Shown here piece after piece: positions 1-53,743 of a stretch of DNA of 53,743 nucleotides; positions within the stretch are counted from its first letter, which is position 1; each line of letters opens with the position of its first letter. The stretch comes from Acidimicrobiales bacterium. GTDB taxonomy: Bacteria > Actinomycetota > Acidimicrobiia > Acidimicrobiales > Iamiaceae. The DNA lies in contig JAOBWM010000165.1 in NCBI GenBank assembly GCA_025463365.1, forward strand, positions 1-53,743, in the 5' to 3' direction. The notes under the pieces are model-generated. The model did no database searches. It had not been told where the DNA came from and saw nothing but the letters and a program-made list of their open reading frames with translations. Both the position numbers and the translations under genes were made by a program.

Positions 1-702
1 CGCCGTGTCGATCTGGCGGGTCCGCACCGCCGCCGCCGGGGAGAACCCGGCTTCGGCGCAGGCCTGCTGCACGAGGTCGTGCAGGCCGTGGTCGGTGTCG
101 AACAGCACCCACGGCACGCCGGCGAGCAGGCCGAGCGGAAGCGGGGATCGGCGCCCGACCTCCGGCGAGTCGGGCGGTAGCACGACCACGTAGCGCTCCT
201 GGCCGAGCGCGACCCGCTCGCCGCGCCATCCGTCGGGTGGCACGGCGATCCCGACGTCCCCATCGCCCCGCTCGAGGCCGGCCACCAGCTCGTCACGGCG
301 CAGGTGCTCGCGGATGCGCACCTCCACGTCGGGCTCGCGCTCGCGCCACGCGGCCAGTGCCGGAGGGAGGATCGTCGCGGCCAGCGAGGACACGATGGCG
401 ATGCTCAGCGTCTCCCCCGCCGTCCCCGCCCGCCGGGCGGCCTCGACCCCGCGGCGCCCGGCATCGAGCGCTTCGCGCCCGCCCGCCGCCAAGGCGCGGC
501 CTGCCTCGGTCGGTCGAACGCCCCGCCCCACCCGCTCGAACAGCGGCGTGCCGATGCGCCGTTCGAGGGCAGCGAGCTGGTGGGAGATCGTGGGTTGGGT
601 GACGTGCAACAGGGCTGCGGCGCGGCTCACGGATCCGAGGTCGGCGACGGCCACGAGGTATTCGAGCTGCCGGAGGCTGAGGTCGGCGGAGAGTTCATTC
701 AT
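1..702 (-). CDS. LysR-family transcriptional regulator (C-terminus outside window)
   Basis: The 234 visible codons encode a LysR-type regulator. Residues 6-65 form the N-terminal winged helix-turn-helix, with the typical AAALLHVTQPTISHQLAALE recognition segment followed by GTPLFERVGRGVRPTEAG. From about residue 90 the substrate-binding domain begins (LSIAIVSSLAATILPPALAA). The ATG at 702 is the only start that precedes the helix-turn-helix. The gene lacks roughly its last 60-70 residues, which lie left of the window. It is divergent from the amidohydrolase at 772, the usual arrangement of a LysR regulator and its target, so it probably controls that gene. Its ligand cannot be read from the sequence. 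Confidence 0.93.
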   Translation of the reverse strand, partial: MNELSADLSLRQLEYLVAVADLGSVSRAAALLHVTQPTISHQLAALERRIGTPLFERVGRGVRPTEAGRALAAGGREALDAGRRGVEAARRAGTAGETLSIAIVSSLAATILPPALAAWREREPDVEVRIREHLRRDELVAGLERGDGDVGIAVPPDGWRGERVALGQERYVVVLPPDSPEVGRRSPLPLGLLAGVPWVLFDTDHGLHDLVQQACAEAGFSPAAAVRTRQIDTA

Positions 703-710
703 AGATGCCC

Positions 711-735
711 TGCATGCTTCCACACCAAGAATGCA
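711..735. promoter_or_regulatory. Candidate LysR operator in the divergent intergenic region
   Basis: TGCAT at 711-715 and ATGCA at 731-735 form a perfect 5-base inverted repeat separated by 15 bases. It lies in the 69-base gap between the LysR gene and the amidohydrolase at 772. LysR proteins commonly bind interrupted dyads in such gaps, so the assignment rests on position and symmetry only. Confidence 0.35.
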
Positions 736-771
736 CTGGACCGGACGGAATGCGCCGGGGACCATGGGCGG

Positions 772-1992
772 ATGGAGACACTCGTGCTGCAGGGCGGTCG
801 GGTCATCGACCCGGCCTCGGAGACCGACACCACGACGGACGTGACGATCCGCGACGGGATCATCAGCGCCGTCGGCCCCACCGATCCGGCCCTCGTCGAC
901 CACCCCGACACCGCGGTCATCGACTGCACCGGCCTCCTGGTCATCCCGGGCCTGATCGACCTGCACTGCCACGTCATGACCGGGCTCGGCGACTTCTGCG
1001 TCGAGCCCGACGAGGTCGGTGTCGACATGGGCGTGCCCGTGCTGGTCGACGGCGGCACCAGCGGCGTGGCCACCTTCGACATCAGTCGCCGGGCGATCAT
1101 CGACCACCCCGCGACGAGGTCGCGGGTCCTCGCGTTCCTCGATCCCAACCAGCTGTACCTGGCCACCAAGGACTTCATCTGCCACAAGCTGGAGATCGCC
1201 AACGACCTCCGCAACCTCGACTTCGAGTCGCTCGAAGCATCGGTCGACCGCAACAGCGACGTGGTCGTGGGAGCCAAGGCGCGGGCATGTCACGTCGGCG
1301 ATCCCGAGTTCTCCCCGTTCCTCGACGCCGCCCAGCGAGCGATGGGCGACCTACCGGTGATGGTCCACCTGGGCCGGTTCCCGTTCACGCCGGTGATCAC
1401 CCCCAAGGCACTCCTCAACCAGCTGCGAGGCGGCGACATCATCACCCACGCCTTCCGCGGCGCCGGCGGCATGTGCGGGCCCGACGGCAAGGCCGTCCCG
1501 GAGTTCCGTGATGCCGTGGACCGCGGCGTCGTGCTGGACGTCGGCCACTCCGGTACGGACTTCCGGTTCAAGGAGGCCCGGCGGCTCGTCGACCAGGGCT
1601 ACCTGCCCGACACGGCGTCGACCGACCTCAACGTGTTCAACATCAGCGGGCCCGTGTACTCCTTGGCCGAGACGCTCACGAAGATGCTGGCGCTCGACAT
1701 CGACCTCCGCCACGTGATCGCCATGGCCACCACCAACACGGCCCGGGCCATCGGCCGCTCCCACGAGCTGGGTGCCCTCGCCGCAGGCCGCGCCGCCGAG
1801 GTGTCCGTGATGCGACTCCGGACCGACGGTCCGTTCCCCGTGTCCGACGGCGTCGAGGTCGTGCAGTCCCCGACCGCCCTCCAGCCCGTCGGGTGCGTGC
1901 GAGCAGGGACGTGGATCCCCACGTCCCCCCTCTCCACCTTCGCCGGCACCGGCAAGACCTGGGGCGAGGTCCCCGACGACATCGACTGGTGA
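772..1992 (+). CDS. COG3964-type amidohydrolase/deacetylase metallohydrolase
   Basis: This 406-residue protein is a dihydroorotase-like member of the amidohydrolase superfamily. It shows an N-terminal beta-sandwich segment (LQGGRVIDPASETDTTTDVT), the metal-binding HxH in GLIDLHCHV, a lysine in VVGAKARA at the place of the carboxylated metal-bridging lysine, later histidines in VMVHLGRF and IITHAFRG, and a catalytic aspartate in DTASTDLN. These features fit the COG3964 group, whose characterised relatives act on acylated or cyclic amide substrates. The ATG at 772 gives the normal N-terminal strand; the reading frame is open further upstream, but that extension is not family-like and overlaps the LysR gene. 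Its substrate is unknown; the setting suggests a purine or hydantoin-like intermediate. Confidence 0.85.
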   Translation: METLVLQGGRVIDPASETDTTTDVTIRDGIISAVGPTDPALVDHPDTAVIDCTGLLVIPGLIDLHCHVMTGLGDFCVEPDEVGVDMGVPVLVDGGTSGVATFDISRRAIIDHPATRSRVLAFLDPNQLYLATKDFICHKLEIANDLRNLDFESLEASVDRNSDVVVGAKARACHVGDPEFSPFLDAAQRAMGDLPVMVHLGRFPFTPVITPKALLNQLRGGDIITHAFRGAGGMCGPDGKAVPEFRDAVDRGVVLDVGHSGTDFRFKEARRLVDQGYLPDTASTDLNVFNISGPVYSLAETLTKMLALDIDLRHVIAMATTNTARAIGRSHELGALAAGRAAEVSVMRLRTDGPFPVSDGVEVVQSPTALQPVGCVRAGTWIPTSPLSTFAGTGKTWGEVPDDIDW

Positions 1993-2349
1993 TCAGCCCC
2001 GGGCGTTCAGGTAGTTGTAGACGGTGAAGCGGGAGACGCCGAGGGCGTCGGCGATGTCTTCGACGGCCTTGCGGTAGCGGAAGGCGCCGAGCTCGTTGAG
2101 GCGCGCGACGGCGGTCTGCTTGTCCTCCCGGGTGAGCTCGACGAGTGCCGCTCCCATCTCCGACTCGACCGCGGCGATCAGCGCGTCGAGGCCGTCCTGA
2201 GGCTGGGCGGGACGGAAGCCACCCACGAGCTCACCGTCCCAGGTCAGCGGGATGTCGCCGGGCCGCACCTTGCTCCGCTCGACGATCGTGGCTCCCATGG
2301 CCTCGGCCACCGGCTCGATCGCGGCGAGGAGCGGGTGGCGGGCCGGCAC
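1993..2349 (-). CDS. Short HTH_22 (YheO/DauR C-terminal type) DNA-binding regulator
   Basis: This 118-residue protein ends in a helix-turn-helix of the YheO/DauR type: TREDKQTAVARLNELGAFRY is followed by the helix pair around ALGVSRFTVYNYL. YheO and DauR proteins normally carry a PAS-like sensor of about 110 residues in front of this domain. Here only about 60 residues precede it (LLAAIEPVAEAMGATIVERS), so the sensor is truncated or replaced. The GTG at 2349 is chosen because a TACCCT -10 element ends 7 bases upstream, fitting a leaderless transcript. The stop codon abuts that of the convergent amidohydrolase. The gene is divergent from the deaminase at 2452 with a repeated operator-like site between them, making it the best candidate regulator of the island. 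Confidence 0.8.
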   Translation of the reverse strand: MPARHPLLAAIEPVAEAMGATIVERSKVRPGDIPLTWDGELVGGFRPAQPQDGLDALIAAVESEMGAALVELTREDKQTAVARLNELGAFRYRKAVEDIADALGVSRFTVYNYLNARG

Positions 2350-2356
2350 GGAGGTC

Positions 2357-2362
2357 AGGGTA
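2357..2362 (-). promoter_or_regulatory. -10 element TACCCT, leaderless start
   Basis: TACCCT on the minus strand ends 7 bases before the GTG at 2349. The spacing places the transcription start at or next to the initiation codon. Confidence 0.45.
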
Positions 2363-2415
2363 CGCGCCCGCCGAACCGGCTCCGTGAAGGGGCTGTGAAC
2401 ACGCACCCATCGGGA

Positions 2416-2430
2416 TTGACGATCTGTTGA
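2416..2430 (+). promoter_or_regulatory. Operator-like site D of the purine island
   Basis: TTGACGATCTGTTGA matches the recurring pattern TTNACANNNYGTTGA with one change in the left half. It lies between the HTH_22 regulator (start 2349) and the amidohydrolase (start 2452). The extended 17-mer matches the one upstream of the xanthine dehydrogenase at 14 of 17 positions. Confidence 0.5.
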
Positions 2431-2451
2431 AGTCAGGGGAGGGTCGTGGCC

Positions 2452-3789
2452 ATGCGCACCCTGATCCGCAACGGCATCGTCCTGCCCATGACCGGCGGCC
2501 AGACGGCCTTCGACCCCGGTTCGGTCCTCATCGACGGCGACGCCATCGTGGCCATCGGCGAGGTGGACGCCCTCGATGCGGACCCGGGCTCGGCGGGCGC
2601 CGAGGTGGTGGACGCCAGCGGCCACGCGGTGCTCCCGGGGCTCCACAACTGCCACCTGCACTCGGGGCTGCTGCGAGGCACGGCCGAGAGCATGTCGCTG
2701 TGGGACTGGCTGAAGTCCTACGTCGATCCGGCCCACAAGGCGCTCACGTCCGAGATCGCGCACGCCGCGTCGCTGCACTGCTACGCCGAGAGCCTGCTGG
2801 CCGGGACGGTCTCGGTGATGGACATGTGGCGGTTCATGGAGGGGTCTGCCGAAGCGGCCACGACGCTCGGCATCCGCGCCACGCTCGTGCCCTACGTGGC
2901 CGATCTCGACGGCTACGACTACTTCGAGTCGATCGAGAGCAACCGCCGCCTGCTCGAGTCGCACCGCACGGCGGCCGACGGACGAGTCCGGTCGTGGGTG
3001 GGCCTCGAGCACCTCTTCTACTGTTCGCCCGAGGCGTTCCGGGCTGCGGCCGACCTGGCCGAGGAGTTCGACACCGGGATCCACACCCACTCGTCAGAGT
3101 CCATCTGGGAGGTGCAGGAGTCCCTCAGCCGGTTCGGGCGGCGGCCCATCGAGGAGTTCTTCAACCGGGGCATCCTCGGGGCCAACACGCTGGTGGCCCA
3201 CTGCGTCTGGCTCGACGATCGGGAGATCGAACTGCTGGCCCAGACGGGCACGTCGGTGGCGCATTGCCCGTGCTCGAACATGAAGCTGTCGTCGGGCCCG
3301 GCCCGGGTCGGTGACCTGCGCGCCAAGGGCGTGCTCGTGGGCCTGGGCAGCGACGGCGAGAAGGAGAACAACAACCTCGACCTGGTGGAGGAGATGAAGT
3401 TCGCCTCGCTCCTGCAGAAGGTGACGACCCTCGACCCCACGAGCGGCGACCCGTGGGATGTGCTCACGATGGCCACCATCGAGGGGGCCCGGGCCACCGG
3501 ACTGGGCGACGTCTCGGGCTCGCTCGAGCCCGGCAAGCGAGCCGACATCATCACCATCGACCTCGGCGGGCTGCACACCACCCCCGTGCTGCACGGGCGC
3601 GACTTCAACGTGGCGGCGCACGTCGTGTTCTCGGCGTCGGGCCGCGACGTCCGCGACGTGTTCGTCGACGGCCACCGGGTCGTCGCCGGCGGGGTGCCGA
3701 CCACCTTCGACGTGGCAACCGTGCGCGCTCGCGCCCAGGCCGCCGCCGAGGAGCTGTTCGAGCGCCGGGCCGCGCTGGCCGATGCCTGA
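2452..3789 (+). CDS. TRZ/ATZ-type amidohydrolase (probable purine or triazine-like deaminase)
   Basis: This 445-residue protein is a zinc aminohydrolase of the chlorohydrolase / guanine deaminase / SsnA branch. Its motifs run in order: LPGLHNCHLHSGLLRG (HxH), a metal histidine in GIHTHSSES, a histidine in TLVAHCVWL, VAHCPCSNMKL, and the catalytic aspartate in GLGSDGEKENNN. A C-terminal composite domain closes the protein (GSLEPGKRADIITIDL). The ATG at 2452 has an AGGGGAGGG ribosome-binding site about 8 bases upstream, whereas the GTG at 2446 lies too close to it. The likely reaction is hydrolytic deamination of a purine or related amino-heterocycle; the exact substrate is not evident. Confidence 0.88.
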   Translation: MRTLIRNGIVLPMTGGQTAFDPGSVLIDGDAIVAIGEVDALDADPGSAGAEVVDASGHAVLPGLHNCHLHSGLLRGTAESMSLWDWLKSYVDPAHKALTSEIAHAASLHCYAESLLAGTVSVMDMWRFMEGSAEAATTLGIRATLVPYVADLDGYDYFESIESNRRLLESHRTAADGRVRSWVGLEHLFYCSPEAFRAAADLAEEFDTGIHTHSSESIWEVQESLSRFGRRPIEEFFNRGILGANTLVAHCVWLDDREIELLAQTGTSVAHCPCSNMKLSSGPARVGDLRAKGVLVGLGSDGEKENNNLDLVEEMKFASLLQKVTTLDPTSGDPWDVLTMATIEGARATGLGDVSGSLEPGKRADIITIDLGGLHTTPVLHGRDFNVAAHVVFSASGRDVRDVFVDGHRVVAGGVPTTFDVATVRARAQAAAEELFERRAALADA

Positions 3790-3807
3790 CCGTGGCAGGC
3801 TGCCGCA

Positions 3808-4323
3808 ATGACCGACGTCAACCCCACCGATGCCACCGACGCCGAGGACCGCGAGGAGCTCACGTGGGACCTCTTCGGCACCGCGACGCGTGAGCTGGCC
3901 GAGCAGATCGCAGCTGACGACTGGATCCCCGACATCGTGGTGGCGGTGGCCCGCGGCGGCCTCACCGTGGGGGGTGCGCTGGCCTACGCCCTCGGGGTGA
4001 AGAACTGCGGCGCCATCAACGTCGAGTTCTACACGGGGGTCGACGCCCGCCTCGACGTGCCGGTCGTGCTCCCGCCGAGCCTCAACCTGGTCGATATCAC
4101 CGACCTCAACGTCTTGATCGCCGACGACGTCGCCGACACCGGCCACACGCTTCGACTGGTGCGAGAGGTGCTCGCCCAGCACGTTCGCGAGACCCGCACA
4201 GCCGTGCTCTACCACAAGCCCCACAGCGTGATCGTGCCGACCTACGCGTGGAAGCAGACCGATGCCTGGATCAACTTCTGCTGGTCCAAGCTCCCCCCGG
4301 TCGCCGGCCTCCCACCCCGCTGA
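3808..4323 (+). CDS. Purine-type phosphoribosyltransferase
   Basis: The 171-residue protein is a type I phosphoribosyltransferase. The PRPP-binding loop is VLIADDVADTGHTLR (about residues 103-117), and the upstream VAVARGGLTVGGALA (about residues 47-61) is the pyrophosphate-binding loop seen in xanthine/guanine phosphoribosyltransferases. It follows the deaminase at 2452 by 18 bases on the same strand and is probably cotranscribed. Such an enzyme would salvage guanine or xanthine to the nucleotide with PRPP. Base specificity is inferred from family resemblance and neighbours. Confidence 0.85.
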   Translation: MTDVNPTDATDAEDREELTWDLFGTATRELAEQIAADDWIPDIVVAVARGGLTVGGALAYALGVKNCGAINVEFYTGVDARLDVPVVLPPSLNLVDITDLNVLIADDVADTGHTLRLVREVLAQHVRETRTAVLYHKPHSVIVPTYAWKQTDAWINFCWSKLPPVAGLPPR

Positions 4324-4353
4324 CGAGAAACATGGGTGCGTTGGACGGCAGGG

Positions 4354-5424
4354 TCAGGAGGGGGCGGGTGACGGCCGCAGGGAGTTGCGGGCCGTCTCGA
4401 CTCGGTCGCGCAGGGCGGCCTTGTCGTCCTGTTCGAGCCAGCAGGCCTCGACGCCGTCGAGGGCGACGTCGACCATGAGGTCCCAGCTCCAGTCGAAGGC
4501 GCCGGCCACCGAGCGGTACTCGTAGCCGAGGTCGAGGTCGGTGAGGGCCGGGTCGTCGGTGTTGAGCGTGGCGACGAGGCCGGCGGCGCGCATGGCCGGG
4601 TAGCAGTGCTCGCCGAGATCGGCGTAGGCGTTGGCGATGCGGATGTTGGAGTTGGGGCAGACGGTGAGGGCGATGCGCTCGTCGACGAACCGCTTCACGA
4701 CGTCGGGATCATCGAGGATGGACAGGCCGTGGTCGATGCGCTCGGCGCCCAGCAGGTCGACGCACGCCGTGATGGCGTCGGGCCCCGAGTTCTCGCCCTG
4801 GTGCGCGGTCCGCCGGAAGCCGCCCGCGCCGGCCGTGCGGAACGCCTCGACGTACCAGTCGGGTTCTTGGCCGATCTCGGTGGAGTCGTACCCGACACCG
4901 AGCACCCGGTCGATGCCCGTGGCGCCGGCGCGGCGGAGGGCCACGAGCTGGGCGGCGGTGTCCTCGGCGACCGCGTGGCCGAAGTCGCGGTCGAAGTCGC
5001 AGATGAGCTGCACCCGGACGCCCGCCTCGGCCTCGGCGGCGGCGAAGCCCTCATCGAGGCCGGCCACGATCTCGGCCAGGTCCTGACCGGCGGCGAGGTG
5101 CCGGGCCGGGGTGAAGAACGACTCGCGGTAGGCGAGGCCATGGGCGGCGCCGTCGAGGGCCGACTCGTAGGCGAGGCGGGCCCAGTCGCCGCGGTCGCCG
5201 AGCGTCGACTGCACGAGCCAGAAGACTCGCAGGAATCCGTCGAGCGAGTCGTAGGCGTACAGCTCGGTCGGGTCGTCGACGGGCAGCGCCAGACCGTTCT
5301 TGGCCGCCAGATCGGCCACCGTGTGGGGCCGCATGGAGCCCTCGACATGGCAATGGAGCTCGACCTTGGGCAGTGCCTCGAGCGCCTGGCCCAGCGGGCT
5401 CGCGAGTTCGATCGGCGCACTCAT
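4354..5424 (-). CDS. add: Adenosine deaminase family protein
   Basis: This 356-residue TIM-barrel hydrolase shows the adenosine deaminase signature: VELHCHVEGSM (zinc HxH), the catalytic histidine-glutamate block as TAHQGENSG, ERIDHGLSI, VCPNSNIRI and the zinc aspartate in TLNTDDPAL. The usual HAGE motif reads HQGE here; both catalytic residues are retained. The ATG at 5424 overlaps the stop of the upstream deaminase by four bases (ATGA), so the two are probably translationally coupled. The reaction would be adenosine (or adenine or a related compound) to inosine (or hypoxanthine) plus ammonia. The neighbours support purine breakdown rather than a housekeeping role. Confidence 0.9.
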   Translation of the reverse strand: MSAPIELASPLGQALEALPKVELHCHVEGSMRPHTVADLAAKNGLALPVDDPTELYAYDSLDGFLRVFWLVQSTLGDRGDWARLAYESALDGAAHGLAYRESFFTPARHLAAGQDLAEIVAGLDEGFAAAEAEAGVRVQLICDFDRDFGHAVAEDTAAQLVALRRAGATGIDRVLGVGYDSTEIGQEPDWYVEAFRTAGAGGFRRTAHQGENSGPDAITACVDLLGAERIDHGLSILDDPDVVKRFVDERIALTVCPNSNIRIANAYADLGEHCYPAMRAAGLVATLNTDDPALTDLDLGYEYRSVAGAFDWSWDLMVDVALDGVEACWLEQDDKAALRDRVETARNSLRPSPAPS

Positions 5425-6818
5425 CGTGCTTGGATCCTGGTCGACGCGGCGTGGTGGCGCGTGAGGATGTCCTCGATGCCCGGCGGGACGAGCACGCCGT
5501 CGCGCACGATCGCCTTGCCGGCGACCACGGTGTGCTTGGCCGACACGGGCCCGCACCGCAGCCACGCCTCGATGGGATCGGTGATGGCCCCGGCGAACTG
5601 CACCCCCTCGAGCGGCCAGCACACGAGGTCGCCGACCGAACCGACGGCGAGCACCCCGAGCTCGCCCTCTCGACCGAGGCAGGCCGCCGAGCCGCGGGTG
5701 GCGATCTCGAGCGCGTCGCGGGCCCCGGTGGACTGCGGACCGCCCCGCATGCGGGCGAGGAGCATGGCGTTGCGTGCCTCCATCCAGAGCGAGGCTGAGT
5801 CGGTCGACGCCGAGCCATCGCACCCGAGCCCGACCGGGACCCCGGCCGCCCGGAAGTCGGACACGGGCGAGACCCCGCCCCCACCGATCATCATGTTCGA
5901 GCTGGGGCAGTGGGCGACGCCGGTCCCCCACCGACCCATGCGCTCGATCTCGGCCTGGTTCGGATAGATGCAGTGCGCCACCCACGATCGGTCGGTGCCC
6001 CAGCCGCAGTTCTCGAAGTGCTCGATCGTGCGGATCCCGAACGTCTCCATCGAGTACGTGTCCTCGTCGGGGTCCTCCGCGAGGTGGGTGTGGAGGCGCA
6101 CGTCGAGGCGTTCGGCCATCTCGGCGGTCGCCACCATGAGCTCCGGCGTCACCGAGAACGGCGAACACGGCGCCAGCGCGATGCGGACCATGGCCCCCCA
6201 CGACGGGTCGTGGTGGAGACCGACGAGGCGCTCGCTGTCGAGGAGGATCTCCTCGTCGGTCTGCACGACGGAGTCGGGCGGGAGGCCTCCGTCCTTCTGC
6301 GAGCGACTCATCGAGCCGCGGGTGGGGTGGAACCGCATGCCGAGCTCCACCGCGGCCCTGATCTCCGCGGAGATCAGGTCGCCGGCACCGCGGGGGTGCA
6401 CGTAGAGGTGGTCGGTTGACGTGGTGCAGCCGCCGAGGGCCAGCTCGGCCAGCCCCACCCATGCCGACAGGTAGGCGGCCTCCTCGTCGAGCCGACTCCA
6501 CAGGGGATACAGCGTCGTGAGCCACTGGAACAACGTCGACTGGGTGGCCGGTCGGTGGGCCCGGGTCAGGTTCTGGAAGATGTGGTGGTGCGTGTTGATC
6601 AAGCCGGGTGTGACGAGGCACCCCTCGGCCCGCAGGATCTCGTCGGCCTGAGGCTCCGAACCGGCTGCCCCGATGCCGCTCACCAACCCGTCGGTGATGG
6701 CCACCCAGCCCCCCGGGATCTCCCGCCGGTCGTCGTCCACGGTGGCCAGGAGGAGGGCTCCGGTCACCAAGAAATCGGCCCGCGCTTGGGCGTAGGGTGC
6801 GGCGTCAGTGGGGGTCAT
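5421..6818 (-). CDS. 8-oxoguanine deaminase-type amidohydrolase
   Basis: This 465-residue aminohydrolase belongs to the branch containing 8-oxoguanine deaminase and hydroxydechloroatrazine ethylaminohydrolase. It shows the HxH in GLINTHHHIFQNLTRA, the diagnostic loop GSMSRSQKDGGLPPDSVV, a metal histidine in LHTHLAED, SWVAHCIYP, AHCPSSNM and the aspartate in GLGCDGSAS. In this branch 8-oxoguanine is deaminated to urate. It is first in a two-gene operon with the adenosine deaminase (ATGA overlap) and is divergent from the ABC importer, with three operator-like sites between them. Assignment to 8-oxoguanine rather than another aminopurine rests on the loop motif. Confidence 0.85.
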   Translation of the reverse strand: MTPTDAAPYAQARADFLVTGALLLATVDDDRREIPGGWVAITDGLVSGIGAAGSEPQADEILRAEGCLVTPGLINTHHHIFQNLTRAHRPATQSTLFQWLTTLYPLWSRLDEEAAYLSAWVGLAELALGGCTTSTDHLYVHPRGAGDLISAEIRAAVELGMRFHPTRGSMSRSQKDGGLPPDSVVQTDEEILLDSERLVGLHHDPSWGAMVRIALAPCSPFSVTPELMVATAEMAERLDVRLHTHLAEDPDEDTYSMETFGIRTIEHFENCGWGTDRSWVAHCIYPNQAEIERMGRWGTGVAHCPSSNMMIGGGGVSPVSDFRAAGVPVGLGCDGSASTDSASLWMEARNAMLLARMRGGPQSTGARDALEIATRGSAACLGREGELGVLAVGSVGDLVCWPLEGVQFAGAITDPIEAWLRCGPVSAKHTVVAGKAIVRDGVLVPPGIEDILTRHHAASTRIQAR

Positions 6819-6870
6819 GGAATCGAACTGTGGGGGTGTGTCTCGACGTCGTCAACCGGTCGCCTGCCCG

Positions 6871-6885
6871 TTTACAAGCTGTTGA
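6871..6885 (+). promoter_or_regulatory. Operator-like site A1
   Basis: TTTACAAGCTGTTGA fits TTNACANNNYGTTGA. It lies in the divergent region between the 8-oxoguanine-deaminase operon and the ABC importer operon and overlaps site A2 by four bases. Confidence 0.5.
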
Positions 6886-6896
6886 CACGATGGCAA
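6882..6896 (+). promoter_or_regulatory. Operator-like site A2
   Basis: TTGACACGATGGCAA is a semi-palindrome that differs at one base from TTCACACGATGGCAA in the xanthine dehydrogenase promoter region (22342-22356, minus strand). It sits inside a larger perfect inverted repeat, GCTGTTG at 6878-6884 and CAACAGC at 6894-6900. The TTGACA part could also serve as a -35 element. Confidence 0.5.
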
Positions 6897-6905
6897 CAGC
6901 ATTCT

Positions 6906-6920
6906 TCAACAAAGCGTTGA
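6906..6920 (+). promoter_or_regulatory. Operator-like site A3
   Basis: TCAACAAAGCGTTGA has the same half-site layout as A1, and the flanking bases extend it to a perfect 6-base inverted repeat (TTCAAC at 6905-6910, GTTGAA at 6916-6921). Confidence 0.5.
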
Positions 6921-6929
6921 AGCGAAACC

Positions 6930-6935
6930 TACAGT
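6930..6935 (+). promoter_or_regulatory. -10 element TACAGT for the ABC importer operon
   Basis: TACAGT matches TANNNT and ends 8 bases before the ATG at 6944. It lies just downstream of the operator-like cluster, so a bound regulator would block RNA polymerase. Confidence 0.35.
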
Positions 6936-6943
6936 CACGAACC

Positions 6944-7105
6944 ATGACGCAGCAGCCGCAGGCCGGCCTCCTGATGCTGGTGACCTCGGTCGCGTCAACG
7001 TCGATCTCCACCATCCCGTACACCGGGTCTGCGGAGCGCGATGCAGGAGCCGCCGAACGACGGCTCGCCCTGGTCACCAACACGTCTACAAGGAGCCCAA
7101 GATGA
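6944..7105 (+). CDS. Possible 53-residue leader peptide, coupled to the ABC operon
   Basis: This small frame begins with ATG and the residues MTQQPQAGLLMLVTS. It ends in a TGA that overlaps the start of the substrate-binding protein by four bases (ATGA). No Shine-Dalgarno precedes the ATG, but a TACAGT -10 element lies 8 bases upstream, fitting a leaderless start. Third-position G/C is high in the first 28 codons and lower afterwards, which argues against full coding status. No domain is recognisable. It may be a leader peptide, or only the untranslated leader of the operon. Confidence 0.3.
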   Translation: MTQQPQAGLLMLVTSVASTSISTIPYTGSAERDAGAAERRLALVTNTSTRSPR

Positions 7106-8196
7106 CCCAGTCCTACGACCGCCGCGCCTTCCTCAGCCGGGGCGGTCTCACCGTCGCCGGCGTAGGACTGGCGGCCACCGCCGGGGGAACGTTCCTGTCG
7201 GCATGTGGCAGCAGCGACAACAACAGCGCCGGCACCAGCGACACCACGGGTGCGGGCGGCTCCACCGATCTCGGAACGCTCGACTACCAGTTGTCGTGGA
7301 TCAAGAACGTCGAGTTCGCCGGCGCGTACATCGCCGACACCAACGGCTACTACACCAAGGCCGGCTTCTCGAAGGTCAACCTCATGGCCGGTGGCCCGCA
7401 GGTGGCCCAGGACGCGGTGGTGCAGTCGGGCAAGGCCTTCATCGGCATCTCGTCGCCCGACATCACCGCCGCCGCCATCAACAAGGGCGCCGACCTGATC
7501 ATCATCGGGGCGCAGTACCAGAAGAACCCGTTCGCGGTCATGAGCCTCGCCAGCAAGCCGATCGCCACGCCGGAGGACATGTACGGCAAGAAGATCGGCG
7601 TCCAGGCCACCAATGAGGCCGTCTGGAACGGCTTCATCAAGGCATCGGGCCTCGACGCCTCCAAGATCACCAAGGTCCCGGTCCAGTTCGACCCGCAGGG
7701 CCTCGTCAACGGCGAGGTCGACGGCTGGTTCTCGTTCGTCACCAACGAACCGAACCTGCTGAAGACCCAGGGCGTCGACACCGTGACCTTCCTGCTCAAC
7801 GACCACGGCTACCCGTACGTGTCCGAGACGATGATGGTCAAGGCCAGCGACATCAAGAAGAACCCCGAGAAGATCAAGGGGGCGCTCATCGGGGACATCA
7901 AGGGCTGGAACGAGGCCGTCGCGAAGCCCGAGGTGGGCGCCAACCTCGCCGCCACCAAATACGGCAAGGACCAGAAGCTCGACGAGGCCGAGCAGGTCCT
8001 CGAGTCGAAGGCTCAGAACAAGCTGGTGTCCACCAAGGACACCGACGCCAACGGCCTCTTCACGATCACCGACGCGCTCATCGCGGACACCATCAAGTCG
8101 CTTGCCGCCGGTGGGGTCAAGATCAGCGCCGACAAGCTGTTCGACATGTCGCTCCTCGAGGCCGTCTACAAGGACGACCCGAGCCTCAAGGGCTGA
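7102..8196 (+). CDS. NMT1/SsuA-like ABC transporter substrate-binding lipoprotein
   Basis: This 364-residue protein carries a twin-arginine signal ([15 protein letters not shown]), and a lipobox ending in LSAC places the lipidated cysteine at residue 35. A Ser/Gly/Thr-rich linker follows, then the NMT1/THI5-like binding fold ([20 protein letters not shown]). Relatives bind small heterocycles such as hydroxymethylpyrimidine, or sulfonates and nitrate. It starts a four-gene operon with ATPase and two permeases, behind a clear AAGGAG ribosome-binding site. Given the surrounding deaminases and operator sites, a purine or N-substituted purine is the likely ligand; this is inferred from context. 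Confidence 0.88.
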
Positions 8197-8204
8197 GGCC
8201 GGCC

Positions 8205-9107
8205 ATGGCCGCACCCACCACCGAAACGGCTGCTCGGGCCGGGAAGGAATCGAACGTGTCGGCCACCTCCGATGCGGATCCGTCGGTCGCCCCCAACGGG
8301 GCGGCCGGCGGCCCTCCGGGCATCGCGCTCCACCAGCTCACCAAGCAGTTCAAGATCAAGCGTTCCGTCGTCGAGGCGCTCGACAACGTCGACTTCGAGG
8401 CCAAGAGCGGGGCGTTCGTCGCCCTCCTCGGCCCGTCGGGCTGCGGCAAGTCGACGATCCTGCGCATCCTCGCCGACCTCGAGCAGCCCACCTCGGGCAC
8501 GGCGTTCGTGCACGGCGAGGCGCCGTCCACCACCCGGCGCAAGAACCAGCTCGGCATCGCGTTCCAGGACGCCGCGCTGTTGCCGTGGCGGTCGGTCCGC
8601 TCCAACATCCGGCTGCCGCTCGAGGTGAGCGGCGTGAAGGCCTCCGACGAGACCATCGCCGACCTCATCAAGCTCGTCGGGCTGGAGGGGTTCGAGGATG
8701 CCCGGCCCGCCCAGCTCTCCGGTGGCATGCGCCAGCGGGTCGCCATCGCCCGTGCCCTGGTCGTCGAGCCGCGGATCCTGCTCCTCGACGAGCCGTTCGG
8801 CGCGCTCGACGAGATGACCCGTCAACGGCTCAACCTCGAGCTGCAGCGCATCTGGACCGAACGGGCCACCACGACGCTCCTCGTGACCCACTCGATCGCC
8901 GAGGCCGTGTTCCTCGCCGACGACGTCGCGGTGATGAGCGCTCGGCCCGGGCGGATCATCGCCACGGTCCACATCGACCTTCCCCGGCCCCGGACTCCCG
9001 AGATGATGCGCACGCCACGGTTCCACGAGCTCGAGGACGAGCTCGCCGAGCTGCTGTTCGGCGGCGGGGCCGACACGGGCACCACCCTCGAACCCGGCGC
9101 CGGTTGA
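8205..9107 (+). CDS. ABC transporter ATP-binding protein (SsuB/TauB type)
   Basis: This 300-residue nucleotide-binding subunit shows Walker A (GPSGCGKST, about residue 77), the Q-loop in [10 protein letters not shown], the ABC signature [15 protein letters not shown], Walker B ([13 protein letters not shown]) and the switch histidine in [10 protein letters not shown]. An N-terminal extension of about 35 low-complexity residues precedes the fold, so a start a little downstream is possible. The gene lies 8 bases after the binding protein and its stop overlaps or abuts the first permease. It powers import through the two permeases that follow. Confidence 0.93.
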
Positions 9108-9112
9108 GCGTC

Positions 9113-9877
9113 GTGCGCCGAATCACCAAGGCCGGATGGCTGCCACCGCTGCTCGCCGCCGTCGTGGTCCTCGGCGGCTGGCAGCTCGTGGGCCTCACCA
9201 TCTTCCGGGACACCCACACCATCCCGACCGTCACCTCGATCCTGTCGGAGATGAAGAACGTCGGCAGCGAGTTCTGGTGGAACAACATCTCCACCACGCT
9301 TCGCGAGGCCGCCACCGGCTGGGCGTGGGGCAACGCCTTCGCCATCGTCACCGCCCTGGCGTTCGTGCAGGTGCCGTTCCTCGAGAAGGCCCTCATGCAG
9401 CTCGCGGTGGCCAGCTACTGCCTGCCGATCCTGGTCCTGGGCGTCGTGTTGAACATCCAGTTCACCGGCGACGCCCCGAAGGTGATCCTCGCCGCCATCT
9501 CGGTGTACTTCACCACCTTGATCGGCTGCCTCCTCGGCCTCAAGAGCGCCGACCGCACGAGCCTCGACCTCGTGCGGGCCTATGGGGGCGGCAGTTGGAC
9601 GCAGCTTCGAAAGGTGCGCATCCGCGCCTGTCTGCCGAGCCTCTTCTCGGGCCTGCGGATCGCCGCCCCTGCCGCGGTCCTCGGGGCCATCCTCGGTGAG
9701 TGGATGGGCTCCGAGAGCGGGCTGGGCACGGCCATGATCGCCGCGCAGAGCGGCCTGCAGATCGAGCGCACCTGGGCCATCGCCGTCGCCGCCACGGCCG
9801 TGTCGGGCGCGGCCTACGCCGCCACCGCGCTGATCGGCAACCTCCTCACCACCTGGGCACCGAAGGTGCAGCGATGA
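9113..9877 (+). CDS. ABC transporter permease 1 (BPD_transp_1)
   Basis: This protein of about 254 residues has five to six hydrophobic segments and the inner-membrane permease EAA-type loop around DLVRAYGGGSWTQLRKVRI. Two starts are possible: GTG at 9113, or TTG at 9104 whose codon overlaps the ATPase stop. GTG is preferred as the commoner codon, giving three fewer residues. The stop overlaps the ATG of the second permease by four bases. Two different permeases in tandem indicate a heterodimeric channel. Confidence 0.87.
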   Translation: MRRITKAGWLPPLLAAVVVLGGWQLVGLTIFRDTHTIPTVTSILSEMKNVGSEFWWNNISTTLREAATGWAWGNAFAIVTALAFVQVPFLEKALMQLAVASYCLPILVLGVVLNIQFTGDAPKVILAAISVYFTTLIGCLLGLKSADRTSLDLVRAYGGGSWTQLRKVRIRACLPSLFSGLRIAAPAAVLGAILGEWMGSESGLGTAMIAAQSGLQIERTWAIAVAATAVSGAAYAATALIGNLLTTWAPKVQR

Positions 9878-10743
9878 CCGATCTCCTGGTCAACAACTCG
9901 CCCGGTGCGGTGGCGCAGGAGTCCACGAGCGCAGGGGCGGCCGGTTCGCGCCAGGCGGGGCTGCGCGCCCTGCGAGCCCTCGCCAACGCGCTGCTCGCGA
10001 TCGTGGTGATCGTGGTGACGTGGCAGCTGATCGTGAAGAACGCGCACCTCGACCCCTTCACCACCAAGGGTCCCGGTGACGTCTGGAAGTACCTCCGGGC
10101 GCCCGAGAACGACCTGGCCCGCCACGAGCTCCTGTCGGCCACCAAGATCACCGTGCGCGATGCCGCGCTCGGCCTGTTCTCCGGGACGATCGCCGGTGTG
10201 GCGCTGGCCCTCGTGTTCAACCGGTACCGGGTGGTCGAGCAGGCGGTCCTGCCCATCGCCATGGCGTTCCGGGCCGTGCCGCTGGTGGCCCTCACGCCCC
10301 TGATCGTGTTGATCTTCCACCGGGGCCTGGCCGCGGTGACCATGATCGCCGGCATCATCACGTTCTTCCCCACGCTGATCAACGTGGGGCTGGCGCTCCG
10401 GGCGGTCCCGGACCCCTCGATCGACCTGATGCGGGCCTATGGCGCCACGAAGGGCACGACGCTGCGAAAGGTGCAGCTCCCCTCGGCCCTCCCCGCGCTG
10501 TTCGCCTCCGTGCGCATCGCCGCACCGCTGGCTCTGGTGGGTGCGCTCCTCGCCGAGTGGCTCGCGACCGGCAAGGGCCTGGGCTCGGTGATGCTGCTGT
10601 CCGCCCCTCAGAGCGACTACGAGAAGCTGTGGAGCTCGGCCGCCATCACCACGTTCATGGGCGTGATCCTCTACGGCATCGTGGCCAGCGTCGAGCAGGT
10701 CATCCTGGGTCGGTTCTCCGACGACCCCAACGCCGGCCGCTGA
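9874..10743 (+). CDS. ABC transporter permease 2 (BPD_transp_1)
   Basis: This 289-residue permease has a 35-residue hydrophilic N-terminus, a first membrane span (ALLAIVVIVVTWQLIV) and the conserved cytoplasmic loop DLMRAYGATKGTTLRKVQL, followed by AAPLALVGALLAEWL. The ATG at 9874 overlaps the stop of permease 1 as ATGA. It is the last gene of the importer operon; only 18 bases separate it from the convergent lipoprotein hydrolase. Confidence 0.9.
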   Translation: MTDLLVNNSPGAVAQESTSAGAAGSRQAGLRALRALANALLAIVVIVVTWQLIVKNAHLDPFTTKGPGDVWKYLRAPENDLARHELLSATKITVRDAALGLFSGTIAGVALALVFNRYRVVEQAVLPIAMAFRAVPLVALTPLIVLIFHRGLAAVTMIAGIITFFPTLINVGLALRAVPDPSIDLMRAYGATKGTTLRKVQLPSALPALFASVRIAAPLALVGALLAEWLATGKGLGSVMLLSAPQSDYEKLWSSAAITTFMGVILYGIVASVEQVILGRFSDDPNAGR

Positions 10744-10761
10744 GCGCCGCGAGTCACGGCC

Positions 10762-11931
10762 TCAGGCGGGGTCAATGGTGAGCGTGACCTTGGCGGTCGT
10801 GAACGCCTTGGTCACGCTCGGGTCGAGGCCCACCGGCTTGGCGTCGATGCCGAGCTCGTAGCGGAGGAACGCCACGCTCAGGTGGTCGATGGCGGCGAAG
10901 GCCCTCGTGGGTTCGAGATCGCCCTTCTCGCAGCCGTCGCTCGCCAACCGCAGCAGGCTGGCCGGCAGGTCGAGCCCGGCCTCCTTCACCAAGGCGACGA
11001 GCCCTCCCTGGTCCTTGCCGATCTCGCAGATGTCGGAGAAGACGAGGTGGCCGGCGCCCTGGATCTGCACCTCGTACTTCGGTGCCCGCATGTCGTCGTA
11101 GACCTTGCGGCTCTCGGCCGGCGCGATGATGCCGTCCTTGGTGCCGAGCATCACCATGCCCGGAACCTTCGGGACCGGGGGTACAGCGGCCTTGCCATCC
11201 TCGCCACCGAGCCCCACGGAGTACGAGATGAACGCCTTGATCCGTGGATCCGACGACGCCTCCGCGTAGGCGGCCTCGGCACCGGCGGAGTGGCCGGCGA
11301 CCGCGACCTCGCTCGTGTCGAGCAGCCCGTGCAGGGGCGAGCCGGCCCGCTTGGAATCGGCGATGGCGGCGTCGAGCGACTGGCTGAGGACCTCAGGGTC
11401 CTTCAGGGCCGGGACGCCTTGCGACGCCGTGCCGAGCAGTCCGCTCAGGCTGCGCTCGACGTGATCGGGCGCCACCACCACGAACCCCCAGCTTGCGAGG
11501 TGCGTGACGAGGTCGGCCGACTGCTCCGGGAACCCGGCGTAGCCATGGCTGAACAGGACCACGGGGAAGGGCCCGTCGGGGGCCGGCTCAGCGCCCTGGT
11601 GGGCGTCGATCGCGTACTTCGGCCGGAGGTCGGCGGCGATCTGGGACTGCAGCTTCTGCGACAAGAGGCTCGCGATGTCGAAGATCTCCGTCGGTTGGTC
11701 GTTCGCCGACGAGGCCGCCGGATACCACGCCACCACCCGCCGCCCGTCGCCGAGGGCGAACGTGGTCGTGCCCACCGGATGCGGGCCCTTGCCCTCGTAG
11801 GCAGCCTTCGCCGTCGCGGGCCGCACGCTGGTCGTCGTGGCTGCGGGGCCGCCACTGCCGGAGCTGCAGGCCACCAGGCCGGCGGCGAGGGCGAGGGCGG
11901 TGAAGCTGGCGACGGTGCGGCGTGGGATCAC
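10762..11931 (-). CDS. Secreted alpha/beta-hydrolase lipoprotein (dienelactone hydrolase / PAF-acetylhydrolase-like)
   Basis: This 389-residue protein starts with a lipoprotein signal peptide, TALALAAGLVAC, placing the lipidated cysteine near residue 22, then a Ser/Gly/Thr-rich linker. The catalytic domain has the oxyanion-side motif VVLFSHGYAGF and the nucleophile elbow AVAGHSAGAEAAY, with a late histidine in GAGHLVFSD, completing an alpha/beta-hydrolase triad. The GTG at 11931 is supported by a TACGTT -10 element 6 bases upstream. The enzyme acts outside the membrane on an ester or similar substrate that cannot be specified. It is divergent from the second adenosine deaminase. Confidence 0.85.
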   Translation of the reverse strand: MIPRRTVASFTALALAAGLVACSSGSGGPAATTTSVRPATAKAAYEGKGPHPVGTTTFALGDGRRVVAWYPAASSANDQPTEIFDIASLLSQKLQSQIAADLRPKYAIDAHQGAEPAPDGPFPVVLFSHGYAGFPEQSADLVTHLASWGFVVVAPDHVERSLSGLLGTASQGVPALKDPEVLSQSLDAAIADSKRAGSPLHGLLDTSEVAVAGHSAGAEAAYAEASSDPRIKAFISYSVGLGGEDGKAAVPPVPKVPGMVMLGTKDGIIAPAESRKVYDDMRAPKYEVQIQGAGHLVFSDICEIGKDQGGLVALVKEAGLDLPASLLRLASDGCEKGDLEPTRAFAAIDHLSVAFLRYELGIDAKPVGLDPSVTKAFTTAKVTLTIDPA

Positions 11932-11937
11932 AAGGGG

Positions 11938-11943
11938 AACGTA
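11938..11943 (-). promoter_or_regulatory. -10 element TACGTT, leaderless start
   Basis: TACGTT on the minus strand ends 6 bases before the GTG at 11931, fitting leaderless transcription of the lipoprotein hydrolase. Confidence 0.4.
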
Positions 11944-11960
11944 GGCCTCCGGCGACCCTG

Positions 11961-11975
11961 TTCACACAGCGTTGA
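11961..11975 (+). promoter_or_regulatory. Operator-like site C
   Basis: TTCACACAGCGTTGA fits TTNACANNNYGTTGA. It lies between the lipoprotein hydrolase and the second adenosine deaminase. A separate TGGCAA half-site, as in sites A2 and B2, follows at 11992-11997. Confidence 0.45.
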
Positions 11976-12009
11976 CCGACCGGTGCCGCGCTGGCAACAG
12001 CGCGCTGCG

Positions 12010-12015
12010 TACCGT
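12010..12015 (+). promoter_or_regulatory. -10 element TACCGT, leaderless start
   Basis: TACCGT ends 6 bases before the ATG at 12022, and no Shine-Dalgarno is visible, so the mRNA of the second adenosine deaminase probably begins at its start codon. Confidence 0.45.
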
Positions 12016-12021
12016 GCGTAC

Positions 12022-13032
12022 ATGCGCGACCTCGCCACGTTGCCGAAGGCCCACCTCCACCTCCACCTGGAGGGCGCCATGCGCCCGGCCACGTTGCGGG
12101 AGCTGGCCGATGCGGCCGGCATGGCCGTACCGGTCATCCGGGGATTCGGGAGCTTCAGCGCCTTCTCCGACATGTACGTGGCGGCCTGCGAGGTGTTGCA
12201 GAGCGACGCCGACCTGCGCCGTCTGGTCGACGAGGTGGTTGCCGACGCTGCCGCGGCCGGTGCCGTCTGGGTCGAGCCGGCCACCTACGTGCCGCACCAC
12301 CGCGAACGCCTCGGGTCCGACGAGCACATCCTCGAGCTGATCCTCGACGAGCTCACCGCGGCGGGCTGCCGCCACGGGGTGGGCACCGGCCTGCTCATCG
12401 CCGCAGATCGCACGCTCGACCCGTCCGACGCGATCGCGCAGGCCCGCCTGGCGGTGCGCTACGCGGCCGACGGGGTGGTGAGCTTCGGGCTCCACAACGA
12501 CGAGGCCGGCCACCCGCCCGAACCCTTCGCCGAGGCGTTCGACATCGCCCTGGCCGGTGGCCTCCTCAGTGCGCCCCACGCCGGCGAGCTCGACGGACCG
12601 TCCAGCGTCGTCGGCGCCGTCGACCGGCTGGGCGCCCATCGCATCCAGCACGGCGTGCGCGCCGTCGAGGACCCCGACCTGGTGGTGCAGCTCGCCGACC
12701 TCGGGATCTGCCTCGATGTCTGCCCCACCTCCAACGTCTTGCTATCGGTGGTCCCATCCATCGAGGACCACCCGCTCCCCGAACTGCTGGCCGCCGGGGT
12801 CCGCTGCTCGCTCAACGCCGACGACCCGCTGTTGTTCGGCCCGGGGCTGCTCGAGGAGTACGAGCTGTGCCGCACCACGCTCGGCCTCGACGACGCGCAG
12901 CTGGCCGACATCGCGCGCACCTCGGTGGAGGCCAGCGGGGCGCCCGACGCCCTGAAGGTCCACGCCGCCCACGACATCGACAACTGGGTGTCGGCCGACG
13001 CGGGCGAGACGGCCGCTGAGGCCGTCGCCTGA
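12022..13032 (+). CDS. Adenosine/adenine deaminase family protein (second paralogue)
   Basis: This 336-residue deaminase has the full active-site set: KAHLHLHLEGAM (zinc HxH), SFGLHNDEAG, SAPHAGELDGP with the catalytic His and Glu, HRIQHGVRA, VCPTSNVLL and SLNADDPLLFG. It is distinct from the paralogue at 4354-5424, which has HQGE where this one has the usual HAGE, so the two probably have different substrates. The ATG at 12022 follows a leaderless -10 element. It stands alone on its strand, convergent with the nucleoside hydrolase 24 bases downstream. Confidence 0.9.
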   Translation: MRDLATLPKAHLHLHLEGAMRPATLRELADAAGMAVPVIRGFGSFSAFSDMYVAACEVLQSDADLRRLVDEVVADAAAAGAVWVEPATYVPHHRERLGSDEHILELILDELTAAGCRHGVGTGLLIAADRTLDPSDAIAQARLAVRYAADGVVSFGLHNDEAGHPPEPFAEAFDIALAGGLLSAPHAGELDGPSSVVGAVDRLGAHRIQHGVRAVEDPDLVVQLADLGICLDVCPTSNVLLSVVPSIEDHPLPELLAAGVRCSLNADDPLLFGPGLLEEYELCRTTLGLDDAQLADIARTSVEASGAPDALKVHAAHDIDNWVSADAGETAAEAVA

Positions 13033-13056
13033 CGCCGTCGCCTCACGCCAGGCCGC

Positions 13057-14028
13057 TCAGAAGAGGGAGGCGACCGCGGCACGGAACGGCGCGGGGTCGA
13101 CACCGAGGGCGATGCGCCACGGCGCGAAGCCGTCGCTGTCGGATTCGGGGATCGGGCGGCGATCGGCGATGGTGGCGCCCCACGCCGCGCTACCGCCGGT
13201 GTCCACGGCCAGCGGGTGCACCGGAGCGTCGGTGATGACCGGCTGCTCGGCGGCGGCGAGGACGGCCAACAGATCGTGGCAGGGGAACGTGCCCACCGGC
13301 CGCTGGCCGACCGACGCGTAGAACGCGGCGTAGCCCTCGAGCGCACCGGCGAGGAACCGCGCCGGGAGGGCGTCGGAGCGCTGGGCGGCCGCCAGCTCGT
13401 CATCGACGGACAGGAGGGCCTGCATGGTCACGTCGAGACCGACGAGCAGCGGCGGCAGCTCGGTGCTCCAGCGCCCGTCGACGACCAGAGCCGCGGCCTC
13501 GGGGTCGTGGCCGACGTTGGCCTCCGCGGCCGGGAGCGCGTTGCCGCCGGCGCGCACCGAGCCGCCCATGACCGTGAGCGACCGATAGCCATGGGTGATC
13601 TCGGGGTGGTCCGCCACTGCGAGTGCGAGCGTGGTGAGCGGGCCGATGGTGACGAGGTCGAGGCCACCGGGCTCCTCGGCGGCGAGGCGAGCGAGGAGCT
13701 CACCCGCCGGCTCGCGCACAGGCACCAGACCGCCGGTGGACCAATGGTGGGCGTGGCCGCCGAGCCCGTCCTCGCCGTGCACGTGGGTGGCGCGATCGGT
13801 GAGCGGGGTGGCACCCATGGGATCGGTGGCGCCGAGCGCCACGGGGATGTCGGGCCGACCGGCGGCGTGGAGGATCCGGTGCAGGTTGGCGGCCGCGAGG
13901 TCGCGGTCGACGTTGCCCCACGTGGCCACCAGGGCGACGACCTCGACGTCGGGCGAGCGGAGGGCCCACCACAACGCGACGGCGTCGTCGACCCCGCCGT
14001 CGGTGTCGATCACCAGTCGTCGGGTCAT
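13057..14028 (-). CDS. Nucleoside hydrolase (inosine/uridine-preferring type)
   Basis: This 323-residue enzyme begins with the calcium-binding aspartate cluster DTDGGVDDA (residues 8-16). The canonical form is DTDPGxDD, so glycine replaces proline. The family middle segment TVMGGSVRAGGNALPAAEAN follows, with the histidine-containing DPEAA turn after it. It cleaves ribonucleosides to base and ribose, feeding nucleobases into the pathway. The ATG at 14028 overlaps the stop of the MFS transporter by four bases, making it the last gene of the seven-gene operon that starts at the xanthine dehydrogenase. Confidence 0.9.
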   Translation of the reverse strand: MTRRLVIDTDGGVDDAVALWWALRSPDVEVVALVATWGNVDRDLAAANLHRILHAAGRPDIPVALGATDPMGATPLTDRATHVHGEDGLGGHAHHWSTGGLVPVREPAGELLARLAAEEPGGLDLVTIGPLTTLALAVADHPEITHGYRSLTVMGGSVRAGGNALPAAEANVGHDPEAAALVVDGRWSTELPPLLVGLDVTMQALLSVDDELAAAQRSDALPARFLAGALEGYAAFYASVGQRPVGTFPCHDLLAVLAAAEQPVITDAPVHPLAVDTGGSAAWGATIADRRPIPESDSDGFAPWRIALGVDPAPFRAAVASLF

Positions 14029-15515
14029 CTTTTCGTCCCTCCTACGGGTTCAGCGGCGTCGGTGCCCTGCGTGCGCCGCCACACGACCGCCGCGGCGAGC
14101 AGCAGGATCACCATGGCGGTCAACAGCGGCGGTGCCAGCGAGTGCGTGAAGTGGTCCCGCGCCGCGGCCGCGGCCGGGCCGCCCAGCTTCCCCGGCGAGA
14201 TGGCGGCAACCCCTCCCGCTGCCGCGGCGAGGACGCTGCCCATGACGGCGATCCCGAACGCGCCGCCGGCTTCGACGATGGTCTCGTTGACGCCAGCCGC
14301 CTGGCCCGCCTGCTCGGGCGGAACCGAACCCATGATCATCTCCACGCCGGGCGGGCAGGCCAGCCCGACGCCGAGCCCCACCACCACGATGGCGGCGATC
14401 ACCGGCGCCAGGCTCCCGTGGAAGGCGGCGCCGAAACCGACGGCGGAGGCGAGGACGAGCAAGCCGGTGACCGTGGCCTTGCCGAGTCCGATGCGGGCCA
14501 CCACCCGGGTGGACAACAGCGAGCCCACCAGGACGGCGGCGGCGTTCGGGACGAAGCACGCTCCGGACTGCAGCGGCGAGAGCCGCTCCACGCCTTGCAG
14601 CCACTGGCTGAGCACGAACTGGGCGCCGAAGACGCTGAAGAAGACGGCGGGCACGGCGACCATCCCCGCCTGCATCCGGGGGTCGGCCACCGCCGCAGGG
14701 GACAGCAGCGGGTGCGAGGTCCGCCGCTCCCACCACGCGAACAAGGTGAGCAGGCCGACGCCGAGGGCGACCGCACCGACCACGGTTGCCGACACCCACC
14801 CGCGTCCCGGTCCCTCGATCACCGCGAACAGCAACAGGCCCAACGCTCCGGTCCAGATCAGCGATCCGGGGACGTCGACCGCAGGCGTGGCCGGATCCTT
14901 CGAGGTCGGCACCAGCAGCAGCGCGGCGACGAAGACCCCGGCGGTCACGGGCACGTTGACCAGGAACACCGAGCCCCACCAGAACCGATCGAGCAGGATG
15001 CCGCCGACCACCGGCCCGGCCGCGCCGGCCAGCGCCGACATCCCCGACCAGATGGCGATGGCGCGGGCCCGCTCGTGCTGGGCGAACACGTTGCCCAGCA
15101 CGGCCAGCGTGGCCGGCATGGTCCCGGCGCCGCCCACGCCCATCAGCCCGCGGGCGACGATCAGCTGGCCCGACGATGCCGCGAAGGCAGCACCGGCCGA
15201 GGCGGCGCCGAACAGGACCACACCCACCAGGAGGAGGCCCTTGCGGCCGAACCGGTCGCCGAGGCCGGCCAGGGGCAGGAGCAGGGCGGCCAGCACCAGG
15301 CTGTAGGCGGTCGTGATCCACTGCAGCGCGGTCTCGTCCGCGTGGAGGTCGTGGCCGACCCGAGGGACGGCGACGGCCAGGATCGTGTTGTCCAGCACGA
15401 CGATGCACAGCGCCGCGCAGAGCACGGCGAGGATCCGCCAGCGGTCGGGGTGCCCGTCGCTCGGGTCAGCCGGCGTGGGCCTCGCCGAGGCGCTCGTGGT
15501 GGGCGACTCGCCCAT
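14025..15515 (-). CDS. MFS transporter, DHA2-like (14-segment)
   Basis: This 496-residue major facilitator has about 14 hydrophobic segments. It carries the inter-helix motif GLGDRFGRKGLLLVG, the first-helix LDNTILAVAVPRVG and the motif-C-like AGAAGPVVGGILLDRF typical of proton-driven exporters of the DHA2 branch. Its start lies 50 bases inside the end of the preceding Rieske gene on the same strand, and its end overlaps the nucleoside hydrolase start. Operon membership suggests movement of a purine, alkaloid or toxic product of the oxygenases; direction is not determinable. Confidence 0.9.
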   Translation of the reverse strand: MGESPTTSASARPTPADPSDGHPDRWRILAVLCAALCIVVLDNTILAVAVPRVGHDLHADETALQWITTAYSLVLAALLLPLAGLGDRFGRKGLLLVGVVLFGAASAGAAFAASSGQLIVARGLMGVGGAGTMPATLAVLGNVFAQHERARAIAIWSGMSALAGAAGPVVGGILLDRFWWGSVFLVNVPVTAGVFVAALLLVPTSKDPATPAVDVPGSLIWTGALGLLLFAVIEGPGRGWVSATVVGAVALGVGLLTLFAWWERRTSHPLLSPAAVADPRMQAGMVAVPAVFFSVFGAQFVLSQWLQGVERLSPLQSGACFVPNAAAVLVGSLLSTRVVARIGLGKATVTGLLVLASAVGFGAAFHGSLAPVIAAIVVVGLGVGLACPPGVEMIMGSVPPEQAGQAAGVNETIVEAGGAFGIAVMGSVLAAAAGGVAAISPGKLGGPAAAAARDHFTHSLAPPLLTAMVILLLAAAVVWRRTQGTDAAEPVGGTKR

Positions 15516-16587
15516 CGGTGCTCCCTGTTGGGGCGGGCGCCGCGGCTGGCGGTGCGGTCAGGGTGGCCTGGGCCACGAAGTCGGCCAGGATACGACGGAG
15601 CTCGACGGTCATGCGATCCGCCTTGACGTGGACCTCGGTGGTCAGCTCGAGCGGGATGGAGCGGTGGAGGTACCCCTCCTGGACCACGAGATCCTCCGCC
15701 GTGACGGCGTGCTCGAAGGCCACCGCCTCGGCCAACCGGTCGAGGTCACCGTCGAGGTCGTCGCGCTGCACCGAGGCATAGATGGTGGCGTGGTCCGCGT
15801 CGACGGGTTGGACGAAGAAGGTGATGACGTTCGTGCCGCCGGCCTCCTCGTAGTCGATGCGCAACCAGGCGGCGAAGGGCGCCGTGTAGCGGTAGGTGAC
15901 GTGGCGGGTCTGCAGCAACGGACGCTCGCCGGTCTCGACGCCGGGATCCTCGCGGTTGGGGAACCGTTGGGCCGATCGAACCGTGAGGGCGAGGCCGTCG
16001 CGCTCCATCTCGAAGGGCCCGACGTCGGTGGACTCCTCGTCGCCGATGGTGGCGGCGTGCACGAACGGGAAGTGGGCGACGTCGAGGAAGTTGTCCATCA
16101 GCAGGCCGGCCGAGGCGCAGGCCTGCAGGACCGGGAGGTCGCCGCTGAGGAACCGACCGAGCTCGTCGGCGGCGATCGGCACGTCGGGCAGCGGCACCCT
16201 CGGCGGCTCGGGCGCGATCCAGACCAGGCCGAGGTGGGTCGCGACTCCGGCCGGCACGAAGGCGCGGGCCCGAGGTGGGAGCGTGGCGCCGTCGGGCAAC
16301 GACGGGATGCTCGAACAGCCGCCCGTCGACTCGAAGCACCAGCCGTGGTACCCGCAGCGCAGGATGTCGCGGTCGCCCTGGCTCTCGACGTGCCCGGCCG
16401 ACAGCGGGGCGAGGCGATGCGGGCACCGATCGGCGAAGGCGGCGACCTCGCCATCGAGGCGCACGACCACCCAGTGCTCGCCGAGGAGCCTGACCGCCAC
16501 CGGCTCGTCACCCAGATCGGAGGTCCGCAGGACCGGGTGCCACGCCGAGCGCAGCGACGGATCGAGGTTGGTGAGGACGTGGGTCAT
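15466..16587 (-). CDS. Rieske non-haem iron oxygenase alpha subunit, copy 2 of pair
   Basis: This 373-residue protein has an N-terminal Rieske 2Fe-2S domain with C55-P-H57 and C78-x2-H81 (in RCPHRLAP and RCGYHGW). Its C-terminal mononuclear-iron domain has the 2-His motif NFLDVAHFPFVH, with the electron-relay aspartate at about 169 and histidines at about 172 and 177. The length fits single-component-alpha oxygenases such as O- or N-demethylases rather than larger alpha/beta dioxygenases. The ATG at 16587 overlaps the stop of the other Rieske gene (ATGA). No reductase or ferredoxin gene lies nearby. Because it sits between purine genes, an N-substituted purine is the likely substrate; this is inference. 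Confidence 0.92.
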   Translation of the reverse strand: MTHVLTNLDPSLRSAWHPVLRTSDLGDEPVAVRLLGEHWVVVRLDGEVAAFADRCPHRLAPLSAGHVESQGDRDILRCGYHGWCFESTGGCSSIPSLPDGATLPPRARAFVPAGVATHLGLVWIAPEPPRVPLPDVPIAADELGRFLSGDLPVLQACASAGLLMDNFLDVAHFPFVHAATIGDEESTDVGPFEMERDGLALTVRSAQRFPNREDPGVETGERPLLQTRHVTYRYTAPFAAWLRIDYEEAGGTNVITFFVQPVDADHATIYASVQRDDLDGDLDRLAEAVAFEHAVTAEDLVVQEGYLHRSIPLELTTEVHVKADRMTVELRRILADFVAQATLTAPPAAAPAPTGSTDGRVAHHERLGEAHAG

Positions 16588-17633
16588 CGGGCCTCCATGG
16601 GCGCCTCGACGACGACCCGATCGGCGGCGACGGCCGCCGCGACCTCGGCCGGTCCCGACGCCCGCGCGGTCACGAGCTCGCGCAACCAGCGGCGGTACTC
16701 GATCGACACCCGATCGGTCCGCACCGAGAGCTCGAAGCCGGGCTCGAGCGAGAGGGACGGCGGGTCCTGGTTGGTCACCAGCGGTTCGTCCTCGCGGAGC
16801 ACCAGGTCCTGGAACGCCAGGTGGTCGGCGTCGTCCTCGTCGTGGCGGTCGTCGCGCGAGACGTACCAGAACGTGCGGCACGACCCGTCGTCGATCGGCG
16901 ACGCCGTCATCCAGAGGTTGCGGTGCGCGCCGTCGGCCAGGTCGAAGTCGATGCTCACCGTGAGCGGCACCGGCATCCGGTAGCGGGAGTAGCCAAACAA
17001 CGCCGTCTGATCTGTTGCCATGTCCGGCGGTTCGTAGTCGAAGCGGAGCTCGCCCGCTTCGCGCCGGATGCGGGGCAACGGTGGAACGGGCTCGTCACGC
17101 CGGCCGAGCGAGCCGTCGTGGACCCAGGCGAAGTGGGCGAGGTCGACGAAGTTCTCGACCCGTCGAGGCGCACCGACCGGCCACGTGTACGGCGTGCCGG
17201 CCACGACCTTCATGGACGTGTCGTCCCAGGCCGGGCAGGCCGGCAGGGACGTGTCGGCCGAGCCGTCGAGCCGGACCCACACCAGGCCGTAGGCGAGCTG
17301 CGCCTCGTACGCCGGGATGCACGCGCGAGGCGGGATGGGCCCGTCCGGCATGGAGGGGATCTCGACGCACCGACCGGCCGCGTCCCAGCGCCAGCCGTGG
17401 TAGCCGCACCGGAACGCACCGTCGTCGACCCACCCGACGCTGAGGCGGGTCGAGCGATGGATGCAGCGGTCAGCGACGACACCGATGCCCGGCTCCCCCA
17501 GGTCGGCGACGGCCAGGCGCTGCCCGAGCAGCTGGATGCCGAGCGGCTGTGGTGCGGCAGCGCGCAGCTCCTCCACCGTGCACACCGGGTGCCAGAACAG
17601 CTCCAGCACCTCCGACAGTGCCGCCGTGCTCAT
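16584..17633 (-). CDS. Rieske non-haem iron oxygenase alpha subunit, NdmA/NdmB-like copy
   Basis: The 349-residue protein has the Rieske ligands C57-x-H59 (DRCIHRS) and C76-x2-H79 (RCGYHGW), and the iron-site motif [12 protein letters not shown] with D164, H167 and H172. Length and several blocks ([12 protein letters not shown] near the N-terminus, [12 protein letters not shown] near the C-terminus) recall, from memory and not from an alignment, the methylxanthine N-demethylases NdmA and NdmB, which are about 350 residues. The ATG at 17633 overlaps the stop of the LLM gene (ATGA), so LLM, this gene and the next Rieske gene form a coupled trio. The catalysed reaction would be O2-dependent N-dealkylation or ring hydroxylation. 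Confidence 0.92.
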
Positions 17634-18634
17634 CCTGCATCCCAGCCGGAGAACGCATCGATCATGGCCCCGACGTCGTCGGCCAAGGGGTACAGCACCG
17701 GGCAGGTGCACCCGTTGGCCACGTACTCCGCGACCTTGGTCCGACACTCGTCGGGCGTGCCCGACGCGGTGATCATCTGGACGATCTCGTCGGGGACCCG
17801 CTTGGCCGCCTCCACCACCTGGTCGTGCGTGGCCGGCCATGTCAGCACCTCGCCCACCTCGTCGAGCACCTCTTGCGGGACGCCCGACGCCTTCATGATG
17901 TGGGGCTGCTGCCCGAGGTACTGCGTGACGAGGAGCCGGGCCGCGTCGAGGGCCGCCTGGCGATCCTCGTCCATCGAGCACACCACGAGCTGGGGCCGGT
18001 CGATGTCGGCAACGGCCTTGCCGGCCTTGGCCGCCCCGATCGCGAGGTGCTCCATCGCCTCTCGGTTGTACGACGGCGACACGAGGTAGTTGAGCAGGAC
18101 GCCGTCGCCGATCTCGCCGGCCAGCTCCATCATCTTCATGCCGGTGGCCCCGATGACGATCGGCACGTCCTTGGGCACGCGCTCCTGGTGCACGTAGTCG
18201 AGCTCGACGCCGTCGAGGTGCACGAACTCCCCGTCGAAGGTGACGGTCTCCATGTTGAGCAGGGCTCGGACGACGGTGACGATCTCGCGCATGGCCAGCA
18301 GGGGGCGGCGACGGTCCACCCCGACCTTGCTGGCGAGCGGCTCCCACCACGCACCGAGGCCGAGGATGGCCCGACCCGGCGCCAGGTCGTCGAGCGTCGA
18401 GAAGGTGGAGGCGAGCAGCGCCGGATTGCGGGTCCACAGCGCCGAGACGCCCGACCCCAACTTGATGCGCTCGGTCACCGCACCGAACGCGGCGAGCGGG
18501 ACCGTGGCCTCGCGGACGAGGCGGCTCTCGGCCTGCCACACCGCTTCGAAGCCGGCGGCTTCGGCGTGCTGGGCGTATCGCATGCCGTCGCGGATCGGGT
18601 GGGCGTCCTGCAGGTACAGCGCGACTCGGGTCAT
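17630..18634 (-). CDS. LLM-class flavin-dependent oxidoreductase
   Basis: This 334-residue protein is a luciferase-like TIM barrel. It shows the N-terminal [20 protein letters not shown], the [20 protein letters not shown] segment, the [15 protein letters not shown] turn and [20 protein letters not shown], as in F420- or FMN-dependent members related to methylene-tetrahydromethanopterin reductase. It could be a monooxygenase (as RutA is for uracil) or an F420-dependent dehydrogenase. Its stop overlaps the start of the first Rieske gene, so it may supply or process the same substrate. The flavin or F420 choice cannot be decided from motifs. Confidence 0.85.
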
Positions 18635-18659
18635 CGTGGGTTCCGGTTCGTCGGTGCGG

Positions 18660-19715
18660 TCATGGGAGGTCGGCCAGGCGTGCGTGCAGGCGGCTTGCGG
18701 CTTCGGCCGCGTGGGCGCGGACCTCGGCGGCGTCGACGCGGGTGGGGCCGTTCGCGTCGAGCACGACCGCGCCGTCGACCACGATCTCGGTGGGGCGGAC
18801 GCCCGGCGTGTAGGCGAGGTGCCACGGGTCCATCGGCGAGTAGGTCCACGTGACCTGGTCGTCGCGAGCCTCGGGCACGAGGTCGTAGCCGGCCTCCAGC
18901 CAGGACCAGGCGACGTCGGGCGACGCGGTGAGGTCGTCGGCGCGGTGGGCGACGAACGCGACGCGAGCCTCCTCGACCATGTCAGCCCCGATCCCGTCGG
19001 TACCGAGCACGACCCGCTGCCCGGCCTCGGCCCAGCGCGCCGGGCGGCCGTAACCGACTGCGTTGTTCAGGTTGGACCGGGCGTTGTGCAGCACCGTCCC
19101 CGGCAGCTGTCGGTCGAGGTGCACGGCGTGTGCGAGCAGCCAGTCGTCCTGGGCCCGGCCGGCCAGGCGCTCACCGGCCGGCACGTCGATCTCGCCCTCG
19201 GCCACGTGGATGTGGACGCCGACACCGAGGTCGGTCGCCAGGCCGCAGACCGCGTCGAGCGTGGCGTCGGAGAGGGTGAACGCGGCGTGGGCCCCGACGA
19301 GTCCCCGGCCCCCGGAGCGGATGAACCGCTCGTTCTCGGCCAGGCCGGCCGCCGCCCCGTCGGGGCCGTTGCGATCGGTGACCTCGTAGGCGCACACGAC
19401 CCGGACGCCGACCTCCGCGCATGCGTCCGCGATGACATCGAGGCTGCCCTCGATCGCGCTCGGCGACGAGTGGTGGTCGATGATCGCGGTGGTGCCGGCC
19501 TCGAGCGCTTCGAGGGCGCCCAGGCGGGCCGAGTGGCGGATCGTGTCGAGGTCGAGAGCGCGGTCGAGGCGCCACCACACCAGCTCGAGGACCTCGAGGA
19601 AGGACTTCGGCGTCCGCGGCGGCGCGGGCATGCCCCGTGCGAGCGCGGAGTACAGGTGGTGGTGCCCGCAGACCATCCCGCCGGTGACGGCGCCGGTACC
19701 GCTGGCGCCGCTCAC
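18660..19715 (-). CDS. SsnA-like amidohydrolase with a trimmed N-terminus
   Basis: This 351-residue aminohydrolase starts almost at the metal HxH motif: [18 protein letters not shown] is within the first 32 residues. The beta-sandwich of about 60 residues that precedes this motif in SsnA, guanine deaminase and relatives is therefore absent at the N-terminus. Later motifs are intact: [20 protein letters not shown] and the aspartate in [11 protein letters not shown]. The GTG at 19715 overlaps the stop of the xanthine dehydrogenase as GTGA, which fixes the short form; the frame is open to 19757 but that extension lies inside the upstream gene. A deaminase role on a purine is likely. Confidence 0.82.
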
Positions 19716-22294
19716 GGTGCTGCTGGCTGCCGGCGCATCGGGAGGCGGGTGCGCCACTCGCCGTCGAGGTCGTGGAGGGCGGCCGCGACCGCACCGGCCG
19801 TCGGGACGAGGCCGATCTCGCCGACCCCCTTGATCCCGTAGGGGCTGTTGGGCTGGGGGTCCTCGATCAAGATGACGTCGACGGGCGGCATGTCCTTGGC
19901 CCGGATGATGCCGAGGGCTCGCAACGTGGTGGCGGTCGGCCGGGCGTCGTCGTCGGTCGGGAAGTCCTCGGTCAACGCGTACCCCAGCCCCATGTGGACC
20001 GAGCCCTCGATCTGGCCTTCGACGAGGAGCGGGTTCACGGCCTTGCCGACGTCGTGCGCGGCGACGACCTTCTCGATGACTCCGGTCTCCCGGTCGAGGA
20101 TCACGACCTGAGCGGCGTAGCCGAAGGTCGAGTGGATGACCGGGTGCTCGAGGCCGTCCTCGATCTTGTTCGTCCAGTCGATGACGTATTCACCCTCGTG
20201 GTCGACCCCCACCGTGCACCCGGCGGCGAGGGCGTTGCGGCAGGCGTCCTGCACGGCGCCGGCGCCCATGAGGGTGCCGCGGCTGCCGGTGGTCTGGCCC
20301 TTGCCGAGCTCGCGGGTGGTGTCGACCACCACGCGCACGCGCTCGGGCTCGATGCCGAGCTCGGTGCAGGCGACCTGCAGGACCACGGTGTGGATGCCCT
20401 GCCCCATCTCGGTCCAGCAGTGGCGGACCTCGACGGTGCCGTCCTCCTCGAAGCGCACGACCGCCTTCGAGACCTCGAGGAACCCGTTGCCGAGCCCCGA
20501 GTTCTTGAGGCCGAGGCCGAGGCCGACCGCCTTGCCGTCGGCGGCCGCCTGCTCGACCACGGGCCGCACGGCATCCAGGCACGAGCGGGCGCCGCGGCAC
20601 CCCTCGTCCATGATCTGGCCGGGACCCCAGACCGCCCCGGGGGTGATGACGTTGCGATCGCGGATCTCCCAGCCCGTGATGCCGACCTGCTCGGCGAGCC
20701 GGTCGAGGATGCCCTCCATCGCGAACTGGGCCTGGTTGGCGCCGAACCCTCGGAACGCACCGCAGACCGGGTTGTTGGTGCGGACGGCCACCGCCTCGAC
20801 GTCGATGTTGGGCACCTCGTACGGGCCCGATGCGTGGCCGGCGGCCCGTTCGAGGACCTTCATCCCCACCGAGGCGTACGGGCCGGAGTCGCCGACCATG
20901 CGGTACTTGAGCGCGGTGAGCTTGCCGTCCGCATCGCACGCGGCCTCGGCCTCGATGTGGATCGGGTGTCGCTTGGCGTGCATCAGCAGCGACTCCTCGC
21001 GGCTGAGCGTGCACTTCACCGGCACGCCCAGGAGATGGGCGGCGAGGGCGGTGTGGCCCTGGTTGCTCATGTCCTCCTTGCCGCCGAACGCGCCGCCGTT
21101 CGAGACGAGCTCCACCGTGACCTCGTCGATGCCGATGTCGAGCAGGGCGGCGATCTGATCCCGGTCGTCCCAGACGCCCTGGCCACCGGAGTAGACGAGC
21201 AGCGGGCCGTGGTCGCCGCCGGGGACCGCCACGGTGGATTCGGGTTCGAGGAACGCGTGCTCGACTCGCTGGGTGTGGAACGTCTCATGGACCACGTGCG
21301 GACCGGCGGCGAGGGCGGCGTCGACGTCGCCCCGGGCGTAGACCGACCGGGAGAGCACGTTTCCGTCCAGCTCCCACACCGCGTCCTCGGCGCCGTCGGC
21401 CATGGCGGAGAACGGATCGGCGAACGGCGTGAGCGGCCGGTACTCGACCGCGACGAGCTCGGCCGCAGCTCGGGCCGTGGGTCGATCGACGGCGACCACC
21501 ACGGCGAGGACGTCACCGAGGTACGACGTGCGCCCACCCTCGGGGATCATGACCGGCCAGTCCTTGTGGATGATCCCGACCCGCAACGTCCCGGGGATGT
21601 CGGCCGCGGTGAACACCGCCTCGACGCCGGGCACCGCCAGCGCGGCCGAGGTGTCGATGGCGACGACGTCGGCGCGGGCGTGGGCGCTCAGGTGCAGCGC
21701 GGCGTCGCGCATCCCGGGGATGCGGATGTCGTCGATGAAGTGCTTGTCGCCCAGGGCGAGGCTCTCGCCCTGGTACCGGGTGCCCCGCTCCCCCAACCCC
21801 GTCGGCAGGGCGACGGGCACCTCGATGCCCTTGGCCAGGTTCTCGACCGCGTCGAGGATCTTGGTGTAGCCGGTGCAGCGGCAGAGGTGCCCACCGAGGT
21901 GGCGCGCCGCCGTGTCGCGGTCGAGCGACGAGCCCTTCTTGTCCAGCAGGGCCTTGACGCGCACCAAGATCCCGGGCGTGCAGAAGCCGCACTGGAGGGC
22001 CCCGGTGGCCGCGAAGGCGGCCGCCATCGTGTCGCGTTCCGCCGCGTCGAAGCCCTCGAGGGTGGTGACCTCCTTGCCCTCGGCGCGCTCGAGGCCGACC
22101 TGGCACGAGACCACGGCCTTGCCGTCGAGCAGGACCGTGCAGCACCCGCACTGCCCCGACGGCGAGCAGCCGTCCTTGGGCGAGAGCACCCCCAGCTCGT
22201 CGCGCAGGGCCGCGAGCAGGTGGGGGTGGGTGTCGCCGACCGCAACGGCCTCCCCGTTCACGGAGAAGGCGTGGGTGGCGACCGCTGACGACAT
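19712..22294 (-). CDS. Fused 2Fe-2S / molybdopterin xanthine dehydrogenase (XdhD / Se-dependent XDH type)
   Basis: The 860-residue protein joins two modules. Residues 1-155 are a CoxS-type domain with plant-type 2Fe-2S cysteines (DGCSPSGQCGCCTV) and a second cluster (QCGFCTPG, HLCRCTGY). The remainder is a CoxL-type molybdenum domain with GGAFGGKEDMSNQGH, GAFRGFGANQAQ, TEMGQGIHT and the catalytic glutamate in GIKGVGEIG. This fusion without an FAD domain matches the XdhD and selenium-dependent xanthine dehydrogenase group. No in-frame stop suggests selenocysteine. The ATG at 22294 has GAGG five bases upstream; a GTG at 22309 is possible. It is first in the operon and would oxidise hypoxanthine or xanthine to urate. 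No FAD subunit gene is present. Confidence 0.92.
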   Translation of the reverse strand: MSSAVATHAFSVNGEAVAVGDTHPHLLAALRDELGVLSPKDGCSPSGQCGCCTVLLDGKAVVSCQVGLERAEGKEVTTLEGFDAAERDTMAAAFAATGALQCGFCTPGILVRVKALLDKKGSSLDRDTAARHLGGHLCRCTGYTKILDAVENLAKGIEVPVALPTGLGERGTRYQGESLALGDKHFIDDIRIPGMRDAALHLSAHARADVVAIDTSAALAVPGVEAVFTAADIPGTLRVGIIHKDWPVMIPEGGRTSYLGDVLAVVVAVDRPTARAAAELVAVEYRPLTPFADPFSAMADGAEDAVWELDGNVLSRSVYARGDVDAALAAGPHVVHETFHTQRVEHAFLEPESTVAVPGGDHGPLLVYSGGQGVWDDRDQIAALLDIGIDEVTVELVSNGGAFGGKEDMSNQGHTALAAHLLGVPVKCTLSREESLLMHAKRHPIHIEAEAACDADGKLTALKYRMVGDSGPYASVGMKVLERAAGHASGPYEVPNIDVEAVAVRTNNPVCGAFRGFGANQAQFAMEGILDRLAEQVGITGWEIRDRNVITPGAVWGPGQIMDEGCRGARSCLDAVRPVVEQAAADGKAVGLGLGLKNSGLGNGFLEVSKAVVRFEEDGTVEVRHCWTEMGQGIHTVVLQVACTELGIEPERVRVVVDTTRELGKGQTTGSRGTLMGAGAVQDACRNALAAGCTVGVDHEGEYVIDWTNKIEDGLEHPVIHSTFGYAAQVVILDRETGVIEKVVAAHDVGKAVNPLLVEGQIEGSVHMGLGYALTEDFPTDDDARPTATTLRALGIIRAKDMPPVDVILIEDPQPNSPYGIKGVGEIGLVPTAGAVAAALHDLDGEWRTRLPMRRQPAAP

Positions 22295-22315
22295 GGACCT
22301 CAAGTTCACGCGGTT

Positions 22316-22330
22316 TCAACAGTTTGTCAA
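22316..22330 (-). promoter_or_regulatory. Operator-like site B1
   Basis: TTGACAAACTGTTGA on the minus strand matches TTNACANNNYGTTGA exactly. It lies 22 bases upstream of the xanthine dehydrogenase start, where a repressor would block initiation; the TTGACA part may also be the -35 element. Confidence 0.55.
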
Positions 22331-22341
22331 CGCGAAGGGCA

Positions 22342-22356
22342 TTGCCATCGTGTGAA
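22342..22356 (-). promoter_or_regulatory. Operator-like site B2
   Basis: TTCACACGATGGCAA on the minus strand differs from site A2 (6882-6896) at one base. It lies 9 bases upstream of the diaminopropionate ammonia-lyase start, so it could control that gene as well. Confidence 0.5.
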
Positions 22357-22365
22357 CATGGGCCC

Positions 22366-23502
22366 ATGCCCGACGTCACGATCCTGCGGAACCCCGGCCG
22401 CTCCGCACCACCGGCCTCCGGACCCGCGGGACCGTCGCCACGTGCCTTCCACCGACGGCTCCCCGGCTACGAACCGACCCCGCTCATCAGCGCCGGCGAC
22501 CTGGCCGCCGAGCTGGGCCTCGGGCAGCTCTGGATCAAGGACGAGGCCTGGCGGCTCGGTCTCCCGGCCTTCAAGATGCTCGGTGCCTCCTGGGCGTCGT
22601 ATCGGCTGCTGGTCCAGCGGTTGGGCCACGAGCCGGCGTGGTCCTCGGTGGAGGAGCTCGCCGCCGCCCTCGGTCCCATCAAGCCCCTCACCCTCGTGGC
22701 GGCCACCGACGGCAACCACGGCCGAGCCGTCGCCCGCACCGCCAAGCTGCTCGGCCTCGGCGCCGAGATCCTCGTGCCCGAGGGCACGGCAGCGGCGCGC
22801 GTCGACGCCATCGCCTCCGAAGGGGCCGCGGTGTCGGTGGTCGACGGCACCTACGACGACGCCATCGCCGCGTCCGCCGCCCTCGCGTCCGCCGACCACC
22901 TCGTCGTGTCCGACACCTCCTGGCCCGGGTACGCCGAGGTCCCGCGCTGGGTGATCGACGGGTACACGACGATCTTCGAGGAGGTCGACGAACAGCTCGC
23001 CGCCCTCGGGGCCCGGCCGCCGGACGTGGTGGTGGCGCAGATGGGCGTCGGTGCCCTCGCCGCCGCCGTGGGCGGGCACTTCCGCGCCGTCTCGGGTACC
23101 GGGCCGCTCATCGTCGTGGTCGAACCCGACACGGCGGACTGCGGGCTGCGATCCGCCGAGGCCGGCCGGCTGGTCGAGGTGCCCGGTCCGCACCGCTCGA
23201 TCATGGCCGGGCTCAACTGTGGCCGGGCGTCGGAGTTGGCGTGGCCGGTGGTGTCCGCCGCGACGGACGTGTTCGTCGCCGTCGGCGACGACGCGGCCGA
23301 GGGAGCCATGCGCGACCTCGCCCGGCTCGGGGTGGTGGCGGGCGAGACGGGCGGGTCGGGCCTGGCGGGGCTTCGGGCCCTGGTGGAGTCGGGCTTCGAC
23401 GCGATCGGAGCGTCCACATCGGTGCTGGTGATCAACACCGAGGGTCCCACCGATCCAGAGGCCTACGAGCGGATCGTCGGTACGGCCGTCGTCGGGCGAT
23501 GA
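22366..23502 (+). CDS. dpaL: Diaminopropionate ammonia-lyase family PLP enzyme
   Basis: This 378-residue protein belongs to the fold-type II PLP family. The Schiff-base lysine lies in LPAFKMLGASWAS, the phosphate-side asparagine loop is ATDGNHGRAVA, and the TWPGY-type segment reads SDTSWPGYAEVPRWV, as in diaminopropionate ammonia-lyase (YgeX). That enzyme converts 2,3-diaminopropionate to pyruvate and two ammonia; in bacterial purine-degradation clusters it is the terminal step. The ATG at 22366 is chosen because it directly precedes family-like sequence. It is divergent from the xanthine dehydrogenase and coupled to xdhC by an ATGA overlap. Threonine dehydratase-like activity is an alternative. 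Confidence 0.87.
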   Translation: MPDVTILRNPGRSAPPASGPAGPSPRAFHRRLPGYEPTPLISAGDLAAELGLGQLWIKDEAWRLGLPAFKMLGASWASYRLLVQRLGHEPAWSSVEELAAALGPIKPLTLVAATDGNHGRAVARTAKLLGLGAEILVPEGTAAARVDAIASEGAAVSVVDGTYDDAIAASAALASADHLVVSDTSWPGYAEVPRWVIDGYTTIFEEVDEQLAALGARPPDVVVAQMGVGALAAAVGGHFRAVSGTGPLIVVVEPDTADCGLRSAEAGRLVEVPGPHRSIMAGLNCGRASELAWPVVSAATDVFVAVGDDAAEGAMRDLARLGVVAGETGGSGLAGLRALVESGFDAIGASTSVLVINTEGPTDPEAYERIVGTAVVGR

Positions 23503-24578
23503 GCGACGTCTTCGACCACGCCGCCGCGTGGCTCGCCGAAGGCCACCAGGTGGCACTCGGGCGCATCGTGGCCGTCGACGGATCCGCACCTCGGGGCGCT
23601 GGCGCGGCCATGGCGGTGACCGAGGGTCACGAGGTCGCGGGATCCATCTCGGGCGGGTGCGTGGAATCGGCCCTCGTGGAGTCGGCCGATGGGGTGCTCG
23701 CCTCCGGCCTCGTCAGCACGGCCCGCTACACCCCCGACGATGACCGATGGTCCGTGGGCCTCACCTGTGGCGGCACGCTCGATGTGGTCGTCGAGCCCAT
23801 CGGCGACTGGCCCGAGGGCGTCCTCGATGCCCTGCGGGCCGACCTGGCGGGCGGGAGGTCCGTCGCCCTCGCCACCGCCACCACGTCCGGCCACGCGGCT
23901 GGCGCGCTGCTCGCCCGCCCCGATGGTTCCACCGTCGGCACCCTCGGCTCCCAGGCGCTCGACGAGGACGTCAGCGGCCAGCTGGCGGTCCTGCTCGCCG
24001 ACGGCCACGAGACCGCCACCAGGGTGGGGCCCGGCGACGTGTTCGTCCAGACGTGGGTCCCGCCGGACCGGCTCGTCGTGTTCGGTGCCGTCGACTTCAC
24101 CGCGGCGCTGGTCCAGGTGGCCAAGGTGCTCGGGTTCCACGTGACCGTCTGCGATGCCCGGGCGGTGTTCGCCACCGGCGAGCGGTTCCCCGAGGCCGAC
24201 GAGGTCGTCGTCGACCGGCCCGAGCGCCTGCTCGCCGAGATCGGGGGTCGCCTCGGGCCGCGGGACGCGGTGTGCGTCCTCACCCACGACGTGAAGTTCG
24301 ACGTGCCCGCGATCGTCGGTGCGTTGGCGACCGATGTCGGCTACCTGGGGGCGATGGGCTCGCGCAAGACCCACGCCGACCGCTTGGCGCGTCTGCGCGA
24401 GGCCGGCGTCGACGACGAGGGCCTGGCTCGCCTGCACTCGCCGATCGGGCTCGACCTTGGCGGCCGCACCCCGGGCGAGACCGCCGTGTCGATCGTGGCC
24501 GAGATCGTCGCGAGCCGCTCAGGAACGCCCGGACCCACCCCGAGCCTGCGGGACACGTCGCTCCCCATCCATCGCTAG
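23499..24578 (+). CDS. xdhC: XdhC/CoxI family molybdenum-hydroxylase maturation protein
   Basis: This 359-residue protein has the N-terminal XdhC/CoxI domain, with the conserved VDGSAPRGAGAAMAV and SISGGCVESALVESA, the second cysteine in LTCGGTLDVVVEP, and the C-terminal Rossmann-like domain (LVVFGAVDFTAALVQVAKVL, YLGAMGSRKTHADRL, GLDLGGRTPGETAVSIVAEI). XdhC binds molybdenum cofactor and delivers its sulfurated form to xanthine dehydrogenase. The usual GxG of the Rossmann turn reads FGAVD here. The ATG at 23499 overlaps the previous stop as ATGA. The 3' end overlaps the convergent Fur-family gene by 60 bases. Confidence 0.93.
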   Translation: MSDVFDHAAAWLAEGHQVALGRIVAVDGSAPRGAGAAMAVTEGHEVAGSISGGCVESALVESADGVLASGLVSTARYTPDDDRWSVGLTCGGTLDVVVEPIGDWPEGVLDALRADLAGGRSVALATATTSGHAAGALLARPDGSTVGTLGSQALDEDVSGQLAVLLADGHETATRVGPGDVFVQTWVPPDRLVVFGAVDFTAALVQVAKVLGFHVTVCDARAVFATGERFPEADEVVVDRPERLLAEIGGRLGPRDAVCVLTHDVKFDVPAIVGALATDVGYLGAMGSRKTHADRLARLREAGVDDEGLARLHSPIGLDLGGRTPGETAVSIVAEIVASRSGTPGPTPSLRDTSLPIHR

Positions 24579-24983
24579 GCAGTCGGGGCAGGTACCCCGG
24601 TACGTCACATCGACCGCGTCGACCACGAACCCGAAGCGCGACCCGCGGGCCAGCGGCGACGGATCGCCGGCGATGGCAGGGATGTCGAGGATGAGCCCGC
24701 AGGACGTGCACACGAGGTGGTGGTGCAGCCCGGTGACGTTGGGGTCGTAGCGCTTGGCCCGGCCGTCGATCGTGACCTCGCGCACCTCGCCCAGCGACAC
24801 CAGCTCGCCGAGCGTGTTGTAGACGGTGGCTCGGCTGATCTCCGGCAGCAGCTCGGCGGCCCTTGCGTGGACCTCGTCCGCGGTCAGGTGGACGTGCTCG
24901 CCCACCAGCACCTCGGCCACGACGCGCCGCTGCGAGGTGAGCCGCCAGTCGCGCTGGCGCAGCCGGGTCAAGAGGTCGTCCAC
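24519..24983 (-). CDS. Fur-family repressor (PerR/FurA-like)
   Basis: This 154-residue regulator has a winged helix (TSQRRVVAEVLVGEHVHLTA, then ISRATVYNTLGELVSLG), the metal-binding block GLHHHLVCTSCG and a second cysteine pair CPDC, which together form the structural zinc and regulatory metal sites of Fur/PerR proteins. The GTG at 24983 follows a TAGGGT -10 element by 7 bases. It is divergent from a catalase gene, the classic pairing for peroxide-sensing PerR or FurA. Its C-terminus overlaps the xdhC gene on the other strand. Confidence 0.9.
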   Translation of the reverse strand: MDDLLTRLRQRDWRLTSQRRVVAEVLVGEHVHLTADEVHARAAELLPEISRATVYNTLGELVSLGEVREVTIDGRAKRYDPNVTGLHHHLVCTSCGLILDIPAIAGDPSPLARGSRFGFVVDAVDVTYRGTCPDCLAMDGERRVPQARGGSGRS

Positions 24984-24990
24984 GAGACGA

Positions 24991-24996
24991 ACCCTA
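24991..24996 (-). promoter_or_regulatory. -10 element TAGGGT, leaderless start
   Basis: TAGGGT on the minus strand ends 7 bases before the GTG of the Fur-family gene at 24983. Confidence 0.45.
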
Positions 24997-25048
24997 CCGG
25001 CCGGGTCGGCCAGTTCGGAATATTTCCGGGCCGAGGGTTGCTCTCGAC

Positions 25049-25063
25049 TTGGACGAAGTCCAA
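25049..25063. promoter_or_regulatory. Candidate PerR/FurA operator in the catalase promoter
   Basis: TTGGACGAAGTCCAA is a perfect inverted repeat with 6-base arms and a 3-base centre. A further GTCCA half-site follows at 25069-25073. It lies in the 112-base gap between the Fur-family gene and the catalase, as expected for an autoregulated peroxide-response operator. Confidence 0.55.
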
Positions 25064-25095
25064 ACTAGGTCCACCCACCGCGAAGGAACGAGCCG

Positions 25096-26598
25096 ATGAC
25101 CGATCGCCCCACCCTGACCACCGAGACCGGGACGCCGGTCGTGGACAACCAGCACTCGGAGACGGCCGGGGCCGGCGGTCCGGTCCTGCTGCAGGACCAC
25201 AACCTCCTCGAGAAGCTGGCCCACTTCAACCGTGAGCAGATCCCCGAGCGCATCGTGCACGCCGTGGGGATCGGCGCCTACGGGGAGTTGGAGATCACCC
25301 ACGACCTGAGCCGGTACACGCGGGCGAAGCTCTTCCAGCCCGGAGCCAAGACCGAGGTGCTCGCCCGGTTCAGCACCGTGGCCGGTTCCAAGGGTGCGCC
25401 CGACACCGCCCGCGATCCCCGTGGCTTCGCGCTGAAGTTCTACACGGAGGACGGCAACTACGACCTGGTGGGCAACAACACGCCGATCTTCTTCATCCGC
25501 GATGCCATCAAGTTCCCGGACTTCATCCACTCGCAGAAGTACGACCCGCGGACCAACCAGCAAGAACCGGACAACGTCTGGGACTTCTTCGGCATGCACC
25601 CGGCCACGACCCACATGTTCACGTGGCTGTTCGGGGACCGCGGCCGGCCCAACTCCGTGCGCCACATGGACGGCTTCGGCTCCCACACGTTCCAGTGGGT
25701 CAACGCCGAGGGCGAGGCGGTCTGGGTGAAGTACCACTTCAAGACCAACCAGGGGATCGGCTTCTTCACGAACGAAGAGGCCGAGGAGGCGGGCGGCAAG
25801 AACCCCGAATACCACCTGCAGGACCTGCGCGATGCCATCGAGCGGGGCGACTTCCCGAGCTGGAGCCTCGAGGTCCAGCTCATGCCGTTGGCCGACGCCG
25901 CGGCCTACCGCTTCAACCCGTTCGACGTCACCAAGATCTGGTCCCAGAAGGACTATCCGCGCATCCCACTCGGGACGATGACGCTGAACCGGTGGCCGGA
26001 GAACTACTTCGCCGAGATCGAGCAGTCGGCGTTCAGCCCGTCGCACTTCGTCGATGGCATCGGCCCCTCGCCGGACAAGATGCTCCAGGGCCGGCTCTTC
26101 GCCTATGGCGATGCGCACAGATACCGGCTCACCGGCAACGCCAACAACCTGCCGGTGAACGCGGCCAAGAACGCCACCGTCGCCAACTACCGGCGTGACG
26201 GCGTCATGCAGTTCACCGACAACGGCGGCAGCAGCAAGAACTACGAGCCCAATTCCTTCAACGGCCCGGTGGAGACCGGCAGGGAGCTCTACGCCGGGCT
26301 CGCGTCCGACGGGGCCAGCGGCCACTTCGAGTACCCGCACCACGCCGCGGACGACGACTTCACCCAGGCCGGCGACCTGTACCGGCTCATCGACGAGGAC
26401 GCCAAGGAGCGCCTCGTCGGCAACATCGCCGGCAGCCTGAGCCAGGTCTCGCGCGAGGACATCATCGACCGAGCCGTGGCCAGCTTCCGCAGCGCTGATG
26501 CCGACTACGGCGCACGCGTCGAGGCCAGGGTCAAGGAGCTCCGGGCCGGCCCGGGCGACGGCGAGGACAACGCGCCCGACAAGACGCCCGGGTTCTAG
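25096..26598 (+). CDS. katA: Monofunctional haem catalase, small-subunit clade
   Basis: At 500 residues this matches small-subunit catalases. Visible signatures are LEKLAHFNREQIPERIVHA, the distal active-site block FSTVAGSKGAPDTARDPRGF, the asparagine-bearing NNTPIFFIRDA and the proximal haem-ligand motif RLFAYGDAHRYRL, with its tyrosine. The enzyme dismutates hydrogen peroxide in the cytoplasm. A GAAGGA ribosome-binding site precedes the ATG. Peroxide is a by-product of oxygenases and of some purine-oxidising enzymes, but the divergent repressor shows that general oxidative stress is the main signal. Confidence 0.97.
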   Translation: MTDRPTLTTETGTPVVDNQHSETAGAGGPVLLQDHNLLEKLAHFNREQIPERIVHAVGIGAYGELEITHDLSRYTRAKLFQPGAKTEVLARFSTVAGSKGAPDTARDPRGFALKFYTEDGNYDLVGNNTPIFFIRDAIKFPDFIHSQKYDPRTNQQEPDNVWDFFGMHPATTHMFTWLFGDRGRPNSVRHMDGFGSHTFQWVNAEGEAVWVKYHFKTNQGIGFFTNEEAEEAGGKNPEYHLQDLRDAIERGDFPSWSLEVQLMPLADAAAYRFNPFDVTKIWSQKDYPRIPLGTMTLNRWPENYFAEIEQSAFSPSHFVDGIGPSPDKMLQGRLFAYGDAHRYRLTGNANNLPVNAAKNATVANYRRDGVMQFTDNGGSSKNYEPNSFNGPVETGRELYAGLASDGASGHFEYPHHAADDDFTQAGDLYRLIDEDAKERLVGNIAGSLSQVSREDIIDRAVASFRSADADYGARVEARVKELRAGPGDGEDNAPDKTPGF

Positions 26599-26610
26599 CC
26601 GACCGGGTGG

Positions 26611-27597
26611 CTACCAGCTCGGCGGAGGCGAGGGCGGACCCCATGGGTTCTCGGCCGCACCCGGGGCCTCGTGGTCCGGCACGCCGGTCCCTGGTGGCGG
26701 GGCCCAGAAGCCGCCGTCACCGCCCGACGGGTGCTGGCCGGTCTCCGGCTGCGGTTCGGGCTCGGGCGGCGGGACCGCCGCGGGAAAGGCGATGACGTCG
26801 CCGCCCCGGTGGGGTGCGTGGTTCCACACGGGCGCCTCGTACGTCGCGGGAGCCTCCGGCTCGTCCTCGGCCACCGCGGTGCCGTGGAGGAACCGCTCGG
26901 CGGCGTAGAACTCGGGCAGCGGGCTCCGGATGGCGAGGGCCTGGGCCAACAGTCCCTGCACCTGCTCGAGCTGGTCGAGGACCGCCTGGAGGTCCGCCCG
27001 GCGCAGCTCGAGGTCGCTCTGGGAGTCGGCCAGGATCGAGGCGATGTGCTGGCGGACCTGTGGTTCGGCCGATGCCCGCAATGCCTCGGCGTCGGCCTCG
27101 GCCGCGGCGACGAGGTCCGCCGCCTCGGCCCGGGCCTCACCCAGCAGTCGTGCGGCCTCGGCCCGATCGGCCAGGGCGGCCGTGGTGTGCGCTTGCGCCT
27201 CGAGCTCCGCCTCGGCAGCGATCGCAGTGGCCTCCTGCTCCGCCTGCTGGACGATGCGGGCCACGTGCTCGCCGAGCCCGTCCCAGCGATCGACACCTGC
27301 CGCCTGGGCCTGGGCCTCGCGAACCATGGCCGCGGCCTCGGCCTGAGCGGCGGCGATGATCTCGTCGGCCCGCTGGACGGCGCCGGCCTCGGGTTGGGCG
27401 ACGGGCCCCGGACCAGCGAAGACCTGCCGGTGCGCCTCCGCGATGATCGCCTCGGCCTGGGCCTGGGCGGCCGCGACGACCTGCTCGGGCTGGGCCTGGT
27501 TGATCATGATCTCGATCTCGAGGAGGTACCGGCGCACCTCGTCGGGGTCGAAACCCTTCCGGACCATGCGAAACGTGCGGTTGGCGATCTCGGTCAT
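26611..27597 (-). CDS. DivIVA-domain coiled-coil protein
   Basis: This 328-residue protein opens with a DivIVA-type motif (FRMVRKGFDPDEVRRYLLEI, residues 9-28). A long alanine-, glutamate- and glutamine-rich coiled coil follows (about 35-225), and the tail is rich in proline and glycine. Such proteins act at the cell pole, septum or membrane in actinobacteria. It runs convergent with the catalase, with 12 bases between stops, and stands alone on its strand. The ATG at 27597 is selected because it directly precedes the DivIVA motif. A TAGGCT -10-like element lies in the 79-base gap upstream. Confidence 0.8.
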   Translation of the reverse strand: MTEIANRTFRMVRKGFDPDEVRRYLLEIEIMINQAQPEQVVAAAQAQAEAIIAEAHRQVFAGPGPVAQPEAGAVQRADEIIAAAQAEAAAMVREAQAQAAGVDRWDGLGEHVARIVQQAEQEATAIAAEAELEAQAHTTAALADRAEAARLLGEARAEAADLVAAAEADAEALRASAEPQVRQHIASILADSQSDLELRRADLQAVLDQLEQVQGLLAQALAIRSPLPEFYAAERFLHGTAVAEDEPEAPATYEAPVWNHAPHRGGDVIAFPAAVPPPEPEPQPETGQHPSGGDGGFWAPPPGTGVPDHEAPGAAENPWGPPSPPPSW

Positions 27598-27676
27598 CGG
27601 GGCTCCCGTACGGGCCGGTGGTGGCGCGACAATTCCGACAAAGCCTACGAGTGATTGGCTGGGCGGGTACGACCCG

Positions 27677-28753
27677 TCAGCCCGTGGTCCACTCCAGGAC
27701 GCGGAACGCGCCCAGCCCCGCCGGGTCGGTGAGGGCCTCGGCCTCGTGGACCCGGCTGCGCGCCGCGACGGCCGCCACGCCCCCGGCCGGACCCTCCTCC
27801 GCCCACCGGGCCCGTCCCTCGGCCACCAGCTCCTCGATCCCGAGGTCGGCCAGGAACGCGGCTTGGCTCCGGTCGCGAGCGGGAGGACGCACCAGCGAGA
27901 GCTGGTCGACGGCGACCTCGCAGGTGATGTCGGCCGATCCCGGCTGCTCGAGGGGGTGGCCCGCCCGCTCGTGGCGGGAGTAGGTCCGCACCCACTCGTC
28001 CCAGGGGCGACGCGCCAGCTCCGGGGTGGTCGATGCGTAGTCGAGCGCCACCACCCGGCCACCGGCCGACAGGTCGAGCGCGGCGGCCAGCCAGCCGGCC
28101 GCTTCGGCCTGCACGGGCAGGCGGGTCCCGATCGGCACCGAACGGCCGGCCCGGCCCCAGCACCAGCCCTGGCGGGCCGGCTCCAACGGCGCGTACGCCT
28201 CCACGAGGCGCGCCCGACCATCGGACCCCGAGCCCACGTCGACCACGACCTCGCTCCAGGTGCCGTCGGGGTCGGCAGGCGAGGGTGGGCGCAACTCGAC
28301 GAGCCCGAACGGCAGGTTGTCGAGCAGCTCGTTGGCCAGCACGATCACCGGCCCCGGCCCGAGCTCGCCCGGCTCGGGCAGGTGGTGGCGGCTCCGAGCG
28401 CGGTCGGGATGGGTCGCCCACTGGCTGTCGCCCGGTTCGACCAGCACGAGCTGCAGGGCGTCGAGGCACGCCGGGCGAGCGGCGAACACGGTGCGGGCCA
28501 GCGTGCCTGGGCCGGCACCGGCCTCGACCACGAGGAACGGATCGGGCCGCCAGAGCTCGTCCCACCAGCGGTCGAGCGCCCGACCGACGAGCACCCCGAA
28601 CAGGGGCCCGACCTCAGGACTGGTGAGGAAGTCCCGGCGACGTCCGGCGCCGCCGCCGGAGGTGTAGAAGCCGAGGCCCGGCGCGTAGAGCGCGTGGGCC
28701 ACGTAGTCGTCGAAGCCGATGGGCCCGGCCCGCTCGAGGTGCTCGATCAGCAC
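27677..28753 (-). CDS. MidA/NDUFAF7-family SAM-dependent methyltransferase
   Basis: The 358-residue protein shows the MidA signature: YVAHALYAPGLGFYTSGG near the N-terminus, DFLTSPEVGPLFG, the SAM-binding glycine loop VVEAGAGPGTLARTVF, and ANELLDNLPFGLVEL. The mitochondrial homologue NDUFAF7 methylates an arginine of the NuoD-equivalent subunit during complex I assembly. Here the gene starts (GTG) 14 bases after nuoN, so it appears to be the last gene of the 11-subunit nuo operon. A role in complex I assembly is therefore a reasonable inference, but methyltransferase substrate cannot be read from the sequence. Confidence 0.87.
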   Translation of the reverse strand: MLIEHLERAGPIGFDDYVAHALYAPGLGFYTSGGGAGRRRDFLTSPEVGPLFGVLVGRALDRWWDELWRPDPFLVVEAGAGPGTLARTVFAARPACLDALQLVLVEPGDSQWATHPDRARSRHHLPEPGELGPGPVIVLANELLDNLPFGLVELRPPSPADPDGTWSEVVVDVGSGSDGRARLVEAYAPLEPARQGWCWGRAGRSVPIGTRLPVQAEAAGWLAAALDLSAGGRVVALDYASTTPELARRPWDEWVRTYSRHERAGHPLEQPGSADITCEVAVDQLSLVRPPARDRSQAAFLADLGIEELVAEGRARWAEEGPAGGVAAVAARSRVHEAEALTDPAGLGAFRVLEWTTG

Positions 28754-28767
28754 CCGCTCCAGCTCGG

Positions 28768-30306
28768 TCAGTGCCCGGCACCCATGGCGAACACGGCGCT
28801 GTTGGCGAGGTGGCCCACGATCTCGGGCAGCACGCCGACGACCACGGCGCCGATCGTGGCGATGGCGACCACCGCGGCGAGCGGCAATGGCACCCGGATC
28901 GGCGTGACGTCACCGTCGGGCACGTCGTCCATGAACATCGTCCGGACGATCGAGAGGTAGTACGCGAGGGAGATCACCGAGTTGACGGCCATCACGACGC
29001 CCATCGTGTAGCCCAGCCAGGTGTGGCCGCCGACCACCGCGCTGAAGAGCTGGAACTTGGCGAACCAGCCCATCGCCGGCGGGATGCCGCCGAGGCCGAA
29101 CACGAACAGCGCCATGCAGGTGGCGAGGGCAGGGGCATAGGTCCACAACCCGCCCCAGGCCTTGATGTCGCCGGTGCCGAGCCGCCGGCTCACGGAGATG
29201 ATCACGGCGAACACACCAAGGTTGATCAGCGTGTACACGAGGGTGTAGCCGACGATGGCACTCAGCACCCGCCCGTTGTTGCCGGGCACGCCGCCGGGGC
29301 CGAGGCCCGACCCGAAGACGGCCAGCGGGGCGAGGATGAACCCGGCCTGCGCGACCGACGAGTAGGCGAACAGCCGGACGATGTTGGTCTGGCGGAGGGC
29401 GATCACGTTGCCGACCGTCATCGTGAGCACGGCCAGTACGAACATGAACGGGCGGATCACATCGGCCCGGTCGAGGAACCCGATGAACACGAGCTGGAGG
29501 ATGGCGACGAAGCCCGCCGTCTTGGAAGCCACCGACAAGAAGGCGGTGACGGGCGTGGGCGCGCCTTCGTACGTGTCCGGTGCCCAGTTGTGGAACGGCA
29601 CCGCCGACACCTTGAAGCCGAAGCCCACCAACACGAAGATGATCCCGACGACGGCGACCGGCTCCTGCATGAAGGAGTGGTTGACCTTGCTGCCGATCTC
29701 GGTGAGCAGGGTGCTCCCCGTGCCGCCGAAGATCAGCGACATGCCGTACAGCATCACGGCCGAGGCGAAGACGCCCATCAGGTAGTACTTCATCCCGGCC
29801 TCGTTGCCGGTGAGGGTGCGCTTGCGCCAGCCGGCCAGCAGGTAGGCCGGGATGGACAGCATCTCGAGGGCGATGAAGATCGAGATGAGGTCGCGGCTGC
29901 TCGCCATGACCGTCATGCCGAACACCGCCGACAAGATCAACAGGTAGTACTCGCCTTCGGCGTAGTCGCCCTCGGCGATCGTGTTCGTGGACAGCAGGAT
30001 CGTCAGGTAGCCGGCCACGAGGAAGAGGCCCTTGAGCACGAGGGCGAAGTCGTCGACCACGTAGGCCCCGCCGAACATGGAGCGGGAGTGGTTGTCGGCG
30101 GCCAGCGTGAGGACCGGGACGAGGGCGGCGAGCATCCCGATGCCGGCCACCGACGAGGCCGTCCAGCGGCTGTGTTCGGCGGTCGTCACGTCGACGAGCA
30201 GGCAGATCACGATCGTGACCGTCAGGACGATCTCGGGCGCGAGCGCGTGCCAGTCGACGGCCGGCCGGGTGAACCCCCCGGCCACGGCGAGCACGGTTGC
30301 CAGCAT
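28768..30306 (-). CDS. nuoN: NADH-quinone oxidoreductase subunit N, first complex I
   Basis: This 512-residue antiporter-like membrane subunit has about 14 helices, with the conserved EMLSIPAYLLAGW block, the lysine of VGFGFKVSAVPFHNWAPD and LFAYSSVAQAGFIL. It forms part of the proton-pumping membrane arm. The ATG at 30306 shares one base with the nuoM stop (TGATG). It differs clearly in sequence from the nuoN at 44178-45713, so the two loci are not a recent duplication. Confidence 0.95.
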   Translation of the reverse strand: MLATVLAVAGGFTRPAVDWHALAPEIVLTVTIVICLLVDVTTAEHSRWTASSVAGIGMLAALVPVLTLAADNHSRSMFGGAYVVDDFALVLKGLFLVAGYLTILLSTNTIAEGDYAEGEYYLLILSAVFGMTVMASSRDLISIFIALEMLSIPAYLLAGWRKRTLTGNEAGMKYYLMGVFASAVMLYGMSLIFGGTGSTLLTEIGSKVNHSFMQEPVAVVGIIFVLVGFGFKVSAVPFHNWAPDTYEGAPTPVTAFLSVASKTAGFVAILQLVFIGFLDRADVIRPFMFVLAVLTMTVGNVIALRQTNIVRLFAYSSVAQAGFILAPLAVFGSGLGPGGVPGNNGRVLSAIVGYTLVYTLINLGVFAVIISVSRRLGTGDIKAWGGLWTYAPALATCMALFVFGLGGIPPAMGWFAKFQLFSAVVGGHTWLGYTMGVVMAVNSVISLAYYLSIVRTMFMDDVPDGDVTPIRVPLPLAAVVAIATIGAVVVGVLPEIVGHLANSAVFAMGAGH

Positions 30307-31847
30307 CAGTGCCCCGCGATGGCCCGGAGGCTGTGGTGCACGGCCCCGTCGGTCACGTGGAAGATGAGGTTGGGGTAGAAGCCGAGCACGAGGATGCCGA
30401 TGATCATCGGCACCCAAGCGATGTAGTCGGTGAGGTGCATGTCGGGGATGTCGACGTTCTCGAACTCCTCGGACGGCGTCCCGAAGGCCACCCGCTGCAG
30501 CAGCCAGAGGAGGTAGCCGGCGGCGAGGACGGTGCCGAGGGCAGCGATCACCATGAACGTGCGGAACAGGGCGACGTTGAGGCCCGCGGCCGGGTTGTAG
30601 GCCGCGAGGATCGCCGGGAACTCACCCCAGAAGCCGGCCAGCCCGGGCAGGCCGAGCGACGCCATGCAGGTGAAGGCCAGCAGCCAACCCATGCGGGGAG
30701 CCTGCAGCAGCAGGCCGCCGAGGCGCTTGATCTCCAGCGTGTGGAACCGGTCCTTCACGGACCCGGCGATGAAGAACAACATGCCGGTGATGAGGCCGTG
30801 GGCCACCATGCCGAAGATGGCGGCGTTGATCCCCCACGGTTGGAGCGTGGCGATGCCGAGCATGACGTAGCCCATGTGGGCAACCGACGAGAACGCGATC
30901 AAGCGCTTCATGTCGGTCTGGGCCAGGCAGCCGAGCGCGCCGTAGATGATGCAGATCACGGCCAGGATGCCGATCACGGGCGCCCACGACCGGGCGCCCA
31001 CGGGCAGGATCGGGATGGCGATGCGCACGAAGCCGTAGGTGCCGAGCTTCAGCAGCACGGCGGCCAGGATGACCGAGCCCTGGGTGGGGGCCTGGGTGTG
31101 GGCATCGGGCAGCCAGGTGTGGAACGGGAACATCGGCACCTTGATGCCGAAGCCCATGAAGAAGCCGCCGAACACCAAGACCGCGGTGCCCTTGGCCAGG
31201 CCCGCGCCGCCCCAATGGCTGAGGGCGATCATGGAGAAGGTGTGCTGCCCGCCGACCGTGGGCGACAGGAAGTACACCGCCAGGATCGACACGATCATGA
31301 GCGCCGAGCCGAACGCGGTGTAGAGGAAGAACTTCAACGACGCATAGCGGCGCTGCTCGCCGCCCCACACGCCGATCATGAAGTACATCGGGAGCAGGAC
31401 GAGCTCGAAGAAGACGAAGAAGAGCAACAGGTCCTGGGCGACGAACGTGCCGACCATGCCGGTCTCGAGCACGAGCATCAAGACCAAGAACGCCTTGGGG
31501 TTGTGCGGCTCGGGGAAGTGGTTCCACGAGTACACGACCACCAGCGGCACGACGAAGATCGTCAGCGCGATCAGGGGGAGCGAGATCCCATCGATGGCCA
31601 CCAGGTAGCGGCTGTTGATGATGTCGATCCAGCCCTTGTCGACGAGGAACTGCATCTTCGCCGACTTGTCGTAGTCGAAGGTGGCCATGAGGCCGATCCC
31701 GACGACGAACACGGCGAGGCTGGTGGCCAGTGCGACCAGCTTGTGCAGGGTCTCCTCCGACTTCGGGATCGCCAACATCACCGCCGCTCCCACCAGGGGC
31801 AGGAAGACGACGAGGGTGGCACCCCAGCCGTTGAGCAGGTCCTTCAC
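30306..31847 (-). CDS. nuoM: NADH-quinone oxidoreductase subunit M, first complex I
   Basis: The 513-residue subunit has the NuoM hallmarks: FFVFFELVLLPMYFMIGVWG with the conserved glutamate, FGIKVPMFPFHTWLPDAHTQ and LIAFSSVAHMGYVMLG. It is a proton-translocating antiporter-like subunit of the membrane arm. The GTG at 31847 has a GAGGAG ribosome-binding site 8 bases upstream, within the 19-base gap after nuoL. The C-terminus overlaps nuoN by one base. Confidence 0.96.
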   Translation of the reverse strand: MKDLLNGWGATLVVFLPLVGAAVMLAIPKSEETLHKLVALATSLAVFVVGIGLMATFDYDKSAKMQFLVDKGWIDIINSRYLVAIDGISLPLIALTIFVVPLVVVYSWNHFPEPHNPKAFLVLMLVLETGMVGTFVAQDLLLFFVFFELVLLPMYFMIGVWGGEQRRYASLKFFLYTAFGSALMIVSILAVYFLSPTVGGQHTFSMIALSHWGGAGLAKGTAVLVFGGFFMGFGIKVPMFPFHTWLPDAHTQAPTQGSVILAAVLLKLGTYGFVRIAIPILPVGARSWAPVIGILAVICIIYGALGCLAQTDMKRLIAFSSVAHMGYVMLGIATLQPWGINAAIFGMVAHGLITGMLFFIAGSVKDRFHTLEIKRLGGLLLQAPRMGWLLAFTCMASLGLPGLAGFWGEFPAILAAYNPAAGLNVALFRTFMVIAALGTVLAAGYLLWLLQRVAFGTPSEEFENVDIPDMHLTDYIAWVPMIIGILVLGFYPNLIFHVTDGAVHHSLRAIAGH

Positions 31848-31866
31848 GGTTTCGACTCCTCGGTCC

Positions 31867-34077
31867 TCAGCTAGCGATCACTACGAAGATGGCGGCCAGC
31901 ACGGTGGCCCCCAAGAACAGGTATGCGCCGTACGCCTGGACCTTGCCGGTCTGGCTCTTGCGCAAGATCTCTCCGGAACCCTCAGCGGCAGTGCCGGAGG
32001 TGTTCACGACGCGATCGACGATGCCTTGGTCGATGCGCTTGTACACCCAGTCGCCCGTCTCGCGGGCCGTGCGCCCGACGAGGTTGACGACGCCGTCGAT
32101 CACGTTCTGGTTGACCCAGTTGGCGGCCTTGGCGATGGGGCCCTTGGTGCCGCCGGCGATGACGTCGGAGTAGAGGTAGTCCAGGTAGTACTTGTTCTCC
32201 AGGATCCGGTAGCCGGACCGGGCGAGGGCGTTGCGCTCGGTGATGCCGTGCGGACCCTTGCCCTTCCAGAACCAGAGGTAGGCGCCACCGGCACCCACGA
32301 CGATGGCGAGGAACGAGGCGCCGGCGATCCACGGGACGAACTCCGGTGCGCGGAAGCCGAGGTCGGCGTGGGGGAAGTAGGCGCCGGTCGGCTGGACGTA
32401 GTGCTCGAACTTCAGGGCGGCCCAATGCGGCGTCTTGAGCCCGAAGATCTTCTCGGGAAGGTTCAGCCAACCGGCCGTGACGGCCAGGAAGGCCAAGATC
32501 ATGAGGGGCACGACGATGCGCGGGCCGTTCTCGTGGAGCTCGTGCTCGGCCGACTTGCCGCGGGGCTCGCCGTAGAAGACGTACCAGATGGCCCGGGTCA
32601 TGTAGGCGCACGTGCACACGGCGCCGAGCAGGCCCATGACCAGCGCGAACTTGTAGCCGCCAGGGCCGCCGAGCCCGTTGGCGCCGGCCAGGACCTCGTC
32701 CTTCGACCAGAAGCCGGCGGTGACGAGCGGGACGCCCATCAGAGCCGCGGTGCCGATGAGGAACGTGACGAACGTCTTCGGCATCGTCTTGCGCATGCCG
32801 CCCATGTCCTCCTTCATGTCGAAGGAGTGGATGTGGTGGGCCAGCGAGCCGGAACCGAGGAACAGGCAGGCCTTGAAGAAGGCGTGGGTGAAGAGGTGGA
32901 AGATGGCGCCGGTCCACGCGCCGACGCCGAGGGCCATCACCATGTAGCCGAGCTGGCTGACCGTGGAGTAGGCGAGGACCTTCTTGATGTCGGTCTGCAC
33001 GAACGCGAGCAGGGCGCCGAACAGCAAGGTGACCGCGCCGATCACCGCCATGGCGTTGATGTTCGAGTGGCCGATCTGCAGGCCGTTGAAGAAGACGCCG
33101 TAGAGCCGGGCGATCATGAAGACGCCGGCCACCACCATGGTGGCGGCATGGATCAGGGCGGACACGGGGGTGGGACCGGCCATGGCATCGGGGAGCCAGG
33201 TGTGCAAGATGAACTGGCCCGACTTGCTCATCACCGCGGTCATCAGCGACAGCGACGCGACCAGCAGCAACGTGTGGCTCATGGCCCCGGTGTTGGCCAG
33301 CGTGTTGATCTTCAAGATGTCGAAGGTGGCCTGGCCATGGCCACCGATCCCGCGAGACCCGAAGTAGAGGGTGATCATCCCGCAGAGCAGGCCGATGTCG
33401 CCGACGCGGTTGGTGAGGAAGGCCTTGAGGGCGGCGTCGGAGTTGGCCTTCTCCTCCCACCAATGGCCGATGAGCCCGAACGAACAGAGACCGACCAGTT
33501 CCCAGCCCACGATCATCTGCAGCACGTTCTCCGACAGCACGAAGAACAACATCGACGACGTGAAGAGGCTGAGGAAGGCGAAGTAGTGGGTGTAGCGGCG
33601 ATCTCCGGCCACGTAGTCGGTCGAGAAGACGTGGACGAGCAGGGCGATCAGCGTGACGACGACCAGCATCACGGTGCTGAGGCCGTCGACGAGGGTGCCG
33701 ACCTTGACGTCGATGCCGGCGTTCTCGAGCCAGGTGATGTGGCGCTGGACCGGAGGAACGACGTGCTCCTCCGCGGCCGGGCCTGCCTCGGCTCCGGCGG
33801 CCTGCTCCTCGGGCACGCACGACGCCGGCGCGTCCTTGCCGGCCTCGATCTCGTGGACGGCCTCGGCGCAGGCGACCTCGTGGTGGCCGGCTTCCACCGG
33901 CGGGTGGTTGGTGCGGCCGACCCACCCGGCGGCCACCGTCAGGGCCAGCACGAAGCAGATCGCCACCGAGGCGATACCGATCTCCGAACCGCCGCGCGGC
34001 AGCTTCTTGCCGAACCCCAAGATCAAGAGGAACGACAGCGCGGGAATGGCCGGGATGATCCAGGCGTGCGTCAACAA
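31867..34077 (-). CDS. nuoL: NADH-quinone oxidoreductase subunit L, first complex I, with periplasmic insertion
   Basis: The 736-residue subunit shows FLGSGSLAHHIHSFDMKEDM, LPDAMAGPTPVSALIHAATM and VLAYSTVSQLGYMVMALGVG, plus the long C-terminal lateral helix typical of NuoL. It is about 80 residues longer than the second NuoL (653). Between the first and second membrane segments (about residues 45-110) it carries a hydrophilic insertion rich in Ala, Glu and His, with two cysteines (EVACAEAV and APASCVPEE). The start is TTG; the one at 34077 has GGAGG 7 bases upstream, and a second TTG follows immediately. Confidence 0.93.
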   Translation of the reverse strand: MLTHAWIIPAIPALSFLLILGFGKKLPRGGSEIGIASVAICFVLALTVAAGWVGRTNHPPVEAGHHEVACAEAVHEIEAGKDAPASCVPEEQAAGAEAGPAAEEHVVPPVQRHITWLENAGIDVKVGTLVDGLSTVMLVVVTLIALLVHVFSTDYVAGDRRYTHYFAFLSLFTSSMLFFVLSENVLQMIVGWELVGLCSFGLIGHWWEEKANSDAALKAFLTNRVGDIGLLCGMITLYFGSRGIGGHGQATFDILKINTLANTGAMSHTLLLVASLSLMTAVMSKSGQFILHTWLPDAMAGPTPVSALIHAATMVVAGVFMIARLYGVFFNGLQIGHSNINAMAVIGAVTLLFGALLAFVQTDIKKVLAYSTVSQLGYMVMALGVGAWTGAIFHLFTHAFFKACLFLGSGSLAHHIHSFDMKEDMGGMRKTMPKTFVTFLIGTAALMGVPLVTAGFWSKDEVLAGANGLGGPGGYKFALVMGLLGAVCTCAYMTRAIWYVFYGEPRGKSAEHELHENGPRIVVPLMILAFLAVTAGWLNLPEKIFGLKTPHWAALKFEHYVQPTGAYFPHADLGFRAPEFVPWIAGASFLAIVVGAGGAYLWFWKGKGPHGITERNALARSGYRILENKYYLDYLYSDVIAGGTKGPIAKAANWVNQNVIDGVVNLVGRTARETGDWVYKRIDQGIVDRVVNTSGTAAEGSGEILRKSQTGKVQAYGAYLFLGATVLAAIFVVIAS

Positions 34078-34220
34078 GTCAGGTCCTCCGGGACCAGCGA
34101 GGAGGCCGCGGCGCGGCAGGATCCGGCCCGCGCCACGACGGGCGCGGAACCGTCAGGATCCGCCGCACCCCCGAGCAGGGCATCGATCGTCGAGCGATCC
34201 ACGGGCACCACGTCGAGCAC
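34071..34220 (-). CDS. Possible 49-residue small protein between nuoK and nuoL
   Basis: A GTG-started frame begins two bases after the nuoK stop, with AAGGG 7 bases upstream. It runs 49 codons and stops inside the first codons of nuoL, overlapping it by 7 bases. It begins MLDVVPVDRSTIDALLGG and ends SSLVPEDLTC. It is hydrophilic, with two cysteines (one C-terminal) and no recognised domain. About 80% of third positions are G/C, a little below its neighbours. A frame this short can stay open by chance at high G+C, so the case rests on its exact fit between two subunit genes. Confidence 0.38.
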   Translation of the reverse strand: MLDVVPVDRSTIDALLGGAADPDGSAPVVARAGSCRAAASSLVPEDLTC

Positions 34221-34222
34221 CG

Positions 34223-34522
34223 TCAGCCCTTCATGAGGTCGACCTCATCGAGGTCGACCGTCTTGTAGTTGCGGAAGATGGCCAGCACGATGGCGAGCCC
34301 GACGCCCACCTCCGCTGCTGCGACCGCGATGATGAACAGGGCGAACACCTGGCCGGAGATGGCTCCGGTCATGGCGCTGAAGGCCACCAGGTTGATGTTG
34401 ACCGAGTTCAAGATGATCTCGATCGACATGAGGACGAGCACACCGTTCTTGCGAGCGATGACGCCGTAGACGCCGATGCAGAAGAGCGCGGCGGCAAGGA
34501 GGAGGAACTCGTTGAGCAACAT
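34223..34522 (-). CDS. nuoK: NADH-quinone oxidoreductase subunit K, first complex I
   Basis: The 99-residue, three-helix subunit has the two conserved membrane glutamates, in [11 protein letters not shown] and [17 protein letters not shown], which lie on the proton path. The length is typical. The ATG at 34522 follows nuoJ by 6 bases. Confidence 0.96.
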
Positions 34523-34528
34523 GGCGCC

Positions 34529-35068
34529 TCAGTCCCGACGGGCGATCACGATGGCGCCGATGAGCGCAGCCAGCAAGAGCAGCGAGACGACCTCGAACGG
34601 GATGAGGTAGCCGCCGAAGATGGCGTCGGAGACGGCGCCGGTGCTGGTCGGCGCCAGCGCCTCGGGCAGCTTGTCGCGACCGAAGCCGTCGAGCAGCACG
34701 TAGCCCAGCAGGCCGAACAGCAGCAGGCTGGTGAACGCGCCCAGGGCCCAGTTGTCGCGTCCGGCGCGCTCCTCGCCCTCCATCGGGGCCTTCGTCAACA
34801 TGATGCCGAAGAGGAAGAGGACGACGATGGCGCCGATGTAGACGAGCACCTGGGTGATCGCCACGAACTCGGCGCCCAGCAGGATGAACTGGGCCGCCAC
34901 GCCGGCCAGGACCAGGACCAGGTACACCGCGGCGTGCACGATGTTGGCGGCCGAGACGACTCGGATCGCGGCGAAGATCATCATGGCGGCGATCATCCCG
35001 AACGCGAGGTTCTCGGCCACGAGGACCGGAGCATCGGCGTTCTGCGCAGCGGCGAGCAACACGCCCAT
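34529..35068 (-). CDS. nuoJ: NADH-quinone oxidoreductase subunit J, first complex I
   Basis: The 179-residue subunit has five hydrophobic helices, including the conserved AVYLVLVLAGVAAQFILLGA and the following [20 protein letters not shown] with its pi-bulge glycine region. The ATG at 35068 shares one base with the nuoI stop (TGATG), supporting this start over any farther upstream. Confidence 0.95.
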   Translation of the reverse strand: MGVLLAAAQNADAPVLVAENLAFGMIAAMMIFAAIRVVSAANIVHAAVYLVLVLAGVAAQFILLGAEFVAITQVLVYIGAIVVLFLFGIMLTKAPMEGEERAGRDNWALGAFTSLLLFGLLGYVLLDGFGRDKLPEALAPTSTGAVSDAIFGGYLIPFEVVSLLLLAALIGAIVIARRD

Positions 35069-35625
35069 CAGCGCGGCACCTTCTTGACCTTGGCCGACGA
35101 CCCAGCTTCGTACGCCTCGAACTCCGGGACGGTCTCCATCCACTCACCGAGACGGGTCTTGTCGTGGAGGAGATCAGCGATGCGGGGCTCGGAGTACTCG
35201 AACTCGGGGCTCCAGAAGAGGGCCTCGAACGGGCAGACCTCGACGCAGATGCCGCAGTACATGCACAGCGAGTAATCGATGTCGAAGCGGTCGAGCGCGG
35301 AGACGGTGCGCTCCTTGCCACCGGGACGGCGCGGCGGCGCCTTCTCCTTGTGGCCTTCGATGTAGATGCACCAGTCCGGGCAGCTGCGGGCGCACAGCAT
35401 GCACACCGTGCAGTTGTCCTCCTTGAGGGCGATGACGCCACGGGCCCGAGGGGCCGGCGCCTCCTTCTCATGGGGGTACTGCACGGTCGCCGCGCCCTTG
35501 GACGGCGACGGGCGCTGCTTGAAGCGCGCCATGCCCTCGCCGGGCCAGACGGTCTGGGTCATCTCCTTGAAGGTGACCCCCATGCCCTTCACGACACCGG
35601 GGAGCTTGGGCTTGGGAAGGGCCAT
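35068..35625 (-). CDS. nuoI: NADH-quinone oxidoreductase subunit I (2x 4Fe-4S), first complex I
   Basis: The 185-residue subunit carries two CxxCxxCxxxCP ferredoxin motifs, [15 protein letters not shown] and [15 protein letters not shown], which bind the N6a and N6b 4Fe-4S clusters between the peripheral and membrane arms. The ATG at 35625 shares one base with the nuoH stop. Because this operon has no nuoEFG, NuoI is likely the entry subunit for a soluble electron donor such as ferredoxin, as in other 11-subunit complexes. Confidence 0.95.
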
Positions 35626-36659
35626 CAGAACGCAACCTTCAAGACGGTGGTGGCGAGGATGTTGAGCAGCGAGATCGGGATCAGCACGGTCCAGGCCAGC
35701 CGCTGGAGCTGGTCCTCGCGGAACCGGGGGAAGGTGAACCGCACGAAGAAGATGAGCCCGCCGATGAGCAGCATCTTGGTGAGCATGATGATCGGGCCGA
35801 TGACGTTGAACCAGTTGCTGTTCAGGTCGGCCCAGGCGGCGGGGACGGTCCAGCCACCGAGGAACAAGGTGGCGGCCACGGCGGCGAAGGCACCAGCCGA
35901 GGCGAACTCGACGATGAAGAACATCATGAACCGCAGGCCCGAGTAATCGGTGATGTAGCCGGTGACGAGCTCGGACTCGGCGATCGGCATGTCGAACGGG
36001 GTCTGCCCCAACTCGGCCTGCACGGCGACGAGGAAGATGCAGAGCCCGACGATCTGGGTGATGGCGTACGGGTTGCCGATGCCGTCGAAGCCGAAGATCG
36101 ACCCGCCGGCCTGGGCGGCCACGATGCCCGCGAGGTTCATGGTGCCGGCCTGGATCACCACGCCGATGACGGCGAGGACCATCGGGAGCTCGTAGGCGAT
36201 GAGCTGGCCCGCGGCGCGGAGGCCACCGATCAGGGCGTACTTGTTGGCCGAGCTCCAGCCGGCGATGAGCACGCCGAGCGCGGAGATCGACGACACGGCC
36301 AGGAGGTAGAAGACGCCGCCGTTGAGGTTGGCGAACCACATGTCGGGGCCGAACGGCACGGCCAGGTACACGAGCAGCACCGTGCCGACCACCAGGTACG
36401 GGGCGAACTTGAAGAGCTTGCGGTCGGCCCGCTCGGGGACGATGTCCTCCTTCTGGAGGAACTTGCCGACCTCGGCGAGCAGCTGCATCGAGCCGAACGG
36501 ACCGGCTTCCATGGGGCCGAGCCGGCTCTGCATGAACGACACCATCTTGAACAAGAAGAGGTAGACGAACGTGCCCGCGGGCAAGAGGACCGCGGCCAAG
36601 ATGCCGACGGACCGCAGGGCCGAGACCTGCCAGTAGGAGAGGTGGAGCGCGAGGACCAT
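35625..36659 (-). CDS. nuoH: NADH-quinone oxidoreductase subunit H, first complex I
   Basis: The 344-residue quinone-chamber subunit begins with a membrane helix ([20 protein letters not shown]) followed by [20 protein letters not shown]. It retains the conserved [20 protein letters not shown] and [15 protein letters not shown]. In most NuoH proteins the first block reads NRxGPxRxGPxG; here it is [12 protein letters not shown], so one conserved arginine is replaced. The ATG at 36659 directly abuts the nuoD stop. Confidence 0.94.
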
Positions 36660-37835
36660 CTAGCGATCGATGTCCCCGAGGATGAAGTACAGGGAGGCGA
36701 GGATCGTCACGACGTCGGGGACGTAGACACCGCGGGTCACCCAGGGGACCACGGCCACGTTGTTGAACGACGCGGTGCGGATCTTCACGCGGAACGGGCC
36801 GAGGTCGCCCTTGGACACGACGTAGTAGCCCATCTCGCCGAGCGGGTTCTCGGTGGCCACCCAGGCCTCGCCCTCGGGAACCTTGATGATGCGAGGGACC
36901 TTGGCCATGATCGCCCCCGACGGCAGGCCGTCGAGGAGCTGATCGATGATCTTGGTGGACTCACGGATCTCCTGGAGGCGCACCCAGAAGCGCGAGAACG
37001 AGTCGCCGTCGGGGTGGGTCCACACGTGCCAGTCGACCTCGTTCCAGGCCAGGCCGACGGGCTGGTCCCGGCGCAGGTCCCAGTCGACGCCGCTGGCGCG
37101 CAGGTTGGCGCCCGAGAGGCCGTAAGCCATGGCCACGTCGGCCGGGATGACGCCCACGCCGCGGGTGCGGGCCTGGAAGATCTCGTTGCCCTCGACGAGG
37201 GTCTCCATCTCGTCGCAGAAGTCGCGGATGCGCTCCATCGAGGCCTTGGTGTCGACGATCCAGCCCTTGGGCAGGTCGTCCTTCAGGCCACCGATGCGGT
37301 CGAAGTTCGGGTGGAAGCGGCCGCCGGTGGCGCTCTCGATCTGGTTCAGGACGTACTCGCGGTCGCGGAACGCGTAGAACGCCGCGGTCATGGCCCCGAT
37401 GTGCAGCGCCATGTCGCCGACGAACAGCGAGATGTTGGCGATGCGCGACATCTCGAAGAGGAGGGTGCGGATCCATTGGGCCCGGGGTGGGGCCTCGATG
37501 TCCATGAGCTTCTCGGCCGCGAGGATGAAGGGCACCTCGTTGGCGAAGCTGCCCAGCCAGTCGATGCGGTTCACCAACGTGGTGACCTGCGGGTAGGTGC
37601 GGACCTCGGTGAGCTTCTCGTAGCCCCGGTGCATGTAGCCCATGACGGGCTCGCAGGAGATGACCTGCTCGCCATCGAGCTTCAGCACGATGCGCAGCGT
37701 GCCGTGGGTGGCCGGGTGCTGCGGACCCATGTTGAGGGTCATGCCCTCGTCGGTCTCGAACTCGAGGTTCACCCGGCCGTCAGCGGCCTGGGCGTTGGCG
37801 TAGGCGAGCTTCTGCCGCTCGGTGATCGCAGCCAT
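36660..37835 (-). CDS. nuoD: NADH-quinone oxidoreductase subunit D, first complex I
   Basis: The 391-residue 49-kDa-type subunit has [20 protein letters not shown] at residues 32-51, [13 protein letters not shown], and the quinone-site histidine in the HPATHG loop. It lacks catalytic nickel cysteines, as expected for NuoD. The ATG at 37835 shares a base with the nuoC stop. A MidA-type methyltransferase, whose mitochondrial relative modifies this subunit, is encoded at the end of the same operon. Confidence 0.96.
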
Positions 37836-38545
37836 CAGGCGTCGCCCCCTTCCGCGGCGTCGGACGCATCGGTGGCGTCGGGCTCGGCCGGCTCGTCACC
37901 GGCTGGCATGGGCTCGACATCGACGATGCCCGGCCACGGCTTCACGTGGCGAGCGAGCAACGGGAAGTCCTTGCGGAGCGGGTACCCCTCGAACTCGCCG
38001 GGGAGGTACAGCTTCACGAGGTGCGGGTGGCCGGTGAAGGTGATCCCGAACATCTCCAGGACCTCGCGCTCGTGCCAGTTGACGCCGGCGAACACGGGGA
38101 GCCAGGTGTCGATGCGCAGGTCGTCGTCGGGGATGTCGACCTTCAGCGTGAGGCCGAGCTTCTGCGAGAACGAGTGGAGCCGGGCGAACACCTGGAAGCG
38201 GGTGTCGCCGCCGGCGTACCCGGTCACGATGTCGGTGGACGGTGTGGGCGGGGGGTCGGTGGGCGAGTCCTCGTTCTTGCCGAAGGGGCTCGGGAGCCAG
38301 TCGAGGGCGGAGAGGAACTCGAAGTACCGGAAGCCCAGGTGGTCGCGGGCGACCAGACCGGCTTCGCGCCAGGCGTCGCGGGTGACTCGCACCCACACGT
38401 CGTCGCCGGTGCGGATGTGCGAGCCGACCACCGCGTCGCCGAGCTCGGTGGTCAGCGCGGCCACCAGCTCCTCGCGGGCTTCGTCGGTTGCCGGGGCCTC
38501 CGCCTCGGGTGCCTCGGTCGTCTCAGGAGACGACAATGGGATCAC
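37835..38545 (-). CDS. nuoC: NADH-quinone oxidoreductase subunit C, first complex I
   Basis: The 236-residue 30-kDa subunit contains the family block [20 protein letters not shown] and the C-terminal [12 protein letters not shown] 50-residue acidic, Ala/Glu-rich leader precedes the fold. The GTG at 38545 lies 23 bases inside the end of nuoB. A TTG three codons later has better spacing from the GGAAGG sequence, so the true start may be 38536. Confidence 0.93.
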
Positions 38546-39023
38546 CCTTCCAGCGAGCAGCCATGTCTTCCTTGCCGATGCGCTCCTGCAACAAGACGAT
38601 GCCCTCGAGCAGCGCTTCGGGGCGGGGCGGGCAGCCGGGGACGTACACGTCGACCGGGATGATCTGGTCGACGCCCTTGGTGACCGAGTAGCTGTCCCAG
38701 TACGGGCCGCCGCAGTTGGCGCACGATCCCATCGAGATCACGTACTTCGGGTCGGGCATCTGGTCGTAGAGGCGGCGGATGGCCGGCACCATCTTGTCGG
38801 TGACCGTGCCGGAGATGCAGACGAGGTCGGCCTGGCGCGGGCTGGCCGGCAGCGGGATGACGCCGAGGCGCATGACGTCGTAACGGGGGGAACCCAGGGC
38901 GGCGCCCATCTCGATGGCGCAGCAGGCAAGGCCCCACTGGAAGATCCAGATGGAGTACTTGCGGGAGGTGTTCAGGAGGGAGGTCAGCGGCTTGGGGAGC
39001 TTGCCGCTCTCGACGAGGCCCAT
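38523..39023 (-). CDS. nuoB: NADH-quinone oxidoreductase subunit B (N2 cluster), first complex I
   Basis: The 166-residue PSST-type subunit shows the tandem cysteines in [18 protein letters not shown], a further cysteine in [15 protein letters not shown] and the last in [17 protein letters not shown], together the ligands of cluster N2, which reduces quinone. The length is typical. It follows nuoA by 7 bases. Confidence 0.96.
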
Positions 39024-39030
39024 CAGTTGG

Positions 39031-39453
39031 TCAGATCCACTTCAGGACCTTCTTTCGCCACGCGTAGAGGAGGCCGAGGGTGAGCAGGACGATGAAGACG
39101 ATCATCTCGACGGCACCGAACCAGCCGTAGGCCTCGAGGCGGGTGGCCCAGGGGAAGATGAACACCGCTTCGACGTCGAACAGGACGAAGAGCAGTGCGA
39201 AGACGTAGTACCGGATCGGGCTCTGGGCCCATCCGTCGCCCACCGGGTCGACACCGCTCTCGTAGGTCAGGTACTTGTCCTGCTGCGGGCGGACCGGCCG
39301 GACCAGCTTGCCGAGGCTCATGACCCCGACCAGGAGGCCGATCGCGACCCCACCGAAGATGGCCACCGTCAGGTAGTCACGGAGGAAGGCCGACATGGCC
39401 GGCGTGACGGCGAGGACGCCACCGGCCAGGGGTTCACGCAGGAGCTCCGACAC
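39031..39453 (-). CDS. nuoA: NADH-quinone oxidoreductase subunit A, first complex I
   Basis: The subunit has three helices with the NuoA hallmarks [18 protein letters not shown], the cysteine-free variant of the ECG loop, and [20 protein letters not shown]. The GTG at 39453 (140 residues) follows a TAAGGT -10 element by 8 bases, fitting a leaderless operon start. An ATG at 39396 (121 residues) gives the more usual family length but has no ribosome-binding site. It is the first gene of the 11-subunit operon. Confidence 0.92.
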
Positions 39454-39461
39454 GGCGTCGA

Positions 39462-39467
39462 ACCTTA
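39462..39467 (-). promoter_or_regulatory. -10 element TAAGGT for the first nuo operon
   Basis: TAAGGT on the minus strand ends 8 bases before the GTG at 39453, so the operon promoter probably lies here. Confidence 0.4.
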
Positions 39468-39611
39468 GTGACGCGCTTCCCAAGGGGCCAAAGGGGAGCT
39501 GGCGCCGTCGGCGCCCTGCTCGCAGGCGGTCCGAACAGGGCGCTCGCGCCGCTCGCCGGGGCCCAGCCGTGCGCCTGTGCGAGGCTGGCTGTCCGGTTCG
39601 ACAGGGTGACG

Positions 39612-41534
39612 ATGGACGCCGAGCGACGAGACACGAGCACGAGCGCCGCGACGGCCCCGGATCGGCGGGTGCTGCTGCTGTTCGTGCTGGTCGCGCTGGT
39701 GCCGGTGGTGGGTGCCGCGGTGCGCCTCCACCACGCCGGGTGGATCCCCGAAGGCGACGACGCCATGATCGCCCGGCGCACGATGGCGGTGTTCAGCCAC
39801 CACCCCCCGGTCTCCGGCCAGCCGTCGACCTCGGGGAACCTCTTCACCCACGACGGCGGAGGGGGCCACGCGGCCTCGATCGAGGCGAGCCATCCCGGGC
39901 CCCTCGAGTACTACCTGCTCGCGATCCCCTATCGCCTGTCGGGCTGGTCGCCCGGCGGGTTGCTCGCCGCGGTGGCGTTGGTGAACGGCGCGGCGGCGGC
40001 CACCGCGGTGTGGCTCTCGTGGCGCCGCCTGGGCACGATCGGGGCCGCCACCGCCGCGCTCGGGGTCCTGCTCGTCGCGGCCCACCTCGGAACCTGGAAC
40101 CTGGCCAGACCGCTCAACGCCAACATCGCCGTGCTCGCGTTGCTGGCCGGCCTCGTCGCCACGTGGGGCGTGCTCGATCGCGATCGCGCCGCGCTGGTCC
40201 CCGCGGTGGTGGCGCTGTCGTTCGTGATCCAGGCCCACCTCGGCGCCGCGCCCGTCGCCGCCACCGCGCTGCTCGTCGCTGTCGGCACAGCCGCGTGGAA
40301 GGGGCGGCGCGACCAGCGTGCGCACCTGGTCGCGGCCGCAGGCGCGTTGGTCGCGGTGTGGGCCCTGGTCGTGGTCCAGCAGTTCACGGGGCATCCCGGC
40401 AACCTCGCGGCGCTCGTCGACGTCACCCGCCTGCCGATCGATCGGGCCGGACCCGCCTTCGGCCTGTCGGCGGTCTTCGACCACGTGACGCAGCCGGCCT
40501 GGCCGGGTGTCCCCGCCCTCCCTCGCATCTCGATCCTCGGCCCGATCCCGGTCGGGCTGGCGCTGGCCAAGGGGGCGGTGGTCTTCGCGCTCCTCGCCGT
40601 CGCGGCGTGGTGGGCGCGCCGGGCGCGGCAGCCCACGCTGGTGCGGTTGGTCGCCGTGGCCGCTGGGGCCGTGTTGGTTCCCGCCCTCGTCTTGAGCCGG
40701 GGCCCCGACGAGGTCCGTCTCGGGCCGTCGTACCAGCTCACGTCCCTGCTGGCGGTCAGCGCCCTCCTGACCATGGCGTTGCTCGCGGTGTTGGCCGAGG
40801 CCCTGGGCCCGTTGCGCATCCCACGGGCGGCGGCGATCGTCGGTGCCGCCGGCCTCGGACTGGGCGCCATCGCCGTGGCCGCGTGGGGGGGCCCGACCTA
40901 CCCAGCTGACGCGGCCCGCACGCGAGCGATCGCGGACGCCATCCGGGCGCAGGTCCCGAAGGGCACGTACAAGCTGTCCGCCGAGGGTACGTGGGCCTAC
41001 CTCAGCACCCTCGACGCGGTGAGCGTCGAGCTGCTCCGCCACGGCTACGACATCCGCGTGGTGCGGCTCGGCACGACGCCCGACGAAGGGATCCGCCGGG
41101 ACACGAAGATCGCGGCGCCCACGATCGTGGTGGACAGCACGGATGTGGCCCGGACCGATGGACGGTTGCTGGTCCGACGCGGTCCCCTCCCGTCGGACCC
41201 GACGTGGGCGGGACCGCTCCTCGCCGCCGTGAGCCGGCCCGAGGTGCACCTCGAGGTCGTCGCGGCGGGCGACCGGACGCCATCTCGGTGCGTCGACGAC
41301 GTCATGCGCCTCGCCCGCGGTCCCGACACCGCCGCCCGGCGTCGCCACGTCGTGCGGGCCGTGCTCCGGTGCCCGCAGGGCGACCGTCGCACCATCGGCC
41401 GCTCACTGCGCTGGAACGGGCTCGGTGCCTTCTGGGTGGACCTCCTCGGCAGCAACATGCCGGGCCCCTTCCCCCACACGGGACTGGCCGCCTACCTCGT
41501 GGCGGCCCCGACTCGTGACCAGCCAGGCCAGTAG
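39612..41534 (+). CDS. Polytopic membrane protein, GT-C glycosyltransferase-like
   Basis: This protein of about 640 residues has a first membrane helix (VLLLFVLVALVPVVGAAVRL), then an extracytoplasmic loop with acidic residues (WIPEGDDAMIARR) and HPGPLEYYLLAIPYRLSGW. About ten further helices follow, and the soluble C-terminal domain is about 180 residues. The loop and the HPGPLxxYLLA pattern are common in GT-C glycosyltransferases using polyprenyl-phosphate sugars, such as arabinofuranosyl or mannosyl transferases. The ATG at 39612 is preferred; the frame is open upstream to 39468. Its last 132 bases overlap the convergent gene. Substrate is unknown. Confidence 0.72.
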   Translation: MDAERRDTSTSAATAPDRRVLLLFVLVALVPVVGAAVRLHHAGWIPEGDDAMIARRTMAVFSHHPPVSGQPSTSGNLFTHDGGGGHAASIEASHPGPLEYYLLAIPYRLSGWSPGGLLAAVALVNGAAAATAVWLSWRRLGTIGAATAALGVLLVAAHLGTWNLARPLNANIAVLALLAGLVATWGVLDRDRAALVPAVVALSFVIQAHLGAAPVAATALLVAVGTAAWKGRRDQRAHLVAAAGALVAVWALVVVQQFTGHPGNLAALVDVTRLPIDRAGPAFGLSAVFDHVTQPAWPGVPALPRISILGPIPVGLALAKGAVVFALLAVAAWWARRARQPTLVRLVAVAAGAVLVPALVLSRGPDEVRLGPSYQLTSLLAVSALLTMALLAVLAEALGPLRIPRAAAIVGAAGLGLGAIAVAAWGGPTYPADAARTRAIADAIRAQVPKGTYKLSAEGTWAYLSTLDAVSVELLRHGYDIRVVRLGTTPDEGIRRDTKIAAPTIVVDSTDVARTDGRLLVRRGPLPSDPTWAGPLLAAVSRPEVHLEVVAAGDRTPSRCVDDVMRLARGPDTAARRRHVVRAVLRCPQGDRRTIGRSLRWNGLGAFWVDLLGSNMPGPFPHTGLAAYLVAAPTRDQPGQ

Positions 41535-42941
41535 GACGAGGACCGCGGGGTCGGTGACGGAGCGGAACCGGTTGTTCTCGCCGAAGTCCAACGCGATGGT
41601 GACCGCGGTCAGGTAGGCGACCGTGGCCCAGGTGACGGCGACGAGCGCGTCGGCCGCGGTGGGTGTCCGCCACGAGCGTCGGCGCAGCCAGCGCACCGGA
41701 ACCAGCGCGAGGGCGAGCAGGTACGCGGCGAGCACGATCCACTCGTGGCGGCCTCCGTCGCCCCAGCGCCCGAGGCGATCGTCCGCCGGAGGCGGCTGGG
41801 CCTGCCACCCGCCGAGGACCCACCGCTCGGCGGTCACGAGCCCGCGCATGTGGTCGACGTTGGGCCCGTAGCCGAAGAAGTCGGCGGGCAGCCCGAAGGT
41901 GAGCGACGATGCCCGGCCGACGCCGCGCAGGTAGGCGCCGGGCCGGTGCCGGATGACCCACCTCGCATCCTCGAGGCGCAGGCGGCTGATCGCGAGGTAG
42001 CCGCGGTTGCGCTGGTTGGGGAACGAGTTGCCGGTGCGGGTGACCTCGTCGAGGATCTGCACCCCCCGGGGGCCCGAGCGCGGTGGATCGCTCGGTGGCC
42101 GGTCCATCTCGGCGAACGTGGCGAAGGCGGGGTACGCGGCGACGTCCGAGAGGCCGCCCTCGTCCGATGCCAGCCTCAGCCGCTCGGACCGCGGCAACTG
42201 CTCGACGGTGATGCGCGACAGGTTGTTGCCCATCCAGCTGCTCGGCCCGAAGAAGCCGAACTCGGCCTGGTTCTTGGCGTACCAGCCGCCGACCAGCAGG
42301 ATCGGTAGCAGCGACCAGACCGCCGCGGTGCGCCAGCGGTCGCGACGCAGCAGTGCCGCCAGCGCGAAGAGCCCGACGATCCAGACGAGGTGGAAGGTGG
42401 CGCGGGTGAGGCCGAGCGCGGCCACCAGTGCGCTGAGCGCCACGAGGTCGACGGGCCGTCCCCGCTCCACCCAGCGAGCGAACAGCAGCGCGACGGCCAG
42501 GACGCCGAACACCTCGAACGGGGTGTAGAGGAGGTACGTCTCGAGCAGGATCGCCGTCGGGCTCACGGTCCACGCCACGACGATGGCGACCGCCCACCGA
42601 GCCCCCAGGCCCACCCGCTTCAGCAGGTGCAACAGGAGCAGCGACGTGGCCAGGCCGATGGCCAGGAACAGCGGCCACAGCACCCGGTCCGGGGCACCGG
42701 GCGACACCTTGAGCGCCAGCCCCCACACCAGGTTGAGGCCGGGTGGTTGGGCGTGGTCGTACCAGAGGCTCTGCAGCAAGTGGTGCTTCAGCGCCACCGG
42801 GTCGAGGAAGTGGAGGTACACCGGCGCGTGGTGCCACAGGAACCGGACGCCCGCCAGGTAGTAGGCGACGCGGCTCACGACGAAGACGGCGACGACGATC
42901 GCGGTGGGCGCCCGCCAGTTCCCGTCACCCCCGGCAGCCAT
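41403..42941 (-). CDS. Polytopic membrane protein, GT39/GT-C-like
   Basis: This 512-residue protein has about ten membrane helices. The first loop contains LDPVALKHHLLQSLWYDHAQ followed by PPGLNLVWGLALKVSP, resembling the QPPG/HPPL motif of dolichyl- or polyprenyl-phosphate-mannose transferases (GT39, PMT_2). The C-terminal 35 residues after the last helix are polar and non-conserved-looking, and lie within the overlap with the opposite-strand gene. The ATG at 42941 follows a TAACGT -10 element by 8 bases. A glycosyltransferase role in cell-envelope polysaccharide is plausible, not proven. Confidence 0.7.
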   Translation of the reverse strand: MAAGGDGNWRAPTAIVVAVFVVSRVAYYLAGVRFLWHHAPVYLHFLDPVALKHHLLQSLWYDHAQPPGLNLVWGLALKVSPGAPDRVLWPLFLAIGLATSLLLLHLLKRVGLGARWAVAIVVAWTVSPTAILLETYLLYTPFEVFGVLAVALLFARWVERGRPVDLVALSALVAALGLTRATFHLVWIVGLFALAALLRRDRWRTAAVWSLLPILLVGGWYAKNQAEFGFFGPSSWMGNNLSRITVEQLPRSERLRLASDEGGLSDVAAYPAFATFAEMDRPPSDPPRSGPRGVQILDEVTRTGNSFPNQRNRGYLAISRLRLEDARWVIRHRPGAYLRGVGRASSLTFGLPADFFGYGPNVDHMRGLVTAERWVLGGWQAQPPPADDRLGRWGDGGRHEWIVLAAYLLALALVPVRWLRRRSWRTPTAADALVAVTWATVAYLTAVTIALDFGENNRFRSVTDPAVLVLLAWLVTSRGRHEVGGQSRVGEGARHVAAEEVHPEGTEPVPAQ

Positions 42942-42949
42942 GGGCTCGG

Positions 42950-42955
42950 ACGTTA
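42950..42955 (-). promoter_or_regulatory. -10 element TAACGT, leaderless start
   Basis: TAACGT on the minus strand ends 8 bases before the ATG at 42941. Confidence 0.35.
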
Positions 42956-42997
42956 CCGGCCGCCGTCGCCGGCTCCGGGCCAGGTCGGGCCCGGCGA

Positions 42998-43003
42998 TAG
43001 GGT
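42998..43003 (+). promoter_or_regulatory. -10 element TAGGGT, leaderless start
   Basis: TAGGGT ends 6 bases before the ATG at 43010 of the acyltransferase, with no ribosome-binding site between. Confidence 0.45.
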
Positions 43004-43009
43004 GCGCCG

Positions 43010-44170
43010 ATGCCCGGCGACGACGGAGCCGACACCACGGCGACCGAGGCTCCCGTCATCCGCCCACCGGCACCTGCGAGCGCTGGTCGCCTCACCACGC
43101 TCGACGGGATGCGGGCCGTCTTCCTCGCCGTCGTGATGGCGCATCACATGGTCTGGGCCGCGCCGGGTTACGCGGAGGGCTGGGTGAAGGGCGCGTGGAC
43201 CGGGCTCGACGGGTTCTTCGTCCTCAGCGGGTTCCTGATCGGCGGGCTGCTGTTCAGCGAGCTCGCCCGCACGGGGCGCATCCGTTACGGCGTGTTCGTG
43301 CTGCGCCGGTTCCTTCGCCTGTACCCGGCCATGCTCGTGGCGATCGCGGTGATGGTCGCCGTCTCGATGGGCCTCGACCACGGCGTGTGGTCCCACCTGT
43401 GGCCCACCGTCCGCGCCGGCGCCCTCTACGTCATGAACTGGCCGTTCGGCCACAACCAGGCGGTGTCGATCGAGTACACGCACCTGTGGAGCCTGGCGGT
43501 CGAGTTCCAGTTCTACCTGTTGCTCCCGCTGCTCTTGTTGGTGCTCACCAAGCTGCGCACCCCGCCGTGGGCATGGGCGGCCGTCATCGGGGTGGTGATG
43601 GCGTGCGTCTGGTGGCGCCGGACCCAGGTGTGGACGGGGATCGGCTCGTTCCCGCTCGCCTACGTCTCGACCGACACCCGCGTCGACACCTTGCTGTGGG
43701 GCGTGCTGGTCGCCCTGGCGATCCGCCAGGGCTGGCTGGGCGAGCGCCACCGCCGGGGACTCCGGGTGCTGGCACCGACGGCGATCGCCTGGATGGTCTG
43801 GGTGGCGTGGCACGTCGATTCTCGTGACGCCTTCACCTACGACTGGGGCATGACCCTCAGCGGCCTGGCCCATGCGATCGTGCTGAGCTGGATCGTCCTC
43901 GACGGTCGCACGGTGGTGGCTCGCGTCCTCGGCAGCAAGCCCTTGGCCTGGCTCGGGGCCCGCTCGTACTCGATGTACCTGTACCACTACCCGCTGTTCT
44001 TCTTTGCGAGCCGGCACCTCACGTCGCTCACGTCTCGCGAGCGCATCGCCGCGGTGATCGTGATCGTGATCGTGCTCTCCGACCTGAGCTACCGCCTGGT
44101 CGAGCGGCCGGCGTTCAAGCTCAAGGACCGCGTCGGTCCCCGGCCCGCGCCGGTGGTCGCGCCCGCCTGA
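43010..44170 (+). CDS. OafA/YrhL-type acyltransferase 3
   Basis: This 386-residue membrane acyltransferase has about ten helices. It shows LTTLDGMRAVFLAVVMAHHM with the catalytic-type histidine, GLDGFFVLSGFLIGGLL, the arginine block VLRRFLRLYPAMLV, EYTHLWSLAVEFQFYLLLPL and SYSMYLYHYPLFFF, all hallmarks of Acyl_transf_3. These enzymes O-acylate sugars or lipids at the cell surface. It is divergent from the GT39-like gene and convergent with the second nuo operon 7 bases downstream, so it belongs functionally with the two glycosyltransferase-like neighbours. Confidence 0.92.
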   Translation: MPGDDGADTTATEAPVIRPPAPASAGRLTTLDGMRAVFLAVVMAHHMVWAAPGYAEGWVKGAWTGLDGFFVLSGFLIGGLLFSELARTGRIRYGVFVLRRFLRLYPAMLVAIAVMVAVSMGLDHGVWSHLWPTVRAGALYVMNWPFGHNQAVSIEYTHLWSLAVEFQFYLLLPLLLLVLTKLRTPPWAWAAVIGVVMACVWWRRTQVWTGIGSFPLAYVSTDTRVDTLLWGVLVALAIRQGWLGERHRRGLRVLAPTAIAWMVWVAWHVDSRDAFTYDWGMTLSGLAHAIVLSWIVLDGRTVVARVLGSKPLAWLGARSYSMYLYHYPLFFFASRHLTSLTSRERIAAVIVIVIVLSDLSYRLVERPAFKLKDRVGPRPAPVVAPA

Positions 44171-44177
44171 GGCGGGG

Positions 44178-45713
44178 TCAGGGCTGGGCGGTGGCGGGAG
44201 GTGCAGGCGCCGACGCCGCGCCGGGCGCATCGGTGGCGTGCACCGCGGTCTTGGCGGCGTCGGTCAGCGGGCCGGGCAGGAGGCCCAGGCCGATCGTGGC
44301 CAGCACCGAGAGGCCGATTGCGACTCGGGCGCCGGCAGGGACCTTGAGGCGGGGGGTGCCCTCGGCCGCGTCGTCGGTGTACATGGCCAGCACGATGCGC
44401 AGGTAGACGTACGCCGAGATGACCGACGAGAGCATCGCCACCAGGGCGAGCCAGTACGAGTGGGCGCCCACCGCGGCACCGATCACGTAGAACTTGGCGA
44501 TGAAGCCCGAGGTGAACGGCACGCCGGCCTGGGCCAGCAGGAACACGAGGAACGCGAACGCGAGCAGCGGTGCGCGCTTGGCCAGGCCCTTGTAGTCGTC
44601 GAGCTGATGGGCGTTGTCGCCGGTGCGGCCCACGATGGTCGCGACACCGAAGCTGCCGGCCACGGTGAAGCTGTAGGTGGCGAGGTAGAAGAGCGCAGCC
44701 TGGGTGCCGCGGATCGTGCCCGACTGGATGCCGATCAGGATGAACCCGGCGTGGTTGATCGACGAGTAGGCGAGCATCCGCTTGACGTTCGTCTGGCTCA
44801 CGGCCACCACGGCACCGACCAGCAAGGTGGCCACCGCGACGAGGTACACCAGCGGCTGCCAGTCGACCCGGTAGGCCGAGAAGGCGTAGACGAACACCCG
44901 GATGAGCCCGGCGAACCCGGCGGTCTTGACGCCCGATGCCATGTACGCCACCACGGGGCTGGGCGAGCCGTCGTACACGTCGGGGGTCCATGCGTGGAAC
45001 GGCACCGCCGCGACCTTGAACCCGAGGCCGACGAGCAGGAAGGCCAGCCCGGCCACCAGCATCACGTCGTTGGTGAGGACGTTGGCGGCGAGGAAGGTGC
45101 TGATCTCGCTGAGGTTCGTGCTGCCGGTGGCGCCGTAGACGAGGGCGATGCCATAGAGGAAGAACGCCGAGGAGAAGGCGCCGAGGACGAAGTACTTGAG
45201 TGCCGCTTCGCCCGAGCGGGCCCGGCGCACGTGGATGCCGGCCAGCACGTAGACGGCGATCGACAAGATCTCGAGGCCGAGGAACAACACGAGCAGGTCG
45301 TTGGCGCCGGCCATCATCAGGCCGCCCGAAGCCGACAGGAGCAGGAGGATGTAGGGCTCGGGGCCTTCGAGGCGCTCCCGCTTCAGGTAGCCCGAGGCCA
45401 GCAGCGAGCTCAAGATGACGCCGCCCGCGATCACGATGCCCAGGAAGATGCTGAGCCCGTCGACCTTCACCGCGTTGGCCACCGCGGAGATCGGGCCGTC
45501 GTCGCGCACGCGGAACCACAGCGGGATCGAGGTCCCGATCGAAGCGAGCGCGGTGACGATCGCGAACGCCGAGTGCCACGGGACCTTGCTGTGGCGGGGC
45601 AGCAACGCGCCGATCACCATCAGCAGGACCGCGCCCCCGAGCAGGACGAGCACGGGGAGCAGCGCCGAGTACTCGACGTTGGGGGTGGCGAGCTGCTGCA
45701 CCTCGGCGAGCAT
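44178..45713 (-). CDS. nuoN: NADH-quinone oxidoreductase subunit N, second complex I
   Basis: The 511-residue subunit shows LGLEILSIAVYVLAGIHVRR, the lysine in LVGLGFKVAAVPFHAWTPD and MLAYSSINHAGFILIG. The C-terminus ends in an Ala/Pro-rich tail. The ATG at 45713 shares one base with the nuoM stop (TGATG); a GTG immediately upstream at 45716 is also possible. It closes the second operon and is convergent with the acyltransferase. Confidence 0.95.
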   Translation of the reverse strand: MLAEVQQLATPNVEYSALLPVLVLLGGAVLLMVIGALLPRHSKVPWHSAFAIVTALASIGTSIPLWFRVRDDGPISAVANAVKVDGLSIFLGIVIAGGVILSSLLASGYLKRERLEGPEPYILLLLSASGGLMMAGANDLLVLFLGLEILSIAVYVLAGIHVRRARSGEAALKYFVLGAFSSAFFLYGIALVYGATGSTNLSEISTFLAANVLTNDVMLVAGLAFLLVGLGFKVAAVPFHAWTPDVYDGSPSPVVAYMASGVKTAGFAGLIRVFVYAFSAYRVDWQPLVYLVAVATLLVGAVVAVSQTNVKRMLAYSSINHAGFILIGIQSGTIRGTQAALFYLATYSFTVAGSFGVATIVGRTGDNAHQLDDYKGLAKRAPLLAFAFLVFLLAQAGVPFTSGFIAKFYVIGAAVGAHSYWLALVAMLSSVISAYVYLRIVLAMYTDDAAEGTPRLKVPAGARVAIGLSVLATIGLGLLPGPLTDAAKTAVHATDAPGAASAPAPPATAQP

Positions 45714-47275
45714 CACTTGCCCCGCTCGGCGTCGTGGGCGACCCTCGGCTCACGGTGGTCGGAGTTGCTCTCGACGTGGTGCACCAGGCGGGTCACGGCC
45801 GGTTCGATGCGGTCGAGCACGGGCTTGGGGTAGACGCCCATGAACACGATCAATCCGATCAACGGGGCCATCACCAGGCCCTCGGTGAGCTTCAGCTCCC
45901 GGAACGTGGCGTTGTCGGCATCGGGCTCGCCGTGGAAGACCCGCTGGTAGGCCCAGAGGAGGTAGAGGGCGGCGAGGATCACACCCGTGACCGCGACGAC
46001 GGCCCACCAGCGTTGCGTGAGGAACGAGCCCACGAGGATGAGGAACTCACCCACGAACCCGTTGAGGCCAGGCAGCCCGATCGACGAGAGCATCACCACG
46101 GTGAACACGGCCGCGAAGATCGGCGCCGGCTTCTGGAGCCCCTTGAGCTTGGCGATCTCACGGGTGTGGCGGCGGTCGTAGATCATGCCGACGAGGAGGA
46201 ACAGGGCCCCGGTCGACACGCCGTGGTTCACCATCTGGAGCACCGAGCCCTCGAGCCCCTGCTGGGTGATGGCGAACGTGCCCAACACGATGAACCCGAG
46301 GTGGGCGACCGAGGAGTAGGCCACCAGGCGCTTGAGGTCCTTCTGCATCGTGGCGCAGATCGCGCCGTAGACGATGCCGATCACACCGAGGGTCACCATG
46401 CCGGGAGCAGCCCACGCCGATGCCTCGGGGAACAGGTACAGCCCGTAGCGGAGGAAGCCGTAGGTGCCGAGCTTGAGCATCACGCCGGCGAGGATCACCG
46501 AACCGGCGGTGGGGGCTTGCGTGTGGGCGTCGGGGAGCCACGTGTGCAACGGGAAGATCGGGACCTTGACCGCGAAGGCGATGGCGAACGAGACGAAGAT
46601 CCACCGCTCGGTGGTCTTGGCCAGCACGCCCTGGTGCTCGGCGAGCACGCGCAGGTCGAAGGTGACCGGGCCGCCCTTGGCGTGGAGGTACGCCAGGCTC
46701 ACCGCGCCGACGAGCATGAACGCTGATCCGAACATCGTGTACAGGAAGAACTTGGTGGCCGCGTACTTCCGCTCGTCGTAGCCCCACCCGCTGATGAGGA
46801 AGTACATCGGGACGAGGACGATCTCGAAGAAGACGAAGAACAAGAAGACGTCGAGGGCGAGGAAGGCACCGAGGCACCCGGCCTCCAGCAACAGGAGCCA
46901 GGCGTAGAACGACTTCTCGTCGTGGTGGGGCGGGGCCCCGAGCATGGCGATCGGGAACAAGATCCCGGTGAGCACGACGAGCCACAGCGAGATGCCGTCG
47001 ATGCCGAGGCTCCACGAGATCTCCGGATCCTTGATCCACCGGACGTGGTCGAGCATCTGGAAGGCGGCGCCGTGGGTCTTGAAGAGCGCCAGCACCCCGA
47101 TGGTGAGCGCACCGGTGAACACCGCGAACAGCACGGCGGCCTGCTTGGCGACCTCGGGGCGGCGCTTGGAGATCAGCGCCACGACGATGGCACCGATCGC
47201 CGGCGTGAGGACCACGGCGGACAGGATCGGGAACGACGGCGAGGCGGCGCCTTCGGCGGCGAGCAGCGCGGACAT
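45713..47275 (-). CDS. nuoM: NADH-quinone oxidoreductase subunit M, second complex I
   Basis: The 520-residue antiporter-like subunit has LFFVFFEIVLVPMYFLISGW, VKVPIFPLHTWLPDAHTQAP and LVAYSSVAHLGFIVLGTFAI. It is proton-translocating in the membrane arm. The ATG at 47275 shares a base with the nuoL stop (TGATG), and the upstream TTG at 47278 is less likely. The C-terminal 20 residues are charged. Confidence 0.96.
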   Translation of the reverse strand: MSALLAAEGAASPSFPILSAVVLTPAIGAIVVALISKRRPEVAKQAAVLFAVFTGALTIGVLALFKTHGAAFQMLDHVRWIKDPEISWSLGIDGISLWLVVLTGILFPIAMLGAPPHHDEKSFYAWLLLLEAGCLGAFLALDVFLFFVFFEIVLVPMYFLISGWGYDERKYAATKFFLYTMFGSAFMLVGAVSLAYLHAKGGPVTFDLRVLAEHQGVLAKTTERWIFVSFAIAFAVKVPIFPLHTWLPDAHTQAPTAGSVILAGVMLKLGTYGFLRYGLYLFPEASAWAAPGMVTLGVIGIVYGAICATMQKDLKRLVAYSSVAHLGFIVLGTFAITQQGLEGSVLQMVNHGVSTGALFLLVGMIYDRRHTREIAKLKGLQKPAPIFAAVFTVVMLSSIGLPGLNGFVGEFLILVGSFLTQRWWAVVAVTGVILAALYLLWAYQRVFHGEPDADNATFRELKLTEGLVMAPLIGLIVFMGVYPKPVLDRIEPAVTRLVHHVESNSDHREPRVAHDAERGK

Positions 47276-49236
47276 CAAGAGACCGCCTTGGAGAGGACGA
47301 ACGCCGCGATCACGACGGCGCCGAGGGCGACGCCGACGGCGTAGTTGCGGACGTACCCGGTCTGCACCAGGCGGACCTTGCCGGAGGTCTCCCGGACCCC
47401 GGTGGCCACGTTGCGGACGGCGCCGTCGATGACCGTTCGATCGAACCAGGCGATGGCGTCGAACGCCTTGCGGCCCGGTCCACCCATGAAGGCGGAGATC
47501 GAGCTGTCGTAGTACCAGCCCCGAGCCAGCACCGGCTGCTCCACCTTCTCGGCCACGTCTCGACGGTCCCTGAGGTAGATGGACGCGGCGATGGCGATGC
47601 CGACGAGAGCTCCCACGGTGGCGAGGATGGCGAGACCGACCGTCATGCCCGAGCCGACCGTCTCGCGGTGCTCGCCGAGGTGGACGACCGGCTCGAGCCA
47701 GCTGTCGAGGAACTTCAGCCGGGCGAGGAACGGCAGGTTCAGCGCGCCGCCGACGAGGGCGAGGCCCGACAGGAGCACCAGCGGAAGCGTCATGAGCCAG
47801 GGCGACTCGTGCGGGTGGACCTCGCGGTGACCGTGGCCGTGGCCGCCTTCGTCGGCGTCCGCCGCCACCTCAGCCGCGGACTGCTCGGCCTCGCTCGTGG
47901 CGTCGGTGCTCCAGCGGGGCTTCCCGAAGAAGACGAGGAACACCTGGCGGCTCATGTAGAACGCGGTCAGCAGGGCGGTGACCAGTCCGACGAACCAAAG
48001 CACCGGGCTCTTGTCGTAGGCGAACAGCAGGATCTCGTCCTTGGACCAGAAGCCGGCGAAGGGTGGGACGCCGGCGATGGCGAGCCACCCGATGATGAAC
48101 GTGACGGCGGTGATCGGCATGAGCTTGCGGAGCGCGCCCATGCGCCGCATGTCCTGCTCGTCGCCCATGCCGTGGATGACCGAGCCGGAGCCGAGGAAGA
48201 GGAGGGCCTTGAAGAAGGCGTGGGTGACCATGTGGAAGATGGCGGCCACGTAGGCGCCGGACCCGACGGCCAGGAACATGTAGCCGAGCTGGCTGATCGT
48301 GGAGTACGCCAGCACCTTCTTGATGTCGTTCTGGGCCACGGCGATGGTGGCTGCGAACAGTGCGGTGGCGGCGCCGATGATGGCGATGAGCCACGGGATC
48401 CAGCTCGCCGACACGGCGATCACGGGGTTCATGCGGGTGAGCAGGTACACGCCGGCGGTGACCATCGTGGCGGCGTGGATCAGCGCCGAGACCGGGGTGG
48501 GGCCGGCCATGGCATCGGGCAGCCACACGAACAGCGGCAGCTGGGCGGACTTGCCGCAGGCGCCGAGGAACAACATGGCCGCGATCACCGTGGCCGTGCT
48601 GGTGGCCAGGTGTGGCGACCCGGAGACGATCCCCGTGTAGCTGACGGTTCCCAGAGCCTGGAAGGTGAAGAAGATCGCCACCATGAAGCCGAAGTCACCG
48701 ATGCGGTTGGTGACGAACGCCTTCTTGCCGGCCGACGCGTTGGCGTCGATCTCGTGCCAGAACGAGATCAGGAAGTACGAGCAGGCACCGACCCCTTCCC
48801 AGCCGAGGAAGGTGATGAGCAAGTTGTCGCCCAGCACCAACATGAGCATCGAGAAGACGAACAGGTTCAGGTAGACGAAGAACTTCGAGAACCGTGGGTC
48901 GCCGTGCATGTAGCCGATCGCGTACAGGTGGATCAGCGCGGCGATGCCGGTCACGAACAGGCACATGGTGATCGAGAGCGGGTCGGCCAGGAACCCGACG
49001 TCGACGTGCAGCCCGCCCACGGGGATCCAGTCGAACAGCGACTGGGTGAGCTGGCGGTGCTCCTCGCCCTTGCCGTGCAGCGTGACGAAGACGCCCACGG
49101 TGGCCAGGAACGAACCACCGACGGCAGCGGTGGCGAGCCACCCGGCCAACGGCTCACCGAGCCGCTTGCCGAAGAAGAGCAGGAACGCGAAGCCGGCAAG
49201 GGGCAACGCCGGGATGAGCCAGATCAGGTGTTCCAC
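47275..49236 (-). CDS. nuoL: NADH-quinone oxidoreductase subunit L, second complex I
   Basis: The 653-residue subunit shows FLGWEGVGACSYFLISFWHE, LPDAMAGPTPVSALIHAATM, VLAYSTISQLGYMFLAVGSG and LFLGSGSVIHGMGDEQDMRR, with the long lateral helix at its C-terminus. A histidine-rich cytoplasmic or periplasmic loop (GGHGHGHREVHPHE) lies near residues 460-475. The GTG at 49236, after a GGGACGG sequence, is chosen; this gives a normal first helix. Confidence 0.95.
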   Translation of the reverse strand: MEHLIWLIPALPLAGFAFLLFFGKRLGEPLAGWLATAAVGGSFLATVGVFVTLHGKGEEHRQLTQSLFDWIPVGGLHVDVGFLADPLSITMCLFVTGIAALIHLYAIGYMHGDPRFSKFFVYLNLFVFSMLMLVLGDNLLITFLGWEGVGACSYFLISFWHEIDANASAGKKAFVTNRIGDFGFMVAIFFTFQALGTVSYTGIVSGSPHLATSTATVIAAMLFLGACGKSAQLPLFVWLPDAMAGPTPVSALIHAATMVTAGVYLLTRMNPVIAVSASWIPWLIAIIGAATALFAATIAVAQNDIKKVLAYSTISQLGYMFLAVGSGAYVAAIFHMVTHAFFKALLFLGSGSVIHGMGDEQDMRRMGALRKLMPITAVTFIIGWLAIAGVPPFAGFWSKDEILLFAYDKSPVLWFVGLVTALLTAFYMSRQVFLVFFGKPRWSTDATSEAEQSAAEVAADADEGGHGHGHREVHPHESPWLMTLPLVLLSGLALVGGALNLPFLARLKFLDSWLEPVVHLGEHRETVGSGMTVGLAILATVGALVGIAIAASIYLRDRRDVAEKVEQPVLARGWYYDSSISAFMGGPGRKAFDAIAWFDRTVIDGAVRNVATGVRETSGKVRLVQTGYVRNYAVGVALGAVVIAAFVLSKAVS

Positions 49237-49247
49237 GTTCCCGTCCC

Positions 49248-49562
49248 TCAGCCCTTGAGCAGACTGATGTCGTCGGCGGTCGCGCCTTGGCGGCGGCGGA
49301 AGATGGCCACGATGATCCCGAGGCCGACCACGACCTCGGCGGCCGCCACCACCAACACGAAGAAGACGGCGACCTGCCCACCCACGTCGTCGAGCTCGCG
49401 GGCGAGGGTGACGAAGGTGAGGTTCACGGCGTTGAGCATCAGCTCCACGCACATGAACATCACGAGGGGGTTGCGGCGGATCAGCAGGCCGACGGCACCG
49501 GCGGCGAAGAGGATGGCCCCGAGCGCCAGGTAGGGCGTCGGTCCGAGTTCGGCGAGGATCAC
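49248..49562 (-). CDS. nuoK: NADH-quinone oxidoreductase subunit K, second complex I
   Basis: The 104-residue subunit has the two conserved membrane glutamates in [17 protein letters not shown] and [19 protein letters not shown]. The GTG at 49562 overlaps the nuoJ stop as GTGA, which fixes the start. Confidence 0.95.
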
Positions 49563-50146
49563 GAGGCCGGCTCCTCTGCTGCGACGGCGAGGTCGGGGAG
49601 GTCGTCGTGGGGCAGGTCGTGATCGACCAGCGCGTCCTTGCGGTGGCGGGCGAGCGACACGGCGCCGACGACGGCGATGATCAGCAGGACCGACGTGATC
49701 TCGAAGGCCCACAGGTACCTGGTGAAGAGCAGGCGTCCGAGCTCCTCGACGTTGGGCACCCCGGGCGTGTCGCGGGCGGCGGTGGCGTGCTGGCCGGTGA
49801 CCTTGCCCTTGATGGCGACCACGAACAGCAGCACGCCGGCGACGGTGAGGCCCGAGATGGCCGCGAGGACGCGCTGGCCCTTGAGCGGCTCGACGGTGAT
49901 GTCGTCGGTGGAGTCGACGCCCAGCAGCATGATCACGAACAGGAACAGCACGACGATGGCGCCGGCGTAGACGATCACCTGCACCGCGGCCAGGAACTCG
50001 GCATCTTGGGCGACGAACAGCACGGCGACGCCGAAGAGGGTGCCCACCAGGCTGAGCGCCGAGTGCACGGGGCTCTCGGACAGGATCACCCCGGCCGCAC
50101 CGAGCAGGCAGATCACCGCCCCGACGTAGAAGACCACGGCTTCCAT
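49559..50146 (-). CDS. nuoJ: NADH-quinone oxidoreductase subunit J, second complex I
   Basis: The 195-residue five-helix subunit contains [40 protein letters not shown] and a hydrophilic C-terminal tail of about 25 residues. The ATG at 50146 shares one base with the nuoI stop. Confidence 0.95.
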
Positions 50147-50769
50147 CAGTCGCCGTCCTCGGTGGCAGCGGACTGGCCCACCTCGGGATCCTTCACGCCG
50201 AAGCCGAGCTCTCCGCTCCAGCCGACCTTGCCGATGTAGTCGGCGTCGCCACTGGGCGCGGTGGCGCGGACCCAGGCCGACGAGTTGCGGGCGACCTCGG
50301 CGAGATCACCCCAGTCCTCCCACGGGAGCTGCTGCGGGAGCCCGTCGTCGTCCACCAGGAGCTCGGCCTTGGTGTAGATGGCGTCGTCCCGGTTGGTGAA
50401 GGAGAACTCGAACAGCTTGCTCTCGGTGATCGCCTCGGTCGGGCAGGCCTCGACGCAGAGATCGCAGTGGATGCATCGCAAGTAGTTGATCTCGTACACG
50501 AAGCCGAAGCGTTCGCCCGGCGAGACCGGATCGGTGGGGTCGTTGTCGGCACCGCGCACGTAGATGCAGCGGGCCGGGCAGACCCCGGCGCACAGCTCGC
50601 AGCCGATGCACTTCTCCATGCCGTCCTCGTAGCGGTTGAGGACGTGGCGGCCGTGCAGGCGCACCGGCTTGTCGCGCTTGCCGCCCTCGCCCTTGGCGTA
50701 CTCCCGCGTGACGCGCTGCTTCTTGCCGCGCTGGCGGAACGTGACGGCGAAACCTCCGAGGTAGCCCAT
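50146..50769 (-). CDS. nuoI: NADH-quinone oxidoreductase subunit I, second complex I
   Basis: The 207-residue subunit carries two 4Fe-4S motifs, [15 protein letters not shown] and [15 protein letters not shown], for clusters N6a and N6b. The preceding [18 protein letters not shown] is typical of actinobacterial NuoI. It has an acidic C-terminal extension of about 60 residues after the second motif. The ATG at 50769 shares one base with the nuoH stop. Confidence 0.96.
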
Positions 50770-51962
50770 CAGTCGATCGCTCCTTCGAGGGCCCGGTTGC
50801 GGTGGGCGGCCTTCTGGGCCAGCGAGAGCAGGCCGTAGCAGGCCGCCGCGATCACCGCCGAGATGCCGATGGTGGCGAACCACGGCCAGTTGCGGTCGCT
50901 CCCGATCCGCATGGCGATCAGCAGCAGCAGCCAGCCGAGCGCCGAGGGGATGAGGATCTTCCAGCCGAGGTCCATGAGCTGGTCGTAGCGGACGCGCGGC
51001 ACGGCGGCGCGGGTCCAGACGAAGGCGTACAGCACGGCGACGAGCTTCAACAGGAACCAGGCGAACCCCCAGATCCACCCGGGCCCGATGGGCACCGGGC
51101 CGTTGGGGCCGCCGAGGAAGAGGGTGACGATGATGGCGCCCATCGTCACGCAGTTGAGGAACTCAGCCAGGTAGAAGATGGCGAACCGGAAGCCGGAGTA
51201 CTCGGTCTGGAAGCTGCCCACCAGTTCCTGCTCGGCCTCGACCAGGTCGAACGGCGGCCGGTTGAGCTCGGCGGTGGCGGCCAGCGAGAAGATGACGAAC
51301 GGCACGAGGCCCGTGATCCACAGGTTCCAGTGCCAGGTGTGCTGGGCGGCCACGATGCCGTGGGTGGTCAGGCCGCCGCTGGCGAGCACGACCGTGAGCA
51401 CGGACAGGCCGAGCGCCGCCTCGTAGGAGACCATCTGCGCGCTGGCGCGCACCGACCCGAGCAGCGGGTACTTCGAGCCCGACGACCAGCCGGCGAGCAT
51501 CACGCCGTACACGGCGATCGACGACATGGCGAGGATCACCAACACACCGGCGCCCGGGTCGGCGAGCTGGAGGAACGTGTGGTGGCCGAAGATCTTGACC
51601 GCGCCCCCGTGCCCCTTGCTGAAGTCGCCGCCGAGTGGGATCAGGCCGAAGGTGATGAACGCCGGGACCATCGTGAGGATCGGCGCGATCCGGAACACGA
51701 GCCGGTCGGATCGCTCCGGGATGAGGTCCTCCTTGAGGAGCACCTTGAGCCCGTCGGCCAGGGTCTGCAGGATGCCGAACGGTCCGGCCCGGTTGGGCCC
51801 GATGCGGTTCTGGAGGTCGGAGATGATCTTGCGCTCGAACCAGATCATCAACATCGTGGCGATCAGGGTGATGCCGAGGGTGATGAGGGCCTTCACCACG
51901 ACGATGAGGACGACGACCAGGCCGACGTGGCCGGCGAGGAGCGGGTCGTTGGCGAGGATCAC
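50769..51962 (-). CDS. nuoH: NADH-quinone oxidoreductase subunit H, second complex I
   Basis: The 397-residue quinone-chamber subunit has LQNRIGPNRAGPFGILQTLA with the canonical arginine pattern, LLKEDLIPERSDRLVFRIAP, and NRPPFDLVEAEQELVGSFQT with the conserved acidic residues. The GTG at 51962 overlaps the nuoG stop as GTGA. Compared with the first-operon NuoH (344 residues), it has a longer C-terminus and the intact NRIGPNR motif. Confidence 0.96.
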   Translation of the reverse strand: MILANDPLLAGHVGLVVVLIVVVKALITLGITLIATMLMIWFERKIISDLQNRIGPNRAGPFGILQTLADGLKVLLKEDLIPERSDRLVFRIAPILTMVPAFITFGLIPLGGDFSKGHGGAVKIFGHHTFLQLADPGAGVLVILAMSSIAVYGVMLAGWSSGSKYPLLGSVRASAQMVSYEAALGLSVLTVVLASGGLTTHGIVAAQHTWHWNLWITGLVPFVIFSLAATAELNRPPFDLVEAEQELVGSFQTEYSGFRFAIFYLAEFLNCVTMGAIIVTLFLGGPNGPVPIGPGWIWGFAWFLLKLVAVLYAFVWTRAAVPRVRYDQLMDLGWKILIPSALGWLLLLIAMRIGSDRNWPWFATIGISAVIAAACYGLLSLAQKAAHRNRALEGAID

Positions 51963-53743
51963 GCGATCGTCTCCACGCGGATCTCGGTGACCATGGCCGT
52001 GGCATCGATCAGCACGTTGGGCGACGGGTCGCCCTGGCGCCACGCCAACGTGACGGTGCCCTCGGGCACCGTGGGATCGGGCTGGGCCGCGGTGGTGATC
52101 GTCCCCTTGGCCGAGCTCACCTTGACCTGGTCGCCGGCGGCGACGCCGAGGCGATCGAGGTCGGCCGGATTGGCCCGCAGCGCACTCGAGCCGGCGAGCC
52201 CGACGAGGGATGGCGCGTGGGCGAGGTGCGTCCCCTGGTCGTAGAGGCGCCGGATCGTGACGAGGCGCAGCGAGTAGGCGTCGACCGGCGGGGCGCTCCA
52301 GCCGGTCGGCGCCGCGAACGCGACCGTGGTCGGCTGAGCGGCAGGGCCGGAGTCGACGTCGGGCGCATCGGGCGCATCGGGCGCATCGGGCGCATCGGTA
52401 CCTTCGGCCACGGCCTGGGACTGCGCCTCGGCGGCAGCGGCCTCGTGGGCTTGCGCCTCCGCGGGGTCGTCGGCCGCGGCGGCGGCCGTGTCGTGGACCG
52501 CGACGTCGTCGTGGGCAGCCGCCGCGTCGCCGCTGGCGGTGGCGTCGTCGACGTGATCCGCGGGTTCGGCCGGCTCCGGTGTGGGCCGCCCGGCGAGGAG
52601 TCCGTCGAGATCGGCGGTCAGTTCCGACCAGGTCAGCGCGGCGTGGGCCGGCGACAGGCGCTCGATCTCGGCCCAGATCTCCGTGGGCGAGGTGAAGCCC
52701 AGGTCGGCGCCGAGGCGGAAGGCGAGCTCGGCGGCGATCATCCAGTCGGGACGCGCCGTTCCGGGCGGGGTGACCTTCTGGCGCACGACCGTGACGCGGC
52801 CCTCGACGTTCGTGGTGGTGCCGTCGGTCTCGGCGAACCCGGCGACCGGCAGCACGATGTCGGCCGCAGACGACGAGGCGGTGAGGAACGTGTCGAGGGC
52901 GATGACCGTGGTGGCGCCGGCCACGCCGCGAGCCGCGAGGTCCGCGTCGGGGAAGTCGGCGAGCGGATCGGCACCGAGCAGCACGAGGGTGTCGACCTTG
53001 CCGTCGGCTGCGGCGGCGAGGATCCCGGCGGCGTCGAGGCCGCGTTCGGCGGGAACCTTGCCCCATGCCTCGGCGAACCAGCCGCCGTCGGCGTCGAGGG
53101 CGACGCGACCGGGCAGCAGGCCCGGGGCGAGCCCGACATCGATGGCACCGTGGACGTTGGCGCGGCGCAGGCCCGACAGGAACCGCACCTCCGGGTAGGC
53201 CTCGAGCAGCTTGGCGGCCGCCGCCACGGTGGCGTCGGGGGCCTCGGCGACCGAACCCCGCCCGAGCAGCACGGTGAACGGGCCGGCGGCCAGCAGGTCC
53301 CGCACGGGGGCGAGGTCGCCCTCTCCGGCGATGATCGACTCCACCAGTTCGTCGACCGCGCCCGGCACCGAGCGCAGGGAGTGGGCGGCGATGGAGGTGA
53401 GCTCGGTGTCTCGGGGCGCCAGCTCGATCACCTTGGCGCCGTGGCGCGTGACGGCGTCGCGGATGCGCAGGAACAGGACCGGGAGCTCGTCCTTGGGATC
53501 GGAGCCGATCACGAGGAGCGTGCCACCGGCCGCGCAGGCCTCGTCGATGGTGGCCCGGGGCAGGGAGGCGACGACCTCAGCAGGCAGCCCGTCGCCGAGC
53601 TGGGCATCGACGTGGTCGGTCCCGATGACGCCCTTGGCGAGCTTGGCCCATGCGTAGGCGGACTCGTTCGTCAGCCGGGCGCCGCCGAGCACGGCGACGC
53701 CGCCCGGACCGTTGCGGTCGAGCCCGGCCTTGATGGCCTTGGC
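51959..53743 (-). CDS. nuoG: NADH-quinone oxidoreductase subunit G, second complex I (N-terminus outside window)
   Basis: The 594 visible residues are the C-terminal part of the 75-kDa subunit: the molybdopterin-oxidoreductase-like fold (LLGADPLADFPDADLAARGV, VALDTFLTASSSAADIVLPV, EGRVTVVRQKVTPPG) and a final molybdopterin-binding-like barrel (DLDRLGVAAGDQVKV). The N-terminal iron-sulfur clusters lie beyond the right edge. Between the two domains sits an unusual linker of about 75 residues, rich in Ala, Asp and Glu, with DAP repeats. NuoG shows that this operon encodes an NADH-type complex I. Confidence 0.93.
   Translation of the reverse strand, partial: AKAIKAGLDRNGPGGVAVLGGARLTNESAYAWAKLAKGVIGTDHVDAQLGDGLPAEVVASLPRATIDEACAAGGTLLVIGSDPKDELPVLFLRIRDAVTRHGAKVIELAPRDTELTSIAAHSLRSVPGAVDELVESIIAGEGDLAPVRDLLAAGPFTVLLGRGSVAEAPDATVAAAAKLLEAYPEVRFLSGLRRANVHGAIDVGLAPGLLPGRVALDADGGWFAEAWGKVPAERGLDAAGILAAAADGKVDTLVLLGADPLADFPDADLAARGVAGATTVIALDTFLTASSSAADIVLPVAGFAETDGTTTNVEGRVTVVRQKVTPPGTARPDWMIAAELAFRLGADLGFTSPTEIWAEIERLSPAHAALTWSELTADLDGLLAGRPTPEPAEPADHVDDATASGDAAAAHDDVAVHDTAAAAADDPAEAQAHEAAAAEAQSQAVAEGTDAPDAPDAPDAPDVDSGPAAQPTTVAFAAPTGWSAPPVDAYSLRLVTIRRLYDQGTHLAHAPSLVGLAGSSALRANPADLDRLGVAAGDQVKVSSAKGTITTAAQPDPTVPEGTVTLAWRQGDPSPNVLIDATAMVTEIRVETIA
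52361..52396. repeat. Tandem 9-base repeat, four copies, inside nuoG
   Basis: GGGCGCATC is repeated four times without interruption. On the coding (minus) strand it encodes DAPDAPDAPDAP in the inter-domain linker. The exact identity of the copies suggests recent slippage and variable copy number between strains. Confidence 0.9.

Follow-up and report, generated by a model that had tools for sequence, protein, structure and literature searches.

A 53,743-nucleotide stretch of Acidimicrobiales DNA (hereafter the window) encodes a molybdenum (Mo) enzyme whose Fe-S and molybdenum parts are joined in one chain. Where do its electrons come from, or go to? The original prediction held that they must leave, and that either a neighbouring luciferase-fold (LLM) flavoprotein or a ferredoxin that could also feed a pair of Rieske oxygenases might receive them. 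We think that the genes around the enzyme (Table 1) point the other way. The cluster of Mo enzyme, SsnA-like hydrolase, LLM, diaminopropionate lyase and XdhC-family protein resembles that of the electron-consuming, reductive urate pathway, whose biochemically described form shares this content (according to the accessible part of PMC12507026), and electrons therefore probably enter the enzyme rather than leave it.

Table 1. Genes of the cluster and its surroundings, with positions in the window and the basis of each assignment
Feature	Position	Strand	Basis
Second Rieske oxygenase, weaker NdmB relative; ATG overlaps preceding Rieske stop (ATGA)	15466..16587	-	PDB 6icl 2.8e-29
Rieske oxygenase near methylxanthine N1-demethylase NdmA; ATG overlaps LLM stop (ATGA)	16584..17633	-	PDB 6icp 4.6e-75
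LLM flavoprotein of luciferase fold, closest to F420-dependent Mer; putative yanthine reductase using F420H2	17630..18634	-	PF00296, NCBIfam, fold
SsnA-like amidohydrolase, compact, with ~55 initial residues of the family model missing; position of start uncertain	18660..19757	-	NF005540
Fused [2Fe-2S]+molybdenum hydroxylase, XdhAC-type, without FAD domain	19712..22294	-	Pfam, NCBIfam, fold match
YgeX-like diaminopropionate ammonia-lyase, in divergent orientation to the Mo gene; ORF from 22324	22366..23502	+	NF006058
XdhC/CoxI-family maturation factor; ATG overlaps lyase stop (ATGA)	23499..24578	+	PF02625, PF13478

The enzyme is confirmed as a fused Fe-S/Mo hydroxylase without a flavin part. 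Its ORF (19712..22309, minus strand, 865 aa) has a GTG at 22309 and an in-frame ATG at 22294, the latter agreeing with the end given in the original prediction, and a GC content of 0.95 at third positions supports real coding. Pfam finds Fer2_2, Ald_Xan_dh_C, MoCoBD_1 and MoCoBD_2 in the protein, with FAD_binding_5 absent; the PF00941 search agrees, detecting no FAD-subunit gene in the operon, where a three-subunit xanthine dehydrogenase would have one, or elsewhere in the window. The fusion had thus been read correctly, and the redox partner is probably, as had also been proposed, something other than an FAD subunit, since no such gene was found in operon or window. Of 81 sequences, all or all but one keep each of the eight cluster cysteines (C48, C54, C57, C69, C107, C110, C143 and C145), and the catalytic glutamate, E831 by alignment, is conserved in all 81. 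Neither chance nor an assembly artefact explains this fused, flavin-free plan, because it is kept in every one of the 80 related loci returned. It is not an unusual one: the same plan is already known from Enterococcus EF2570 and C. difficile xdhA5, in which the Mo and Fe-S parts form one chain without an FAD part (accessible text of PMC11448449), and from Desulfovibrio aldehyde oxidoreductase; C. difficile XdhD is likewise reported without an FAD subunit (PMC12507026, in part).

The solved sequences nearest to the Mo enzyme are FAD-free, the closest being the Desulfovibrio aldehyde oxidoreductases 1sij and 1dgj (about 30% identity), whose surrounding genes differ from those of the window. In fold, 1dgj comes first (Z 43.5 over 827 residues), closely followed by many matches to FAD-using xanthine oxidoreductases (Z 40-42.5), whereas 1sij (Z 39.2) falls behind many of them. 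NF045668, the model for FAD-free aldehyde oxidoreductase, gives 411 bits against a cut-off of 1100, and TIGR03311 (selenium-dependent xanthine dehydrogenase) 816.6 bits against 830.45, over profile positions 3-844 of 848. The selenium reading of the latter name was rejected for this genome, in which SelD is never found above cut-off (best TIGR00476 match 27.6 bits, cut-off 125, at 98.4% genome completeness).

We lean, by a modest measure, towards the view that the protein is an XdhAC-type flavin-free Mo hydroxylase acting in a reductive purine pathway. This pathway, as we infer it with regard to the direction of the reaction, the substrate of every enzyme and the electron donor, would start with the conversion of purines to urate by a separate three-subunit xanthine dehydrogenase. 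The fused enzyme, taking in electrons through its two [2Fe-2S] clusters, would then convert urate to 2,8-dioxopurine (yanthine), which LLM would reduce and dearomatise with F420H2. After ring opening by the SsnA-like enzyme, three enzymes encoded elsewhere in the genome (a hydantoinase and two amidases, one of the nitrilase family and one of the M20 family) would remove the remainder, and the diaminopropionate ammonia-lyase would lead to pyruvate.

Homologues of SsnA and YgeX flank the Mo gene, as expected for a reductive urate cluster. The SsnA-like protein stays below the cut-offs of both SsnA models (261.5 bits for NF005540, cut-off 444, profile 56-341; 248.4 for the second, cut-off 455.5), a point against the proposal, but SsnA is by far its top family, the best other family reaching only 66.8 bits. 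A homologue occurs in 72 of the 80 related loci, and in 59 of the 80 its start lies at most 150 bp from the end of the Mo gene. The lyase passes NF006058 (348.6 bits, cut-off 276) and reaches neither TIGR01747 (267, cut-off 274) nor TIGR03528 (277.6, cut-off 532.25). Next to it, the XdhC-family protein scores 195.2 bits with NF045664 (cut-off 350); gene calling by GC bias had here given ORF 23463-24437 on the minus strand, one of several false ORFs in the window, which was replaced after the family searches.

For the later steps, the genome encodes a hydantoinase on contig C209 (482.9 bits, cut-off 393.25), a nitrilase-family amidase on C11 that is 65% identical to a gene adjoining the Mo enzyme in relatives, and an M20 amidase on C189. 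The last exceeds the cut-off of the general hydantoinase/carbamoylase model and also passes two allantoate amidohydrolase subfamily models (454.9 bits, cut-off 452; 424.5, cut-off 399), a name that belongs to the oxidative route and so speaks against the proposal. Homologues of YgeX, the hydantoinase and the ureido hydrolases are accordingly all at hand, their substrates being putative. The full cluster is not constant: of the 80 loci, 14 have a YgeX-like gene in the fetched stretch (in one case at 30% identity) and eight a HyuA-like one. Neither uricase (PF01014) nor HIU hydrolase (PF00576) has a match in the genome, so that, judged by these two families and not by flavin-type or PuuD-type urate oxidases, the common oxidative route for urate seems to be missing.

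The place of a dearomatising reductase in the window cluster would be taken by LLM. Its closest kin in both sequence and structure, including a Foldseek search with the model, are F420-dependent Mer proteins (PDB match 1z69, 2.4e-40; VIA Z 33 against Mer, Z 27-29 against other F420 enzymes), and this kinship suggests that it binds F420. It is a relative sharing the fold and not Mer itself (TIGR03555, 181.1 bits, cut-off 348.7), and the genome has CofH, of F420 synthesis (469 bits, cut-off 374.1), which suggests that the host can make this cofactor. Among the 80 related loci, 38 carry LLM, 25 the N-terminal part of the reductase YgfK, and none both. If only those 63 loci are counted in which SsnA is present and followed by 900 bp or more, 35 have LLM only, 24 YgfK only, none both, and four neither, the last being a further point against the pathway; Fisher's p for this exclusion is 1.3e-13, merely indicative because the sequences are related. 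On the Mo-enzyme tree the LLM/YgfK label changes four times, three of these changes being forced by well-supported (starred) branches. In 119 genomes of the class, the Mo enzyme is found in 34 and LLM in 18, all of them among the 34 (one of the 18 has just a fragment of the Mo gene, at the edge of a contig). The window's own genome gives nine YgfK matches, all below cut-off; the two best cover profile positions 469-835 (a partial match of 168 bits) and 438-636, outside the N-terminal part. From sequence kinship and gene exchange taken together, LLM is most likely an F420H2-dependent dearomatising (yanthine) reductase rather than an electron acceptor. A 2025 paper proposes, in its accessible part, that an F420-dependent luciferase-family protein replaces YgfK in Chloroflexota (PMC12507026).

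Other explanations of the same genes have to be weighed. That the fused enzyme oxidises xanthine and passes its electrons to ferredoxin or cytochrome c, the FAD enzyme encoded on C189 being the urate reductase in the manner of E. coli XdhD-YgfM, seems to us rather unlikely, although part of the evidence suits it, some of which also counts against the reductive reading. E412 and R488, the bovine-type substrate residues, are conserved in 81 of 81 sequences and match mammalian xanthine oxidoreductase in an alignment with the rat enzyme. E. coli XdhD, reported to make yanthine and equal in pathway place by gene context, has Q and N there, so that the active site of the window enzyme looks unlike its own; it also differs in having an FAD partner and in missing all eight Fe-S cysteines. 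The C189 Mo protein, by alignment, shares with it the N at the R488 position, and EF2570, with the architecture of the window enzyme, has been shown to be a selenium-dependent xanthine dehydrogenase (PMC11448449, in its accessible part). The E/R pair is however not decisive, because E. coli XdhA, annotated as a xanthine dehydrogenase, is also without it, and assignment of the substrate from these residues was dropped. So was an assignment via Glu606 of E. coli XdhD (Li et al.), a position that is gapped and on which two alignments disagree. Moreover, it is the fused gene and not that on C189 which adjoins SsnA and LLM or YgfK in most of the 80 loci, and C. sporogenes XdhAC, according to a commentary accessible in part, reduces urate to yanthine (PMC12990295). 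A small divergent cytochrome c gene does lie 459-759 bp upstream in eight of the 80 loci, but these form a single clade of the Mo-enzyme tree, five with YgfK and three with neither reductase. That the FAD subunit encoded on C189 serves both enzymes, docking on the fused one too and making its activity NAD-dependent, is more doubtful still. This subunit is the sole PF00941 match in the whole genome (98.4% complete, 219 contigs; G000:C189), which holds two MoCoBD_1 proteins, and the fused model fits FAD-using enzymes nearly as well as 1dgj. Its gene, however, directly precedes two further genes, for a separate [2Fe-2S] protein of 166 aa and a Mo protein of 761 aa, and is therefore not the orphan CoxM-type subunit for which a search had been advised, but part of a three-subunit operon. 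A nearby FAD gene occurs in 27 of the 80 related loci; in 26 of these a separate Mo gene, its apparent partner, lies no more than 4 kb away (the remaining case is near the locus edge), and the FAD-free nature of the nearest solved sequences also argues against sharing.

Two further readings give LLM another role. It could be an FMN- and O2-dependent monooxygenase opening the purine ring as RutA does with uracil, in a cluster serving an aerobic oxidative route. We hold this to be improbable: RutA shares the fold (LLM folds include oxygenases, which counts against the reductive pathway), the organism seems aerobic and the M20 amidase carries its allantoate name, but RutA, with Z about 22, falls clearly below Mer and the other F420 enzymes, LLM occupies, with several exchanges, the slot of a reductase, and a flavin reductase was not recognised among the neighbouring genes searched. 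The route of the original prediction, in which electrons pass to LLM, or through ferredoxin to the Rieske pair, so that purine oxidation is coupled to oxygenases, we regard as very improbable. It is true that the Mo gene and SsnA are directly followed, on one strand, by LLM and the two Rieske genes, whose stops and starts overlap. Alternation with YgfK tells against LLM as the partner of the Mo enzyme, however, as does the lack of an LLM match (E 1e-110) in 16 of the 34 class genomes carrying that enzyme. The Rieske proteins, which resemble caffeine demethylases, are not its general partner either, because clear homologues stand near the Mo gene in one of the 80 loci (a weak one occurs in another), and NdmA and NdmB rely on a dedicated reductase, NdmD (PMC4408171, in part).

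The reductive reading, to which we return, brings the window close to several known systems. EF2570 lies in a cluster likewise containing SsnA and diaminopropionate lyase genes (PMC2276186, accessible part); in a comparison by description, the window enzyme differs from it and from xdhA5 in its TIGR03311 score below cut-off, and the genome has no SelD above cut-off. C. sporogenes XdhAC and C. difficile XdhD, as described in the accessible sources, are similarly free of an FAD subunit and belong to a pathway that also comprises SsnA and a dearomatising reductase, whereas the window (again by description) has LLM in place of YgfK or UacX, in a host that is probably aerobic because its genome has three COX1 matches. 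This last feature speaks against the proposal, since descriptions of the known pathway concern anaerobes, and the commentary, in its accessible part, restricts it to obligate or facultative ones (PMC12990295). The proposal made for the Chloroflexota SsnA clusters embodies the same idea, LLM standing beside SsnA in place of YgfK or UacX (PMC12507026, in part); here, by contrast, the genomes are of Acidimicrobiia type, LLM and YgfK have been exchanged repeatedly, and Rieske demethylase-like genes lie in the operon.

What seems new is the setting, that is, the cluster in apparently aerobic actinobacteria, with seemingly reductive purine breakdown and an F420 enzyme at a step that others carry out differently. 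Our literature search, with most subscription journals outside its reach, found no report of the cluster in Acidimicrobiia or other actinobacteria. A broader reading, which we put forward tentatively and at somewhat less than an even chance, is that O2-respiring Acidimicrobiia first demethylate methylxanthines by means of O2-using NdmA/NdmB-like enzymes, after which the ring is dismantled reductively, with the flavin-free Mo enzyme acting on urate and a new type of F420H2 enzyme on yanthine. One slot of the pathway would have been filled repeatedly, by a NAD(P)H-type YgfK, by a short YgfK with 4Fe-4S domains and without the NAD(P)H module, or by the F420 enzyme. If LLM does act as a yanthine reductase, the dearomatisation of a purine becomes a new reaction of F420 chemistry, and the pathway would also run in apparently aerobic actinobacteria. 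Comparative work on this cluster family is tractable: the Mo enzyme and SsnA are combined in it with one of three reductases, whose domain content suggests NAD(P)H, an Fe-S carrier and F420H2 as their likely electron sources.

There remains the donor of the Mo enzyme, which would be a one-electron carrier, with a ferredoxin encoded outside the window as the likeliest candidate. The 2025 commentary, in the part accessible, poses the physiological donor of flavin-free XdhAC as an open question (PMC12990295). A six-frame motif scan detected no ferredoxin gene in the window, a weak argument, also against a ferredoxin link to the Rieske pair, because its CX4C pattern misses the CX5C cluster of the Mo enzyme itself; the matches among plausible ORFs fell in both Rieske genes and in a further two ORFs of complex I blocks, the latter assigned by motif. 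A similarly weak scan of the 80 loci and part of the window found the strict 4Fe-4S motif in no ORF shorter than 160 aa, and among the listed gene families occurring in at least six loci none was recognised as a ferredoxin, the cytochrome c of eight loci being one of these families. The window also contains complex I gene blocks.

The fused protein of the window is, as the original prediction had it, a [2Fe-2S] and molybdenum enzyme without an FAD part: the domain search of its open reading frame finds two molybdopterin-binding domains, a hammerhead domain and, at the N-terminus, a [2Fe-2S] pair; an FAD domain is absent. This FAD-free state is an already known design, and the closest solved sequences are the FAD-free aldehyde oxidoreductases of Desulfovibrio. 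The top fold match of the predicted structure (mean pLDDT 83.4) is the FAD-free 1dgj (Z 43.5, rmsd 2.3, 827 residues); since many FAD-using xanthine oxidoreductases come next at Z 40-42.5 and the FAD-free 1sij scores 39.2, the modelled fold by itself does not tell the two kinds apart. The closest NCBIfam model is TIGR03311 (Se-dependent xanthine dehydrogenase), whose cut-off of 830.45 bits the protein misses with 816.6; we keep the enzyme out of this family because it lacks two of the tested features, and our working description is "XdhAC-like". No SelD over cut-off was found in the window's own genome; matches to E. coli YqeB (44-49%) in four related loci (L028, L053, L071, L076) indicate that some relatives may use selenium.

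Our preferred reading of the cluster is a reductive urate pathway of the known kind, in a variant that is new and belongs to Acidimicrobiia. SsnA and YgeX are hallmarks of this pathway, established in E. coli and C. difficile, in which, according to PMC12507026, urate is reduced to yanthine (2,8-dioxopurine) by XdhD, YgfK or UacX carries out dearomatisation, and SsnA and HyuA open the rings; the same paper names Actinomycetota among the SsnA-bearing phyla. In the window (see table), the LLM (luciferase-fold flavoprotein) gene and both Rieske genes are joined by ATGA overlaps. A diaminopropionate ammonia-lyase gene and the gene of an XdhC maturation factor, themselves overlapping by ATGA, diverge from the Mo gene. 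The window SsnA starts near the metal-binding HxH motif and is some 55 residues shorter at its N-terminus than the family model; the relatives whose starts were listed share this form.

Features of the window (feature, position, strand, remarks)
Fused Mo hydroxylase	ORF 19712-22309, ATG at 22294	minus	860-865 residues
SsnA-like gene	18660-19757	minus	under family cut-offs
LLM flavoprotein	17630-18634	minus	downstream of SsnA-like gene
NdmA-like Rieske oxygenase	16584-17633	minus	match to NdmA 4.6e-75
NdmB-like second Rieske oxygenase	15466-16587	minus	match to NdmB 2.8e-29
Nucleoside hydrolase	13057-14028		
NMT1-type binding protein and ABC ATPase	7102-9107		
8-oxoguanine deaminase	5421-6818		580 bits, over cut-off
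Phosphoribosyltransferase	3808-4323		closest model xanthine PRT, under cut-off

The role of the LLM was tested on related loci. A scan of named genomes gave 583 confirmed relatives, and in the best 80 of these (55 titled Acidimicrobiia, -ales or -aceae, from which the class of the window's own genome is taken) genes were called by tblastn (SsnA at least 50% identity; LLM at least 60%; YgfK above 90 bits, starting in its first 60 residues). SsnA occurs with LLM in 36 loci, with YgfK in 25 and alone in 11, two have LLM without SsnA, six have none, and LLM and YgfK are never found together (0/80). In 31 of the 36 SsnA-LLM loci no more than 200 bp separate SsnA from the LLM start (in two of these 31 the LLM is on the opposite strand), and the same holds for YgfK in 21 of 25; in the remaining loci the gene lies farther off. 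Among the 63 loci with at least 900 bp after SsnA, 35 have LLM, 24 YgfK, four neither and none both (Fisher p 1.3e-13, to be read with care as the loci are related). On a quick tree of 81 Mo enzymes, 17 of them unlabelled, the LLM/YgfK label requires four changes against about 20 when shuffled, three of the four being forced by starred branches, so the two were probably exchanged more than once. This replacement adds weight to the published proposal of an F420-dependent yanthine reductase, made in PMC12507026 for a luciferase-family protein of Chloroflexota.

Across 119 genomes of the class, the Mo enzyme is found in 34 (E up to 1e-250) and the LLM in 18 (E up to 1e-110), all 18 being within the 34 (Fisher 2.4e-12; by genus 2.4e-8), with the two genes on separate contigs in several. 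Aligned LLM proteins of 18 relatives share 67-78% identity with the window copy; the LLM is closest in sequence and fold to the F420-dependent Mer, below Mer's cut-off (model mean pLDDT 78.0), and CofH is present in the window's own genome. YgfK is full-length, with C-terminal-half matches, in seven loci (L021, L023, L026, L046, L063, L071, L080), and 16 loci of the family list carry a shorter YgfK, about 600 residues long. One example (L086:7265-9073) has the N-terminal part (437.5 bits, profile 4-398) and weak 4Fe-4S ferredoxin-domain matches, with no NAD(P)H/FAD part in the domain search; the short form resembles UacX as described in PMC12507026.

An orphan FAD subunit, for which a search had been proposed, is not what the genome offers: the single PF00941 match lies on another contig (C189), and directly after it come genes for a 166-residue Fe-S protein, a 761-residue Mo protein and an M20 amidase. 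Since the ends of C189 and contig C11 overlap (142 bp at 94%) and a nitrilase-family amidase gene sits at that end of C11, the probable gene order of this second operon is FAD, Fe-S, Mo, M20, nitrilase. In related loci, too, the fused gene often has an operon of the three-subunit xanthine dehydrogenase type close by: within the best 80 of 583, an FAD gene lies inside the fetched stretch in 27, with a separate Mo gene less than 4 kb away in 26 of them, and in none of the 80 did an FAD gene appear to serve only the fused enzyme. On this evidence the fused enzyme most likely takes electrons in; that it oxidises while the C189 enzyme reduces is a less likely but live rival reading. The active-site pair does not decide the direction: E412 and R488 (equivalent to E802 and R880 of the bovine enzyme) are kept in 81/81, Q and N stand there in E. 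coli XdhD, and E. coli XdhA is likewise without the pair.

The original prediction is correct in its observation and mostly displaced in its interpretation, in which electrons leave, with the LLM or a ferredoxin that could also feed the Rieske pair as candidate partners. The LLM is dispensable for the existence of the Mo enzyme (16 of 34 Mo-enzyme genomes have no LLM match at E up to 1e-110), and clear Rieske homologues lie near the Mo gene in one of the 80 loci, L013 (65% and 58%, in the window's order), with a weak match in L079. NdmA and NdmB reportedly rely on NdmD (PMC4408171); no NdmD-type reductase was identified among the window genes searched. From the NdmA/NdmB-like pair (15466-17633), a methylxanthine or caffeine link in an actinobacterium is possible. 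According to the commentary PMC12990295, an artificial donor served in the assay of XdhAC from C. sporogenes, whose natural donor it gives as unknown. A small cytochrome c gene lies 459-759 bp upstream of the flavin-free Mo gene, and divergent from it, in eight loci (L048, L050, L052, L054, L056, L064, L068, L073). The eight form a single clade; YgfK was seen in five of them and neither reductase in the other three, and this cytochrome is a possible electron partner. Each of the eight [2Fe-2S] cysteines is conserved in 80 or in all 81 of the acidimicrobial-type fused enzymes. E. coli XdhD (L093:22317-25187) lacks all of them, which raises the question of how electrons get from the YgfM FAD to its Mo.

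Cluster content is variable among relatives: within the fetched stretches of the best 80 of 583 loci, a YgeX-like gene is found in 14 (one at 30% identity) and a HyuA-like gene in eight, and the nitrilase-family amidase family in 44-48, where its gene in many cases touches or overlaps the beginning of the Mo gene. The window's own genome has a hydantoinase homologue (contig C209) and both amidases, M20 and nitrilase-family, which may act on the ureido groups. The M20 protein scores just over the cut-off of models that bear the name allantoate amidohydrolase, an enzyme step belonging to the oxidative route; searches with the uricase (PF01014) and HIU hydrolase (PF00576) models gave no match in the genome. 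The three COX1 matches point to a cell that respires O2.

With its further purine-type genes, 2446-15515 is perhaps a purine island. Complex I-type genes form two blocks (30306-37835 and 45713-53692), each with a NuoM/antiporter-type gene, which suggests two versions of complex I. Finally, about 40 loci carry, close to the cluster, a member of a family of small proteins of about 120 residues (for example L081:2053-2415); they have, by eye, a C-terminal helix-turn-helix-like stretch, and this family is perhaps the regulator.
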